Positions 1-52,297 of a DNA stretch of 52,297 nt are shown piece after piece. The stretch is from assembly GCA_001817065.1 (NCBI GenBank), contig MHHQ01000011.1:713-53009 (forward strand), written 5' to 3'. The stretch's first letter is position 1. The number at the start of each line of letters is the position of its first letter. Origin of the DNA: Candidatus Andersenbacteria bacterium RIFCSPHIGHO2_02_FULL_46_16. Its GTDB lineage: Bacteria; Patescibacteriota; Andersenbacteria; UBA10190. The position numbers and the translations under genes were made by a program. Under the pieces are notes generated by a model. That model had not been told where the DNA came from, did no database searches, and saw nothing but the letters and a program-made list of their open reading frames with translations.

Positions 1-21
1 GAGGGAAACGTTAGATGAGTT

Positions 22-279
22 CTATGATAATAAATCCGGCGCATACTGAATTTCGTCAATTAATACCGGCGGGCTAAATTGCTGTAGAAACAATGCCGGG
101 TCTGCTTGAGCTTGCGTGCGTTTGTCCAGACTATCCAACGAGACCGTCTGACGTTCGTCTCGCGACAGATGATTCAATAAGGTAGTTTTTCCTACTTGGC
201 GGGCACCGCCAACGTACAAAACCTTAAATCCTTGGCTTATTTCCTGCACTATCTTTTCCGCATATCGAGGTATATACAT
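22..279 (-). pseudogene. Truncated DUF4143-type AAA ATPase (N-terminal fragment)
   Basis: Eighty-five codons encode the start of the ATPase family that usually carries a C-terminal DUF4143 domain. The Walker A motif (GARQVGKTT) and Walker B motif with downstream QYAP (VLIDEIQYAP) are both present. A TAG stop follows shortly after Walker B. Family members are about 400 residues long, so the sensor regions and C-terminal domain are missing. The other two frames of the last 21 bases do not continue the family sequence, which points to a deletion rather than a simple frameshift; the window edge prevents a firm conclusion. These proteins often sit in mobile or accessory regions and have no settled function. 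The neighbouring decayed insertion sequence fits that setting. Confidence 0.6.
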
Positions 280-284
280 ATATC

Positions 285-316
285 ACAAATTTAAGTTGAT
301 AGCTTAAATTTGTCAA
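285..316 (-). promoter_or_regulatory. Promoter of the ATPase fragment with embedded inverted repeat
   Basis: On the minus strand a TTGACA -35 box (316-311), a 17-bp spacer and a TAAATT -10 box (293-288) lie just ahead of the ATG at 279, so the transcript would be nearly leaderless. A perfect 11-bp inverted repeat (ACAAATTTAAG / CTTAAATTTGT, 7-nt spacer, 285-313) covers the promoter and could be an operator. Inferred from sequence only. Confidence 0.45.
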
Positions 317-345
317 GAACACTAATTACCAGAACACTAATTACC
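316..345. repeat. Two tandem 15-bp repeats, third copy beyond the IS
   Basis: AGAACACTAATTACC occurs twice head to tail (316-330 and 331-345), directly abutting the -35 box of the ATPase promoter. A third copy lies at 1715-1729, right after the other end of the decayed insertion sequence. The second and third copies match over 17 bp (with a following AT). They may be a target duplication or part of an older iterated site into which the element moved. Confidence 0.7.
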
Positions 346-347
346 AT

Positions 348-1714
348 GTCATTTTCAAGATAAAAGTGGACTGGGGTATGGTGGAGCGTTTAGCCCTAAC
401 CATTTTTAACTATGTCCAAAGAGCAATTGCACGAGCGGCTGTCCACTGAGGCAGCCAAAGCTGTTTTAACCAAGTACCAGGCGGGTGAGATGACGGCCGC
501 CACCGCGGCCGTTTACTTTAGGAGTCGGTCGGTCACGCTTCTTTACAGTAGCGGCCCAGTTTAAAAAGAGTCCAGAAAACTTTACGCTCCGCTATGGCCG
601 ATCGAGCGCGAACAACAAACTGGATCCAACCGTCGAGGTGAAGCTTCGAGCCGAGCTTGAGATCGAGAAAACCAAGATCATTGACGATCCGCGTGTTCCC
701 ACCGACCAGTACAACTACAGCTACATTCGACGTCTCTTGCAGAATAATGGCGACGACGCCCGGCCGTTTCCACGATCATTAACCGGGCCAAAGCCTGGGG
801 GTACTGGAAAGGGAGAGAGAAAAAGAAAAAGATTCATGACCGGGAAGTCATCACCAACTACACCGGCGAACTCATCCAGCATGACTCGAGCTACCATCTG
901 TATGCGCCGGATGCGGGAGTGAAGTGGTACTTGATTACCAGCCTTGATGACTACTCCCGCGCCATTTTGTATGCCGACCTGTGGGAGCGTGAAACCACCT
1001 GGCAGCACATTATGGCTGCCCAAAGCCTGGTTTTGCACTACGGCCTCCCCCTGAAATTCTATGTCGATCAACTGCGGGTCTTCCGGTATGTGAAGAGCCG
1101 CGACAGTTCGTGAGTGCAGTACACAAAATTCACCGACGATGTTGATCCGCAGTGGAAACAGATGATGAAAGATCTCAAGGTGGAGGTGACCTATGCGCTC
1201 TCGCCGCAAGCGAAAGCAAAAATCGAGCGACCGTACCGGTGGTTGCAGGACCACCTCGTGCGAACGTGTGTCCGGGCAGGAGTGACCACGATTGAACAGG
1301 CTCGGGAGATTTTGAAGATTGAAGTGAACGACTACAACTGGAAACATGTTCATTCAACAACACAAGAAATTCCCATGAGAAGATTTGCGGTGGCCAGACG
1401 AGACAAAACTCTCTGGCGGGAGTTCAAACTTGAGCCGCCCTTCACGTCCGCGAAAGATATCTTTTGTCTGCGCGCCACCCGGACGGTGGATGCCTACCGG
1501 AAAGTCTCACTCAAAAAAATACAGCTCACCGTTCCTGGTATCCCTCCCCGTCAGGAGGTGGAACTACGATTGTATCCGGTACCCGAGAAAAAGGTAACAG
1601 AGGTCAGGTTTTGGTTCAAGGGACATATGGTTGGCAGTCAAACCGTCAAGGGGACTGACATCGCGGGAGTCCACCCTTAACTCCTACACCGTCCACTTTT
1701 AACTACTAGCTAAC
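348..1714 (+). mobile_element. Decayed insertion sequence with imperfect terminal inverted repeats
   Basis: The element runs between direct copies of a 17-bp repeat (331-347 and 1715-1731). Its ends form an imperfect inverted repeat of about 24 bp whose inner 11 bp (TAAAAGTGGAC, 361-371; complement at 1691-1701) are identical. It contains a single broken DDE transposase gene. The family could not be assigned from sequence alone; the integrase-core (rve) type transposase suggests the broad IS3/IS481-like superfamily. Base composition is richer in G+C than the flanking DNA, consistent with transfer. Confidence 0.7.
412..1680 (+). pseudogene. Broken rve-type DDE transposase
   Basis: The reading frame starts at an ATG, shifts frame near 520, returns to the original frame near 755, and is interrupted by an in-frame TGA at 1111-1113. 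Joined together, the pieces give an N-terminal helical DNA-binding part followed by an integrase-like core. The likely catalytic triad is the Asp in IQHDSS, the Asp in FYVDQL and the Glu in KAKIERPYRWL. The C-terminal part after the core (up to GVHP) is intact. Two frame changes and one stop mean it is very unlikely to be active. Translational readthrough could rescue only the stop, not the shifts. Confidence 0.75.
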
Positions 1715-1778
1715 AGAACACTAATTACCATCCCTCAATGTAATTTGACGAACATTTGTGGCCGACTACAGTTGGGAT

Positions 1779-2861
1779 ATGAGCTTGAAGATTGGAATAG
1801 TCGGTCTGCCGAACGTGGGTAAATCAACCCTCTTTAATGCTTTAACCAAGCAAGCCGCCAAAGCACAAAACGTCCCATTCACCACCATTACTCCTAATGT
1901 TGGCGTTGTTGCTGTACCCGATGATCGGCTGACCAAGCTCACTGCTTTATCCAAGTCAGTTAAAACGACTCCCACTACTATCGAATTCGTCGACATCGCC
2001 GGCTTAGTTAAAAATGCTCATCAAGGTGAAGGCCTCGGCAATCAGTTCTTAGCCAACATTCGGGCAGTTAATGCGATCGCTCACGTCGTCCGCTTCTTCG
2101 ATAATTCGGCTATCATCCATGTCGAACAGACTGTCGATCCCAAACGGGATGTCGAAATTATCAATACCGAACTTATCTTGGCCGACTTAGCCGTTGTCGA
2201 TAAAATGCGTTCCAACTTAGATAAGAAAATAAGAGGTAACGACAAAGCTGCCCAAGCGCTTGATGTGTTGTTAGCTAAAATGTCTGAGCACTTGAACTCA
2301 AACCAGCCCGCCCGCACCTTATCCCTCACCCCCGAAGAAGTCGAACTCAGCACGACTATCCCCCTTCTCACCGGTAAACCAGTGCTCTATATCGCCAACG
2401 TCGGCGACCAGCAAACCTCTCTTTCCCCTGATCAATTAACTGCCGTCTTCAGTCCATCTGACCACGTTCTGCCTATCTCGGTAAAAATTGAACAGGAGCT
2501 GGTTCAACTGCCCGATGAGGAAAGATTAATTTTCCTGCATGAGTACGGTCTGGAACAAACCGGTCTTGATCGCTTAATCCAAGCTAGCTATTCCTTGCTC
2601 AATCTGATCACTTTCTTTACCTCCGGTCCTACCGAAAGCAGAGCCTGGACCGTTCCTCGCGGCGCCTTCGCCCCCCAAGCGGCCGGACAAATTCATTCCG
2701 ACATGGAGCGAGGTTTTATCCGTGCTGAGACAGTTGTGTACGACGACCTGATCAGCGCTGGCTCCCATGCGGCCGCCCGCAGCGCCGGCCATGTTCGTGA
2801 CGAAGGAAAGACCTATCTTGTTCAAGATGGCGATGTGATGTTTTTTAAATTTTCCGCTTAA
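1779..2861 (+). CDS. ychF: Obg-like ATPase YchF (redox-regulated, ribosome-associated)
   Basis: YchF/OLA1 is a P-loop NTPase that prefers ATP and binds ribosomes. The protein begins MSLKIGIVGLPNVGKSTLF, with the G1 motif (GLPNVGKS) at residues 8-15 and the G3 motif (DIAGLV) further on. A coiled region follows, and the C-terminal TGS-like domain ends in DGDVMFFKF as in other members. At 360 residues it has the normal length. I prefer this ATG over a GTG 21 bases upstream because it matches the canonical family start. The base-specificity motif reads NVGD rather than the usual NxxE. No SD motif is seen. It stands alone on the plus strand. Confidence 0.95.
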   Translation: MSLKIGIVGLPNVGKSTLFNALTKQAAKAQNVPFTTITPNVGVVAVPDDRLTKLTALSKSVKTTPTTIEFVDIAGLVKNAHQGEGLGNQFLANIRAVNAIAHVVRFFDNSAIIHVEQTVDPKRDVEIINTELILADLAVVDKMRSNLDKKIRGNDKAAQALDVLLAKMSEHLNSNQPARTLSLTPEEVELSTTIPLLTGKPVLYIANVGDQQTSLSPDQLTAVFSPSDHVLPISVKIEQELVQLPDEERLIFLHEYGLEQTGLDRLIQASYSLLNLITFFTSGPTESRAWTVPRGAFAPQAAGQIHSDMERGFIRAETVVYDDLISAGSHAAARSAGHVRDEGKTYLVQDGDVMFFKFSA

Positions 2862-2888
2862 CCCGTACAATCCCGGCTGCCAATAACC

Positions 2889-3045
2889 TTAGGCACCGTA
2901 AATAAATAACTTGGCCAGATCTCGTTCAATCTGCGCCGAGATACGGCTTTTTCGATTGCCGGCCAGCCATAGCTTTCTTGACCACCGTAGCTTTAGTGAA
3001 AGTGGTAGCGACGGATGGTTAAGTTATTTATTTACGGTGACTTAG
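2889..3045 (-). repeat. MITE-like repeat with 19-bp perfect inverted ends; holds a repeated coding 3' end
   Basis: CACCGTAAATAAATAACTT (2894-2912) is perfectly inverted at 3021-3039, giving a 146-bp unit. CTTAG occurs on both outer sides (2888-2892, 3041-3045). Bases 2889-2953, read on the minus strand, match the last 72 bases of the window (52226-52297): both encode a C-terminus containing KSRIS..IERDLAKLF and end G-A-stop. This is therefore a dispersed repeat that carries the remains of a gene 3' end, possibly of a transposase; the family was not recognised. Confidence 0.6.
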
Positions 3046-3368
3046 CCGCGAATCATTGTCAGGAGCACCTTTAAAGGCTCAGTAGCTCGCACTTGGTGAG
3101 GCGCGTTGGCCGGCATAATAATATAGCTGCCAGACTGCACCAGCTGTTTTTTACCAGCGACTTTTACTTCCGCCTCTCCTTCAAGCACGTGCAAAAAGGC
3201 ATCATAGGGAGCAGTGTGCTCACTTAATCCTTCGTCCTTGTCAAAGGCAAAGAGTGTGACTGTGCCCGCTTTTTTGTCTACAAGAGTACGGCTAACCACA
3301 GCGCCAGGCTGGATATTAATTAAAGCGACAAGATTGCTTGATTGAGAAGAATTCATACGTTCATTCAT
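3042..3368 (-). CDS. Small single-domain cupin protein
   Basis: The 108-residue product fits a Cupin_2 fold. The glycine- and proline-rich strands (YDAFLHVLEGEAEVKVAGK, SYIIMPANAPHQV) correspond to the two conserved cupin motifs. The His in ANAPHQV and the Glu in VLEGEAEV are candidate ligands, but the first motif lacks the usual HxH, so metal binding is uncertain. Related small cupins bind diverse ligands, so no specific role is claimed. I use the ATG at 3368 rather than the upstream TTG because a TATAAT box lies between them (3395-3390), placing the transcript start just ahead of this ATG. There is no SD motif. Confidence 0.8.
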   Translation of the reverse strand: MNERMNSSQSSNLVALINIQPGAVVSRTLVDKKAGTVTLFAFDKDEGLSEHTAPYDAFLHVLEGEAEVKVAGKKQLVQSGSYIIMPANAPHQVRATEPLKVLLTMIRG

Positions 3369-3389
3369 ATTAATAGTTTTCTGCGTCAC

Positions 3390-3395
3390 ATTATA
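3390..3395 (-). promoter_or_regulatory. TATAAT -10 box of the cupin gene
   Basis: A perfect TATAAT on the minus strand lies 21 bases upstream of the cupin ATG. No good -35 hexamer is visible. Its position rules out the earlier TTG start. Confidence 0.5.
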
Positions 3396-3495
3396 CCCCA
3401 ACAACTACTCCAGCAGTACCTGTCTGTTCCCCAGCATCACTAGACAAACCTAGCCGCACCCAGCGTAACAGTCACCCTCCCCTAAAAAATGTTCG

Positions 3496-3525
3496 TAAAA
3501 AAACCCCGTTGTATCCAGGGTTATA
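3496..3525 (-). terminator. Intrinsic terminator after the acidic orphan gene
   Basis: On the minus strand an AACCC...GGGTT hairpin is followed at once by a run of seven T. It lies just past the stop of the orphan gene at 3535. Confidence 0.6.
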
Positions 3526-3534
3526 AATTTCACT

Positions 3535-3873
3535 TTATAATTTCCGTTCCAGCCCTGATGGTTCATCCTCAAGCACAGTATCGTCCGCTTCTTCGTCCTC
3601 TCTATCCCCCTCAACATTTCTTTGTCCTTCTTGTCTATCAGGATATACCCCCGTCTCTCCATCTTTACGCGCTTCGTCATAATCATCATTAGCTCGATCC
3701 AATAAAAGCTGTGCCGCCTCCAGACTTACACCATTCAGCACTGCTAACAATCCCCTGGCATTAGTCGCACCCATGTCATCACGCTCACAACCCACTTTAT
3801 CCGTCACCACAACTCGCAGTATATATCTTGCCGCATCTCCTCTTTCTCTTACTTTCAATGGTTTAACCTGCAC
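3535..3873 (-). CDS. Acidic orphan protein, 112 aa
   Basis: Family not recognised. The start is a GTG preceded by a clear AAGGAG ribosome binding site with a 7-base spacing, unusual in this window and good support for translation. The first 35 residues are basic and strand-like (KPLKVRERGDAARYILRVV). A helical stretch follows (LLAVLNGVSLEAAQLLLDR), and the last 45 residues are strongly acidic with many Asp and Glu. There is no signal peptide or membrane span, so it is probably cytoplasmic. An intrinsic terminator follows directly, making it a single-gene unit. The overlapping 79-residue frame on the same strand is a shadow. Confidence 0.6.
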   Translation of the reverse strand: MQVKPLKVRERGDAARYILRVVVTDKVGCERDDMGATNARGLLAVLNGVSLEAAQLLLDRANDDYDEARKDGETGVYPDRQEGQRNVEGDREDEEADDTVLEDEPSGLERKL

Positions 3874-3968
3874 TGCCAGTCTCCTTAAATCTTACAAAGA
3901 ACCAACCCCTCGCCCTCTCTTAGGGCTTATATAACCTACTGTTCTGCCTAGATTTTACAACCCTCTTT

Positions 3969-3997
3969 TTGACACAATAAGATTTTTCAAGTAGGAT
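3969..3997 (+). promoter_or_regulatory. Promoter upstream of rpsF-ssb-rpsR
   Basis: TTGACA (3969-3974), a 17-bp spacer and TAGGAT (3992-3997) form a near-consensus sigma-70 promoter about 100 bases ahead of rpsF. The leader holds a direct repeat AAAGCCTGATC (4001-4011 and 4035-4045). Leaders of rpsF operons in other bacteria can bind the S6:S18 complex; whether this one does cannot be read from sequence alone. Confidence 0.55.
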
Positions 3998-4101
3998 GCA
4001 AAAGCCTGATCGAATGCGCCTGGCAAGCAATAACAAAGCCTGATCAGATAATAATAACTATATTAAAATATATTCATAACTTTTTGTAAATACCAACTAT
4101 A

Positions 4102-4551
4102 ATGCACGATTACGAGATAACCTATTTAGCTGATCCAACGCTTGATGAAGCTAAAAAAGACACCCTTGACGAGTCGATTGATAAAATAGTTAACGACATC
4201 GGTGGCGAAATTAGCTATACTTCTCCCTCCGACACTCCTGGCAGTCGTCGCCGTCTTAATTTTCCTATAGCCGACCAAAGAGTTGCCTGGATGCGTGTCA
4301 TGCAAATCCAACTTGATCCAGCCAAAATCAATGACTTACAGACAACCATAAAAAAACATGCTGATATTTTACGCCTTACTGTCCTGCAAACACCACGTCG
4401 CCAAGAAGTCTCCGCAGCTATTTTCGATGCTCCAGAAAAACCTTCAGTAAGCCCTGAGTCAGCTCAAGCCGTTAAACCTTCTGGCAAGAAAGTCACCATG
4501 GCTGAAGTCGAAGAGAAAATCGAAGAAGCCCTTGAAGAAGAAGTTAAGTAA
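4102..4551 (+). CDS. rpsF: 30S ribosomal protein bS6
   Basis: bS6 binds 16S rRNA together with bS18 in the platform of the small subunit. The N-terminus (MHDYEITYLADPTLDE) is typical, and the RNP-like strands (SRRRLNFPIADQRVAWMRVMQIQ) follow. The core ends near residue 98. The remaining 50 residues form a charged tail ending in a Glu-rich helix (EVEEKIEEALEEEVK), longer than in model bacteria. The gene leads the conserved order rpsF-ssb-rpsR. No SD motif precedes the ATG, which happens to overlap a TATAAT sequence. Confidence 0.95.
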   Translation: MHDYEITYLADPTLDEAKKDTLDESIDKIVNDIGGEISYTSPSDTPGSRRRLNFPIADQRVAWMRVMQIQLDPAKINDLQTTIKKHADILRLTVLQTPRRQEVSAAIFDAPEKPSVSPESAQAVKPSGKKVTMAEVEEKIEEALEEEVK

Positions 4552-4555
4552 GAAA

Positions 4556-4645
4556 ATGTCAAATTTCAAAACTCAAATTTCAAAGCCAGTACAAATCCGA
4601 TATAACAAAGTTTGGCATTTGGATTTTGGCATTTGGATTTTAAAA
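4556..4645 (+). repeat. AT-rich word-like intergenic repeat
   Basis: The rpsF-ssb gap is built of reiterated words: CAAATTTCAAA-type units at 4560-4585, then TTTGGCATTTGGATTT repeated in tandem at 4610-4642. Similar strings occur in other gaps (48150-48200) and inside murE (19031-19075). Confidence 0.6.
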
Positions 4646-4661
4646 GCTAAAGCTTTTTAAT

Positions 4662-5132
4662 ATGGATCTTAATAAAGTCATGTTAATTGGCCGGCTCACC
4701 GCCGACCCAGAAGTACGCACTACACCTCAAGGAATCACTGTTGCCTCCTTTAGTATAGCTACTAATCGCGTCTGGAAAGATCAGCAAGGCAACCAACAGG
4801 ATCGCACCGAATTCCACAACATTGTCACCTGGCGGCGTTTAGCAGAAATCTGTGCTCAATACCTAACCAAGGGTAAACAAATTTATCTTGAGGGACATTT
4901 GCAAACCAGGTCTTGGGCCGGTCAAGATGGTAAAAAGAATTATCGCACCGAAATAGTGGCTGATAACATGATCATGCTTGGCAACCGAAGCGATTCAGGA
5001 TCTGCGCCAGCCCCGCGTGCAGCCTCTACTCCCGCAGCCGTCACCTCCTCATCAAACGCTGCCCCAGTGGAAGAAGCTGCGCCCGCCAGTGTCACTGACG
5101 AAGAAATACATATCGAAGATATACCTTTTTAA
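4662..5132 (+). CDS. ssb: Single-stranded DNA-binding protein SSB
   Basis: SSB coats single-stranded DNA during replication and repair and recruits partners through its C-terminal tip. The OB fold spans about residues 1-108, with family motifs at the start ([19 protein letters not shown]), [14 protein letters not shown] and [14 protein letters not shown] Pro/Ala/Ser-rich linker follows, then the acidic tip [10 protein letters not shown], the usual docking peptide (DDDIPF in E. coli). The length of 156 is normal. It lies between rpsF and rpsR as in many bacteria. Confidence 0.96.
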
Positions 5133-5144
5133 TTTTTTCAAACT

Positions 5145-5363
5145 ATGCGATCAAAACCAATCAACACTTCTTGCCAGCTCTGCGCCAAGCGTATTAACCA
5201 AGTCACCTTTCGTGACACCGAAGTACTTCAGCACTTTATCAGCGGACAAAAAAAGATCTTGCCCCGTAAGAAGACCGGTAGCTGTGCTAAGCACCAAAGA
5301 CACTTGTCTCGCGAGATAAAACGCGCCCGTGAAATGGGCTTATTAGGTTATCGCGGGCAGTAA
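5145..5363 (+). CDS. rpsR: 30S ribosomal protein bS18
   Basis: The product is a basic 72-residue protein that pairs with bS6 on the 16S rRNA platform. Family features are FRDTEVLQHFISGQKKILPRK and the C-terminal helix HLSREIKRAREMGLLGY. The N-terminal CQLCAK and a later Cys (GSCAKHQRH) suggest a zinc-containing C+ form. It begins 12 bases after ssb, consistent with one transcript. No SD motif. Confidence 0.95.
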   Translation: MRSKPINTSCQLCAKRINQVTFRDTEVLQHFISGQKKILPRKKTGSCAKHQRHLSREIKRAREMGLLGYRGQ

Positions 5364-5365
5364 GC

Positions 5366-5456
5366 CAGAATTTCCAAATCACAATACCCAATGACCAATC
5401 AAGTCCTTAATCCCAATGACCAATTGGACATTGGTCATTAATCGTTGGTCATTCAT
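5366..5456 (+). repeat. Word-like repeat with hairpin ahead of the RNHCP gene
   Basis: The gap is made of reiterated CAATGACCAA / TTGGTCATT words. AATGACCAAT (5415-5424) and ATTGGTCATT (5430-5439) form a perfect 10-bp hairpin ending 17 bases before the next ATG. Confidence 0.6.
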
Positions 5457-5765
5457 ATGGGTTTCATTCCCCGCAATGACCCCTTTATCTGCGAACAATG
5501 TGGCGCTAGCGTTCCCCCTGCACCCCAAACCTTTCGTAATCACTGCCCATCTTGTCTAACCAGTAAACACGTTGATGACCGAATACCAGGGGATCGCCTA
5601 GCACCCTGCCACGGCCTCATGCCTACCGTTTCATACGAGGGAGTGGACCCAACTAAGCTGGATCTTATTCAACAATGCCAAACCTGCAGCTTAGTACGCC
5701 GTAATAAAATTGCCCCCGATGACAACTTAGACACTCTTTTCGAGCTGCACCAATTACCCCGCTAA
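5457..5765 (+). CDS. RNHCP-domain zinc-ribbon protein
   Basis: The 102-residue protein carries the motif RNHCPSC that names the RNHCP family (PF12647), with an earlier CEQC pair and later Cys residues (CHGL, CQTC) that could bind one or two zinc ions. The family is widespread in Firmicutes and Patescibacteria, and its biochemical role is not established. I choose the ATG in front of GFIPRNDPF over an upstream TTG that lies inside the intergenic repeat. It follows rpsR in the same direction and may belong to the same transcript. Confidence 0.85.
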   Translation: MGFIPRNDPFICEQCGASVPPAPQTFRNHCPSCLTSKHVDDRIPGDRLAPCHGLMPTVSYEGVDPTKLDLIQQCQTCSLVRRNKIAPDDNLDTLFELHQLPR

Positions 5766-5774
5766 TTTATCTTG

Positions 5775-5917
5775 CAGGGACAACGCATCTTAATTTGACT
5801 TAACTAAGTGAAGATAAAAAACAGCTCATCGTTTTGAAGAACAATTACTTCATTCTCCAGAGTCCTGCAAAAAATCCTGTCTGCTCTATAGAGGCTAAAT
5901 TAGATGCGTTGACCCTG
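5775..5917. mobile_element. 143-bp MITE-like element with 10-bp target duplication
   Basis: The ends CAGGGACAACGCATCTTAATTT (two segments: 5775-5790 and 5791-5796) and the complement of 5895-5917 (CAGGGTCAACGCATCTAATTT) form terminal inverted repeats of about 22 bp with one substitution and one indel. The element is flanked on both sides by the direct repeat ATTTATCTTG (5765-5774 and 5918-5927). It has no coding capacity, so it would have been mobilised by a transposase encoded elsewhere. It sits between two convergent genes. Confidence 0.75.
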
Positions 5918-5945
5918 ATTTATCTTGTCACTTAAAGAATATTTT

Positions 5946-6992
5946 CTACTTTGCCTCGTCGGTGGCTTTCTCTTCTGCTGCTACTGCCTGCCAAATTTCC
6001 TCTTCTATTTTCTGCGCTAATTTCTTATCCGCTCGCAAAAATCTCTTAGTTGCTTCTCTCCCCTGTCCCAACTTAGTCTCCCCATAAGACAACCAGCTAC
6101 CAGACTTATTTACGATGTTAAACTCAACTCCCTTGTCCACTAAGTCACCCTCCCAGCTAATTCCCTCATTATACATAATATCAAATTCCGCTACTTTAAA
6201 CGGCGGTGCTACTTTATTCTTTACTATCTTAGCGTATACCCGATTGCCTATTACTTTCTCACCTATCTTAATCTGCGCCCGCCGCCTCACCTCTATCCGC
6301 ACACTGGAGTAAAACTTTAACGCCTTTCCGCCAGTAGTAGTCTCGGGATTACCAAACATCACCCCAATTTGCATTCGGATCTGATTAATAAAAACTACCG
6401 TCGTATTAGACTTGGCCGTAATCGCCGTCAGCTTCCTTAGCGCCTGGCTCATCAACCGTGCTTGCAACCCCATATGGGAATCTCCCATTTCGCCCTCTAT
6501 CTCCGCTCGAGGTGTCAACGCTGCCACCGAGTCAATTACTACCAAATCAATCGCTGCCGAGGACACTAAAGTTTCAACAATCTCCAACGCCTGTTCCCCC
6601 GTATCCGGCTGGCTGATTAATAAATCATCAACTTGTACCCCAAGCTTTTTGGCATAATCAGGATCCAACGCATGCTCCGCATCCACGTATGCCACCGTCC
6701 CACCCTTTTTCTGCGCACAGGCTGATATATGTAAGGCCAATGTTGATTTACCGCTCGATTCCGGACCATATATTTCCACTATTCTGCCTCGCGGCACTCC
6801 TCCGATACCAAGCGCTATATCTAGTGAAATTGAACCAGTACTAATCGCATCAATATCCACTTTCTTCGCCTCGCCTAATTTCATGATCGCCCCTTCGCCA
6901 AACCGTTCTTTAATTTCCTCCACCGCCGACGCGACTGCCTCTTGGCGTTGGTTATTTACCGCTTCTTGCGTTTTTACTTTCTGCTTGGGCAT
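5946..6992 (-). CDS. recA: Recombinase RecA
   Basis: RecA forms filaments on single-stranded DNA, catalyses strand exchange and triggers the SOS response. From the chosen ATG the protein is 348 residues. Walker [10 protein letters not shown] is at about 76-84, Walker B is [12 protein letters not shown], loop L1 includes [18 protein letters not shown], and loop L2 includes [20 protein letters not shown]. The longer frame starting at 7043 would cross a 14-bp palindrome and adds residues foreign to the family. The gene lies downstream of ftsK and the RodZ-like gene in the same direction, with a 105-base gap. Confidence 0.97.
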
Positions 6993-7000
6993 CCTATTAC

Positions 7001-7014
7001 GGTACCGCGGTACC
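7001..7014. promoter_or_regulatory. 14-bp perfect palindrome ahead of recA
   Basis: GGTACCGCGGTACC ends nine bases upstream of the recA ATG. It could be an operator or fold into a hairpin near the ribosome entry site. It does not resemble the LexA boxes of E. coli or B. subtilis. Confidence 0.35.
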
Positions 7015-7097
7015 CTAACAAGCGCAACAATAGTTAGTCCCAAACCTTACTCATTTATTATCCAGTGCAAAAAATTCGTCCTCACAGCATTATATTG

Positions 7098-7769
7098 CTA
7101 CTTCTGATCCCGAGGTACTAACAAATGTTTGGTAATGGTATTTAACCGGCCGCTTGCCCCGCTCGCCCGTACTTCCAGTACATTTATTCCCTCTTTTACC
7201 GCTAGTATGTACGCAAATTCATTTGCCCCATCAAGCAGCACCCTCTCTCCATTTATTTCCACGACCGCATCCACTTCAGCCCGACCTTTTATCAGTACCT
7301 CTGAACCCTCTACTATCACAGCCGAAGGCTCCAGCAACACTAGTGCCGGCACGCGAATAAACGATAGTACTTGCCACCCAATATAACCAGCCACTAACAA
7401 TATAACCAGCCCCACCAACAACACCAACACTCCCGTTGGCGTCAATGTCCTCTGCCACCACGTTGCCAGCAATGGTACCCGCAAAGGCACCTTCACCTTA
7501 ACACCAGCCAGAGTACGCAAAAAGTAATGCCAGGCATCTTTGCTGTCTACTCCTAAATAGGACGCGTACTTAGTATACGCTCCTTTAGCATATATTTCCG
7601 CTGAAAAAACCGTCAGATTCCCTTCTTCCAATGCACGCAATTGCTTCGGTGGGATCCGTATGCGCACCGCCACATCGTCCACGGTTAACCGCCGAGCGAG
7701 GCGAGCTTCTCTTAAACGCTGGCCAGCCCTCTTTCCTGCCGTCTTTTTACCTGCACTGCCGCTTACCAT
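7098..7769 (-). CDS. RodZ-like HTH membrane protein
   Basis: A helix-turn-helix domain of the HTH_25/RodZ type covers residues 15-85 (GQRLREARLARRLTVDDVAVRIRIPPKQLRALEEG). A single membrane span lies at about 112-135 (PTGVLVLLVGLVILLVAGYIGW). The remaining extracytoplasmic part is a small beta-rich domain (VLLEPSAVIVEGSEVLIKGRAEV). RodZ links the cytoskeleton to the cell-wall machinery in rod-shaped bacteria. The outer domain here is shorter than in E. coli RodZ, so a related scaffold or regulator is also possible. The start overlaps the ftsK stop by 7 bases, suggesting coupled translation with a division-related DNA translocase. Confidence 0.8.
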   Translation of the reverse strand: MVSGSAGKKTAGKRAGQRLREARLARRLTVDDVAVRIRIPPKQLRALEEGNLTVFSAEIYAKGAYTKYASYLGVDSKDAWHYFLRTLAGVKVKVPLRVPLLATWWQRTLTPTGVLVLLVGLVILLVAGYIGWQVLSFIRVPALVLLEPSAVIVEGSEVLIKGRAEVDAVVEINGERVLLDGANEFAYILAVKEGINVLEVRASGASGRLNTITKHLLVPRDQK

Positions 7770-9961
7770 TTACTATCCTGATACGGTCTTTCCTCGCCGT
7801 CAACCAAGTCACCTTCGTCCCTTGTTCCCACCGTTTCCTCTTCCATCGTCTCGTTTTCGCTACTCGCCTCCATCAACACCGATCTTGGCTTATTACCCTC
7901 CGCCACCCCAATCACTTGCTTATCTTCCAGCATATCCAGCAGCCTAGCCGCTCTGGCATATCCAATACTTAACCGCCGCTGTAGCAAACTTGCGCTAGCC
8001 TTACCAGCCTGCTGTACTAATTTTTTTGCTTCCTCAAACAGTGGATCATCAGCCCGACCCCCCTGGCTTCCTCCACTCCCGACCCCACGCACGACTGATG
8101 TAATCGATGCATCATATTCCGGATCACCGGACGCCTTAATCACATCCACTACATTCCTCACTTCTTCCTCTGAAACAAACCCTCCCTGAATACGAACCGG
8201 CCGCGCTCTGTCTCCTGCTAAATACAACATATCCCCGCGTCCTACCAGTTTTTCTGCTCCTGCCATATCTAATATCGTCCTGGAATCTACCTGTGAGGCT
8301 ACCGTAAACGCCACCCGCGAAGAAACGTTAGCCTTGATTAGACCGGTCAACACATTCACGGACGGTCGCTGCGTCGCCAACACCAGATGTATGCCAACCG
8401 CCCGAGCCATTTGGCTCAATCGTACAATCGGCCCTTCCACTTCGCGCGCATGTTTGACCATTAAATCGGCCAACTCATCAATCACAATTACTATATAAGG
8501 TTTTGCCTCTGTGGGATTATTTAAATTAAAAGAGGGTAAATTTCGCGAACCAGAATCCTCCAGTAAACGATACCTTATCTCCATCTCCTCGATCGCCCAC
8601 TTCAAAGCATTTATCGTTTTTTCTGTATCAACAATTACGGGTGACAATAAGTGTGGGATTCCATTATATGGCGTTAGTTCCACTCTTTTCGGGTCTACTA
8701 AAATCAGTTTCAGCGCCTCTGGCGAATTTCTAAACAGCCAAGAAATCAATAGCGAATGAATGCAGACTGATTTACCTGATCCAGTTGCTCCCGCAATCAA
8801 TAAATGAGGTAATCTGGCCAGCGACTCCACCACCACTTTACCAGACACATCTAGCCCCATAGGAAAAGCCAGGGGTGTTTCCGCCTCTTTGAATTCATGT
8901 GATGTTAATAGGCCTCTCAGCCGCACTAGTGAAGGTGCTTTGTTAGGTATTTCTATTCCCACTAAATTGGTATTGGGTATCGGTGCCTCTATCCGGATGG
9001 GGTGTGCCGCCAGAGATAACGCTAAATCATTTTGCAGCGCTGTTATTCGCGACAGCTTTATACCTTCCTCAGGTCGCAATGTGAATTGTGTTACCGTTGG
9101 CCCTACGTTTGTCCCGCCCATGTCCACGCTTATCCCGAAATTCTCTAACGTTCTCTTAATCGCTTCCTTAATACTTCTCTCATCGTCCCTACCTAACTTG
9201 GCTGCTGTCGAAGATTCCTGTAAATACTGCAATATAGCCGGTCGGTAGCGACGTCCCAAGCTCTTTTTAACTAAAGCCTTATCACCTGCCTCAGAACTTT
9301 CACTAGCCACGATTTCCTCGACTACCGGTGCCCTGAGCACTGGGTTCACCCTGAACCTGGGAGTTCTTTCCGCCGCCTCCTCACCCACCTCTTCTTGACT
9401 GTCTCCTGCCCACGTTCCGGTTATTCGTTCCCAAATCTCAGTTGGGGATAAACGAAAGGTCAATATTAAACCAATAAAAAATGCACCCAAAAATATTATT
9501 GCCGCACCTGCAGACGACAGTGCTTGACTTAAGGGAAAACTCAGCAGAAAACCAACAAATCCACCCCCGCGGCCATCATAAGCCGCCTGCAAGACATCAT
9601 CATCCGACACGCCCCACGTGTGCAACAATCCCAAAAAACCAAGTAAAGCCAATGCTAAACCAATTACTCGCAATTTTTCTAGTGCCACCCATTGTGGCCA
9701 AATTAAATATCCTCCCAGTACTATCAAACTAACCGGCACTGCATACCCCAACCACCCAAACAGCATCACAAAAATCTTTTGCACACCTTCACCAAGCGGA
9801 CCAGCCATATCTACTAGACTCAGCAGCGCAATTAAAGCTATTACTAACAATATAATACCCACTACCGCTTTTTTTGCATACGGTGTTAACCACCCTGCTT
9901 CTACTGACACACTGGCCGCTCTCCGTCGTTTTCTCTTTCTCGCAAAAGGATTTAATTGCAT
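7763..9961 (-). CDS. ftsK: DNA translocase FtsK
   Basis: FtsK pumps DNA through the division septum and coordinates chromosome segregation with cell division. The 732-residue protein has a Lys/Arg-rich N-terminus and about four membrane spans in the first 190 residues. A short linker follows, then the alpha/beta motor with Walker A (AGATGSGKS) and Walker B (IVIVIDELADLM), and a C-terminal winged-helix gamma domain (QRRLSIGYARAARLLDMLE) that reads orienting DNA sequences. I choose the ATG at 9961 over a GTG five codons earlier. The linker is short, so it resembles SpoIIIE more than E. coli FtsK. Confidence 0.96.
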   Translation of the reverse strand: MQLNPFARKRKRRRAASVSVEAGWLTPYAKKAVVGIILLVIALIALLSLVDMAGPLGEGVQKIFVMLFGWLGYAVPVSLIVLGGYLIWPQWVALEKLRVIGLALALLGFLGLLHTWGVSDDDVLQAAYDGRGGGFVGFLLSFPLSQALSSAGAAIIFLGAFFIGLILTFRLSPTEIWERITGTWAGDSQEEVGEEAAERTPRFRVNPVLRAPVVEEIVASESSEAGDKALVKKSLGRRYRPAILQYLQESSTAAKLGRDDERSIKEAIKRTLENFGISVDMGGTNVGPTVTQFTLRPEEGIKLSRITALQNDLALSLAAHPIRIEAPIPNTNLVGIEIPNKAPSLVRLRGLLTSHEFKEAETPLAFPMGLDVSGKVVVESLARLPHLLIAGATGSGKSVCIHSLLISWLFRNSPEALKLILVDPKRVELTPYNGIPHLLSPVIVDTEKTINALKWAIEEMEIRYRLLEDSGSRNLPSFNLNNPTEAKPYIVIVIDELADLMVKHAREVEGPIVRLSQMARAVGIHLVLATQRPSVNVLTGLIKANVSSRVAFTVASQVDSRTILDMAGAEKLVGRGDMLYLAGDRARPVRIQGGFVSEEEVRNVVDVIKASGDPEYDASITSVVRGVGSGGSQGGRADDPLFEEAKKLVQQAGKASASLLQRRLSIGYARAARLLDMLEDKQVIGVAEGNKPRSVLMEASSENETMEEETVGTRDEGDLVDGEERPYQDSKW

Positions 9962-10179
9962 AAATAAAATAGCCACAATGAATAATAAATCACCATTTCA
10001 CACCACCAGACTCACTCAATCATGGGTTAAGTATACATCTTACCCCAACTGTGTTCGAGCTAGTAGTTAAAGACTGTTAAGCTCCTGATAAATTTATTTG
10101 TCTTACCCTATCAGTCGTGAATTTACGGCCCACGCATCCGAAAAAACCCTGCTCTGCCGATATTTTACCCGCATGCAGC

Positions 10180-10219
10180 CCCGCCACCGGCGGGGTGGTT
10201 TTCTGCGCAGTGGGATAAA
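10180..10219 (+). repeat. 40-bp hairpin repeat, copy 1
   Basis: The unit begins with a perfect 7-bp GC hairpin (CCCCGCC-ACC-GGCGGGG, 10179-10195), then GGTTTTCTGCGCAGTGGGATAAA. Bases 25703-25742 repeat it with one mismatch. The T-run after the hairpin looks terminator-like, but only on the plus strand, where no gene runs into this site. The rest of the 9962-10300 gap between rpoC and ftsK shows no gene. Confidence 0.7.
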
Positions 10220-10300
10220 AAGACGTTTGTTAATACCGTCCCATTATCTACGTTTTTATCTCGTAGCTACCCAACCTACCCCATCACCAAGCTCGTCGGT

Positions 10301-13300
10301 CTATTCAATTTGATCCCGCTTATTCTCTATCTCCGCCACTGAATCCGCCTGGGCTCCTGCAACCCGGCTATCTTCATATCCTGTTCCTACCGGAATCAAA
10401 CGGCCGATGATGACATTCTCTTTTAGTCCTTCCAGATTGTCCGCCCGTCCTGTTACTGCTGCATCAATCATTACCCGTGCCGTTTCCATGAACGACGCTG
10501 CTGCCAAGAAGCTTCGTGTTGTCAGAGACACCTTGGTAATACCTAGCAACAACCTCTCACCCACTGCCAACTTCTTGCCTTCCGCTTCTGCTTTCTTATT
10601 AGCTGCCAAGTATTCTGCCAACTCGACTATCCGCCCAGACAATAACTCTGTATCACCCGACTCATGCACTCTCACCCGGCTCATCATCTGTCGCACAATA
10701 ATCTCTAAATGCTTATCATTGATCGTCTCCCCTTGAATGGCATACACCTGCTGCACTTCTTTTAAGATGTATTGCTGGACTGCCCGAACACCGGCCACCG
10801 TAAATAGCTCCTGGACGTTTATATGCCCTTCGGTCAGTTGCTCACCAGCCGAGACTTCTTCGCCATCTTTAACATTCAAGGTGGTATTGCTAGGCACCGT
10901 ATATTCCCTGACGTCCTTATCCTTAGTACGACCTCTGATGGTCAATTTGTCTTCACTCAAATTTAACGTTCCGTTAAATGGAGCCTTAGTTTTCTCGCCA
11001 TGCACATTCGTGAACAAGATCTCTCCATCCTTAACCGCTGCGCCACCCTTAATCCCCTTAACTAATTTTGCTCCTCTAATATCAAAGCTGCGCGTAATTG
11101 CACCCTTTGAGGTTACCGTTAACGTAATCTCATCTTTTTCATGTCGGATCTTTACCACCCCATCAATACTGCTCATCATCGCCTCACCTTTTGGTATCCG
11201 GGCTTCGAACAACTCTTCCACTCGAGGCAACCCTTGTGTAATATCGCTGCCACCAACACCTCCAGAATGAAAAGTTCTCATCGTCAACTGTGTTCCTGGC
11301 TCACCAATTGATTGGGCTGCTACGACGCCAACCGGTTGTCCAATTTCCACTACTTCATTGCGACCTAAATCCCAACCATAGCATTGTCGGCAAATACCGT
11401 CTGGTGCCTTACAAGTCACAACTGATCGAATGGTGACTTCTCGCACCCCTAACTGGTCAATTACTTCCGCTTCCGCTCGGCCTAATGAAGTCCCTCGCTG
11501 AAACACTACTTCGTCTGTTTTAGGATGACGCATCGGAGCCGCTAATACACGTCCCATTACCCTGGCTCCTAGTGTTGTGCCAATCTCCTCACTATCCGCT
11601 GCTGTCAGCACTCCACCTTCAGTGTCTTGGCAGTCATCATCATGCACCACTACGTCCTGCGCCACGTTTACTAACCGTCGTGTCAAATAACCAGCCGTCG
11701 CTGTTCTAAGAGCTGTATCAGCCATACCTTTTCTCGTACCGTGCGTTGACAAGAAGTATTCCAAAGCCGAGAAACCTTCTTTAAAACTACTTTTAATTGG
11801 CACTTCAACTACCTCACCTGTTGGTCCCGCCACCGTGCCTTTCATTCCCATCATCTGCATGACCTGTGTCCAAGAACCGCGCGCCCCAGAATTGACTAGC
11901 TGATAAACAGTCCCGTTATTATCCAAAGTTTTTTCGCCCAGCTTATTCATCTGTTCACGCACCTCTTCCCAAACCGCCACGGTCATTCTGTACCTTTCTT
12001 CATTGGTTAACAGACCATTTTTATACTGATCACTAATTGTGTCTACTTTGCTCTGCGCTATACTCAATATCGAATTTTTCTCTACCGGCACTATCAAATC
12101 ATTCATACCCCATGACAGACCACTGCGTGTCGCAAAACGAAAACCTAAACTTTTTAACCGATCCAAGAAAGAGGCTGTCACCGCCTGACCATGCTGCCCC
12201 AATACTCGGCCAATAATTTTCTTTAGCTTCGACTTATCCAATGTCTCATTAATAAAATCAAAGCCTTTAGGCAATACCTCGTAAAAAGCCACACGTCCAA
12301 TCGTCGTTTCAATCATTTCCCGCGGTTTTTCCGGATTAGGTAAATGGATGCTGGCATTAATAGCCACATACTCCATTTCATAAGCCATCAAAGCCTCCGC
12401 AAATGACGAAAATACCTTACCCTCACCAACCACACCCTTTTTCGCCTTAGTGATATAGTAAATACCCAAGACAATATCTTGTGTTGCTGATGTAGCCGGC
12501 TGGCCATCAGCCGGTTTCAATAAATTATGGCTCGATAACATAATCTCATCCGCCTCATATCTGGCCTTATCCGACAAAGGTACATGTACTGCCATTTGGT
12601 CACCATCAAAGTCCGCGTTAAACGGTGTTGTCACCATCGGATGAATTTGAATCGCCTTACCTTCAATCAGAACCGGTTGAAAGGCCTGTATACCTAAACG
12701 ATGTAGTGTCGGGGCTCTGTTCAATAATACTTTGTGCGAGCTAGTTACATCTTCTAATGAATCCCATACTTCCGGTACGCCTTGCTCTATTAATCGTGAA
12801 GCAGACCGTATGTTATGCGCCAGCTCTCTTTTAATCAATTCGTGAATAACAAATGGCTTAAACAGTTCCAAGGCCATTAACTTCGGCAAGCCACACTGGT
12901 GCAATTCTAATTCCGGTCCTACCACAATTACGGATCGACCGGAGTAATCAACTCTTTTTCCTAACAAATTCTGCCGGAACCGGCCTTGCTTACCCTTCAA
13001 CATGTCCGCTAGCGACTTCAACTGTCGGCGCTGCCCCGTCACACTAGTAGTCGTCGATCCACGTCTGGCCGCATTATCAATAAGCGCATCAACTGCTTCT
13101 TGTAACATCCTCTTTTCATTACGCGTAATAACCTCCGGTGCGCCTAGTTCTAGCAACCGGCGTAAACGATTATTCCGATTAATTACTCGCCGATATAAAT
13201 CATTCAAGTCCGAAGCAGCGAATCGTCCCCCGTCCAACTGAACCATTGGCCGTAAATCAGGCGGTATCACTGGCAAGACCGTCAAAAACATCCATTCTGG

Positions 13301-14173
13301 TCTAATTCCAGCTTTCTGTAATGAGCGTACTAATGACAATCGGCGTGATATTTTCTTCCGTTTAGCAGCTGATGCCTCCTCCAATTCGCTCATAAAATTG
13401 GTCGCCACTTTTTCCATGTCCATCGCTTCAAATATTGAGCGGATAGCTTCAGATCCAATACCCGCTTTAAATACATGGCCAAACTTCAACGACAACTCAC
13501 GATACTCCACCTCCGAAATAATCTGGTAAGGCTTCAAATCTTTTAAGCTGCTTTCCGCTTTATTAATAGCAGCGTTTAACTTATCAGTTTCTTCTTTTTC
13601 CTGTTTGATCAGCTGCTCTTTTTTCTTAACATTGCCTTTTTCTACCGCTGATCGCAGTTGCTTATAACCTTTTTTCAACGCTGTGCGTTTTGAGTTCCCC
13701 TCGCTGTCTAACCGTGCCAATACTTCCTTCCTAGCTGCCTCATCCACATCCGTCACTATATATGACGCAAAGTATATTACTTTCTCCAGTTGGCTGACGT
13801 TAATATCCAGCAACAAACCCATCTTCGACGGCACCCCTCGTAAAAACCAGATATGTGACACCGGCGTAGCCAATTTAATATGAGCCATTCGTTCTCGCCG
13901 AACAATGGCCCGCGTTACTTCCACACCACACTTATCGCAAATGATTCCCTTATAGCGTATCCGTCTGTATTTGCCGCAATAACACTCCCAGTCTTTTGTC
14001 GGACCAAAGATTCTTTCGTCGAACAAACCATCCTTTTCTGGTTTCTGCGTCCGATAATTTATTGTCTCTGGTTTTGTTACCTCACCGTGTGACCAATCCA
14101 GGATCTTTTCCGGTGATGCTAATGTCAACCTAACAGCGTCAAAATCTGCGATGGCTTTTACTTCGTCTCTCAT
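10301..14173 (-). CDS. rpoC: RNA polymerase subunit beta'
   Basis: The 1290-residue subunit completes the polymerase active centre. The N-terminal zinc site (CYCGKYRRIRYKGIICDKCGVE, spaced Cys pairs) is followed by the rudder and lid region (RFRQNLLGKRVDYSGRSVI), the catalytic NADFDGDQMAVH near residue 521 with three Mg-binding Asp, and the trigger loop region (MRTFHSGGVGG). A second zinc site (CKAPDGICRQCYG) is also present. The length is on the compact side, without large lineage insertions. It follows rpoB after a 6-base gap, in the universal order. No SD motif. No clear terminator is visible downstream. Confidence 0.98.
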   Translation of the reverse strand: MRDEVKAIADFDAVRLTLASPEKILDWSHGEVTKPETINYRTQKPEKDGLFDERIFGPTKDWECYCGKYRRIRYKGIICDKCGVEVTRAIVRRERMAHIKLATPVSHIWFLRGVPSKMGLLLDINVSQLEKVIYFASYIVTDVDEAARKEVLARLDSEGNSKRTALKKGYKQLRSAVEKGNVKKKEQLIKQEKEETDKLNAAINKAESSLKDLKPYQIISEVEYRELSLKFGHVFKAGIGSEAIRSIFEAMDMEKVATNFMSELEEASAAKRKKISRRLSLVRSLQKAGIRPEWMFLTVLPVIPPDLRPMVQLDGGRFAASDLNDLYRRVINRNNRLRRLLELGAPEVITRNEKRMLQEAVDALIDNAARRGSTTTSVTGQRRQLKSLADMLKGKQGRFRQNLLGKRVDYSGRSVIVVGPELELHQCGLPKLMALELFKPFVIHELIKRELAHNIRSASRLIEQGVPEVWDSLEDVTSSHKVLLNRAPTLHRLGIQAFQPVLIEGKAIQIHPMVTTPFNADFDGDQMAVHVPLSDKARYEADEIMLSSHNLLKPADGQPATSATQDIVLGIYYITKAKKGVVGEGKVFSSFAEALMAYEMEYVAINASIHLPNPEKPREMIETTIGRVAFYEVLPKGFDFINETLDKSKLKKIIGRVLGQHGQAVTASFLDRLKSLGFRFATRSGLSWGMNDLIVPVEKNSILSIAQSKVDTISDQYKNGLLTNEERYRMTVAVWEEVREQMNKLGEKTLDNNGTVYQLVNSGARGSWTQVMQMMGMKGTVAGPTGEVVEVPIKSSFKEGFSALEYFLSTHGTRKGMADTALRTATAGYLTRRLVNVAQDVVVHDDDCQDTEGGVLTAADSEEIGTTLGARVMGRVLAAPMRHPKTDEVVFQRGTSLGRAEAEVIDQLGVREVTIRSVVTCKAPDGICRQCYGWDLGRNEVVEIGQPVGVVAAQSIGEPGTQLTMRTFHSGGVGGSDITQGLPRVEELFEARIPKGEAMMSSIDGVVKIRHEKDEITLTVTSKGAITRSFDIRGAKLVKGIKGGAAVKDGEILFTNVHGEKTKAPFNGTLNLSEDKLTIRGRTKDKDVREYTVPSNTTLNVKDGEEVSAGEQLTEGHINVQELFTVAGVRAVQQYILKEVQQVYAIQGETINDKHLEIIVRQMMSRVRVHESGDTELLSGRIVELAEYLAANKKAEAEGKKLAVGERLLLGITKVSLTTRSFLAAASFMETARVMIDAAVTGRADNLEGLKENVIIGRLIPVGTGYEDSRVAGAQADSVAEIENKRDQIE

Positions 14174-14179
14174 AGTAAA

Positions 14180-17100
14180 TTATCTTATCTTAATTTCTCT
14201 ACCTTTATCCGCTGCCGCCTCGATAGCCACACCGGTCTCTCCGGCTTCCTCGGCTTTTTGTTCTATCGCTCCCCCTAGCAATTCAACGTCCAGAGCTAAT
14301 CCTTTCAACTCCTTCACTAACACGTCAAATGCTGCTGGTATTCGTGGGGGCTGAATTGATGTTCCCTTCACAATCGACTCGTAAGTCTTGCTTCGGCCTG
14401 GTACGTCATCAGATTTAATCGTCAACATCTCCTGCAAACTGTAAGCCGCCCCATATGCTTCCAATGCCCAAACTTCCATTTCACCAAAACGCTGTCCGCC
14501 AAACTGTGCTTTTCCTCCTAGCGGCTGCTGTGTCACGAGAGAGTACGGTCCGGTACTGCGCATATGAATTTTTTCATCAACTAGATGATGTAGCTTCAAG
14601 ACGTACATCATTCCCACCGTTACCCGATGATCAAATTTCTGTCCTGATAGTCCATCATACAAATCAACTTTGCCGTCTTCCGGTAATCCCACCGCCTTTA
14701 GTTCCTCTTTAATTTCCTTCTCAGTTACTCCGGCAAATGGCGGTGTAGCAACATAATAATTTTGTTTTACAGCCGCAATACCCAAATGTGTTTCCAATAT
14801 CTGACCAATATTCATCCGGCTCGCCACTCCCATGGGATTTAATACCACATCAACCGGCGTACCATCCTCTAAGTAAGGCATGTCCTCAATCGGTCTAATT
14901 TCAGAAATAACGCCTTTATTACCATGCCGTCCAGCTAACTTGTCTCCTACTTGCAGCTTCCGCATCGTCGCTACACTAACTTGCACTTGCTGTAAAACTC
15001 CACTTGGCAATTTGTCTCCTTCTTCCCGAGAAAACGTCTTAACGTCTACTATTTTACCCATCTCGCCATGCTGCAAATACAAAGAGGTATCTTTTACATC
15101 CTTAGCCTTCTCACCGAAAATAGCCCGCAGTAAACGCTCTTCTGCCGTCAAATCAGTCTCTCCTTTATTCGTCACTTTACCGACTAATATATCGCCCGAT
15201 CTTACTTCTGCCCCGATCCGTACAATTCCTTCCGCACTCAAATTACGCAGTTTCTCTTCGCTGACATTCGGTATATCGCGGGTAATTACTTCAGGCCCTA
15301 GTTTTGTATCTCGCACATCAACCAAAAAGTCTTCCACGTGTACAGAAGTGTACATATTGTCTTTTACTACTCTTTCCGATACCACCATCGCGTCTTCAAA
15401 GTTTCCTCCGTACCACGGGATGAAAGCCACCAGCACGTTCTGTCCCAAAGCAACCTCACCTTGTTCAGTGGCTGATCCGTCTGCTAATAAGTCTCCCTTT
15501 TTCACTTTCTGTCCTTTGTCTACCAATGGCCGCTGCGTCATTGCCGTCGAATGGTTGCTTCTTTGGAATTGCTGCAGACGATGAATTTCCTTTTCCTCTT
15601 CCTTACCTGCTACCACAATATGCTGGGCATCAACTTCGGTAACTTCTCCGTCTAGTCCGCTCACAATCGTCTGGCCTGAATCTTTAGCGGCCCTGGCTTC
15701 CAAGCCTGTCCCTACCAATGGCGCACGAGGCACTACCGATGGGACTGCCTGACGTTGCATATTCGAACCCATTAAGGCTCTCTGCGCATCATCATGCTCA
15801 ATAAACGGAATCAAACCAGCTGCAATACTCACGATCTGCGCGGTAGAAACGTCCATGTAATCGATTTCATTTACCGTTACCTCCGAGAATTCTCCAGCCC
15901 GGCGCGCTTCTACTTTTTCACTTTTGAAACGGCCATCGCTATCCAACAACTCTCCAGCTTGAGCAATAACGTGTTTTTCTTCATTATAGGCATCCAAGTA
16001 TTCAATCTCTTTAGTCGCTCGACCATTTGCTACCTTTCGATAAGGTGTCTCGAGAAAACCATACTCATTCAGTCGTGAATACAATGCCATGTGGCCAACC
16101 AAGCCAATGTTAGGACCCTCTGGTGACTGAATCGGACAAATGCGGCCATAATGAGATCGATGTACGTCACGTACTTCAAACCCTGCCCGATGTCTATCTA
16201 GTCCACCTGGTCCCATCGCACTCATCCGGCGCTTATGTTCCACTTCTGACAAGGGATTAGTCTGATCCATAAACTGCGACAACTGCGAACTAGTAAAAAA
16301 CTCTTTCACAGCCGCAATAATGGGTCTAGCATTTACCAGTTGGGATGGCGTGACTTTTTCCAAATCCAGAGTACTCATCCGATCCTTGGCAATCCTTTCC
16401 ATCCGCATCAAACCAACACGAAATTTATTCTGAATCAACTCGCCTACCGGCCTCACCCGGCGATTCCCCAAGTGGTCAATATCATCGGCCACCTCTTGCG
16501 TAATATCCAACCGAATCACTTCTCTTATCACCGCTATTAAATCCTCCACCTTGAATACGCGGTTGTCCTGGTCTTTTGGCACATTCATTCCCAACCGCTG
16601 ATTCATGCGATATCTGCCGACTGCGCCAAAATCATACCGGTCAAAACGAAAAAACATGTCCTGCACCATCTGTCTGGCATTGTCTGCCGTAGCCATATCA
16701 CCAGGCCTCAACCGCTTATATACCTCTTTTAATCCTTCCGCTTGATTATTCGCCGCATCTTTCGCTAGAGTTGCATCGACATATTTCATTACTTCCTCTA
16801 AAGTAACCTTCTCGCTTTTCAGTTCTTGTGCCCATCCGCTAAATAATTCTCTTAATTTGTCATCCGTTGCGACACCCATCGCTCGCAGTAAACTGGTTAC
16901 CGCTACTTTCCTTTTGCGGTCTATGCGGACATAGACAGCTCCGTCAGCAGCTGTTTCCAATTCCAACCAAGCACCTCGATTAGGAATAATTTTAGCACCG
17001 TACCAATTTCTGCCCTTGTTAAAATTTGAATTAAAAAATACCCCAGGTGAACGAATCAGCTGGGCTACTACCACACGCTCCACCCCATTAATAACAAAAG

Positions 17101-17455
17101 TTGCCCGGTTCGTCATAACCGGAAATTCACCCAAATAAACTTCTTGTTCTTTAACTTCGCCAGTCTTCTTATTAACTAAACGGACCGCACTGCGAATTGG
17201 CGCCTCAAACGTGGCGTTGCGGTCTCTCGCTGTCTCTTCCGTATGTTTTGGCGTATCAAGATAATGGTCTAGAAAATACAATTCAAGATTCCCGGCATAG
17301 TCCACAATCGGAGATATCTCTTTAAATAACTCCCCTAACCCCTCTTCAATAAACCACTTATAAGAATCAAGACTCGTGCTCAATAAATGCGGCGGCTCTA
17401 CCACGCCTGCCGAATATTCCGAAAAAGTTTTTCTCTGTCTAACCTCGTTTGACAC
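14180..17455 (-). CDS. rpoB: RNA polymerase subunit beta
   Basis: The 1091-residue subunit contains the rifampicin-pocket region ([22 protein letters not shown], then [16 protein letters not shown]), the conserved [21 protein letters not shown], and the C-terminal [26 protein letters not shown]. In the rifampicin pocket, [10 protein letters not shown] and [12 protein letters not shown] match the sensitive consensus where readable. The start is a GTG; the first residues ([13 protein letters not shown]) lead straight into the family sequence. It heads the rpoB-rpoC transcript; no rplJ/rplL is adjacent. Confidence 0.98.
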
Positions 17456-17484
17456 AATCAGTTTTTTGTTAACTAGTTATTTAA

Positions 17485-17534
17485 AAACCTGAACAAAAAT
17501 ACTTTTCTCCACTATAAATCCGCAACACTATACT
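17485..17534. promoter_or_regulatory. Divergent promoters between rpoB and a small gene
   Basis: Minus strand: TTGCGG, an 18-bp spacer and TATTTT, reading toward rpoB. Plus strand: TATACT (17529-17534), reading toward the small gene. The two overlap, so expression of the two directions may compete. Hexamers other than TATACT are only fair matches. Confidence 0.45.
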
Positions 17535-17541
17535 AGTGCCT

Positions 17542-17742
17542 GTGGAAAAGTCTAAGTTTCTAAACCCACAGGTTGTGCATGATATTTTAGACCCAACAGA
17601 GCGTTTTTTATATGCTCTGCGCACCTGCTGTGGTCTAGATATAAAATTGATCTACACACAGATCAGTCCTCTGAAAAACGTAAAATTAAGTATAGAGCAA
17701 TCTTTGCCCATGCGTCAAGTATCTTTGACAAAACAGTTCTAA
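17542..17742 (+). CDS. Possible small protein (66 aa) divergent from rpoB
   Basis: Family not recognised. The reading frame opens at a GTG placed exactly where the TATACT promoter would start transcription, which would make it leaderless; an earlier GTG at 17536 lies upstream of that point. The predicted product (NPQVVHDILDPTERFLYALRT onward) has a plausible soluble composition with two adjacent Cys and no membrane span. The DNA also contains several short hairpins (CCTGTGG...CCACAGG; AGAGC...GCTCT; TGATCT...AGATCA), so a structured small RNA is a fair alternative. It ends 10 bases before the tsaB stop on the other strand. Confidence 0.4.
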   Translation: MEKSKFLNPQVVHDILDPTERFLYALRTCCGLDIKLIYTQISPLKNVKLSIEQSLPMRQVSLTKQF

Positions 17743-17752
17743 TCTATCTTTA

Positions 17753-18160
17753 CTAAACCTTCTTCCCTCCCTCAGCGTTTGCTTTTCCCCAGCCAAGATC
17801 ACGATACATAATTTTTATCGCAGTTACCGCAGGCTTATTGCCAGCCTGTTGTACCAAGTCCTCCTCGTCTTCACCCGTAATACTAACCAGCTCCGCCCCA
17901 TTAGCCAAACTCATTATCGATGCCGCAACAACACCCACGCGTAAAAAAGACGAGCGCAACCCAGGACCGCTATGTACTGCTATCCGATCTATGTCTTCAA
18001 CCGCCACATGGCTATCAGCTAACAAATCTTCTATTGTCGCAATTAATTTCAAACCCGCCTTAACTTCTACCAACCAGCTTTTCCGTCCGATCATTTTATT
18101 CTCCTTATATAAGCTCATGTACGATTTTTCTCCAGCCGTATTTATTATTAGCAAGATCAT
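17753..18160 (-). CDS. tsaB: TsaB-like tRNA t6A biosynthesis protein (short form)
   Basis: TsaB is the inactive ASKHA-fold partner that stabilises TsaD in making N6-threonylcarbamoyladenosine at tRNA position 37. The family signature is visible: MILLIINTAGEKSYMSLY at the start, then IDRIAVHSGPGLRSSFLRVGV with the G-P-G-SFT/R-like loop. The product is about 135 residues against roughly 220 in E. coli, so most of the C-terminal lobe is missing; short forms seem common in reduced genomes. The ATG overlaps the murE stop (ATGA), so translation is coupled. TsaD and TsaE are not in the window. Confidence 0.8.
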   Translation of the reverse strand: MILLIINTAGEKSYMSLYKENKMIGRKSWLVEVKAGLKLIATIEDLLADSHVAVEDIDRIAVHSGPGLRSSFLRVGVVAASIMSLANGAELVSITGEDEEDLVQQAGNKPAVTAIKIMYRDLGWGKANAEGGKKV

Positions 18161-19608
18161 ACGACCCTTCCTTCCTGTTTCTCCTGCAGCAATTCCTGTA
18201 TTACCAGCTTGTCGCTCCATGGCAAAATTTTCTTCCCTATCGCCATACCCATTTCTGCGCCCTTACCCGTAACCACCACTACATCATCCGAATCGGCTTT
18301 TTCTATACAATACTTAATCGCTTCTCGCCGATCGGTAATCCGTTGCCATGAGAATTGTTTGGGTTTTGCCTTGCCCCCCGACTTGTCGTCTAAAGCTCCA
18401 GAGAAAATAGCTGCCTTGTCTGAATTTTGTGTTTTGCTACCGCCATCAGACAGGGTCCCGTTCGAAACGGGACGGTTTGTCCTTTGTTTGGTTTTTGCTA
18501 CCGCCATCAGACAGGGTCCCGTTCGAAACGGAAGGGTTTGTGTCTTGTCTAAATTCTGTTCCAATCCCCTTTCTAAATCACTGAATATCTGTGCTTCATC
18601 TTCAGTCCATGGATCTTCCCGCGTCAAAACCAGCTCATCGACGTATTGAGCTACCGCCCGAGCCATTTCCGGACGCTTTCCTCTGTCTCTTAGTCCGCAC
18701 GCCCCCAGCACCGCAAATATCCTGCCGCTCGTCATCCTTCTCACCTCTTTATATAACTGCGCTAACGCATCCGGCGTCACCGCGTAGTCTATCAACACTC
18801 GTGGTAATTTATTGTTTGAAAATTGGAAATTGATACTTGAGAATTTAGGTTCAATCCATTCCATCCTTCCTAATACCTGCTTAACCCGACTAATCCCCCT
18901 TTGCACTTTCTCTTTCTCAATGCCAATAGCTTTGGCTAATAAGCTGGCCGCCAAGACATTCTCTTTGTTCCAATCTCCCTCTAATAACGTCTCTACCCTT
19001 GCCGCTTCACTCTTGGTAAATCCGATAGTTGATATCCTCGATTTTGACATTTGACTTTTGACCTTGGGACTTTTCACTATTCCCCTCTGTATCCATTTGT
19101 CATCTGCTTTGTATATCAATGCTCTTTTATCATTTATATAGGAGATGATCCTACTTTTTGCTTTGGCATATTCCTGCATCGTCCCGTGATAATCCAAATG
19201 TTCTCGCGCGATATTTAGGATGATCGCTCCATCCAACGCAATCCCCGCCAATCGATGCTGGTCTAGTGCATGGCTGGTGATTTCAATTACGACCCGCTCA
19301 ACGCCTCGGTCTTTCATTTCTCTCAACAACCTAAAAAGATCTTGGCTTCTCATTGTCGTCATTTTCGTCTCATTCACTTTCTCTTCCCCACCCAGCCAAA
19401 ACACGATAGTAGTTATCAGGCCAACCTTATCTTTTCCATATACCTCCCGCAGAATAGACCCCAATAAAATGCTGGTCGTGGTTTTGCCGTTTGTTCCTGT
19501 CACACCATACATTTTCATCCCCCGCTCCGGCCGGCCATACCATAATCGCCACGCATGCGCTTGGCAAAGATGATAGATATTTTTTAGTTGCTGATAAAGT
19601 CTGACCAT
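18157..19608 (-). CDS. murE: MurE-type Mur ligase lacking the N-terminal domain, with repeat insertions
   Basis: Mur ligases of this type add the third amino acid to UDP-MurNAc-dipeptide. The P-loop GTNGKTTT is at residues 38-45, followed by the central-domain motifs (VVIEITSHALDQHR, LNIAREHLDYHG) and the C-terminal domain (VLGACGLRDRGKRPEMA, LTREDPWTEDE). The N-terminal substrate-binding domain of about 90 residues is absent. Three stretches look inserted: residues ~178-193 and ~255-266, both encoded by word-like repeats, and ~353-400, encoded by a 61-bp tandem repeat. The amino acid added cannot be decided; the usual DNPR specificity motif is replaced by REDPW. Confidence 0.85.
   Translation of the reverse strand: MVRLYQQLKNIYHLCQAHAWRLWYGRPERGMKMYGVTGTNGKTTTSILLGSILREVYGKDKVGLITTIVFWLGGEEKVNETKMTTMRSQDLFRLLREMKDRGVERVVIEITSHALDQHRLAGIALDGAIILNIAREHLDYHGTMQEYAKAKSRIISYINDKRALIYKADDKWIQRGIVKSPKVKSQMSKSRISTIGFTKSEAARVETLLEGDWNKENVLAASLLAKAIGIEKEKVQRGISRVKQVLGRMEWIEPKFSSINFQFSNNKLPRVLIDYAVTPDALAQLYKEVRRMTSGRIFAVLGACGLRDRGKRPEMARAVAQYVDELVLTREDPWTEDEAQIFSDLERGLEQNLDKTQTLPFRTGPCLMAVAKTKQRTNRPVSNGTLSDGGSKTQNSDKAAIFSGALDDKSGGKAKPKQFSWQRITDRREAIKYCIEKADSDDVVVVTGKGAEMGMAIGKKILPWSDKLVIQELLQEKQEGRVV
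18432..18553 (-). repeat. 61-bp tandem repeat inside murE
   Basis: A 39-bp core is identical at 18432-18470 and 18493-18531, and the following 20 bases are similar, giving a period of 61. Because 61 is not a multiple of three, the two copies are read in different frames yet both stay open. The core contains GTCCCGTT-CGA-AACGGGAC, an 8-bp hairpin, complete in the first copy. Confidence 0.85.
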
Positions 19609-19810
19609 AATGCAAAACGTAAAACGTCAAACGAAAAATAACAAATCAAAATGCTAAACGATTCATTGCCTTAACATTACCAAGCAGCCTGCATTCTAAA
19701 CTATTAATTGTCATTTTACACTTTGCGCTTTTCGTTTTCAGCTATCAGCGCTCCCTTCATCCACCACATAACACAAACAGGAGATTGCTTATATTAACCA
19801 GTCGATAGAT
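19609..19810. repeat. Intergenic word-like repeats downstream of the membrane orphan and upstream of murE
   Basis: The gap holds reiterated CAAAACGTAAAACGTCAAACG words (two runs within 19612-19640) and, at 19708-19740, the related complement CATTTTACACTTTGCGCTTTTCG. No gene is seen. Matching strings occur at 21785-21904 and 46862-46915. Confidence 0.5.
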
Positions 19811-20710
19811 CTAATCAAAATATACTTGCCTTGGTTTCTCGCTTGATACGATTGAATCAAGACACTTTTGCCTTACTTTAATGTCTATCTCTTCCAGACA
19901 AAACTTTTCCTTTTCTATCCTAGATGACAACGCCGAAAGAATGCATTTCGACCTAGGTCCCAACCGTCCACCCAGTACGTCCTGGTTACTATCTTCCTGT
20001 TTAGTGGCAGTACAAATTGAAGGCTCTTTTGTTATCGCAGCAATTGCCGAATAATCACATGGCGCATAGATATCCTTCCCCAACCGCTCACACTTTTCCA
20101 ATATAATCGCCGGATCTCTTAATTGGCCTTCCTGAATTTCTTTTTTCATTTGTGTAAGTTCAGTCTTCTTGGCATCAGTTCTCTTAGTTATTGTCCTTTC
20201 TGTTATTCCCTCAACCATAACCTTACCCAGCCAAACCCTGGCAAGCAACCAAGCTACCAATAAAATAATCAGTCCAATTCTCTTCCCCCGCAGCTCTTCT
20301 ATTATGGTCGCTGCCCACCAAACCAAAACAACCTTCGAAGATTCCCACAAATAAAAAATTGGCATCACCGCATATCCTAAACTACCACTCGGATCAGCTC
20401 TACCCGCTAAAATCCTTTCTGCAAAAAAGAAAAAACCGGCGTCTACAAAAATAATTATTCCTGCCCCAAGTGCTATCAACCGGCCCAGTGCTGCCGGCCT
20501 CTTTAGTACCAACCAAGTAAAGTAAAACGATCCCAAACACCGCCATATCAATGGCCACCAATCAACCCTAAATAGCTCCTCCACAAACTCCGTTCGCGTC
20601 AGTATAAAAAAGACAGCTAAACACAAAGGTATCAATAGACCATAAAATAACTTGTCATTTTTTATTTGCTCCCTAAGGCGAAACGCTTCATTAGCTAACA
20701 CCGCACTCAT
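19811..20710 (-). CDS. Orphan membrane protein, 299 aa
   Basis: Family not recognised. The N-terminal half has about five hydrophobic spans between residues 25 and 165 (for example FYGLLIPLCLAVFFIL and GLIILLVAWLLARVWLG). The C-terminal half is a charged region with a coiled-coil-like stretch (TKRTDAKKTELTQMKKEIQEGQ) and six Cys arranged as LEKCERL, APCDYSA, SICTATK, SKCIL, KFCLEE and QKCLD. These could form disulfides outside the cell or repeated Cys-containing helical hairpins. I prefer the ATG at 20710 to a GTG 12 codons earlier, because promoter-like TATACA sequence lies between them. It follows the FemAB gene in the same direction. Confidence 0.7.
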   Translation of the reverse strand: MSAVLANEAFRLREQIKNDKLFYGLLIPLCLAVFFILTRTEFVEELFRVDWWPLIWRCLGSFYFTWLVLKRPAALGRLIALGAGIIIFVDAGFFFFAERILAGRADPSGSLGYAVMPIFYLWESSKVVLVWWAATIIEELRGKRIGLIILLVAWLLARVWLGKVMVEGITERTITKRTDAKKTELTQMKKEIQEGQLRDPAIILEKCERLGKDIYAPCDYSAIAAITKEPSICTATKQEDSNQDVLGGRLGPRSKCILSALSSRIEKEKFCLEEIDIKVRQKCLDSIVSSEKPRQVYFD

Positions 20711-20759
20711 CTTCTCAGTGTATAATACATTGTACCCCGCCCACAATACACTTTGATGG

Positions 20760-21779
20760 TTATCTCAGTACCCCTCTCATCCGCCGTGCCATGTTATATA
20801 TAGCGTAAAACGACTGGTCTAATACCAAGTCATAGGCACCAATATAATCAATCCGTTGTCCACCAAAACCCAACTTGAACCGCGTGATTCCTGCCCAAGG
20901 ATGATCGCTTTCAGATCCGTCGGCTGCTACCCCAAACAAGTCATAAGCTTTATATCCCTGCTCCTGAGCCCGTCTAATTGATTCCCACTGCAGCAAATTT
21001 GGTCCCATCAGTTCCCGCCTATCCGCTCGGCTCGCCCCATGTGCATATGTCATTCTTTCTCCATATTTAACTAAAATATGCACCGCCAATACAATACCAT
21101 CTTTTTCCGCCACTCCAATTTCTAATAATCCGACCGGACCCAGCACTTCCTGCATTGTCCGATAATAATTCGCCGGATGATAATGAAATAGTCCGCGGCC
21201 TTCCACCTCCCGGGTCAATTTCAAGAATGTATCTATGTCACTTGCTTCCCCAGAAAATCTGACTGTCACTCCTTTTCGCTGCGCCAATCGAATATTGTAT
21301 CTAGTCTTTTGGTGCATTTGTCCCAATAACTCAATCTCAGACAAGCCTAGGTCAATCACTAAAGTGTGCCGCGGCTGCACTTCCCGCTCAGATTTCTGCC
21401 AACCGCTCTGGAGTAACAGGACATCGTTTCCATTCGCTCCTTCTATCACCGGGTCACAACGGACAAAAATTGCTTTTTGTCCCCCACCTAGCTCGCGCAA
21501 TTTATCATTTAACAATCGCCAGACTCGGGGCTCTGCCCCATAGAGAGGCCCTTGCGGCACATACAGCCAGCATCGACCAAACAACACACTCCGTTCAATC
21601 ACTAATGCCACTCCCAGCAACGCCCCTTCGTCCTCCACCACCAGCCGCCATACCGGTAACCCAAAAGCCAGCTGCGTCTCGCCCCACTCCCAAGACTGCA
21701 TAAAGGAACCCTGTGGTGAATTAGTCACAAAGTTGTTCCATTTATCCTTATCCTGGTTTGTCGCTAGACGAACATGCAT
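20760..21779 (-). CDS. FemAB-family peptidoglycan bridge aminoacyltransferase
   Basis: FemX/FemAB enzymes transfer amino acids from aminoacyl-tRNA to the lipid II stem peptide, building interpeptide bridges. The 339-residue protein shows the two tandem GNAT-like domains. Typical stretches are SFMQSWEWGETQLAFG, RPRHTLVIDL-like QPRHTLVIDLGLSEIELLGQMHQ.. (seen in two parts) followed by KTRYNIRLAQRKGV, and GVAADGSESDHPWAGITRFKLGFGG near the end. No helical coiled-coil arm as in S. aureus FemA is evident. It is probably cytoplasmic and membrane-associated. Presence with MurE supports a genuine peptidoglycan pathway. Confidence 0.88.
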   Translation of the reverse strand: MHVRLATNQDKDKWNNFVTNSPQGSFMQSWEWGETQLAFGLPVWRLVVEDEGALLGVALVIERSVLFGRCWLYVPQGPLYGAEPRVWRLLNDKLRELGGGQKAIFVRCDPVIEGANGNDVLLLQSGWQKSEREVQPRHTLVIDLGLSEIELLGQMHQKTRYNIRLAQRKGVTVRFSGEASDIDTFLKLTREVEGRGLFHYHPANYYRTMQEVLGPVGLLEIGVAEKDGIVLAVHILVKYGERMTYAHGASRADRRELMGPNLLQWESIRRAQEQGYKAYDLFGVAADGSESDHPWAGITRFKLGFGGQRIDYIGAYDLVLDQSFYAIYNMARRMRGVLR

Positions 21780-21784
21780 AAATT

Positions 21785-21904
21785 AATCGTAAAACGCAAA
21801 GAGTAGATCGTAAAACAAACTAACACAACCTACCTCTGATATGAAAGTATTATAACCATACCAATATTTTGTATTTTAAAATTGTTGTTTTTCGTTTTAC
21901 GATT
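21785..21904. repeat. 12-bp inverted words between the FemAB gene and ruvA
   Basis: AATCGTAAAACG (21785-21796) is perfectly inverted as CGTTTTACGATT (21893-21904), with further GATCGTAAAAC in between. This belongs to the word-like intergenic repeats seen elsewhere in the window. Confidence 0.6.
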
Positions 21905-21911
21905 TACTTTT

Positions 21912-22472
21912 TTACTTCTGTCGTAACGCGGCTTTCACCGCTTCTTCCACCGTCTTTACGTCCTTCGGCAATTTTTGCACTGCCTCGCGCGCCTGAGCTG
22001 TTTTATACCCGATACTAACCAGCGCTTCCATCGCCGCCTGCTGCACCCCACCGGCCACCCCCGATGCCAGTGGCGCTTTTATCTTCTCTTTCAACTCCAC
22101 TAATATTCTTTCCGCCGTTTTTCTGCCCACCCCGGACACTTTTGTTAACACGACAATATCTTCCTCGGCCACTGCCTGCTCCAACACTGCCGGCGGCGCT
22201 GCTTCTAAAATAGCCATTGCTGTCCGAGGACCCACTGACGGTACCGTCAGTAATAGCTCAAAGCAAACCAAATCGCCCTTAGCCTCAAATCCGTACAAGG
22301 CTTCATTATCATCACTAACATGATGATGAATCCGTAAAGTCACTTGATCTCCCGTCAAAGCTCTCCCCAGTAAAGTCGGTAGTACCACCACCCGATAACC
22401 CACTCCTCCGGCCAATACCACCAATGATTTTTCTTCTTTTTCTACTATTTCTCCGGTAATTAATGCAATCAT
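21912..22472 (-). CDS. ruvA: Holliday junction helicase subunit RuvA
   Basis: RuvA binds four-way junctions and loads RuvB for branch migration. The OB-fold domain I (MIALITGEIVEKEEKSLVVLAGGVGYRV) is followed by the tandem helix-hairpin-helix domain II (LLTVPSVGPRTAMAILE; LTKVSGVGRKTAERILVELKEK) and, after a short linker, the small RuvB-contacting domain III (AMEALVSIGYKTAQAREAVQKL). The length of 186 residues is normal. RuvB and RuvC are not in the window. It is transcribed divergently from uvrB. Confidence 0.96.
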   Translation of the reverse strand: MIALITGEIVEKEEKSLVVLAGGVGYRVVVLPTLLGRALTGDQVTLRIHHHVSDDNEALYGFEAKGDLVCFELLLTVPSVGPRTAMAILEAAPPAVLEQAVAEEDIVVLTKVSGVGRKTAERILVELKEKIKAPLASGVAGGVQQAAMEALVSIGYKTAQAREAVQKLPKDVKTVEEAVKAALRQK

Positions 22473-22522
22473 AAGCTAAGGTTACGATGTCCCACTTAAC
22501 CCGGCAAGCAATTTTTAGGATG

Positions 22523-22551
22523 TTGACTGCCTTTAATACCCTTGCGATATT
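22523..22551 (+). promoter_or_regulatory. uvrB promoter
   Basis: TTGACT (22523-22528), a 17-bp spacer and GATATT (22546-22551) lie 26 bases ahead of the uvrB GTG. Confidence 0.5.
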
Positions 22552-22577
22552 AGCCTATCAAAGATACTCTGCTTGAC

Positions 22578-24665
22578 GTGACTCAGAATAATTTCAAGCT
22601 TCAAGCACCCTATAAGCCAGCTGGGGACCAGCCCCAAGCGATCAAAAATTTAGTGGCGGGACTGAAAAAGGGCTACCAGCGACAAACATTGTTAGGTGTA
22701 ACTGGCAGCGGTAAAACCTACACGATGGGCTCCGTCATCGCCCAAATGCAAAAACCAGCCTTGGTAATCAGTCACAACAAAACATTAGCAGCTCAACTAG
22801 TTGAAGAGTTTCGGGAATTCTTCCCTGACAATGCTGTTGAATACTTTGTTTCTTATTATGATTATTACCAGCCTGAAGCATACCTAGCTCGTACTGATAC
22901 TTATATTGCCAAGGATGCCAGCATCAATAAAGAGATTGATCGCCTCCGCCACTCAGCGATGGAAGCTATTCTCACCCGCCGTGATGTAATAGTCGTCGCC
23001 TCCGTCTCCTGCATCTATGGTCTCGGCTCACCGGCTAGCTATTTCGACCTTCGTCTTCAGCTAAACAAACAAGGAGCTTTCTCCCAACGCGATATTCTAC
23101 GTCAACTAACTGACCTGCAATACACCCGTAACGACATCAATTTGCCACACGGCACCTTCCGTGTACGCGGGGACACTATCGACATCCACCCCTCTGGCGA
23201 AGAACGATTGCTCCGCATTGAGTCCTTCGGCCGCACTATTGAACGTCTCCTCTATCTCAACGAACTGACCGGCGAAGTCATCTCCTCGGTCGATTCCGCC
23301 GCTGTCTTTCCTGCCACCTTCTTCATCACCAATGCCAAGCAACTAACCAAAGCATTATCAGCCATCAAAGAAGAAATGACGGAGCAGGTCACCCACTTTG
23401 AAAAAAGCCATAAACTTATCGAAGCCCAACGCATCGCAGAACGCACCAACTACGACCTAGAAATGATTCAGCAAGTAGGTTTTGTTTCCGGGATAGAAAA
23501 CTACTCCCGCCATATTGACGGTCGCCAGGCTAACCAGCCCCCCGCTACCTTGCTTGATTACTTTATTCATACCCACGGTCCCAATGGCTTCCTTACTTTT
23601 GCCGATGAATCCCATATGACCATTCCGCAAGTTGGTGCCATGTATGGGGGCGACAAGGCACGCAAAGATAGTTTAATCGACTTTGGCTTCCGTTTGCCCT
23701 CTGCCCGAGACAATCGACCCCTCAAGTTTAATGAATTTGAGGAACGTCTTGGCTCCACCATTTTTGTCTCCGCTACTCCCAGCCAGTATGAACTCAACAC
23801 CAGTCAGCAGGTCGTCGAGCAGTTAGTCCGTCCAACCGGCTTGGTTGATCCCACTATTCTGATCCGCCCTCTTACCCATCAAGTCGATGACATTATTAAC
23901 GAAATTAAGAACCGCACTAAGTCGGCTGTAAGTAAAGAAGCACTAGGCACATCAACACAGCAACGCGTGCTGTCGGCCGGGAAAACACCAGGTGTTGATA
24001 AAAAAACACCTGGTGTTGAGGAGGCCGCTCTCACCAGTCGTGTCCTCGTCACTACTCTCACCAAGCGTATGGCCGAGGAGCTCTCGACCTATTTAGTGGA
24101 AATGGGCATCAAGTGTGCCTACCTTCACTCTGAAATCGACACCATGCAACGCCTCGTTATCCTGCGCGATCTTCGCTTGGGTAAATATGACGTCTTGGTT
24201 GGCATTAACTTGCTTCGTGAGGGCCTTGATCTTCCGGAAGTATCTTTGGTCGCTATTATGGATGCCGACAAGGAGGGTTTTTTGCGTTCCGCCACCACTC
24301 TCGTCCAAACGATGGGTCGTGCTGCCCGCCATATCAACGGCCAGGTTATTATGTATGCTGACCGCATTACCGGCTCCATGCAACAGGCTATCGACGAGAC
24401 CAACCGCCGTCGGACCATTCAACAAACATTCAACCGACGCCACCACATCACTCCCCGCTCCATTCAAAAAGCCATTAGAGCCAGCACGATCACCAGCCGC
24501 CCACCAACTGTTATCAACGACCTGGACCCCGACGAGATTCCTCCCGACGAACGCCTCCGCATCATAAAGGAGCTGACCGGTAAAATGGACCTGGCTGCCC
24601 GCAACCTCGAATTCGAACAAGCCGCTACCCTCCGGGACACAATTTCCAAATTACGCCAAGACTAA
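22578..24665 (+). CDS. uvrB: Excinuclease ABC subunit B (UvrB) with a repeat-encoded insertion
   Basis: UvrB verifies damage after loading by UvrA and recruits UvrC. Domain 1a holds Walker A (GVTGSGKT) and the beta-hairpin motif YYDYYQPEAY. The later helicase motifs (FLTFADESHMTIPQVGAMYGGD; GINLLREGLDLPEVSLVAIMDADKEGF) are intact, and the C-terminal UVR domain (LTGKMDLAARNLEFEQAATLRD) closes the protein. Residues ~448-484 form an extra segment just before RVLVTTLTKRMAEE, encoded partly by two mirrored palindromes (AACACCAGGTGTT, AACACCTGGTGTT). The start is GTG without an SD motif. A second, degenerate copy of the last ~140 bases lies 3.5 kb downstream. Confidence 0.97.
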   Translation: MTQNNFKLQAPYKPAGDQPQAIKNLVAGLKKGYQRQTLLGVTGSGKTYTMGSVIAQMQKPALVISHNKTLAAQLVEEFREFFPDNAVEYFVSYYDYYQPEAYLARTDTYIAKDASINKEIDRLRHSAMEAILTRRDVIVVASVSCIYGLGSPASYFDLRLQLNKQGAFSQRDILRQLTDLQYTRNDINLPHGTFRVRGDTIDIHPSGEERLLRIESFGRTIERLLYLNELTGEVISSVDSAAVFPATFFITNAKQLTKALSAIKEEMTEQVTHFEKSHKLIEAQRIAERTNYDLEMIQQVGFVSGIENYSRHIDGRQANQPPATLLDYFIHTHGPNGFLTFADESHMTIPQVGAMYGGDKARKDSLIDFGFRLPSARDNRPLKFNEFEERLGSTIFVSATPSQYELNTSQQVVEQLVRPTGLVDPTILIRPLTHQVDDIINEIKNRTKSAVSKEALGTSTQQRVLSAGKTPGVDKKTPGVEEAALTSRVLVTTLTKRMAEELSTYLVEMGIKCAYLHSEIDTMQRLVILRDLRLGKYDVLVGINLLREGLDLPEVSLVAIMDADKEGFLRSATTLVQTMGRAARHINGQVIMYADRITGSMQQAIDETNRRRTIQQTFNRRHHITPRSIQKAIRASTITSRPPTVINDLDPDEIPPDERLRIIKELTGKMDLAARNLEFEQAATLRDTISKLRQD
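23984..24017. repeat. Paired palindromes inserted in uvrB
   Basis: AACACC-A-GGTGTT (23984-23996) and AACACC-T-GGTGTT (24005-24017) are each palindromic and are reverse complements of one another. They encode KTPGVDKKTPGVEE inside a segment that the UvrB family otherwise lacks. Confidence 0.85.
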
Positions 24666-24798
24666 ACAATGTATCTGTCATGTGCCAGCTGAGCATCACT
24701 GCGCCGAGGCAGTTTAATAAAATAATTTTTTTTCCTGCTTCAACCCCACCACCGCCGACTAATAACCTTTCTTGTGACAACAAGTCCGTCTTATATAT

Positions 24799-24826
24799 TT
24801 GACATATTACCATCTTTAACTAGTAT
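24799..24826 (+). promoter_or_regulatory. Promoter of the secreted orphan
   Basis: TTGACA (24799-24804), a 16-bp spacer and TAGTAT (24821-24826) precede the next gene by about 50 bases. The gap from the uvrB stop to here shows no gene. Confidence 0.5.
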
Positions 24827-24874
24827 GTTTAGTGGTTGACTTTTCGTTCCTTTACCAACTTGGGGAGAAAAACG

Positions 24875-25441
24875 ATGTGGTATTTCAAGATGATTATTTC
24901 TTGTGTTACAACGACCATCTCCATGATCACGCTAGTAAACGCAGACGTGACCATTCACCGCGAAGGAGATGCTGACCAAAGTATTCTCAAGGTATCAAAT
25001 ATTACTCTGGAAGAAACAGCCGAAAAAAAAGTATCCCTCCACATTTTTGATGACGAGAAAAAAAACAGATTCACACTGTCTATGAGTAACGCCGAGTTGA
25101 ACGAGTTGGCCAAGGAGATAACTACTCGCTTGGACTACAGAAAAGAAACAGTCCTTGATACAAATCACCCGTTTTACCAACAGGCCGCGGCCAGAGGACC
25201 AGTTAAAATTGAAAGATTGTCCGTTAGCGAATGTCGCACTTTTCATCTCGACCAGGCAGCACAACATAAAGACTTACATGCCAAAGCGTACTTCTGTTAT
25301 ATCGGAACCAGCGATAACAACCGATTGATCATCGATAATATCCAATTAGCAGTTGGTTCAGAAAAAATGATTTATCTCCTGCTTCTGCTCACCGACAAGG
25401 ACGCCAAGTCATTAGTAACTGCCATCGATAAACGAACTTAG
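24875..25441 (+). CDS. Secreted orphan protein, 188 aa
   Basis: Family not recognised. The ATG is preceded by a strong GGGGAG site (24862-24867), so I reject the upstream in-frame start. The first 25 residues form a signal peptide or anchor (WYFKMIISCVTTTISMITLVNA, then D). The rest is soluble, rich in beta-type sequence, with two Cys (SECRTF, AYFCYIG) that could form one disulfide, and a hydrophobic stretch near the end (MIYLLLLLTDKD). It has its own promoter and an intrinsic terminator, so it is a one-gene unit. It is the first gene of the segment bracketed by uvrB 3' copies. Confidence 0.7.
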   Translation: MWYFKMIISCVTTTISMITLVNADVTIHREGDADQSILKVSNITLEETAEKKVSLHIFDDEKKNRFTLSMSNAELNELAKEITTRLDYRKETVLDTNHPFYQQAAARGPVKIERLSVSECRTFHLDQAAQHKDLHAKAYFCYIGTSDNNRLIIDNIQLAVGSEKMIYLLLLLTDKDAKSLVTAIDKRT

Positions 25442-25454
25442 CCCCCCCTACATG

Positions 25455-25479
25455 CTCCCAACCTAATGGGAGTTTTTTT
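25455..25479 (+). terminator. Intrinsic terminator of the secreted orphan
   Basis: CTCCCA-ACCTAA-TGGGAG forms a 6-bp hairpin followed by seven T. Confidence 0.85.
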
Positions 25480-25702
25480 AAATTAACTAAAGGCCTTTTG
25501 AGTGTTGACTATGGAGCCCCACCCCGCCGCAGACGAAGTGGTCCCCGCGATAACGAGGCATCCCGACAACCTGGCGCATGGCAGAATCTCACGTAGCAGC
25601 CAACTGTCTACCCCGATTTGTTCCGCTATCGGTGGAGCTACGCGGCATTATCCCATTCGCACCTTGTCGACCAAAGCCTTGGCGACGGCTGATTCATCCA
25701 CC

Positions 25703-25742
25703 CCCGCCACCGGCGGGGTAGTTTTCTGCGCAGTGGGATAAA
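25703..25742 (+). repeat. 40-bp hairpin repeat, copy 2
   Basis: Matches 10180-10219 with one substitution, including the CCCGCC-ACC-GGCGGG hairpin and the GTTTTCTGCGCAGTGGGATAAA tail. The surrounding gap (25480-25797) is richer in G+C than its neighbours and otherwise shows nothing that can be called a gene. Confidence 0.7.
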
Positions 25743-25797
25743 CCACTACCAGCTCGACTAGCTTCTCAGCAAATCACCTAGCAGGCGAAATCCTTGG

Positions 25798-26526
25798 TTA
25801 AAACGCAGGCGAAAGTATGGGCGGCGTAACTTTAGGAGTGTAGTAAGCGCTGAACTCTAAAGAGTCATACACATTGTGATCAGGCGGCCAATTCTGCGAT
25901 CTGCTGACACTATGCTTTGGCGCATCGGGCCATGTCCAAGATTCTTGTGCAGAATGATTAGGCGGCCAAATGCTTGACACGACCTTTACGTGGGAGGAAC
26001 CTGTTCCTGGATCTGGAAATTTAACCCAGGACAAAGAGATCGCAGAGTTATGGTTAGGAGGAAAGAGCAACGACTGAATCTGCTGATGATCGGGAGGCCA
26101 CAAGGGAGACAAAGATATATTGTGCGGATTAGGCTCAGTAAACCAAAGGTCAGACATTGTCCGACTATGCATATACGGGGATGGACCTGGCCAGTATGGC
26201 CAACTCATTGATTGTGCAGATTTATGCTCAGGAGGCCAACTCCACGTAGACGCTCCGTAATGATTCGGCGGCCAACTGAGTGACACTCTAGTGCTATGCC
26301 ATGTCATTCCCTCCCAAGTCATCGACACATCCCATCTATGATTTAGTGGCCAGGCGCTTGGCCTGGGTAAATAGAGAATCGGAAACAACTGTGTCTTAAG
26401 AAAATTGTTGATCGGACCAGTAGACAAAATAACAATCGCCAACATAACAATCGTGACCGCCACAGCTATTATGTACATCAACCCCACCTTGCTTAAAGGC
26501 TTCCTGTTTTTCTTTTTTACTGTCAT
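25798..26526 (-). CDS. Membrane-anchored WPP[N/D/E]H 12-residue repeat protein
   Basis: Family not recognised. A basic cytoplasmic N-terminus (MTVKKKNRKPLSK) and one membrane span (about 15-36) imply that the remaining 200 residues lie outside. Residues 59-224 are twelve tandem units. Seven are exactly 12 residues with consensus W-P-P-[NDE]-H-x4-S-x-[ST] (starts 59, 85, 97, 143, 155, 187, 213). Five are longer, 14-20 residues (starts 71, 109, 128, 167, 199). Every unit contains exactly one His (63, 77, 89, 101, 120, 135, 147, 159, 179, 191, 205, 217) and nearly all start with Trp. There is no Cys. Regularly spaced Trp, Pro and His suggest a repetitive beta structure that could bind metal or sugar; this is inference. 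A TTGGCG/17/TAGATA promoter lies upstream. Confidence 0.8.
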   Translation of the reverse strand: MTVKKKNRKPLSKVGLMYIIAVAVTIVMLAIVILSTGPINNFLKTQLFPILYLPRPSAWPLNHRWDVSMTWEGMTWHSTRVSLSWPPNHYGASTWSWPPEHKSAQSMSWPYWPGPSPYMHSRTMSDLWFTEPNPHNISLSPLWPPDHQQIQSLLFPPNHNSAISLSWVKFPDPGTGSSHVKVVSSIWPPNHSAQESWTWPDAPKHSVSRSQNWPPDHNVYDSLEFSAYYTPKVTPPILSPAF

Positions 26527-26719
26527 GAAATTAATTTATCTAAACTAGCTAAAATGCAACGCCAAATGGATAAACACTTTACTATAAATTGTATCACGAT
26601 TCGCCCTGCTAAGTTCTCCGTTATTGCCCTTCGTTATCCACAGCATCTTACCCGAAGGAACTGCTATTGTGTTGTTAATGGTTTAAGTAATCTGCTCAAG
26701 TTTTGACAATTTAAAAGAC

Positions 26720-27877
26720 ATGAACCTAACGATGGCTAAATGGCGAACCAAGCTCAGTGCGCACAAGATGAACCTCTTAGGTGTTTTGCTTGTTTTCAAC
26801 ATTATCGGTTTAGTAATATTCATTTTTCTTACCGTTGCCAGCAGTAACAGTTTATTCATCGCCCAATTAAATAATCTCAATAAAAACCCAGTATCGGACA
26901 AAGTAGTCTTTCATCAAGCCATAGTCGAACAAGGCAAAGAAACTTTTTTGGATCTCCATAACTATCAGGACGTTTTTACTTATGTGTTTAGTCAATTGCC
27001 CAACGAAGTTACCATCTATCCTAGCGAGAATTACTACTATTTCACCTTTTACCATAAAAACCAATTTATCAAAGGTAATATCCGTTTGGATGTAGAAGGA
27101 AGAAAGCAAGGTAAAATAAGTTTCGCCTATTTCAGCGGACACGTCCTACCCGAAAATAAAAGCGACTTAGATTTCCTAATGAACAGTTATGAATTCCAGG
27201 CCAGCGACGGCGTTTCATTGGCTGAAGAAAATCCGTTGAAATATCGTGTTAGCTATGGAGGTAAAACAGTAGTGTTTAATTTAAACAATATCAGTCAAGA
27301 ATTACCCCCTGGCTACCCCCTATACCCTGAGGAAAAATTTGTTGCTCGAACTTTTGATGAGTCAGGCTGGCCCTTCTCATTATTGTTTGACCAAGCATCC
27401 AGCCAATTCAGGTTTATTGCCGACAACGCCAAAGACAGTCCAGAACAACTGCATGAAATTGATGAACATCTATGGTTAGGCAGACAATCAGGTTTTGCTT
27501 TTTATAAAGACAAATTCGATCGCTATGTATTAGTCGGTGTCAGCACTGACCAAACCAGACAAAACAGTTATTACGACGGTCCGTTCGACCAGTTAGCTGA
27601 TAACTTCGTAATTGATGATAATCTCAAAGAATTAATGGAACAAGCCTATCCCTACGTAACAGGCAAAATTAATAGATATGGCATATTTGTCAATGAACAA
27701 GGGGTAGCAGATGGCAGCCGCCTGGCGTTAACCCCATATAATAATTATGAATCATATGATTGGTTGCGATATTTTGTTGCCGGTTGTAAAGAAAAATCAT
27801 CTGACGAAAAACAATTACTGGCCTGCCTCACCTATGATTACAAGAAAGATGTACCAGCTAGCACGTCAAGCCAGTAA
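26720..27877 (+). CDS. Membrane-anchored extracytoplasmic orphan, 385 aa
   Basis: No named family recognised. One membrane span (about residues 18-40, LLGVLLVFNIIGLVIFIFLTV) follows a basic N-terminus, so the 340-residue remainder is probably outside the cytoplasm. It is rich in aromatic residues, with blocks such as VTIYPSENYYYFTFYHKNQFIKGN, GYPLYPEEKFVARTFDESGWPF and SYYDGPFDQLADNFV (each quoted in part), and two Cys near the end (AGCKEK, LACLTY). An ATG four codons later (AKWRTK) is a possible alternative start. No SD motif. It is divergent from the WPPNH-repeat gene across 193 bases, a layout that often joins functionally related genes. Confidence 0.75.
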   Translation: MNLTMAKWRTKLSAHKMNLLGVLLVFNIIGLVIFIFLTVASSNSLFIAQLNNLNKNPVSDKVVFHQAIVEQGKETFLDLHNYQDVFTYVFSQLPNEVTIYPSENYYYFTFYHKNQFIKGNIRLDVEGRKQGKISFAYFSGHVLPENKSDLDFLMNSYEFQASDGVSLAEENPLKYRVSYGGKTVVFNLNNISQELPPGYPLYPEEKFVARTFDESGWPFSLLFDQASSQFRFIADNAKDSPEQLHEIDEHLWLGRQSGFAFYKDKFDRYVLVGVSTDQTRQNSYYDGPFDQLADNFVIDDNLKELMEQAYPYVTGKINRYGIFVNEQGVADGSRLALTPYNNYESYDWLRYFVAGCKEKSSDEKQLLACLTYDYKKDVPASTSSQ

Positions 27878-28165
27878 CTTAAACCAGACCAAATCATCAT
27901 CTCTAGTCTTAGTGCCAACCCACATATCTTTTATTATTTTTATCAGCATATCATTCCCAACCCGGACAACATTCCGGTAAAAATTTCTCCCCCAACCGCC
28001 GCCCCTCACGCCTGCGTCATCTACTTTGTCCATTTCGCTCCCCCACCAAAAACAGAGTCATTGCCTTATCGAGACCTGAGCCCAGCCTTGAACGACACTC
28101 ATCTGCGTTGTTACCTATAAATATTGGGTAAGCTTTTACCAATTCACTCGCAATCCGGACCTTAT

Positions 28166-28371
28166 CGACGGCTGAACCCCGACGAGATCCCCCCGATGAA
28201 CATGTTTGTATCGTCAAAGAGCTGACTAGCAAAATGGAGCTGGCCGCCCGCAATCTGGAATTCAAACAAGCCGCTACTCTTAAAGACACAATCACTACCC
28301 TTCATCGACTTTCGAAAAAAACCTTTAAGCTCTTATTTGCCTGTCCAAACCTCCCCTTCTTCACTTGAGTC
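28166..28371 (+). pseudogene. Degenerate copy of the uvrB 3' end
   Basis: Bases 28166-28300 align with the last ~140 bases of uvrB (24515-24655) in the same orientation. The UVR-motif codons are clear: KELTSKMELAARNLEFKQAATLKD against KELTGKMDLAARNLEFEQAATLRD (each seen in part). One base is missing in the run of C at 28189-28194, which shifts the frame, and the open frame then runs past the homology to a TGA at 28369. Nothing else in the 27878-28512 gap looks like a gene. Confidence 0.85.
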
Positions 28372-28512
28372 CAACATTGTAATAATGCCCTCCTCCTAAG
28401 GGCTACTTTCATTCAATTGCCCATTCCATCACAATAACGCATAGCTCCCCTTGCTCTGGGGTAGTTTACTTTCCTCTTAAATTTATTAACAATTTAAACG
28501 CTATCCTATTTT

Positions 28513-29208
28513 ATGTTTAAGCAAGTACTTGCCGACCACCTCGCCAACACCCGACTTGCTCATCTGCTACAAAACATATACTCCAGTCTTGAATTGTCAG
28601 TGATGGGCTTTTATAACGACCGTTCTTTGGTTCAATTAATCAAAACGCTTAGTCGGGAGGATCGCCCAATCTTGTTTAAGCCCAGCGAGCTAGCCTTGAT
28701 TTATTATTTTGCCCAATCACAACAAACCTGTTCGGGAGATTACGCCGAAGTAGGCGTTTATAGAGGAAGCTCGGCTAAAACCATCTGCGCAGCTAAAGGA
28801 ACTAAACGGCTTCATCTCTTCGACACTTTCGATGGGCTACCAACCTCTCGTGACATTGACCGTCGGTTTTCTCCGCATATGTTTTCCTCATCTGCTAGCG
28901 ACGTAAAAATACGGCTTGCCTCCTATCCCAATATACACATCTATCAAGGCATTTTTCCTGCCTCCGCCGCCCCTGTCACCGACAAGACTTTCGCCTTTGT
29001 CCACCTTGACGTGGATGTTTTTCAAAGCACCATCGCTGCCCTCCAGTTCTTTTACCCTCGCCTCGCCCCTCAAGGAATATTGCTCACGCACGATTACTCG
29101 TCCGCTGCCGGCGTTAAAAAGGCTTTCGATAATTTCTTTCACCTCAAACCAGAACCCCTCCGACGCTTACCAATGTCCCAATGTTTTATTATTAAACAAC
29201 CTAGCTAA
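28513..29208 (+). CDS. TylF/MycF-type O-methyltransferase
   Basis: The 231-residue protein matches the macrocin O-methyltransferase (TylF, PF05711) family. It has the SAM-binding DYAEVGVYRGSSAKTI, the acidic loop HLFDTFDGLP, and the metal-binding FVHLDVDVFQSTIAALQFF with downstream LLTHDYSS. Such enzymes methylate sugar hydroxyls using SAM and Mg2+. Its position at the edge of the glycan locus suggests methylation of a surface-glycan sugar. It is convergent with wecB (12-base gap). No SD motif. Confidence 0.85.
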   Translation: MFKQVLADHLANTRLAHLLQNIYSSLELSVMGFYNDRSLVQLIKTLSREDRPILFKPSELALIYYFAQSQQTCSGDYAEVGVYRGSSAKTICAAKGTKRLHLFDTFDGLPTSRDIDRRFSPHMFSSSASDVKIRLASYPNIHIYQGIFPASAAPVTDKTFAFVHLDVDVFQSTIAALQFFYPRLAPQGILLTHDYSSAAGVKKAFDNFFHLKPEPLRRLPMSQCFIIKQPS

Positions 29209-29220
29209 TTCTACTATTCA

Positions 29221-30387
29221 TTACCTTGGTGTCACTATCTCTTTCTCTAAATAATTCTGTTTCTTCACTCCTAAATAACGAGCGATAACCCAAAAAATCC
29301 TTTGGCACGCGCGACCATCTCCAAACGGATTACCCTGATATCTTATAGCTGCCAATCCCTGTCTCTTCACCAACAATTGGCTCACCTCGCTAACAATATC
29401 CTCAGTTTTAGTACCTATCACTTTTACCGCTCCCACCTCTACTGCTTCAGGCCTCTCCGTTTTTTCTCGTAGCACCAGCACCGGTACACCTAATGACGGC
29501 GCTTCTTCCTGAATGCCGCCCGAATCAGTCAATACTAAATCCACTCGCGTCATCGTCTGAATAAAAGACCAATAATTAAGGGGAGGATATAAATGCACCC
29601 TTGGCTGGGATTTAAGCCGCCGCCTTACTATAGACTGAACTTGGGGATTGGGATGCACCAGAAAAATCACTTCTAAATTAGTTGTGATTTGAAGCAGTTT
29701 GTTTATCGCTGAACATATTTCCTGCAGCGGTTTGCCATGATTCTCTCGACGATGAACAGTAACCAAGATCCTCCTCGTATCATCTTTCTCCAATATAGAC
29801 GCCAAGCTGCTAGGCAAATTTCTTGGCTGTCCTAATACCAAACCCAGCGCATCAATCACCGTATTGCCTGTCATAGTAATAAATTTTTCCGGTACCCCCT
29901 CTTTCCTTAGGTTATTTCCCGCTCCTTTCGTAGCCACAAAATGTAAGTTAGATAAAACACTAATAATGCGTCTATTTACTTCTTCGGGATACGGATGAAA
30001 ACGATCGCCTGTCCGCAAACCAGCTTCAATATGTGCTATCGGTATTTGTTGATAAAAGGCTGCCAAAGCTCCTACAAAAGCTGTTGACGTGTCTCCTTGA
30101 ACCACCACCATATCTGGTCGATCATCCGCAAATATCGCTTCTAACTTAGTCAAAGAAATCGCCACAACCTCACTCAAGGTTTGATCATGCTTCATCACGT
30201 TCATATCCCAGTCCGGCTTTATTTGAAAGAGCTCCAGCACTTGATCCAACATCTCACGATGTTGGCCTGTTACTATCACCCTCACTTTCACTATTTCCGG
30301 ATATTGTTGGCAAAATTTTATTAAAGGCGCCAACTTAATAGCTTCCGGCCTCGTCCCAAAAATAATCGCCAACTTCTTCTTAACCAT
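29221..30387 (-). CDS. wecB: UDP-N-acetylglucosamine 2-epimerase (non-hydrolysing)
   Basis: The enzyme interconverts UDP-GlcNAc and UDP-ManNAc, supplying ManNAc-type residues for surface polymers. Signature stretches are FGTRPEAIKLAPLI at the N-terminus, HIEAGLRTGDRFHPYPEEVNRR in the middle, and TDSGGIQEEAPSLGVPVLVLRE near the C-terminus. The length of 388 is normal. The start lies 67 bases inside the upstream FAD-enzyme gene, so the two are translationally linked. UDP-ManNAc dehydrogenase (WecC) is not present here. Confidence 0.93.
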   Translation of the reverse strand: MVKKKLAIIFGTRPEAIKLAPLIKFCQQYPEIVKVRVIVTGQHREMLDQVLELFQIKPDWDMNVMKHDQTLSEVVAISLTKLEAIFADDRPDMVVVQGDTSTAFVGALAAFYQQIPIAHIEAGLRTGDRFHPYPEEVNRRIISVLSNLHFVATKGAGNNLRKEGVPEKFITMTGNTVIDALGLVLGQPRNLPSSLASILEKDDTRRILVTVHRRENHGKPLQEICSAINKLLQITTNLEVIFLVHPNPQVQSIVRRRLKSQPRVHLYPPLNYWSFIQTMTRVDLVLTDSGGIQEEAPSLGVPVLVLREKTERPEAVEVGAVKVIGTKTEDIVSEVSQLLVKRQGLAAIRYQGNPFGDGRACQRIFWVIARYLGVKKQNYLEKEIVTPR

Positions 30388-31745
30388 CCCTTCAACTTAC
30401 TTCTAGTCCCGCTTTTTTGCACTTGATAATTTTCAAATATTTTGTTCAATGCCGTCTCTACAACCTGTATAGTTTCATTCACATTTAAATTACCTTTTAG
30501 AATTTGCGCGGAATTCACTGCCCACACCCCAGGTATACTTGTTTCCATGTTTGGTAAATATTCTGAATAACACAAAGTCGGTAATGCCATCAAATAACGG
30601 GCACGCGAAACTTTGAAATCTACCACATCTTTGCGCGAAAATTTTGGATACATTCTCTCCAGAGTGCTTAAACACCTTTCCTTCACCTTTTCATCTGATT
30701 CCCGCGATAATTCTTCCTCATCCATCGTGTATTTCGGCAAGTACACTAGAGACAGGCCGCCTAACTCATTTTTATCGACAACCGCTGTCAACTCAATCAC
30801 CCCGGTAAATGGCACCTCCTCATCAGTAATGTTCGTTATATAGTATTCAGACAATGGTTTCTTCAGTAGGACTGACGAACAAACTATCCCTAAATATTCT
30901 ATATTATTGAATCCGCTTCTCTCTTCACTAGACAACCCTAGACAGGTTGCCGCAATAATTGGTGCCGGTACGGTATAAACAACTCTATCAAACTCTCTCC
31001 TCACTCCATTATCAAGCCGCACTACAATTCTCCCCCCTCCCCCTACTACCGCTTCACTAACTCCTGCCCCAACAATCACCTCTGCCCCCCGCTGTTTTAA
31101 AACCTCTGCTAATCTATTTAGTATTCTGGCATACCCACCGTGTACATAGCCAAACGTCTCCCGCCCATGTCTACGCGAGCGAGCTTTGTACATCCGTTGA
31201 GTATGGGCCCAAATAAACACTGCTGAAGTTTTCGTATAGCTTTCACCCAACTTTGCTCTGAGCAGCGGCCGCCAAATCTTTTGCCATACAATTTCACCCG
31301 ACCAGCGCTTTAACCATTTCTCGACCGTCAGTTTTTCTAATCGGTGCCAATTCCTGACTCTCGATATCATAAAAATCGTCCCGCCCAATCGCATCCTCTC
31401 CCACCACTTCAACACGGGAAAAGTTAAAAACTCCCACACACTCGACATGGACAAGAATCTCCCCCCACAATAAAATCCAGTTTTAGTTTCTACCCAACTC
31501 ACTTCCTGTTCTAACTCCAAATCATGCAACAAGTTTCGTAGGTGAACATCAGACAACAACATTACATGATAATGCTTATCCCATCTAATACCACCAATTT
31601 CCCAAGTGCCAGCTAATCCACCTAATTCCTGATCCGCTTCCAACACTGTCACTTTATGTCCCTTCTGAGATAACCTAAAGGCGAGTGTTAAGCCCAACAT
31701 ACCGCCACCAACCACCGCCCAATGTTTAGAGCCCATTCCTGTCAT
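30321..31745 (-). CDS. FAD-dependent amine-oxidase-like oxidoreductase
   Basis: The N-terminal dinucleotide-binding fold VVGGGMLGLTLAFRLSQKGHKVTVLEAD binds FAD. The following GGLAGTWEIGG and the C-terminal NLNVNETIQVVETALNKI fit the NAD(P)-binding Rossmann / amino-oxidase group that includes protoporphyrinogen oxidase, carotenoid desaturases and UDP-galactopyranose mutase-like enzymes. The substrate cannot be told from sequence. Its location between glycosyltransferases and wecB suggests a role in modifying a glycan or its lipid carrier. A basic, Trp-rich tail extends past the conserved end and overlaps wecB by 67 bases. An alternative ATG lies three codons downstream. Confidence 0.8.
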   Translation of the reverse strand: MTGMGSKHWAVVGGGMLGLTLAFRLSQKGHKVTVLEADQELGGLAGTWEIGGIRWDKHYHVMLLSDVHLRNLLHDLELEQEVSWVETKTGFYCGGRFLSMSSVWEFLTFPVLKWWERMRLGGTIFMISRVRNWHRLEKLTVEKWLKRWSGEIVWQKIWRPLLRAKLGESYTKTSAVFIWAHTQRMYKARSRRHGRETFGYVHGGYARILNRLAEVLKQRGAEVIVGAGVSEAVVGGGGRIVVRLDNGVRREFDRVVYTVPAPIIAATCLGLSSEERSGFNNIEYLGIVCSSVLLKKPLSEYYITNITDEEVPFTGVIELTAVVDKNELGGLSLVYLPKYTMDEEELSRESDEKVKERCLSTLERMYPKFSRKDVVDFKVSRARYLMALPTLCYSEYLPNMETSIPGVWAVNSAQILKGNLNVNETIQVVETALNKIFENYQVQKSGTRSKLKGWLRRSWRLFLGRGRKLLSWRL

Positions 31746-31758
31746 ATCGTCAATCCGA

Positions 31759-32502
31759 CTATATAGATCCTAAGCGCCGACGAAATATCAACATCAATGT
31801 CTGACAAATTGTTCGGCCTACCCGCATCTTGCTATTTTTTCCTCGCTGCTCATAATGCAACTCTAGCGGCACTTCACTCATTCTTACACCAGGTAGTTTG
31901 GCCAGCTTCAACAACAAGTCCGCCATACACGAATAGCCAGTTTCCGTTATCAAATTCTTGCCATATTCTCGAACCCCTCGCTGTAGAACGCTTGCACGAT
32001 AGACACGATAGCCACAAGAATAATCACGCACCCCCTCTATTGGTAACAATAACCCAAACAACCCTCGCGCACATTGACTATAGACCTTTCGCGTCCAGGG
32101 CACGCCCGATAACACTGCTCCCTTTCGAAACCTAGATGCAATCACAACATCATAGCCCTCACTGATCCTTTGTACCATTTGCGGCACCAACTTAGGTGGA
32201 TGTGTATTATCCGCATCCATTGTAACGATTAAATCTTGACCGTCGGCAAGCTTTAACACAGCAAACAATCCTGTTCTTAAGGCTGCTGCCAGTCCCAGAT
32301 TACGTTTATGTTGTATTAGAACTAATGGAGAACATTTAGCCGCCTTCTCCGCCACCAAAGGTGTCCGATCACTGCTTCCATCATCAACAACAACAATTTC
32401 AAAAGGGGTGCCTTTTATTATTTCTTTGTTTCCTAAATCGTGCAACAACCCTTCCAACGACCTCTCTTCATTATAAGCAGGCAATATTATGAATATTTTC
32501 AT
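31759..32502 (-). CDS. GT2 family polyprenyl-phosphate sugar synthase-like
   Basis: A GT-A fold with IFIILPAYNEERSLEGLL, the nucleotide-binding VVVDDGSSDRTP and the catalytic-metal TMDADNTHPP is typical of dolichyl/polyprenyl-phosphate mannose synthases. No C-terminal membrane spans are present, so it resembles the soluble Dpm1 type. The enzyme would charge a polyprenyl phosphate with a sugar from a nucleotide donor, feeding the GT-C transferases around it. I start at the ATG directly before the KIFIILPAYNEE strand; an ATG 22 codons earlier (32568) is possible. Confidence 0.85.
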   Translation of the reverse strand: MKIFIILPAYNEERSLEGLLHDLGNKEIIKGTPFEIVVVDDGSSDRTPLVAEKAAKCSPLVLIQHKRNLGLAAALRTGLFAVLKLADGQDLIVTMDADNTHPPKLVPQMVQRISEGYDVVIASRFRKGAVLSGVPWTRKVYSQCARGLFGLLLPIEGVRDYSCGYRVYRASVLQRGVREYGKNLITETGYSCMADLLLKLAKLPGVRMSEVPLELHYEQRGKNSKMRVGRTICQTLMLIFRRRLGSI

Positions 32503-32604
32503 ATCCAGCCCATCTCTACCCCCCTTTTTTTGAGTTAAGCTTTTTAACAGTTCAAGCCTATCAACCATAAATCAATGTAACTTCTATCATTGTCAACCCA
32601 CAAA

Positions 32605-34050
32605 TTATGGATGACTAATATAGCGCCGGCTCTCCTTAACAGATACCGCAATTAGAACCAACAACATTACTGAAACCAAGTAATAATATCCAATCAGACC
32701 TAAGCTTCCGAGAAAAAATATACTAAACATCGTAATTACTACTATATATATAAAACTGGGAAAATCATTTCTTTTTCTAAAAAACCAACCTGTGATTACG
32801 ACCGCTAAAAGTCCAGCTGGCAAAGACAAGCCTATCCATGGGATTTTACAGTTCGGACAAAACTCCAGCAACAGCGTACTTGTTGAAAGACTGTCCGTCC
32901 TGAACATCACCTTATGCAAAATATAGAAAAAACCATTGTATATCGTTTCATATAAACCACTAGATAAAAAAGGAATGATCGGTAGTAATGCCCCTAATAC
33001 AACATAGACAATGCGATGAATTTTCTTTTCGGTCATACACCACGGCAAGACCAATAAAGCCAGATATGGCTTTGTTGATAAAAACAAGCCGTAAACCACA
33101 GCCCTTACTGCTGGTAATAATTTATAAACTGACAGGAGAGTAAATAAAACAAACAAAAAGACAATAACCACTTCCGAAAAACTGCCACCCACAATCAATA
33201 TTTCACGCGGATGATACAAAAAAAGCAATGTTATAATTTCCGAACTCACCGCATTCATTGTTCGTCGCGACACTAACCATAACAGACAAGCAGTAACAGT
33301 TAACAGAGCCGCCGAACCGTACCTGACATCTCCTAAAAGTAAATAGGACAAAGCGAAAGGATATAAATTAATTGGTGGATATGTATAGCCGGTAGTATCC
33401 ATATTAGTCTGCCATGTCGTTGTTTCTGCCGTATAAGGATTAATGCCATCAACCACATACGATGCCGCTCTCTGATTGCATACAAAAATATCAATAGTGG
33501 GACTCGGCACCGCTCGAGGTACTAAAAACCACAACATAATCGGCAACGAGGCTATAATCAAGAATAGGATAGACCGATAAAAAACCCATCTTGGAATCAG
33601 TCCGTAGGCAATAAATATTGTTATGACCGCCACCAAAGAGACCTTTTGGCTCAGCTGTTGATACCATGCCTCGGGAGCAGGATATAAATCAGCGATCGGC
33701 ATCACTAGCCAGCTGAGTACAGAAAAACACAAAGCTACCAGCAACATATTTTCTGCTGACATTCCTACTTTTAATTTCTCCCGCTTATACCAGCCCTTGG
33801 CAGCCGCTATCAACAATCCAAAACTAACAGCCACAAACAAAAAAGCCATGCGATTATAAAATCCATAGCTAATAACCAAAGCATTTATCAGAGCAACGTA
33901 AGATATAATCAAAAGAGGATTTACATGTATCAATCGACACGGCTTATATGCATCACATATGTACCCGTTACGTTTCCTAAATAAACCCCGCCGGCAAACC
34001 CTTCTAACTAATCTCGTACTTATAAAATATTTTTTTAAACTCTTAATCAT
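32605..34050 (-). CDS. Multi-span membrane glycosyltransferase-like protein (GT87/DUF2029-like)
   Basis: About eleven membrane spans follow a very basic N-terminus. The conserved-looking loops INPYTAETTTW, GYTYPPINLYPFALSYLLLG and STKPYLALLVLPW resemble GT87/DUF2029 mannosyltransferases that use polyprenyl-phosphate sugars on the outer membrane face. The acidic residue that usually follows the first span is not obvious, so the assignment is by topology and loop motifs. It begins a minus-strand run in the glycan locus; a plus-strand gene of similar type is divergent from it. Confidence 0.65.
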   Translation of the reverse strand: MIKSLKKYFISTRLVRRVCRRGLFRKRNGYICDAYKPCRLIHVNPLLIISYVALINALVISYGFYNRMAFLFVAVSFGLLIAAAKGWYKREKLKVGMSAENMLLVALCFSVLSWLVMPIADLYPAPEAWYQQLSQKVSLVAVITIFIAYGLIPRWVFYRSILFLIIASLPIMLWFLVPRAVPSPTIDIFVCNQRAASYVVDGINPYTAETTTWQTNMDTTGYTYPPINLYPFALSYLLLGDVRYGSAALLTVTACLLWLVSRRTMNAVSSEIITLLFLYHPREILIVGGSFSEVVIVFLFVLFTLLSVYKLLPAVRAVVYGLFLSTKPYLALLVLPWCMTEKKIHRIVYVVLGALLPIIPFLSSGLYETIYNGFFYILHKVMFRTDSLSTSTLLLEFCPNCKIPWIGLSLPAGLLAVVITGWFFRKRNDFPSFIYIVVITMFSIFFLGSLGLIGYYYLVSVMLLVLIAVSVKESRRYISHP

Positions 34051-34206
34051 CCTTCCTTACTTACCAATCGCTTAAATAAATTACTAGTTAACTCCAACAT
34101 ATCATATTCACTCGGCCACAATCCAAAACCGAACCAGACTCCCGCTTTCTTGCTCAATCCCCAACCATCTCTCTCATCAATCCTTACTGGCGCCTGGATC
34201 AAACTA

Positions 34207-34212
34207 TATAAT
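34207..34212 (+). promoter_or_regulatory. TATAAT box deciding the start of the next gene
   Basis: A perfect TATAAT lies 18 bases ahead of the ATG at 34231, with TTACTG 17 bp upstream as a weak -35. It falls inside the longer TTG-started frame, arguing for the ATG. Confidence 0.5.
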
Positions 34213-34230
34213 TCCAACATACTCAAAATT

Positions 34231-35493
34231 ATGTCATCCCAGACCTGTCGGATTTATATATCAGCCAAACACCTCTACCTCCCTTTGATAACTATCGGTT
34301 TACTTATTTTCCTCGCCTACTTGCCGGTTTTTTATTTCCATCTCCACACAGACGTCACTAACTTTTTCACCCAGTCCACCCAATTTCTGTCTACCGGTAC
34401 TTGGCAAGATATGATCTACCAAGAATACCAACCCGCCTCGCTCTGGTTTATCTTGCTCCCCCATATCTTTTCCCCCAACGCTACCGAAGCCCACTATATT
34501 GCCTCGTTTGTTTTTGTTAATGCCATTATTCTCCTTATCTACTTTCTGATAATCGCCCGACTCCTTCCCCATTCCTCCACTTTAATATCCACTCTCCTTT
34601 TAATAGCCACGGGGCCAATCCTACTCTTTAGGCTAGAGCCTCTAGTCGGGTTATTAATTTTACTCGCCTGGTTCAGCCATTTAAAAACCCGGCACATCCT
34701 AGCGGGTATTTTTGTCGGCCTGGCTATTTTTACCAAACTTTATGCTGTAATTCTTTGGCCACTCATGGCTGCCCATTATCTCATATTCTTGCGCCAGCGC
34801 GACCTCTTCATCCAATTTGTCACTGCTACGCTAATCGGGATAGCCATCCCTTTGCTTCCCTTCCTGATGCTGGGTAATCCCCTCAGTGATGTTTACGCCA
34901 CCATTACTAATTTTCAGAACAAACCAATCGGAATGGATAGCATGTGGGGCAACTTAATCATTATAAAATATCAGCTGCTATACAAACGTAGTCCCCCGAT
35001 CGATAACAGCTTAGGCATTAACGGCTTTCCTGCCACCACCACCAACGCGCCTTTGTCTTTTTTTAACCACGCCTGGGTAATTCCTACGGGCAGTCTGCTA
35101 TTTGCTCTCCTTTGGCGCTACCGTCACGTCGGTTACGCCGACCCCCTTCTTCCCCTCCTGGTTCTGCTTGTATTTCTCCTCTTTTCTAAAATAATTAACC
35201 CTCAATACCTCTGGTGGTTTGCTTCTTTGCTCCCGTTATTAACGCTATCCAAACAAAACAAGCAAGCAATGGCTGCTATTGTAGGAGTCACGCTTGTCTC
35301 TCTTATCTTAACCCAGCTCTATTATCCAATCTTTTACAATCAGGTGCTGGCTTGGACTAATCATCAAGCTGCCGGATCTCTTCCTGTCTCGCTTTCTATC
35401 CTTCGCAATGGCTGCCTATTCTTAGTCCTGTTTTTGCTATCCGGCATGTCCTACAAATTTAGGCTGACCAAAACACCTCACCCCGATCAGTAG
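34231..35493 (+). CDS. Multi-span membrane glycosyltransferase-like protein
   Basis: The product is 420 residues with about ten membrane spans. After the first span comes HTDVTNFFTQSTQFLSTG, with the Asp expected in the first external loop of GT-C enzymes. Later loops FTKLYAVILWPL and NPQYLWWFASLLPLL match the GT87 pattern. It would transfer a sugar from a polyprenyl-phosphate donor outside the membrane. It is one of only two GT-C-type genes on the plus strand in the locus and has its own TATAAT promoter. The tail meets the GT2 gene on the other strand with a 3-base gap. Confidence 0.7.
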   Translation: MSSQTCRIYISAKHLYLPLITIGLLIFLAYLPVFYFHLHTDVTNFFTQSTQFLSTGTWQDMIYQEYQPASLWFILLPHIFSPNATEAHYIASFVFVNAIILLIYFLIIARLLPHSSTLISTLLLIATGPILLFRLEPLVGLLILLAWFSHLKTRHILAGIFVGLAIFTKLYAVILWPLMAAHYLIFLRQRDLFIQFVTATLIGIAIPLLPFLMLGNPLSDVYATITNFQNKPIGMDSMWGNLIIIKYQLLYKRSPPIDNSLGINGFPATTTNAPLSFFNHAWVIPTGSLLFALLWRYRHVGYADPLLPLLVLLVFLLFSKIINPQYLWWFASLLPLLTLSKQNKQAMAAIVGVTLVSLILTQLYYPIFYNQVLAWTNHQAAGSLPVSLSILRNGCLFLVLFLLSGMSYKFRLTKTPHPDQ

Positions 35494-35496
35494 ACA

Positions 35497-36240
35497 CTAA
35501 TCTCTGCTCACCGCCCGATAATTTTGCCACCAAAAACGCCATGTTTCATAAATCGTTCCCAGTACCACTCTGGGGTGTGCCGCCTTAGAAACACCACTAA
35601 CTCTGGGACGATGTGTCACACCCACCTGGGCAATTTTGTACCCCCGCCTGCACGCCTGTAATAATATTTCCGCATCAATAAAACCATGTTTCGAACTAAT
35701 ACTAATCTGGTCCAGCAGATGATGAGGTACTAGTTTAAAGGCACAATTAACATCCTTCACATCCAGATTAAACATGAGGCGCACCTGCCAGTTGTAACAC
35801 CAGGAAGTGAAACGACGGAATGCCGAATATTGTTTTTTGATCCGATAACCAACTGCTAAATCAGCCTGCGACAGTTGTTCAATCAGCTTGGGCAGTTCAT
35901 TAACATCAAACTGATCATCACCATCCGTATAAAAAACCCAATCATAGCGGGCACTCTTAAAACCATCATTCAGTGTCGCCCCATAACCCAGATTCTCCGG
36001 GTGGTGAACGACCCGCACTTTGTTATACCTCCGGGCTAGCTCATCCGCGACCTCGGCCGTTTTATCTGGACTGCCATCTTCCACGATCACAATTTCATAG
36101 TCATCAAGCCCTAATTTTTCGAGCACTTTAACAGTTGACGTCACGACCTTGCCAATATTGCCCTCATCAAAATACGCTGGGAAAAATACCGACAGATTTC
36201 GCAGTGGTGGGTGAGACCAAGCCAAATGATTTGTTTTCAT
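35497..36240 (-). CDS. GT2 family polyprenyl-phosphate sugar synthase-like
   Basis: The GT-A motifs are SVFFPAYFDEGNIGKVV, IVIVEDGSPDKTAEVA and FYTDGDDQFDVNEL, followed by VNCAFKLVPHHLLDQI near the acceptor side. This pattern fits dolichyl-phosphate glucose or mannose synthase-like enzymes without membrane spans. The start is the ATG at 36240; a GTG three codons upstream is weaker. Its likely partner is one of the neighbouring GT-C proteins. A 106-base gap with no evident feature follows on the upstream side. Confidence 0.85.
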   Translation of the reverse strand: MKTNHLAWSHPPLRNLSVFFPAYFDEGNIGKVVTSTVKVLEKLGLDDYEIVIVEDGSPDKTAEVADELARRYNKVRVVHHPENLGYGATLNDGFKSARYDWVFYTDGDDQFDVNELPKLIEQLSQADLAVGYRIKKQYSAFRRFTSWCYNWQVRLMFNLDVKDVNCAFKLVPHHLLDQISISSKHGFIDAEILLQACRRGYKIAQVGVTHRPRVSGVSKAAHPRVVLGTIYETWRFWWQNYRAVSRD

Positions 36241-36346
36241 ATCATTCACACCTTACCACAGGCCAACTACCAGACACCATCAATTGTGCATCTAAAAAGT
36301 CATTAAATAAATTCTGCTTTTAGCCATTTTTAACATCCGTCAGTTT

Positions 36347-37738
36347 TCATTTACTCAACTGCAGGCACAAGATAGTTATATCCGTTATATGCACAATAAA
36401 AAGTAAAACAAAAACTGTGTTAGACACTTCTTGCCAGCGCGTTACTTCCCTTATCCTTCTGTAAAATATATCCGCCGCTTCGCCGAAAAGATAAACATTA
36501 GCTAATATTACTGGTAAAATGTAGATCACTTTCATCGCGTAAAAAGGGCGATAATTAATAGAATACGACACCCCCGCAGCCAAGAAAGCTATCACCCCCA
36601 ACAATATAAAAAAGGTGGACGAGGACAGCCCCTCTCCTCTCGTTATTTTTTTTATCATGTCATGTCCTGTTCGCCATATGCCAAACATAAATAGGCCTAG
36701 CGGCCACAACCCAAGCACCATACTAGCTCGTCCAACCATTCTAATAAACGGCGTATCGAGCTCCCAACTAGACGGCCAGCGCTCAAAATGCACAAAGTTA
36801 AACCTCCCGTACAACTGGCTCCAATACGATGTGCGATGCAAGGGGTACTCTTCATTGCCTAACGTAATCATCGGTTCCTGTAACAATCCTTCTATCCTGA
36901 AAGTAAAGAAAGAATCATAAATTGACGTTACCCCCGGCCTATCACCGTACGTCTGCTTGAACCAAAATGGCCGCGGCTCAACTTGATACCTCGGTCCAAA
37001 AAACTCACCCTCTGCCATCCAGTCACTCCAGTAGGGGGTTAGTGGAATGACGATAAAACAAAAAATTAATATCACCAACAAGATCAGAAACACCGCCCGT
37101 GGTTGACTCACCAAACGTTTCTTCCCCCACCACAACGCTTCCACCAATAAAGTACTGATCAAGACTGCGAACAGCACTAGCCCGCCGCCTTTAGTCAAGG
37201 CCATCAAGACCGTCATCACCATTCCTTGATAAAAGTACTTCTGTCTTCCTGTCTCGAAAAACATAATGGTCAGCCAAACCGCTGCCGTACCAAAGAATAT
37301 TGCCCAACTATCATTAGTAGCCTGGGCGCTAATACCAATCAAACGGGGATTAAAGGATACTAAGCTCAGCGCAATTAACTTTACGGGTATCTGCCAACGT
37401 CTTTTAAAAATAAATGCATAGGCAATTATAACCACCCCCGATCCAGCCAAAGCATTGAGCAACTGTGCGGTTTTTATCTGTCCTTCCCCAGACAAAGTCG
37501 CTGGCAATAATTGCCACACCATAGCCACACTCGCATGCCATAATTTTGGGTGATAGGCCATCACCATCTCTGTTCGCATTGGTACTCTCCCCTCGTTCGC
37601 GATTACTCGGCTAACACTTAAATGGTCGTCATTACTTTCTAGATTGACTAGCGCTAGCACTAACCTAAGCAGCACCCCTATGCCAATCACCACGATAGCC
37701 CACCGCGTTGCTAAGTCCGTTTTCTGCCAACTGATCAT
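36347..37738 (-). CDS. Multi-span GT-C glycosyltransferase-like protein
   Basis: The 463-residue protein has about ten spans. The first external loop contains ESNDDHLSVSRVIANEG and MAYHPKLWHASVAMVW; paired acidic residues in this position are characteristic of GT39-like GT-C enzymes. A large external loop (residues ~235-320, YWSDWMAEGEFFGPRYQ onward) lies between spans. The substrate is unknown. The start overlaps the stop of the upstream gene by 4 bases (ATGA), showing translational coupling with another GT-C gene. Confidence 0.7.
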   Translation of the reverse strand: MISWQKTDLATRWAIVVIGIGVLLRLVLALVNLESNDDHLSVSRVIANEGRVPMRTEMVMAYHPKLWHASVAMVWQLLPATLSGEGQIKTAQLLNALAGSGVVIIAYAFIFKRRWQIPVKLIALSLVSFNPRLIGISAQATNDSWAIFFGTAAVWLTIMFFETGRQKYFYQGMVMTVLMALTKGGGLVLFAVLISTLLVEALWWGKKRLVSQPRAVFLILLVILIFCFIVIPLTPYWSDWMAEGEFFGPRYQVEPRPFWFKQTYGDRPGVTSIYDSFFTFRIEGLLQEPMITLGNEEYPLHRTSYWSQLYGRFNFVHFERWPSSWELDTPFIRMVGRASMVLGLWPLGLFMFGIWRTGHDMIKKITRGEGLSSSTFFILLGVIAFLAAGVSYSINYRPFYAMKVIYILPVILANVYLFGEAADIFYRRIREVTRWQEVSNTVFVLLFIVHITDITILCLQLSK

Positions 37739-39006
37739 ACTTCTTGCTTAATTCGTTGCTGAGCCATCAAACCGAGACCGATGATGCACATTAATACGGG
37801 CAACAACGCCATAAAACTAATCATTGCTTCGGGCATGCTGTAAAATCTTCCCCCGTAAAACATCGCATAGGAAAACAGGCCATTAATTAATGACGACAAA
37901 CTAAGCATCACGTAGGCAGGCAAAGTAATCCGATGATCGAAGTCAAATAACACAAAAGCGAATAAAACAAAGAAGGGAAAAATATGCCGCTCGTGTGCTC
38001 GAGTCAGCAAGGTGAAGGCGGCTAACGATAACAACGATCCAGCCAAGAAAACTGCTGGTAAACTTGCTTTACGCCGCCACAAACAGAAGGTAACTAAAGC
38101 AGCATAACCAATAAACAATAACGTACCCCAAGTGCGATATGTCACGCCTAGCCACATCAAGCTGTCTGGTTGCCAATTACTTCGCACCACTACCCAAAAA
38201 TTAAAAGCGTTAACCGACGCAAATGGAAAGCGACTGGCTGCTACACCTGCCTGCCCCTGCATCAATTGCCAAGGCTCTACCAACAAACCTCGGGTTTCTC
38301 GTTGCTCATTTAGTAAAAACGGTAATGCTAATAACCAAATCGATCCCAGAAATACTGAGCCAAATAGTATTATTTGCCTGATAAAATCTTTTCTTTTCTC
38401 CCGCCACAACAAGACCAATACCAGTGGCAAAAGTACCACCGAGTGAGGCTTAAATTGTGTAGCTAGCGCCAGCAGGAAAGCCGACGTTCCAGTCCGTCGG
38501 TAATAGGCCATCAACAACACTGCCACTAACAATAATCCTTGCACTGCATCCATCTGTCCCCATAAGGACGAAATATACCAGGTGAATGGATTGAAGAAAT
38601 AGAGGCAACCGGCGATTATCCCCTTGGTTTCTCCAGAACGCCTTCCCACCTGCCAATACAACAAACCAGCAAGTACCACGTCCGCTATATGCGCTGGCAA
38701 TTTATAAAGCAAGGTCTGGGAAATATCTGGCCACTGATTACTGATTTCTCCCAGTCCCCACAATAAATACAATATCCCCCCCGGCAGACGATCGCTCCAA
38801 CCAGCATCAAAGAAACCCGCACTTCCCTGACGTTGCAGCAAATCCCCCCAACTTATAAAAAATTCCATATCGCTCACAAACGTTCCGTACTCTGCAACCA
38901 ATAATCGGAGCACCAAACCAAAACTCATTATCATCAGAAAAAACCAAGCATTCGATTTCCTTAACGTTGTATAACTATTTAGTGACTGGCTAGCTGTCCC
39001 GCTCAT
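37735..39006 (-). CDS. Multi-span GT-C glycosyltransferase-like protein
   Basis: The 423-residue protein has about ten spans. FVSDMEFFISWGDLLQ in the first external loop and SLWGQMDAVQGLLL further on resemble the ALG6/GT87 type of polyprenyl-phosphate-dependent glycosyltransferase. The ATQFKPHSVVLLPLVL loop is also typical. It lies between a PIG-V-like gene (1-base gap) and a coupled GT-C gene, so three transferases are probably made from one transcript. Confidence 0.72.
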   Translation of the reverse strand: MSGTASQSLNSYTTLRKSNAWFFLMIMSFGLVLRLLVAEYGTFVSDMEFFISWGDLLQRQGSAGFFDAGWSDRLPGGILYLLWGLGEISNQWPDISQTLLYKLPAHIADVVLAGLLYWQVGRRSGETKGIIAGCLYFFNPFTWYISSLWGQMDAVQGLLLVAVLLMAYYRRTGTSAFLLALATQFKPHSVVLLPLVLVLLWREKRKDFIRQIILFGSVFLGSIWLLALPFLLNEQRETRGLLVEPWQLMQGQAGVAASRFPFASVNAFNFWVVVRSNWQPDSLMWLGVTYRTWGTLLFIGYAALVTFCLWRRKASLPAVFLAGSLLSLAAFTLLTRAHERHIFPFFVLFAFVLFDFDHRITLPAYVMLSLSSLINGLFSYAMFYGGRFYSMPEAMISFMALLPVLMCIIGLGLMAQQRIKQEV

Positions 39007-39007
39007 A

Positions 39008-40153
39008 TTAGTAGGCTCCCCAGCTTTGATTAAAATACCCCATAAACAGCGCCATACATCCCACTGACAAAAGCGTCAGCGGCACAGCCAACCATCGGTA
39101 TTTCCCAACTTTTCCTAGCAACATAAATATCGGAAACGCTGTTAAAACATAACGGGGTGTGCTTTCCAATTTCGTTGTCGACAGAATAATAAAAGAAATT
39201 CCTAATAAATATACGAAGTAAGACGTCCGTAACCGGAAAAAGGACACGACCAAGCCGACCAGCAAGCCCATCCCAGCTAACCACTCAGCCAGGCCTGTCA
39301 TCACCCCACTTTTGGAAAAGGGGAAAGATCCCATTACCCGCCATCTTTCTGCTAAACCAACCCAGGGCCACGAAAAAGATTTTTGCCAGTTTCCCCCCAC
39401 CACATTCATAAAAGCCAGCCAATCACCGAACAACTGATAATTATAAAGCAAATAAACCAGGAAGCTGCCTGGAATTAAGCTTAACCACACCACCTGAAAA
39501 CGCTTCTGATGATTATCTTTCCGCTGCAAAAAGAACTCTAGCAACAAGGCTGGAAATAAGAATAATCCCAGTATCTTGGTAAAAGCCGCCAAACTACCTA
39601 ACACGCCAGCTCCCCACCACCAACCTTTTCTCGCGCAATAAAACGCTCCCACAGCCAAACATAGAAAAACGCCCTCCGTGTAAGCAGCGTTAAAGAAATA
39701 CGCTGAAGGGAATAGCAGAAAGGCGACTAGTGCATACCAAGCCACTTGCCGACCCAGCTCCAGTCGCGTCAATCGATAAAACAAGTACAAACCAACTATA
39801 GAAAATATATTAGACACAGACATAGAAGCACTGATAAAACTTCCTGTTATTTCTTTAACTATCCGGATCAAGATAGGGTATAGCGGTAGAAAGACAATGC
39901 GATTGGCCGCATAACCAGTCGCCGCATATCCGGTGTCAGCCAAGCCGTGATACCAAGCGCTATCCCATCGGTCCCAAATAATCAGTAAAAATTGCATCAC
40001 AGTCTCTTCTCCTTGAGCTTCTGCCATCAGTAGAGCAACTATGATGCTTAAGGCAAAAAGAGCAATTTTTACACCAACAATCATTAACAATACTTCTGTC
40101 TGTTCCCACTTAACAAAACGGCTGATCGTTCTTCCCAAATCTCGCATCGGCAT
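39008..40153 (-). CDS. PIG-V-like mannosyltransferase (GT76-type)
   Basis: The signatures IIWDRWDSAWYHGLADTGY, NRIVFLPLYPILIR and PSAYFFNAAYTEGVFLCLA (each partly quoted) match the GPI mannosyltransferase 2 (PIG-V) superfamily, which in bacteria transfers mannose or related sugars from polyprenyl-phosphate donors outside the cell. About nine spans; 381 residues. The Asp-Arg-Trp-Asp motif after the first span holds the presumed catalytic acidic residues. It follows the GT2 gene at 40174 by 20 bases. Confidence 0.83.
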   Translation of the reverse strand: MPMRDLGRTISRFVKWEQTEVLLMIVGVKIALFALSIIVALLMAEAQGEETVMQFLLIIWDRWDSAWYHGLADTGYAATGYAANRIVFLPLYPILIRIVKEITGSFISASMSVSNIFSIVGLYLFYRLTRLELGRQVAWYALVAFLLFPSAYFFNAAYTEGVFLCLAVGAFYCARKGWWWGAGVLGSLAAFTKILGLFLFPALLLEFFLQRKDNHQKRFQVVWLSLIPGSFLVYLLYNYQLFGDWLAFMNVVGGNWQKSFSWPWVGLAERWRVMGSFPFSKSGVMTGLAEWLAGMGLLVGLVVSFFRLRTSYFVYLLGISFIILSTTKLESTPRYVLTAFPIFMLLGKVGKYRWLAVPLTLLSVGCMALFMGYFNQSWGAY

Positions 40154-40173
40154 AACTTTCCTGTTTATATTTA

Positions 40174-40878
40174 TTAACCTCTCTGGCTGCGTAAGGCGAC
40201 TAGTGCCTTAAGCATCTGCCAAACCACATCCCAACGGGCACCTGTTGGTCGGCCGCCTTGCCTGGAGAAATGCGTCACTGCCACTTCTTTGATTTTCACC
40301 CCCCGTTGTTTCAGCCGCCACATCCACTCCACAGTAAATATCTTATGGTCACGAGAATTAATTGGTTGAATTTTCACCCACACCTCTCGCTTAAATAGCT
40401 TAAAACCACAGCCTATGTCTTTCAGACTCAAACCAAATAATAAATTAATTAATAGCGTATAACCCCACGAAAACATTCTTCTTAACCCTCCATCCGCCCT
40501 ATTCCGGCGAGTGCCCACGACCACATCAAATTCATCTGCGAACGGCCACAACTGCTCCACGGACTCTATTCTAAATTGGCCGTCGGAGTCCATCAGTAAA
40601 ATCCGCTCCAACCTTGCGGCATTAAACCCGGTCCACAGTGCCTCGCCGTAACCTTGATTATGAGAGTGTTGAATTAGTTTAATTAAAGCCCCCTTTTTTA
40701 TTAGGCTATTAACTGCCCCCACCGAACCGTCCTTTGACCCATCATCGACCACGATAATTTCATACAAAGCCCCACTCTTCGTTAAGTAGCTGCTGACATT
40801 TTCCAGCGTACCGGTAATTGCTCTTTCCTCATTGAACATGGGCAAAACCACTGACAGACTTCGCGTGATAGCCATCAT
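40174..40878 (-). CDS. GT2 family polyprenyl-phosphate sugar synthase-like
   Basis: SVVLPMFNEERAITGTL, IIVVDDGSKDGSVGAV and LLMDSDGQFRIESVEQL give the GT-A donor site; DIGCGFKLFKREVW and VAVTHFSRQGGRPTGAR follow as in dolichyl-phosphate glucose synthase-like proteins. The 234-residue length has no room for membrane spans. The ATG at 40878 overlaps the stop of the upstream GT-C gene by four bases, so a lipid-sugar synthase is made together with a transferase that could use its product. Confidence 0.86.
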   Translation of the reverse strand: MMAITRSLSVVLPMFNEERAITGTLENVSSYLTKSGALYEIIVVDDGSKDGSVGAVNSLIKKGALIKLIQHSHNQGYGEALWTGFNAARLERILLMDSDGQFRIESVEQLWPFADEFDVVVGTRRNRADGGLRRMFSWGYTLLINLLFGLSLKDIGCGFKLFKREVWVKIQPINSRDHKIFTVEWMWRLKQRGVKIKEVAVTHFSRQGGRPTGARWDVVWQMLKALVALRSQRG

Positions 40879-42314
40879 ACCACACCAATCACTCTGGCAG
40901 TCCATAAAATGTTAAAAACCCAAACTGCCTCATAAAACCACAGGATACACAATAAGACCATTATCAATGACGAAAACTCAAAATGTTTACTCCGCCACAA
41001 CAGCACAACAGCCACTACCCCATACAATAATAGTAACAAGATTCTCAGTGCCGTGGTGTCAGGCACGATATTGCTGCTCTGCACCACCATCGCCACTAAA
41101 GGCAAAAACAGAAACAAATACACTTTTTCTCCTTTATATAACTCATAAAACACATGCCCCAAACCCAAACCTATTAAAGGATAAAGCATATATTTATACC
41201 AACCATAAGTTTCTTCCGGGGAAAAATACAAGAAGACAAGCGAGATTATCAGCAAAACACTCGCTATATACACTCCCTGGTCTTTGTTGCGATACTTATG
41301 CCCTAAACCAATTAAACCTAGAGGTCCGATGGTCATTGACGGATCATATAAAGTAAAGTCCCCGATATTATACCAAGTCATAATAGACCAAAAATGAATA
41401 AAGGACTGACGTCGGCTATGATGAGCTTCCAATACATTCAAAAAAACTTCCCAATTGTAAAAATAACCCCATACTCCAAATACCAACACTGAAACCAACC
41501 CGCTTGTTATCAACATTACTGCCAATTTCGTTCTTCGTTGATATAGAGCCAAAAATATCAACGTCGCTACCACCACCACTCCAGATAATTTAACTAGAAT
41601 AGCAGTCAAGCTAATAGCACCCAACGTATACCAAGCTATGCTTCGCTGCCGCTGGTTCGCGCTGCGGCTATAAACATCATAAGCATACAAACCTCCTATC
41701 AATAGGAAGCCAATCCAATGCTCTGCCGCCACAAAGCGGGATGACACTACATGTGATGGAAAAAAAACCATAGCCGCTAAAGTGAACAAAGCTAAAGTGG
41801 GACCAAACACTCGCTTGGTATAAACATACAACAGCCCAATGGTCGCAATCGACAATATTATCATGGGTAATCGAACCTTAGCCCAGTCCATGTTTTGGAC
41901 ATCGGTCTCACCCACTAACCATGCCCAACCGCCTACCATTAATGAGAATAATGGCGGATGGTCCAAGTAAGGAGTTACTATATTCCCCTGCGGCATTATT
42001 CCGCCTCGCATATAAGCATCATAAAATAATGTCCAGGTGCTAGGTACTCCCGTTTGAATAACCGACGTCCCTACCATCAGCCAAGTCTTTTCATCATCTA
42101 GGATAGGCTGAAAATCTCCCAAATTTACTATCCTTAAAAACAATCCAACTATCAGTAAAAACACAACCAATACCTGCCGGTATGTCACCTTTACTTTTCC
42201 CGTTCGCCACCACCGATAACCCTGCTCTAACCAAGAACGCAAGGTAACGAACGCCGTTACTGGGTTCTCTATATTCATATTTGCCATCCCCGCAGTGTAC
42301 ACTGACAAAACCAT
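40875..42314 (-). CDS. GT39/ArnT-like GT-C glycosyltransferase
   Basis: The 479-residue protein has about twelve spans. The first external loop reads PILDDEKTWLMVG, with the Asp-Asp-Glu typical of PMT/ArnT-like (GT39/GT83) enzymes, followed by TPYLDHPPLFSLMVGGWAWL. Members transfer sugars from polyprenyl phosphates to proteins or lipids. Both ATG 42314 and ATG 42287 are possible starts. It is divergent from the plus-strand gene at 42368 with a 53-base gap. Confidence 0.78.
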   Translation of the reverse strand: MVLSVYTAGMANMNIENPVTAFVTLRSWLEQGYRWWRTGKVKVTYRQVLVVFLLIVGLFLRIVNLGDFQPILDDEKTWLMVGTSVIQTGVPSTWTLFYDAYMRGGIMPQGNIVTPYLDHPPLFSLMVGGWAWLVGETDVQNMDWAKVRLPMIILSIATIGLLYVYTKRVFGPTLALFTLAAMVFFPSHVVSSRFVAAEHWIGFLLIGGLYAYDVYSRSANQRQRSIAWYTLGAISLTAILVKLSGVVVVATLIFLALYQRRTKLAVMLITSGLVSVLVFGVWGYFYNWEVFLNVLEAHHSRRQSFIHFWSIMTWYNIGDFTLYDPSMTIGPLGLIGLGHKYRNKDQGVYIASVLLIISLVFLYFSPEETYGWYKYMLYPLIGLGLGHVFYELYKGEKVYLFLFLPLVAMVVQSSNIVPDTTALRILLLLLYGVVAVVLLWRSKHFEFSSLIMVLLCILWFYEAVWVFNILWTARVIGVV

Positions 42315-42367
42315 CCCTCACAAACACCCAACTTGACTTGTTTCGTTATTACGCTTTGATTATTTAA

Positions 42368-44224
42368 ATGAGCCTCTTCTTGCCTATAACCATCTTTATA
42401 ATCTCATCGCTGACCGGCATCAGCCTTGTATTATGGTTATCCGTTTTTCGAGAAAAAACCCTAATTGTTGCCATTGGCACAGTCGTTGGATTAACCATCA
42501 CCACTGTTATTATCTATCTGTCCTCCGCTTTCTTTCTTCTCTCCCATTCTTTGATTTATTCAATTCTGCTTGTTGAGGTCGTTTATCTAGGTATCACCTC
42601 CGTCCGAGGCAGAACTTGGTCTACCTTTTACAAGCTGCCTGTCAACAAACCAGCCACCATTGTTCTAGTTGTCTTATTACTATTGTCCGCTTTGATCGCA
42701 CCCAAGTTATTATTTACAAGTTCTGCCACCAACGGCGGATTATCCACCAGCATCATTAACGCCTATGGCGACCTTGGGTTTCATTTGGCCAACATCACTA
42801 ATCTGGCCTTTAATGCGACCATTCCTCCCGCCAACCCTATTCTGGCGGGTAATAATTTGACCTATCCTTTTTTCTCTAATTTCTTCTCAGCTATCCTCTT
42901 GGTTGCCGGCGCCAACTATAGCCAAGCTGTTGTTTGGCCGGCTTTCCTCCTCATCCCTCTCACACTTTTTCTCTTCTACCAACTCACTTTCACCTTAACC
43001 AACAGCTCAAAAGTCGCTCTTATCGCCCTTCTGCTCTTTGCCCTTGGCGGCAGTACGCTGGGCTGGGTTAGGGTCGTGAATGACCTGCACATGCCCCACG
43101 AATCATTCATCCAATTGCTAGCCCATCTTCCCATCAACTATACCGGTCACTCAGATGACCCTCTTAGCTTCTACATTATCAATCCGATTATTTCACTGCT
43201 CTTGCCACAACGCTCCTTCATGTTCGGCATGTCTCTCGCTTTTATTATCCTGCTTTTGCTTACCCGCCCACCTAACCATCCTGCCCGTCATCGTGTAATG
43301 ATTATTGCCGGACTACTTGCTGGTCTTCTGCCCCTATTCCATGCTCACACCGTCATCGCCCTCGTACCAATTATCATCATGCTGTGCCTCTACCAACCCA
43401 GACAAGGTTGGATCTCATTCTTTGTAACGGCCACGCTGATTGGCCTACCCGGACTACTCTATTTCTCCACCAGCCACGCCTCGGCTGCCGCCTCCCCACA
43501 CCTTCAACTAGGCTGGATGGCACATAATCAGTCAATTATTCTCTTTTGGCTCAAGAACTCTGGTCTGCTCATCCCTATCACCCTGCTCGGCTTCTTTCTG
43601 CCTGTACCCAAACCAACTAAAGTGTTTGCTCTCTCCGGTCTGCTGCTATTTCTGTCTGCTAATGTCTGGCGCTTCGCCGCCTGGGAATGGGACAACACAA
43701 AAATATTTGTCTATTGGATCCTGTTCACTTTGCCCTTAATCGCCTCAGCTGGCATTATCTTGTGGCAGAGAAGCAAATATTATTGGCGCGCTATTCTCTT
43801 CGCTGTACTTGTCTTTCATTTGCTCTCCGGCTCCATTGATGTTTTTCGTCTGACTTTGCCCAACCTCCCTGCCTGGCCTGAGTGGGATCCGGACGCCATC
43901 GCCATGGCCAAATCAATCCGTGCCAAAACCAAACGCGGTGATGTAATTCTTATAGCTCCATATCACAATTCACCCGTCGCTCTTTCCGGACGCTCTGCCT
44001 ACCTTGGCTTTCCCGGACACGTCTGGACCCATGGCAGCGACCATACCCAGCGAGATGGCAGTATTGGCCCTTTTTATACCGGTCAGCTGGCCACCCTTAC
44101 TCAAATCCAACCGCAATACGTCGTTGTCGGACCAGTCGAGCGCTCTTTCTATCCAAAACTACAAATTCGACCCGAGTGGCAGTTAATCGCCCGCCATGGT
44201 AATTACGAGCTCTATAAAATTTAG
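42368..44224 (+). CDS. Large multi-span membrane protein, GT-C-like, 618 aa
   Basis: About thirteen spans. The region AYGDLGFHLANITNLAFNATIPPANPILAG (read in two parts) resembles the first external loop of large GT-C proteins with an Asp followed by His. Later motifs PQRSFMFGMSLAF, LFHAHTVIALVPI and WEWDNTKIFVYW recur in this bacterial membrane family, for which I know no proven function. The last 120 residues form a soluble domain (GDVILIAPYHNSPVALSGR). It is convergent with the gene at 44221 with a 4-base overlap. Confidence 0.65.
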   Translation: MSLFLPITIFIISSLTGISLVLWLSVFREKTLIVAIGTVVGLTITTVIIYLSSAFFLLSHSLIYSILLVEVVYLGITSVRGRTWSTFYKLPVNKPATIVLVVLLLLSALIAPKLLFTSSATNGGLSTSIINAYGDLGFHLANITNLAFNATIPPANPILAGNNLTYPFFSNFFSAILLVAGANYSQAVVWPAFLLIPLTLFLFYQLTFTLTNSSKVALIALLLFALGGSTLGWVRVVNDLHMPHESFIQLLAHLPINYTGHSDDPLSFYIINPIISLLLPQRSFMFGMSLAFIILLLLTRPPNHPARHRVMIIAGLLAGLLPLFHAHTVIALVPIIIMLCLYQPRQGWISFFVTATLIGLPGLLYFSTSHASAAASPHLQLGWMAHNQSIILFWLKNSGLLIPITLLGFFLPVPKPTKVFALSGLLLFLSANVWRFAAWEWDNTKIFVYWILFTLPLIASAGIILWQRSKYYWRAILFAVLVFHLLSGSIDVFRLTLPNLPAWPEWDPDAIAMAKSIRAKTKRGDVILIAPYHNSPVALSGRSAYLGFPGHVWTHGSDHTQRDGSIGPFYTGQLATLTQIQPQYVVVGPVERSFYPKLQIRPEWQLIARHGNYELYKI

Positions 44225-45837
44225 CTCCCATCTAAAAACGACTCTGATTTATTATACTCGTCAATTAATTCATCGTACGCACCACTGTTAAATTTATATA
44301 TTTCTTTCAATCTTTTCTTACTCCATAGTTCGCCTCTAATTACCACAGACAAATGTTCCCAATACTCCACTAATGCCAAGTTAGTAATGACATTATCGCC
44401 GGTTTCCAATGACCTTATATAACCCTCCGGAATATCTCGAGCAAAATGACCGATTCGCCAATTCATATCAGAATTGTAATCATGAAAAGTACGGCTTATG
44501 GGTAGTCGAGACCGCAAAGCATCACCAATCGTATGAACGTCAATGATATAAGCTTCCGGCCCGGCATAATATCCGAAATAACCTATGTTCATTGACGTAT
44601 ATATGCCCAGTCCTTCCCCCCTAGCTTTTTGACCATCAACCGCCCAAGAGTGACGTGGCATAGGATAGCCTGGCTTAGCGTTTAATAAACCCGCCGCACG
44701 ATAGTAAAATCCGCGTTCGTCTGCTATCGAACGCACCACGTTCGTAGCACCCGGCAGTTCAGCGTAATTCTTCCCGCTTAATAGCGGTGAACGAGGCGAT
44801 TGTATACTGATCAATAACACAACCATCAGCCACCCCAACCAAACTCGCTCCATAAAGGGAAAATCACAGTTGATGATTATTAACACAGCCAGCAGGAACG
44901 AAGAGGTAAAAAAACGACCACTCATAAAATCCCCACCAATCCATACGATATAAGATAAATAACTTAAAATGCCGATAGATACAGGCATCAACTTCCTGTC
45001 CCACAAAAAAAACGGCAAGACTAAGCCCACACCGACCACCAGCAGTGTCAGAGGGTCAATATTAATAGAATCAATGAAGTAATAAAAACCCTGCCTAATA
45101 ACCTCAATCTCCGGCACCCCATGACCCAGCTTGGCGTAAGCAGTGTTGGGCCAAACAAATCCATAATAGAACAAGGAAAATATGCACCAAGCAATAATAG
45201 GGGACAATCCCAGCAATCCGGCTATGATTGCTTTCCTTTTGGGCAAACGCCAACCCATAGCAACTAGCACCGGCGCGAACAGCAAAATATTATCCATACG
45301 ACTCAACATTGCCCATCCTGCAATAAATGACAGGTTAAACAATGTCTTCATTGACGCCTCATTTCGCAAATAAACTAACACAAAGAATATGACCATTAAG
45401 TTAGTCAAAGGATTTTCTAATCCGGAAACTGAAAAATCTACAAATGCCTTAGAAGATACTAAAACAACGATTGCCGCTATCCCCGTAGACCGTTCACTTG
45501 CTGCTTTAAAAATAACTAACCAAGCCGCGATCAGAGATACTCCTAACGATAAAAATATACTGGCATAATAGGCCTCTCCAGTTAACCATTGCATTGGTAT
45601 CATCAGTATTAGCCACAAAGGATGCGTGTATACCTGAACCCGCTCCACTACATTCCAGGTTAGGCCATAACCATGCAAAAAATTATCTACAACCCTAAAA
45701 CTAATAAACGCGTCTTCAGCTACCCAGGCATTACGCAAAAGGACAACCAAGAAAAAGACCAATACTAGCGCCACCAAAACAAAATCACCGCGCTCTTCTC
45801 GTGCTTTGCCTCTAGTCATTTCCCTATATGTTTTCAT
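44221..45837 (-). CDS. AftB-like GT-C glycosyltransferase
   Basis: EDAFISFRVVDNFLHGYGLTWN and VQVYTHPLWLILMIP follow the first span and closely resemble the start of actinobacterial AftB-type arabinofuranosyltransferases and their many uncharacterised bacterial relatives. About ten spans, then a C-terminal soluble domain of ~180 residues (IGYFGYYAGPEAYIIDVHTIGDAL). The donor sugar cannot be inferred; a decaprenyl-phosphate-type donor is likely. The ATG at 45837 lies 14 bases before the end of the upstream reductase gene, giving overlap and coupling; the longer frame would overlap it by 134 bases. Confidence 0.75.
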   Translation of the reverse strand: MKTYREMTRGKAREERGDFVLVALVLVFFLVVLLRNAWVAEDAFISFRVVDNFLHGYGLTWNVVERVQVYTHPLWLILMIPMQWLTGEAYYASIFLSLGVSLIAAWLVIFKAASERSTGIAAIVVLVSSKAFVDFSVSGLENPLTNLMVIFFVLVYLRNEASMKTLFNLSFIAGWAMLSRMDNILLFAPVLVAMGWRLPKRKAIIAGLLGLSPIIAWCIFSLFYYGFVWPNTAYAKLGHGVPEIEVIRQGFYYFIDSINIDPLTLLVVGVGLVLPFFLWDRKLMPVSIGILSYLSYIVWIGGDFMSGRFFTSSFLLAVLIIINCDFPFMERVWLGWLMVVLLISIQSPRSPLLSGKNYAELPGATNVVRSIADERGFYYRAAGLLNAKPGYPMPRHSWAVDGQKARGEGLGIYTSMNIGYFGYYAGPEAYIIDVHTIGDALRSRLPISRTFHDYNSDMNWRIGHFARDIPEGYIRSLETGDNVITNLALVEYWEHLSVVIRGELWSKKRLKEIYKFNSGAYDELIDEYNKSESFLDGS

Positions 45838-46855
45838 CTTTAAGAACCTCACGCCAGTACGACAAAATATCGCCCAACGAACGATCAAGAGAGATCTTAG
45901 CTTCCCAACCAGTCCTATCCCGCAACTTCTTGGCACTGCCTGCCAGTACTTTAGCATCCGACTTCCTCACCTTCTCTTGATCTTGGACAATTTCCAGTTT
46001 GATATTAACCATAGATACTAATTTATCCAACACTTCTCTGATTTGCACTGCCTTCTCTGACGCCACATGGTAGACCTCCCCCATCTGCCCTTTTTCCATC
46101 AATAGACGATATGCCCTAACCACATCCCGCACATCCGTAAAATCACGTCTGGTGTCTAAGTTTCCCACCCGGATTACCGGTCTCTGCAGCCCTCTCTCCG
46201 CCGCCGCTATCTGTGAAGCAAAGTCAGCTGTTACAAAACCCCTTCCTTGGCCAGGTCCAATATGCGGAAAAGGGCGAGCGCGAATCACCAGATCATTAAA
46301 ATCTCTCTCTATTATTTCTTCCATCGCCAGCTTACTAGCCGCATACGGATTTGTCGGCTTCGCCTCATCCAAACCAAGCTCCGGTAGGGGAGTGCTCTTT
46401 TCTCCTAATTCTTCGGCTGACAAAACACCACTGCGGTTTCGCGCCATAGCAGACTGGATTAGACTACTGGGAGCGAACGTAGTTGAACCATAGATATCCG
46501 ACGAGCTGATCGCCAACACCCTTGTATCACCAGCTGCCTCCCTCACCAACTGCAGCAAGTCCCTAGTTGCGTCCACATTCACTCTCCTGGTTAATCCTGG
46601 ATCTTTCATTGCGACTGGAATAGGTGCTATCGCCGCTAAATGCACAATCCACTTGGGCTGACCTTCCGCCAACTTCAGTCGATAACTTTCCGGCTTCGTA
46701 ATGTCCACTTCCGTGCCTTGCACCCCTTCCGGTAAACCATTGATAGTCCTGTCCCAAACCACCAATTTCGCCTCCGGCCATTCATTCGCCAGTTCCTTAA
46801 CTAAATGTTTCCCGACAAATCCATTCCCACCCGTTATGACAATCGTTCCTTTCAT
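45824..46855 (-). CDS. NAD-dependent epimerase/dehydratase, probable GDP-4-keto-6-deoxymannose reductase
   Basis: An extended short-chain dehydrogenase: the NAD-binding VITGGNGFVGKHLVKEL, active-site Ser in AISSSDIYG, and NPYAASKLAMEE with the catalytic Tyr and Lys. Lying directly downstream of gmd, it most likely reduces GDP-4-keto-6-deoxymannose to GDP-D-rhamnose (Rmd) or makes GDP-L-fucose (Fcl). The sequence looks more Rmd-like, but this is not certain. The 343 residues include an insertion between the Ser and Tyr motifs. It overlaps the next glycosyltransferase by 14 bases. Confidence 0.82.
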   Translation of the reverse strand: MKGTIVITGGNGFVGKHLVKELANEWPEAKLVVWDRTINGLPEGVQGTEVDITKPESYRLKLAEGQPKWIVHLAAIAPIPVAMKDPGLTRRVNVDATRDLLQLVREAAGDTRVLAISSSDIYGSTTFAPSSLIQSAMARNRSGVLSAEELGEKSTPLPELGLDEAKPTNPYAASKLAMEEIIERDFNDLVIRARPFPHIGPGQGRGFVTADFASQIAAAERGLQRPVIRVGNLDTRRDFTDVRDVVRAYRLLMEKGQMGEVYHVASEKAVQIREVLDKLVSMVNIKLEIVQDQEKVRKSDAKVLAGSAKKLRDRTGWEAKISLDRSLGDILSYWREVLKDENI

Positions 46856-46861
46856 CTTACT

Positions 46862-46916
46862 GCCCTTTTCGTTTTAAGTTGTTACTTTACGCTTTTCGTT
46901 TTAAGTTTTTCATTTT
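46862..46916. repeat. Word-like repeat between gmd and the reductase gene
   Basis: CTTTTCGTTTTAAGTT occurs twice (46864-46879 and 46891-46906) around a related ACTTTACG string; the second copy runs into the gmd 3' end. It is the same style of repeat as at 19609-19740 and 21785-21904. Confidence 0.6.
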
Positions 46917-47864
46917 CTTTATGTCCGACTCCACCATCATCTTTACAAGTTCTTCAAAACTCACTTGCGGCTCCCAGCCTAGCTTCTCTTTGGCTTTCTT
47001 AGGATCAGCTAATAATTCATCAACTTCAGCGGGACGCTTAAAGGCTTCGTCTAGAACCACATATTTCTTCCAATCCAACCCCGCATGACCAAACGCCAGT
47101 TCTACAAATTCTTGGACCGAATGGTTCTCGCCCGTCCCGATAACATAGTCATCCGGTTTGTCCTGCTGCAGCATTAGCCACATCATAACCACATAATCTC
47201 CGACAAATCCCCAATCCCGCCGTGCCTCCATGTTACCCAGCCGCAGTTCCTTCGCTAATCCCAACTTGATCCGGGCCACCCCCTCGGATATTTTCCGGGT
47301 AACAAATTCCCTTCCTCTTCTGGGACTTTCGTGATTAAACAATATCCCCGAGCAAGCATACATTCCGTAACTCTCCCGATAATTTACCGTGATATAATGT
47401 CCATAAACTTTCGCTACCCCATATGGACTACGGGGGTAAAAAGGCGTTGTTTCCCGTTGTGGCGTTTCCACTACCTTGCCAAACATCTCTGAACTCGATG
47501 CCTGATAGAACTTCGTATCAGGTTTAACATATCGCAGAGCTTCCAAGATTCGTGTTACACCAACTCCCGTCACATCCCCAGTCAGCTCAGGTAGGTCCCA
47601 ACTCCCCTTCACGAAGGATTGCGCCCCTAAATTATAGACTTCATCCGGCTGCACATCCCTGATCATCCGATACAACGATGAAGAATCGCTCAAATCGCCA
47701 GTTATAATCGTTACCTTATCCAGAATATGTTCAATATTCTCAAATGGGTTAGTCGCGTATCTCGGTACTAAGCCATAGACATCATACCCCTTCTCTAACA
47801 AAAGTTCAGCTAAATAAGAACCGTCTTGTCCGGTAATCCCTGTTATAATCACTTTCTTTGCCAT
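46887..47864 (-). CDS. gmd: GDP-mannose 4,6-dehydratase
   Basis: The enzyme converts GDP-D-mannose to GDP-4-keto-6-deoxy-D-mannose, the precursor of 6-deoxyhexoses. Family motifs are [26 protein letters not shown] (in parts), [25 protein letters not shown] with the catalytic Tyr and Lys, and [16 protein letters not shown]. The 325-residue length is normal. It is the first minus-strand gene of the glycan locus and is followed by the probable GDP-keto sugar reductase. No mannose isomerase or guanylyltransferase is in the window. Confidence 0.95.
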
Positions 47865-48232
47865 AAAATAAAAAATTAGCTTATTAACAAGTCTTAATCA
47901 AGATTAGCACAAAACATGACAAAAACTGCAAAAGCAAAGGGGCCTCCTCACGACCAAGTGCTCTCTGATACTTAGCCATTTATGTTGTTGTTTTTCACTT
48001 TTCACTTTACATTTCACGCTTAAATCAATCGTCTCTTCTTGCACCCGTTCTACCCATATTCTGAAAATGATCCTAAAATTGGTAAATATTATTAAAAAAT
48101 TGCTTTACCCGCCATAGCCCTGAACATAGCCGAAGCACGAAGGTTGGAACATTAGAATTTTAGCATTGATTTGTCATTTGGATTTTGTCATTTGGATTTC
48201 TATTCAAAAAGAACTATCACTTAAGACAAAGT
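47865..48232. other. Gene-free gap with word-like repeats
   Basis: The gap between gmd and truB contains TTTTTCACTTTTCACTTTACATTTCACG (47991-48018, in two runs) and TTTGTCATTTGGATTTTGTCATTTGGATTT (48170-48199), repeats of the word-like kind. No gene or RNA was recognised. Confidence 0.5.
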
Positions 48233-48238
48233 TATAAT
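48233..48238 (+). promoter_or_regulatory. truB -10 box
   Basis: TATAAT lies 15 bases ahead of the truB ATG, so the leader would be only about 9 bases; no convincing -35 box. Confidence 0.45.
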
Positions 48239-48253
48239 ATAAACTAATACACT

Positions 48254-49312
48254 ATGCCCATCGCACAACCAATCTCTGGTCTTCTCAATATCGACAAACC
48301 ACCCGGCCTAACATCTCACGACGTTGTTGCCCAAATCAGAAGACTACTTAATACCAGTACGCCTTCCCTACAAAACCGCCACAGGCGTCACGACCAAATA
48401 AGTAATGCCTCGCCGAAGGTGGGGCACACCGGCACCCTCGATCCATTTGCCACCGGTATCCTACTAATCGCCATCGGTTCTGCCACCAGGCTAATTGAAT
48501 ACTCTCACACCTGGGAAAAAACCTATCAAACCGTCTTTATTCTCGGTGCTTCATCGGATACCGACGATGCCACTGGGCAAATATCTAAGACTACTTATCC
48601 TAAACCCAAAATGAGCATCGAACCAACTAGAACGCAAATCCAAGCCGCTCTCCACCAATTTATTGGCCCCATCAAACAAGTACCCCCCGCATTTTCTGCG
48701 GTAAAAATAGCAGGGGAGAGGGCTTACAAAATAGCCCGGCAGGCTAACCTGTCCGGCAGGCAGGGGAGCAACCCCACCCTACAGCCTCGCTCCATAATTA
48801 TCCATTCTTTGCAAATCACCCACTACGCCCACCCCAAGCTATCCCTTGCCATCACCTGCTCAACTGGCACCTACCTTCGTTCCCTAGCCCGTGATCTGGG
48901 CACCGTTCTTTCTACAGGAGCATATGTCCAAGAACTCTGCCGCACCCAAATTGGTCCACACAAATTGACTCAATCAATCAAATTAAAAAATTTAACAACC
49001 AAGCAGCTCAAAGAAAGACTATTGCCGGCTACTGCCCTAATTTTTCATTTACCACAAATTACTCTTCCGGATGATAACGTCGCACAATTCATACAAGGAC
49101 AGACGATAGGGGAACAGGGGACTACCATGAACCACACAAACAACACTCTGTCTCTCCGCTCCATTGACCTACCCTCCCCCACTTATCAAACATCACAGGA
49201 CGACAACTCTACCACCTTTGCCATTTTCAACCAGTCCTCCACCCTTATCGGTATCGCCAAGCTAGACCCCCTCACTCACCTGTTACATCCCGTCAAAGTT
49301 CTTATCACCTGA
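48254..49312 (+). CDS. truB: tRNA pseudouridine(55) synthase TruB with lineage-specific insertions
   Basis: TruB makes pseudouridine 55 in the T-loop of tRNAs. The N-terminal LLNIDKPPGLTSHDVV and the catalytic GHTGTLDPFATG (Asp63) are intact, followed by PPAFSAVKIAGERAYKIAR and STGTYLRSLARDLG. Two segments look inserted: residues ~33-54 between RRLL and KVGHTG, and ~164-176, encoded by DNA with two copies of CCGGCAGGC. The length of 352 exceeds the usual ~300. The C-terminal domain is poorly conserved. No SD motif. Confidence 0.94.
   Translation: MPIAQPISGLLNIDKPPGLTSHDVVAQIRRLLNTSTPSLQNRHRRHDQISNASPKVGHTGTLDPFATGILLIAIGSATRLIEYSHTWEKTYQTVFILGASSDTDDATGQISKTTYPKPKMSIEPTRTQIQAALHQFIGPIKQVPPAFSAVKIAGERAYKIARQANLSGRQGSNPTLQPRSIIIHSLQITHYAHPKLSLAITCSTGTYLRSLARDLGTVLSTGAYVQELCRTQIGPHKLTQSIKLKNLTTKQLKERLLPATALIFHLPQITLPDDNVAQFIQGQTIGEQGTTMNHTNNTLSLRSIDLPSPTYQTSQDDNSTTFAIFNQSSTLIGIAKLDPLTHLLHPVKVLIT
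48736..48761. repeat. Short repeat insertion in truB
   Basis: CCGGCAGGC occurs at 48736-48744 and 48753-48761; between them lies TAACCTGT, so that CCTGTCCGGCAGG (48748-48760) is an imperfect palindrome. The encoded residues fall in a loop the family normally lacks. Confidence 0.65.
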
Positions 49313-49486
49313 AACACCCAGCCTCCCAAGTCCCCTACCTAATTCCTGCCTATTCACCAAATTTACCAAAATTTTGTACATTTACGTACCCGTCCGGCAA
49401 TTACACGGACACTCTCCCACACAGTCCTGTCAACCAGCCTATCAAGCGCCAATCAGCCATAAAATCAAATAACCACCTCCAGCTAC

Positions 49487-49515
49487 TTGAATTTTTTAAC
49501 ATTTTCCCCCATAAT
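49487..49515 (+). promoter_or_regulatory. rpsT promoter
   Basis: TTGAAT (49487-49492), a 17-bp spacer and CATAAT (49510-49515) lie 75 bases ahead of rpsT. The rest of the 49313-49590 gap shows no gene. Confidence 0.55.
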
Positions 49516-49590
49516 CACTCCACAAACGTTACTTATATTTTACCCTCCCCATTTGCCCACATCTATTTTCTAATTCACTTCTAAAAACCC

Positions 49591-49860
49591 ATGCCACAAC
49601 TAAAAGCCGCTAAAAAGGATATTCGCAAAAATCAACGACGGCGCACAAAAAACGATCGCTGGCGCGTAGCTATGCGCGAAGCTACGCACGCTGTACGTGA
49701 CGCTATCAAAGCACACGACAAAACATTAGCCCAAAAAGCTTACCAGGCTGCCCAGAAAGCCATTGATCGCGCCGTACGCCGTCATGTTCTTCACGCCAAC
49801 AAAGCCGCTCGAAAAAAGTCCCGTCTCTTGAAATCTATTGCCAATATAGCAGCCAAATAA
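49591..49860 (+). CDS. rpsT: 30S ribosomal protein bS20
   Basis: An 89-residue, very basic three-helix protein that binds the 5' and 3' minor domains of 16S rRNA. Typical stretches are PQLKAAKKDIRKNQRRRTKN at the start and IDRAVRRHVLHANKAARKKSRL towards the end (each partly quoted). It stands alone with its own promoter, as is common for rpsT. No SD motif precedes the ATG. Confidence 0.94.
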   Translation: MPQLKAAKKDIRKNQRRRTKNDRWRVAMREATHAVRDAIKAHDKTLAQKAYQAAQKAIDRAVRRHVLHANKAARKKSRLLKSIANIAAK

Positions 49861-49970
49861 AGCCTAATAGTCCCCTACTTTTACCTCACCGCTGGGAGAA
49901 AAAATTGCTGAGTTTGTATACCCAGGAAATCGCAGCTCCTGCACCAACGCTCGCTTATACCACGCTTACA

Positions 49971-49999
49971 GTTGACGTCAACCTAAAAAAGACTATATT
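49971..49999 (+). promoter_or_regulatory. Promoter of the secreted orphan with palindrome on the -35 box
   Basis: TTGACG (49972-49977), a 16-bp spacer and TATATT (49994-49999) precede the next gene. The -35 box lies within a perfect 12-bp palindrome GTTGACGTCAAC (49971-49982), a plausible operator. Confidence 0.5.
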
Positions 50000-50049
50000 A
50001 CACACGTTGTTGTTGTTTCTTGCTCTTTCCCATCCCCAGGAGAATTGTC

Positions 50050-50766
50050 ATGAACTATGCTGCAGGATTTGTGATGAACGTTGTTTTTGTAGCTGCCATT
50101 TACCTTATTTCATTTAATGAACAGGAGGATAATACCAGCCAGCCAAACAACCGCATCATCGCCGAATGTGTTGATGCCACCTCCGGTTTAAACATTAAAG
50201 GCTCTATCTATGTCGACGCATCTGATACGACACCGCGTAATCCAGACGACATCTTGCCAGTAAGATTCAGTTACAGGTCAATTACTGACGGATTAATAGG
50301 AAATAGGTTTGCTCACACCCGCGCCACCAGCCAAGTCAGAAAAGGCTTGATTTCAGACTTCCTTGACAGCATTCCAGACATGACGCTTACTCGCCAAAAG
50401 ATATTCATAGAGGAACCTGATAAGGACGCATTTCCGATAGCAAACTTTACCCTGTATTTCAGCCAAAGATCAGACGGCTACATATTAGATCTCTCTGATC
50501 CGGCTCAAGAGAACCAAGAAAGATTAGTCTTTCACGAACAAGAGCTCCGAACATCCGGCCTGGCTAGTGTCAATTTCGCTCCCCAATATGATGACGCCAA
50601 CATTGAGCATTACAAACTCTGCCTTTCCGTTTTTAGACAGTTCAGCACACTTGCCTCTGAGCTGGATTGCCAGAACATCTGGGTTACAGTCAAAATGGGA
50701 AACGATCAGAAGATTGGTCTCTGCTGGAAGGACAGCTTCACAGTTATCATCGAGAGGCCTTTATAA
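50050..50766 (+). CDS. Secreted orphan protein, 238 aa
   Basis: Family not recognised. AGGAGA (50038-50043) with good spacing selects this ATG over a start 10 codons upstream. The N-terminus (MNYAAGFVMNVVFVAAIYLISF) is a signal peptide or anchor. The rest is soluble and beta-rich, with four Cys (AECVDA, KLCLSV, LDCQNI, GLCWKD) that could pair as two disulfides. The single-gene layout with strong promoter, SD motif and terminator is like that of the orphan at 24875, though the sequences are not obviously related. Confidence 0.7.
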   Translation: MNYAAGFVMNVVFVAAIYLISFNEQEDNTSQPNNRIIAECVDATSGLNIKGSIYVDASDTTPRNPDDILPVRFSYRSITDGLIGNRFAHTRATSQVRKGLISDFLDSIPDMTLTRQKIFIEEPDKDAFPIANFTLYFSQRSDGYILDLSDPAQENQERLVFHEQELRTSGLASVNFAPQYDDANIEHYKLCLSVFRQFSTLASELDCQNIWVTVKMGNDQKIGLCWKDSFTVIIERPL

Positions 50767-50773
50767 AGCACCA

Positions 50774-50796
50774 AGACGGAAAAACCGTCTTTTTTT
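50774..50796 (+). terminator. Intrinsic terminator of the secreted orphan
   Basis: AGACGG-AAAAA-CCGTCT hairpin followed by at least six more T. Confidence 0.85.
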
Positions 50797-50870
50797 ATTT
50801 CTAAACTTCCTCCCACCCCTCTTCCCCTTTATCCTTTTGCACAACCCTCCCCCACCTCCTCATAAAAAAG

Positions 50871-50879
50871 TGCTATAAT
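50871..50879 (+). promoter_or_regulatory. Extended -10 promoter (TGcTATAAT)
   Basis: TG at 50871-50872 plus TATAAT at 50874-50879 make an extended -10 element 36 bases ahead of the Cys-rich protein gene; the -35 region is poor, as expected for this class. Confidence 0.55.
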
Positions 50880-50915
50880 CAAAGCAATATTTAATCAAAT
50901 TCCTTCACTAAACCC

Positions 50916-51968
50916 ATGACAACCAAAATAAAAAGAAAGAAGCATACGCTCAACCCAATCATGATCTTAGGGTTTATTACAATTATCCTTTTGCTTGTGA
51001 TTTTAAGCATCACTATAAAGACCAACGTAAGTGAGCAACTGAAAGCTTTCGCCCCCCAGTGCCTCGACCTGACAAAAGAGATCGGCAAGTCGATCTGGGG
51101 AGAGGGTACAGGCGCTGGCGTCAGATTGGCAAAACGGGCTGCTTATAAAGATGCCGTAGATCAGTTCAATACATGGTGGACTACTAGTACTTCTCTTGGT
51201 GGGACCGATGGAACCGGCAAGGAGCAGACTGAAAAAGCATTAGCAAAGGAACTTGATTGCGCAAAAGGCCAACCTCAATGTCAGCAAGAGAAGAATGCCA
51301 CAGTAACCTGTTTACCAACACAGAGTGCTGACTGTGCATACACTACTTCCACCAATACCACTCCAATCAGTGCCACAGTGAGCTGCATTTTCGGTATAAG
51401 ATGTTCTAATGCATGCGAGACGGTGAAGCTCGCTACAACGCCTTTGACTTTTCCACAGTGCACTAAATCTGGTCCGCCTAAAGACTGCTACCCAAACAGT
51501 GAGGGCTTCTTTCAAGTAGACAGCACAGCAACCGGCACTGCCACAAAAGACGAACTGTGGAACGGACAAGCCCAAGTAGTGGAGGCTAAGAGTCGAGCCA
51601 TAACAAATGCCCAAAAGGGACTGGACACCAAATGTAAAGCCCTAGCAGCAACACCAACCAAATCAGACCCAATGTTGAAATGTAACCCTAATAAATACTG
51701 TGAAATTGGCTGCAAACCAGAAGGCAACGCAGTCTGGAGCCCACCATATTTACCTTTAACTGCATCTGGCATTCCAGGGAATGACACGGCTGATGACTGT
51801 AAGACAGCTACCGTAGCCAGTCCCCCTGGTTCTGTTACAATAAAAGCTACTTGTTATGCAGCTTGCAAGTATCAACAAAAATGTGTCCCTCTTGAAACCC
51901 CTGACATGCCCGTCAGCGACCCATTCACTGATCCCTTGCCAGGCACCACAACTCCATCCCGCCGCTAA
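50916..51968 (+). CDS. Cys-rich membrane-anchored orphan, 350 aa
   Basis: Family not recognised. A basic N-terminus (TTKIKRKKHTLNP) and one span (about 15-36, IMILGFITIILLLVILSITI) put the rest outside the cytoplasm. About eighteen Cys follow, many in close pairs (CAKGQPQCQQ, CLPTQSADC, CIFGIRCSNAC, CNPNKYCEIGC, CYAACKYQQKC), alternating with Thr/Ser/Pro-rich linkers. The pattern suggests several small disulfide-bonded modules separated by flexible, possibly glycosylated linkers. The last 25 residues are Pro/Thr-rich. No SD motif, but an extended -10 promoter lies upstream. Confidence 0.72.
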   Translation: MTTKIKRKKHTLNPIMILGFITIILLLVILSITIKTNVSEQLKAFAPQCLDLTKEIGKSIWGEGTGAGVRLAKRAAYKDAVDQFNTWWTTSTSLGGTDGTGKEQTEKALAKELDCAKGQPQCQQEKNATVTCLPTQSADCAYTTSTNTTPISATVSCIFGIRCSNACETVKLATTPLTFPQCTKSGPPKDCYPNSEGFFQVDSTATGTATKDELWNGQAQVVEAKSRAITNAQKGLDTKCKALAATPTKSDPMLKCNPNKYCEIGCKPEGNAVWSPPYLPLTASGIPGNDTADDCKTATVASPPGSVTIKATCYAACKYQQKCVPLETPDMPVSDPFTDPLPGTTTPSRR

Positions 51969-51983
51969 AAGCGATGGGACTTT
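51957..51983 (+). terminator. Weak hairpin terminator overlapping the stop codon
   Basis: TCCC-gc-CGCT-AAA-AGCG-at-GGGA folds with a 2-by-2 internal mismatch; only a short CTTT follows. Confidence 0.4.
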
Positions 51984-52019
51984 AAGCAATTACCTATAAA
52001 TAAATCTTCACGACAACTT

Positions 52020-52199
52020 CTACCCCAATCCCGCTACTAGCATCAGCACACCCGTCCGAGCATCCATCCTACCCTGTTTAATCGCCCAATCTGTCACCAG
52101 GACTCTCGTCAATGCGTCTCGCCACACGACCGCCGGCCTGCGCTTAGCCACCTCCCAGTTTTTCTGTACTGAATAAGATTTGATTTTTACTTCCCACAC
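52020..52199 (-). CDS. Possible small protein, 59 aa
   Basis: Family not recognised. A GTG-started frame of 59 codons on the minus strand is rich in Trp, Val, Lys and Arg (WEVKIKSYSVQKNW; VVWRDALTRVLVTDWAIKQ) and ends in a hydrophobic stretch. Higher G+C than the flanks and the nearby repeat fragment suggest accessory DNA. No clear SD motif or promoter, so it could also be part of a decayed gene. Confidence 0.35.
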   Translation of the reverse strand: MWEVKIKSYSVQKNWEVAKRRPAVVWRDALTRVLVTDWAIKQGRMDARTGVLMLVAGLG

Positions 52200-52225
52200 T
52201 ATTTAATTTCAGATGGTTTCTGCGC

Positions 52226-52297
52226 TTAGGCGCCATCCAAAAATAACTTGGCCAGATCTCGTTCAATATGCGTCGAGATACGGCTTTTCCAATTGAG
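52226..52297 (-). CDS. Partial gene 3' end, homologous to the repeat at 2889
   Basis: The last 23 codons of a minus-strand gene enter the window and end in TAA: NWKSRIST, IERDLAKLFLDGA. The same C-terminus (KSRISAQIERDLAKLF, then G-A-stop) is found at 2889-2953. Substitutions and matching stop positions support this frame. The full gene lies outside the window and its family is unknown; a mobile-element protein is likely because it is repeated. Confidence 0.5.
   Translation of the reverse strand, partial: LNWKSRISTHIERDLAKLFLDGA

Follow-up and report, generated by a model that had tools for sequence, protein, structure and literature searches.

Proline-rich ligands are recognised by domains of the WW, EVH1 and GYF type, which hold them in an aromatic cradle, and His-rich structural or metal-binding tandem-repeat proteins are exported, repetitive chains with regularly placed His and Ser residues. 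The locus described here recalls both kinds of system in part. It lies in a window of 52,297 nucleotides, the whole stretch of DNA analysed, from the genome of Candidatus Andersenbacteria bacterium RIFCSPHIGHO2_02_FULL_46_16 (contig MHHQ01000011.1), which has a size of 1.36 Mb and is 98.5% complete, phylum-mates mostly having 0.5–2 Mb. The window encodes a membrane-anchored repeat protein (P0001) and, on the opposite strand, a second protein (P0002), hereafter the partner; repeat and partner represent a previously unrecognised pair with a probable place at the cell surface. The divergent partner gene, which a first-pass annotation of this DNA had missed, is the main result of our analysis.

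Table 1. Coordinates of the repeat-partner locus in the window.
Feature	Position	Strand	Description and basis
Repeat gene (P0001)	25798..26526	-	ORF and translation; ATG start, 242 aa, membrane-anchored, WPxxH-x4-S repeats
N-terminal transmembrane helix of P0001 (residues 13-36)	26419..26490	-	Hydropathy and AlphaFold helix
Repeat array of P0001 (residues 59-224)	25855..26352	-	12 units, one His each
Intergenic region separating the divergent start codons	26527..26719	.	193 bp
Partner gene (P0002)	26720..27877	+	385 aa; N-terminal membrane anchor and conserved extracytoplasmic domain, family unassigned; homologues in archaea and planctomycetes
Partner motif YPSENYYY (residues 100-107)	27017..27040	+	P101, E103 and Y107 invariant in 19/19 homologues
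Partner motif DESG (residues 213-216)	27356..27367	+	D213, S215 and G216 invariant in 19/19; E214 in 18/19
Partner motif DGPFDQ (residues 286-291)	27575..27592	+	D286, G287 and D290 invariant in 19/19

The repeat gene is coding, and its product appears to be exported and has relatives with the same 12-residue period in archaea and planctomycetes, groups to which this bacterium is unrelated. A single 19-residue hydrophobic stretch begins at residue 16 (mean hydropathy 3.05) and falls within the helix modelled by AlphaFold, where the block pLDDT reaches up to 93, in line with the N-terminal membrane anchor that the first-pass annotation had proposed. Its count of 16 Trp, 12 His and no Cys in the repeat array was reproduced as well, the His residues being located at positions 63, 77, 89, 101, 120, 135, 147, 159, 179, 191, 205 and 217. 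The resulting spacings of 14, 12, 12, 19, 15, 12, 12, 20, 12, 14 and 12 residues, six of exactly 12, to which the last unit adds a further 12 residues, and five of 14–20, agree with the twelve units described before, seven of them regular and five expanded. The W-P-P-[NDE]-H-x4-S unit proved correct but idealised, as five of the twelve units are degenerate before the His and lack the Trp-Pro-Pro part (EGMTWH, PSPYMH, TEPNPH, GTGSSH and PDAPKH), and [W/F]-P-x-x-H is found in only seven. The best-kept feature is a Ser at +5 from the His in 11 units, the remaining one having it at +4; when the same residues were shuffled 50,000 times, His/Ser pairs at +5 occurred 1.9 times on average and eight times at most.

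Tandem Repeats Finder detected no DNA-level tandem array at the repeat gene, the seven W/F-P-x-x-H units have 53% of their nucleotides in common, and identical Pro and Ser residues across units match in only 33% of their third bases, showing that the motif is kept at the protein level. Judged from its sequence, the pattern of P0001 is one of selection on the protein and not of recent DNA duplication. The AlphaFold model reaches a mean pLDDT of just 37.5, with about 27 and almost no structure in the repeat region. P0001 matched no family in Pfam, NCBIfam or PHROGs at E values up to 1 and no entry of the PDB, and the string WPPNH did not occur in the literature searched, which supports the earlier statement that no known family is built from this tandem period. 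No second repeat gene was found in the same genome, and a promoter and terminator scan of the intergenic region scored no better than shuffles.

Whole-protein searches with P0001 retrieved no relatives from the genomes, because the units are too diverged, with about four positions kept per unit. Relatives were found instead with a DNA pattern in which two W-P-x-[polar]-H units follow each other at a distance of 12 residues; it was applied to one genome per species for 84,980 species. The pattern returned 30 loci, of which seven are true relatives: two from archaea and five of planctomycete type (L022, L024, L027, L039 and L041), the labels 'planctomycete' and 'archaeon' following database records or the taxonomic groups searched. 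L027, recorded as Leptolyngbya sp. PLA1, has genes almost identical to those of the Phycisphaerales locus L041. The other 23 matches (e.g. L017, L020, L030, L033, L042 and L044) were dropped as other repeats, wrong frames or chance, as was L002 from a protein search of 79 relatives (E 4e-4, residues 12–66), a mere membrane-helix match. Viral contigs gave 13 pattern matches, none with a comparable repeat array. The archaeal relative L016 has 17 units with a spacing of 12 throughout, and L037, a Pacearchaeota archaeon, has two such repeat proteins on one contig. Across 130 units from 11 proteins, the consensus reads W (85%), P (88%), P (59%), [N/G/D] (75%), H, four variable residues, S (92%), x and [T/S/G], with a spacing of exactly 12 in 67 cases, and both the WPP-[NDG]-H-x4-S unit and the 12-residue period were recovered in the new pair. 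Identity between planctomycete orthologues is 88–91% at W, P, H and S, compared with 35–45% in the rest of the repeat region. Inspection by eye across the relatives found a hydrophobic helix or signal at the N-terminus of the repeat proteins.

P0002 shares 29–32% identity with its homologues in archaea and planctomycetes over the whole domain, and pairwise BLASTP against such partners gave E values of 3e-46 and 1e-43. Eighteen positions are invariant among 19 homologues, comprising the motifs YPxExYY, DESG and DGPxDQ together with R268, N282, R334 and others, and there is no conserved His or Cys among them. Searches of Pfam and NCBIfam above the curated cut-off and of PDB sequences gave no match for the family, only stray weak matches of single members. 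The partner core was modelled by AlphaFold on the homologue P0004 (residues 58–350) as mostly strands with a block pLDDT of about 80, and Foldseek comparison of this model with the PDB and viral models yielded no global match; as the model was built from a thin alignment of five sequences only, a better one could alter the fold comparison. Several partners carry lipoprotein-type signals, as judged by eye. A second partner copy, 42% identical to P0002, is encoded in the same genome at the start of contig C10 (L048:85-1209), 85 bases from the contig end and adjoining pheT/pheS-like genes; a repeat gene beside it, if any, would fall in the assembly gap.

The link between both families was established from either side. 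In all seven genomes found from the repeat DNA alone, without partner information, a profile search detected exactly one partner, which in each case shares its contig with the repeat gene. Seeds included, the partner was otherwise present in 1 of 380 genomes of the window phylum (the genome described here, with its two copies), 5 of 347 in a planctomycete class, 4 of 324 planctomycetes, 4 of 371 in a DPANN-type archaeal phylum and 1 of 87 in another archaeal phylum. This is a patchy and rare distribution of about 0.3–1.4% of the genomes sampled, and viral contigs, phages and plasmids held no partner. At such background rates, a seven-out-of-seven co-occurrence by chance is out of the question. 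In reverse, ten more loci were collected via the partner profile alone, and each of them has a His-repeat protein adjacent or fused. Four of these proteins are directly adjacent WPxxH repeat proteins (L072, L073, L074 and L088), and six carry other His-spaced repeats (L075, L079, L080, L081, L089 and L090), which were called by eye and by spacing, with L079 as the weakest case. The latter include TTFIPRGLKHISE-type units with a spacing of about 28 in L080, WVPPGWIHSSE-type units with a spacing of about 20 in L081 and short His/Ser-rich proteins in L089 and L090.

The inspection of neighbours in homologues, recommended in the first-pass annotation, showed that wherever the locus is not truncated by a contig end, in 18 of 18 cases, the partner adjoins a His-repeat protein or is fused to one. 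The sole partner without a known neighbour is the second copy at the contig end mentioned above, which is outside these 18. Gene order is variable: repeat and partner genes diverge over 193 bp in the window, converge in the archaeon L016 and are arranged as repeat-partner-repeat on one strand in the Pacearchaeota contig, and the planctomycete loci have the partner immediately downstream of one or two repeat genes that share its strand. Nine planctomycete partners end in three WPxxH-type units of their own. The partner domain also forms part of a 1378-aa planctomycete protein at L075:4729-8865 (-), where it is fused to a segment with a weak InhA-like MAM match and to a tandem array of about 20 units of the IPPGSKHNSGSTWHV or IPPGSKH type. 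Genes that stay associated while their order, strand and fusion state shift are usually linked in function, and the natural fusions in L075 and at the planctomycete partner C-termini argue for a joint function. Both families are real, conserved and linked in all 18 intact loci across two domains of life.

An all-against-all comparison of the ORFs in 16 loci revealed no further shared gene beyond those of sister genomes or scattered chance pairs. A conserved 467-aa protein adjoins the module only in a pair of sister genomes from planctomycetes (L066:12115-13518 and L069:10563-11966). In the window itself, the repeat gene is flanked on the side away from the partner by a 201-aa ORF (24836-25441, +) whose product is hydrophobic near the N-terminus and matches nothing in Pfam; this ORF is not conserved in the other loci. 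Positions 29221-48000 contain many consecutive genes of glycan and membrane glycosyltransferase-like type, including a UDP-GlcNAc 2-epimerase, a flavin amine-oxidase-like protein, a PIG-U-like membrane protein and sugar epimerases. Further out, a weak integrase core match below the cut-off (rve_3, E 9e-4) at 1114-1680 (+) is probably a transposase remnant, and two adjacent membrane-anchored ORFs of 248 and 350 aa without a Pfam match, the second of them Cys-rich, are found at 50020-50766 and 50916-51968 (+).

The partner tree places P0002 together with archaeal and planctomycete members whose repeats are not of the WPxxH type (support 100/98). On the opposite side, WPxxH repeats are found in each of the nine planctomycete rows; two archaeal rows have them too, and the repeat type must have changed at least twice. 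On the simplest reading, the WPxxH unit would be old in the family and replaced in some lineages, and the patchy distribution may be explained by horizontal transfer.

We tentatively favour a two-gene envelope module, in which the partner would engage the repeats as a multivalent ligand or substrate array. Based on the sequences, the repeat protein would be fixed by its one N-terminal helix, with roughly a dozen flexible Trp-Pro-Pro-x-His-x4-Ser units exposed on the outside of the cell. The partner, exported or membrane-anchored, would specifically engage these units with a compact, mostly beta domain, in trans where a separate protein carries the repeats and in cis where its own C-terminus does, as in the planctomycetes and L075. 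Direct contact, external location and recognition of the His/Ser unit by the partner are what we infer here, and we weakly favour non-covalent multivalent recognition, such as in surface scaffold assembly or adhesion, over catalysis. Against the module, the unit sequence varies by partner clade (WPPNHxxxxS, FIPPGSKHxS and THxxxS), the three C-terminal units of P0004 are in the unmodelled part of the structure (pLDDT <50), and the non-WPxxH neighbours count as His repeats by eye and spacing.

Catalysis is an alternative, if a rather unlikely one. The partner would then be an enzyme and the repeats its multi-site substrate, with the His or Ser of each unit being modified, cross-linked or cleaved after export. 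The invariant E103, D213, R268, N282, D286, D290 and R334 could form a catalytic or ligand site, the His and often a nearby Ser persist as the repeat flavour varies, as expected of an acceptor site, and the ratio of one partner gene to many units would fit. The partner, however, matches no enzyme family in sequence or fold, and self-modification would be implied for the planctomycete partners, which bear units themselves. An array of regularly spaced His could instead bind a metal ion at the surface for uptake, storage or a metal-hardened matrix, the partner being accessory. The regular spacing in WPxxH proteins, the persistence of His in other repeat flavours and the EF-hand or dockerin calcium sites that some planctomycete repeat proteins also bear would suit this role, but we consider it improbable, given that no conserved metal transporter or regulator is located nearby, that the partner has no conserved His or Cys, and that, unless units pair, a lone His in every 12 residues, with neither Cys nor HxH spacing, makes a poor set of ligands.

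The two remaining alternatives are judged far less likely. A glycan-binding or glycan-organising scaffold serving the adjacent polysaccharide locus, as the first-pass annotation had suggested, was plausible from the position of the repeat gene about 3 kb from glycosyltransferase-like and membrane genes (UDP-GlcNAc 2-epimerase at 29221-30387) and from its many Trp residues, which are common in sugar-binding sites. This tie is not supported by the comparison of 16 loci, where only the repeat gene and the partner are common across phyla; the other loci share no glycan neighbours, and even in the window the conserved neighbour is the divergent partner, which makes the scaffold very improbable. Convergent low-complexity W/P/H/S repeats of independent origin, paired with the partner by coincidence, would account for the differing units of some partner clades and the repeat-type changes on the partner tree, yet are scarcely credible when a partner seen elsewhere in only about 1% of genomes occurs in all seven genomes found with the repeat pattern, and when an identical 12-residue period with W-P-P-N-H-x4-S recurs in three distant groups.

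To our knowledge, the surface biology of ultra-small bacteria and archaea is largely unexplored. Two unannotated families tied together across bacteria and archaea provide a testable system, in which one partner predicts the other. We judge the chances to be evenly balanced that they form an undescribed surface module, consisting of a new extracellular domain for recognition or modification and a matching His-Ser array, which has been transferred between ultra-small bacteria, DPANN-type archaea and planctomycetes and may serve in cell-to-cell attachment or in a surface chemistry not seen elsewhere. Should the repeats be recognised or modified by the partner, the pair would offer a new chemistry of short-peptide recognition or modification outside the cell and a handle on envelope building in ultra-small bacteria and archaea.

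Compared with described systems, the pair shows partial likenesses. Many top Foldseek matches of the partner model are YWTD beta-propellers (LRP2, LRP6 and LDLR), reflecting a local strand pattern; a YWTD or WD40 beta-propeller was rejected on TM-scores of 0.08–0.17 (0.16–0.17 for the best propeller matches; threshold at least about 0.5) at an rmsd near 15 Å, values obtained with the five-sequence model. Calcium-binding segments of the dockerin type I and EF-hand families (PF00404 and PF00036) precede the WPxxH units in the planctomycete proteins L070 and L065, but are absent from the window and the archaeal repeat proteins; the WPxxH units match neither family, and P0001 has no Asp-rich calcium loop of either in Pfam at E values up to 1. 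Among His-rich tandem-repeat proteins, the W-P-P-[NDG]-H-x4-S unit with a conserved partner was not found in the sources searched. WW, EVH1 and GYF domains show no sequence or fold match to the partner, which differs from them in being exported, and the repeat flavours of L089 and L090 lack the PP; the resemblance is one of analogy only, in that short Pro-rich units would face a partner with many conserved Tyr and Phe residues.
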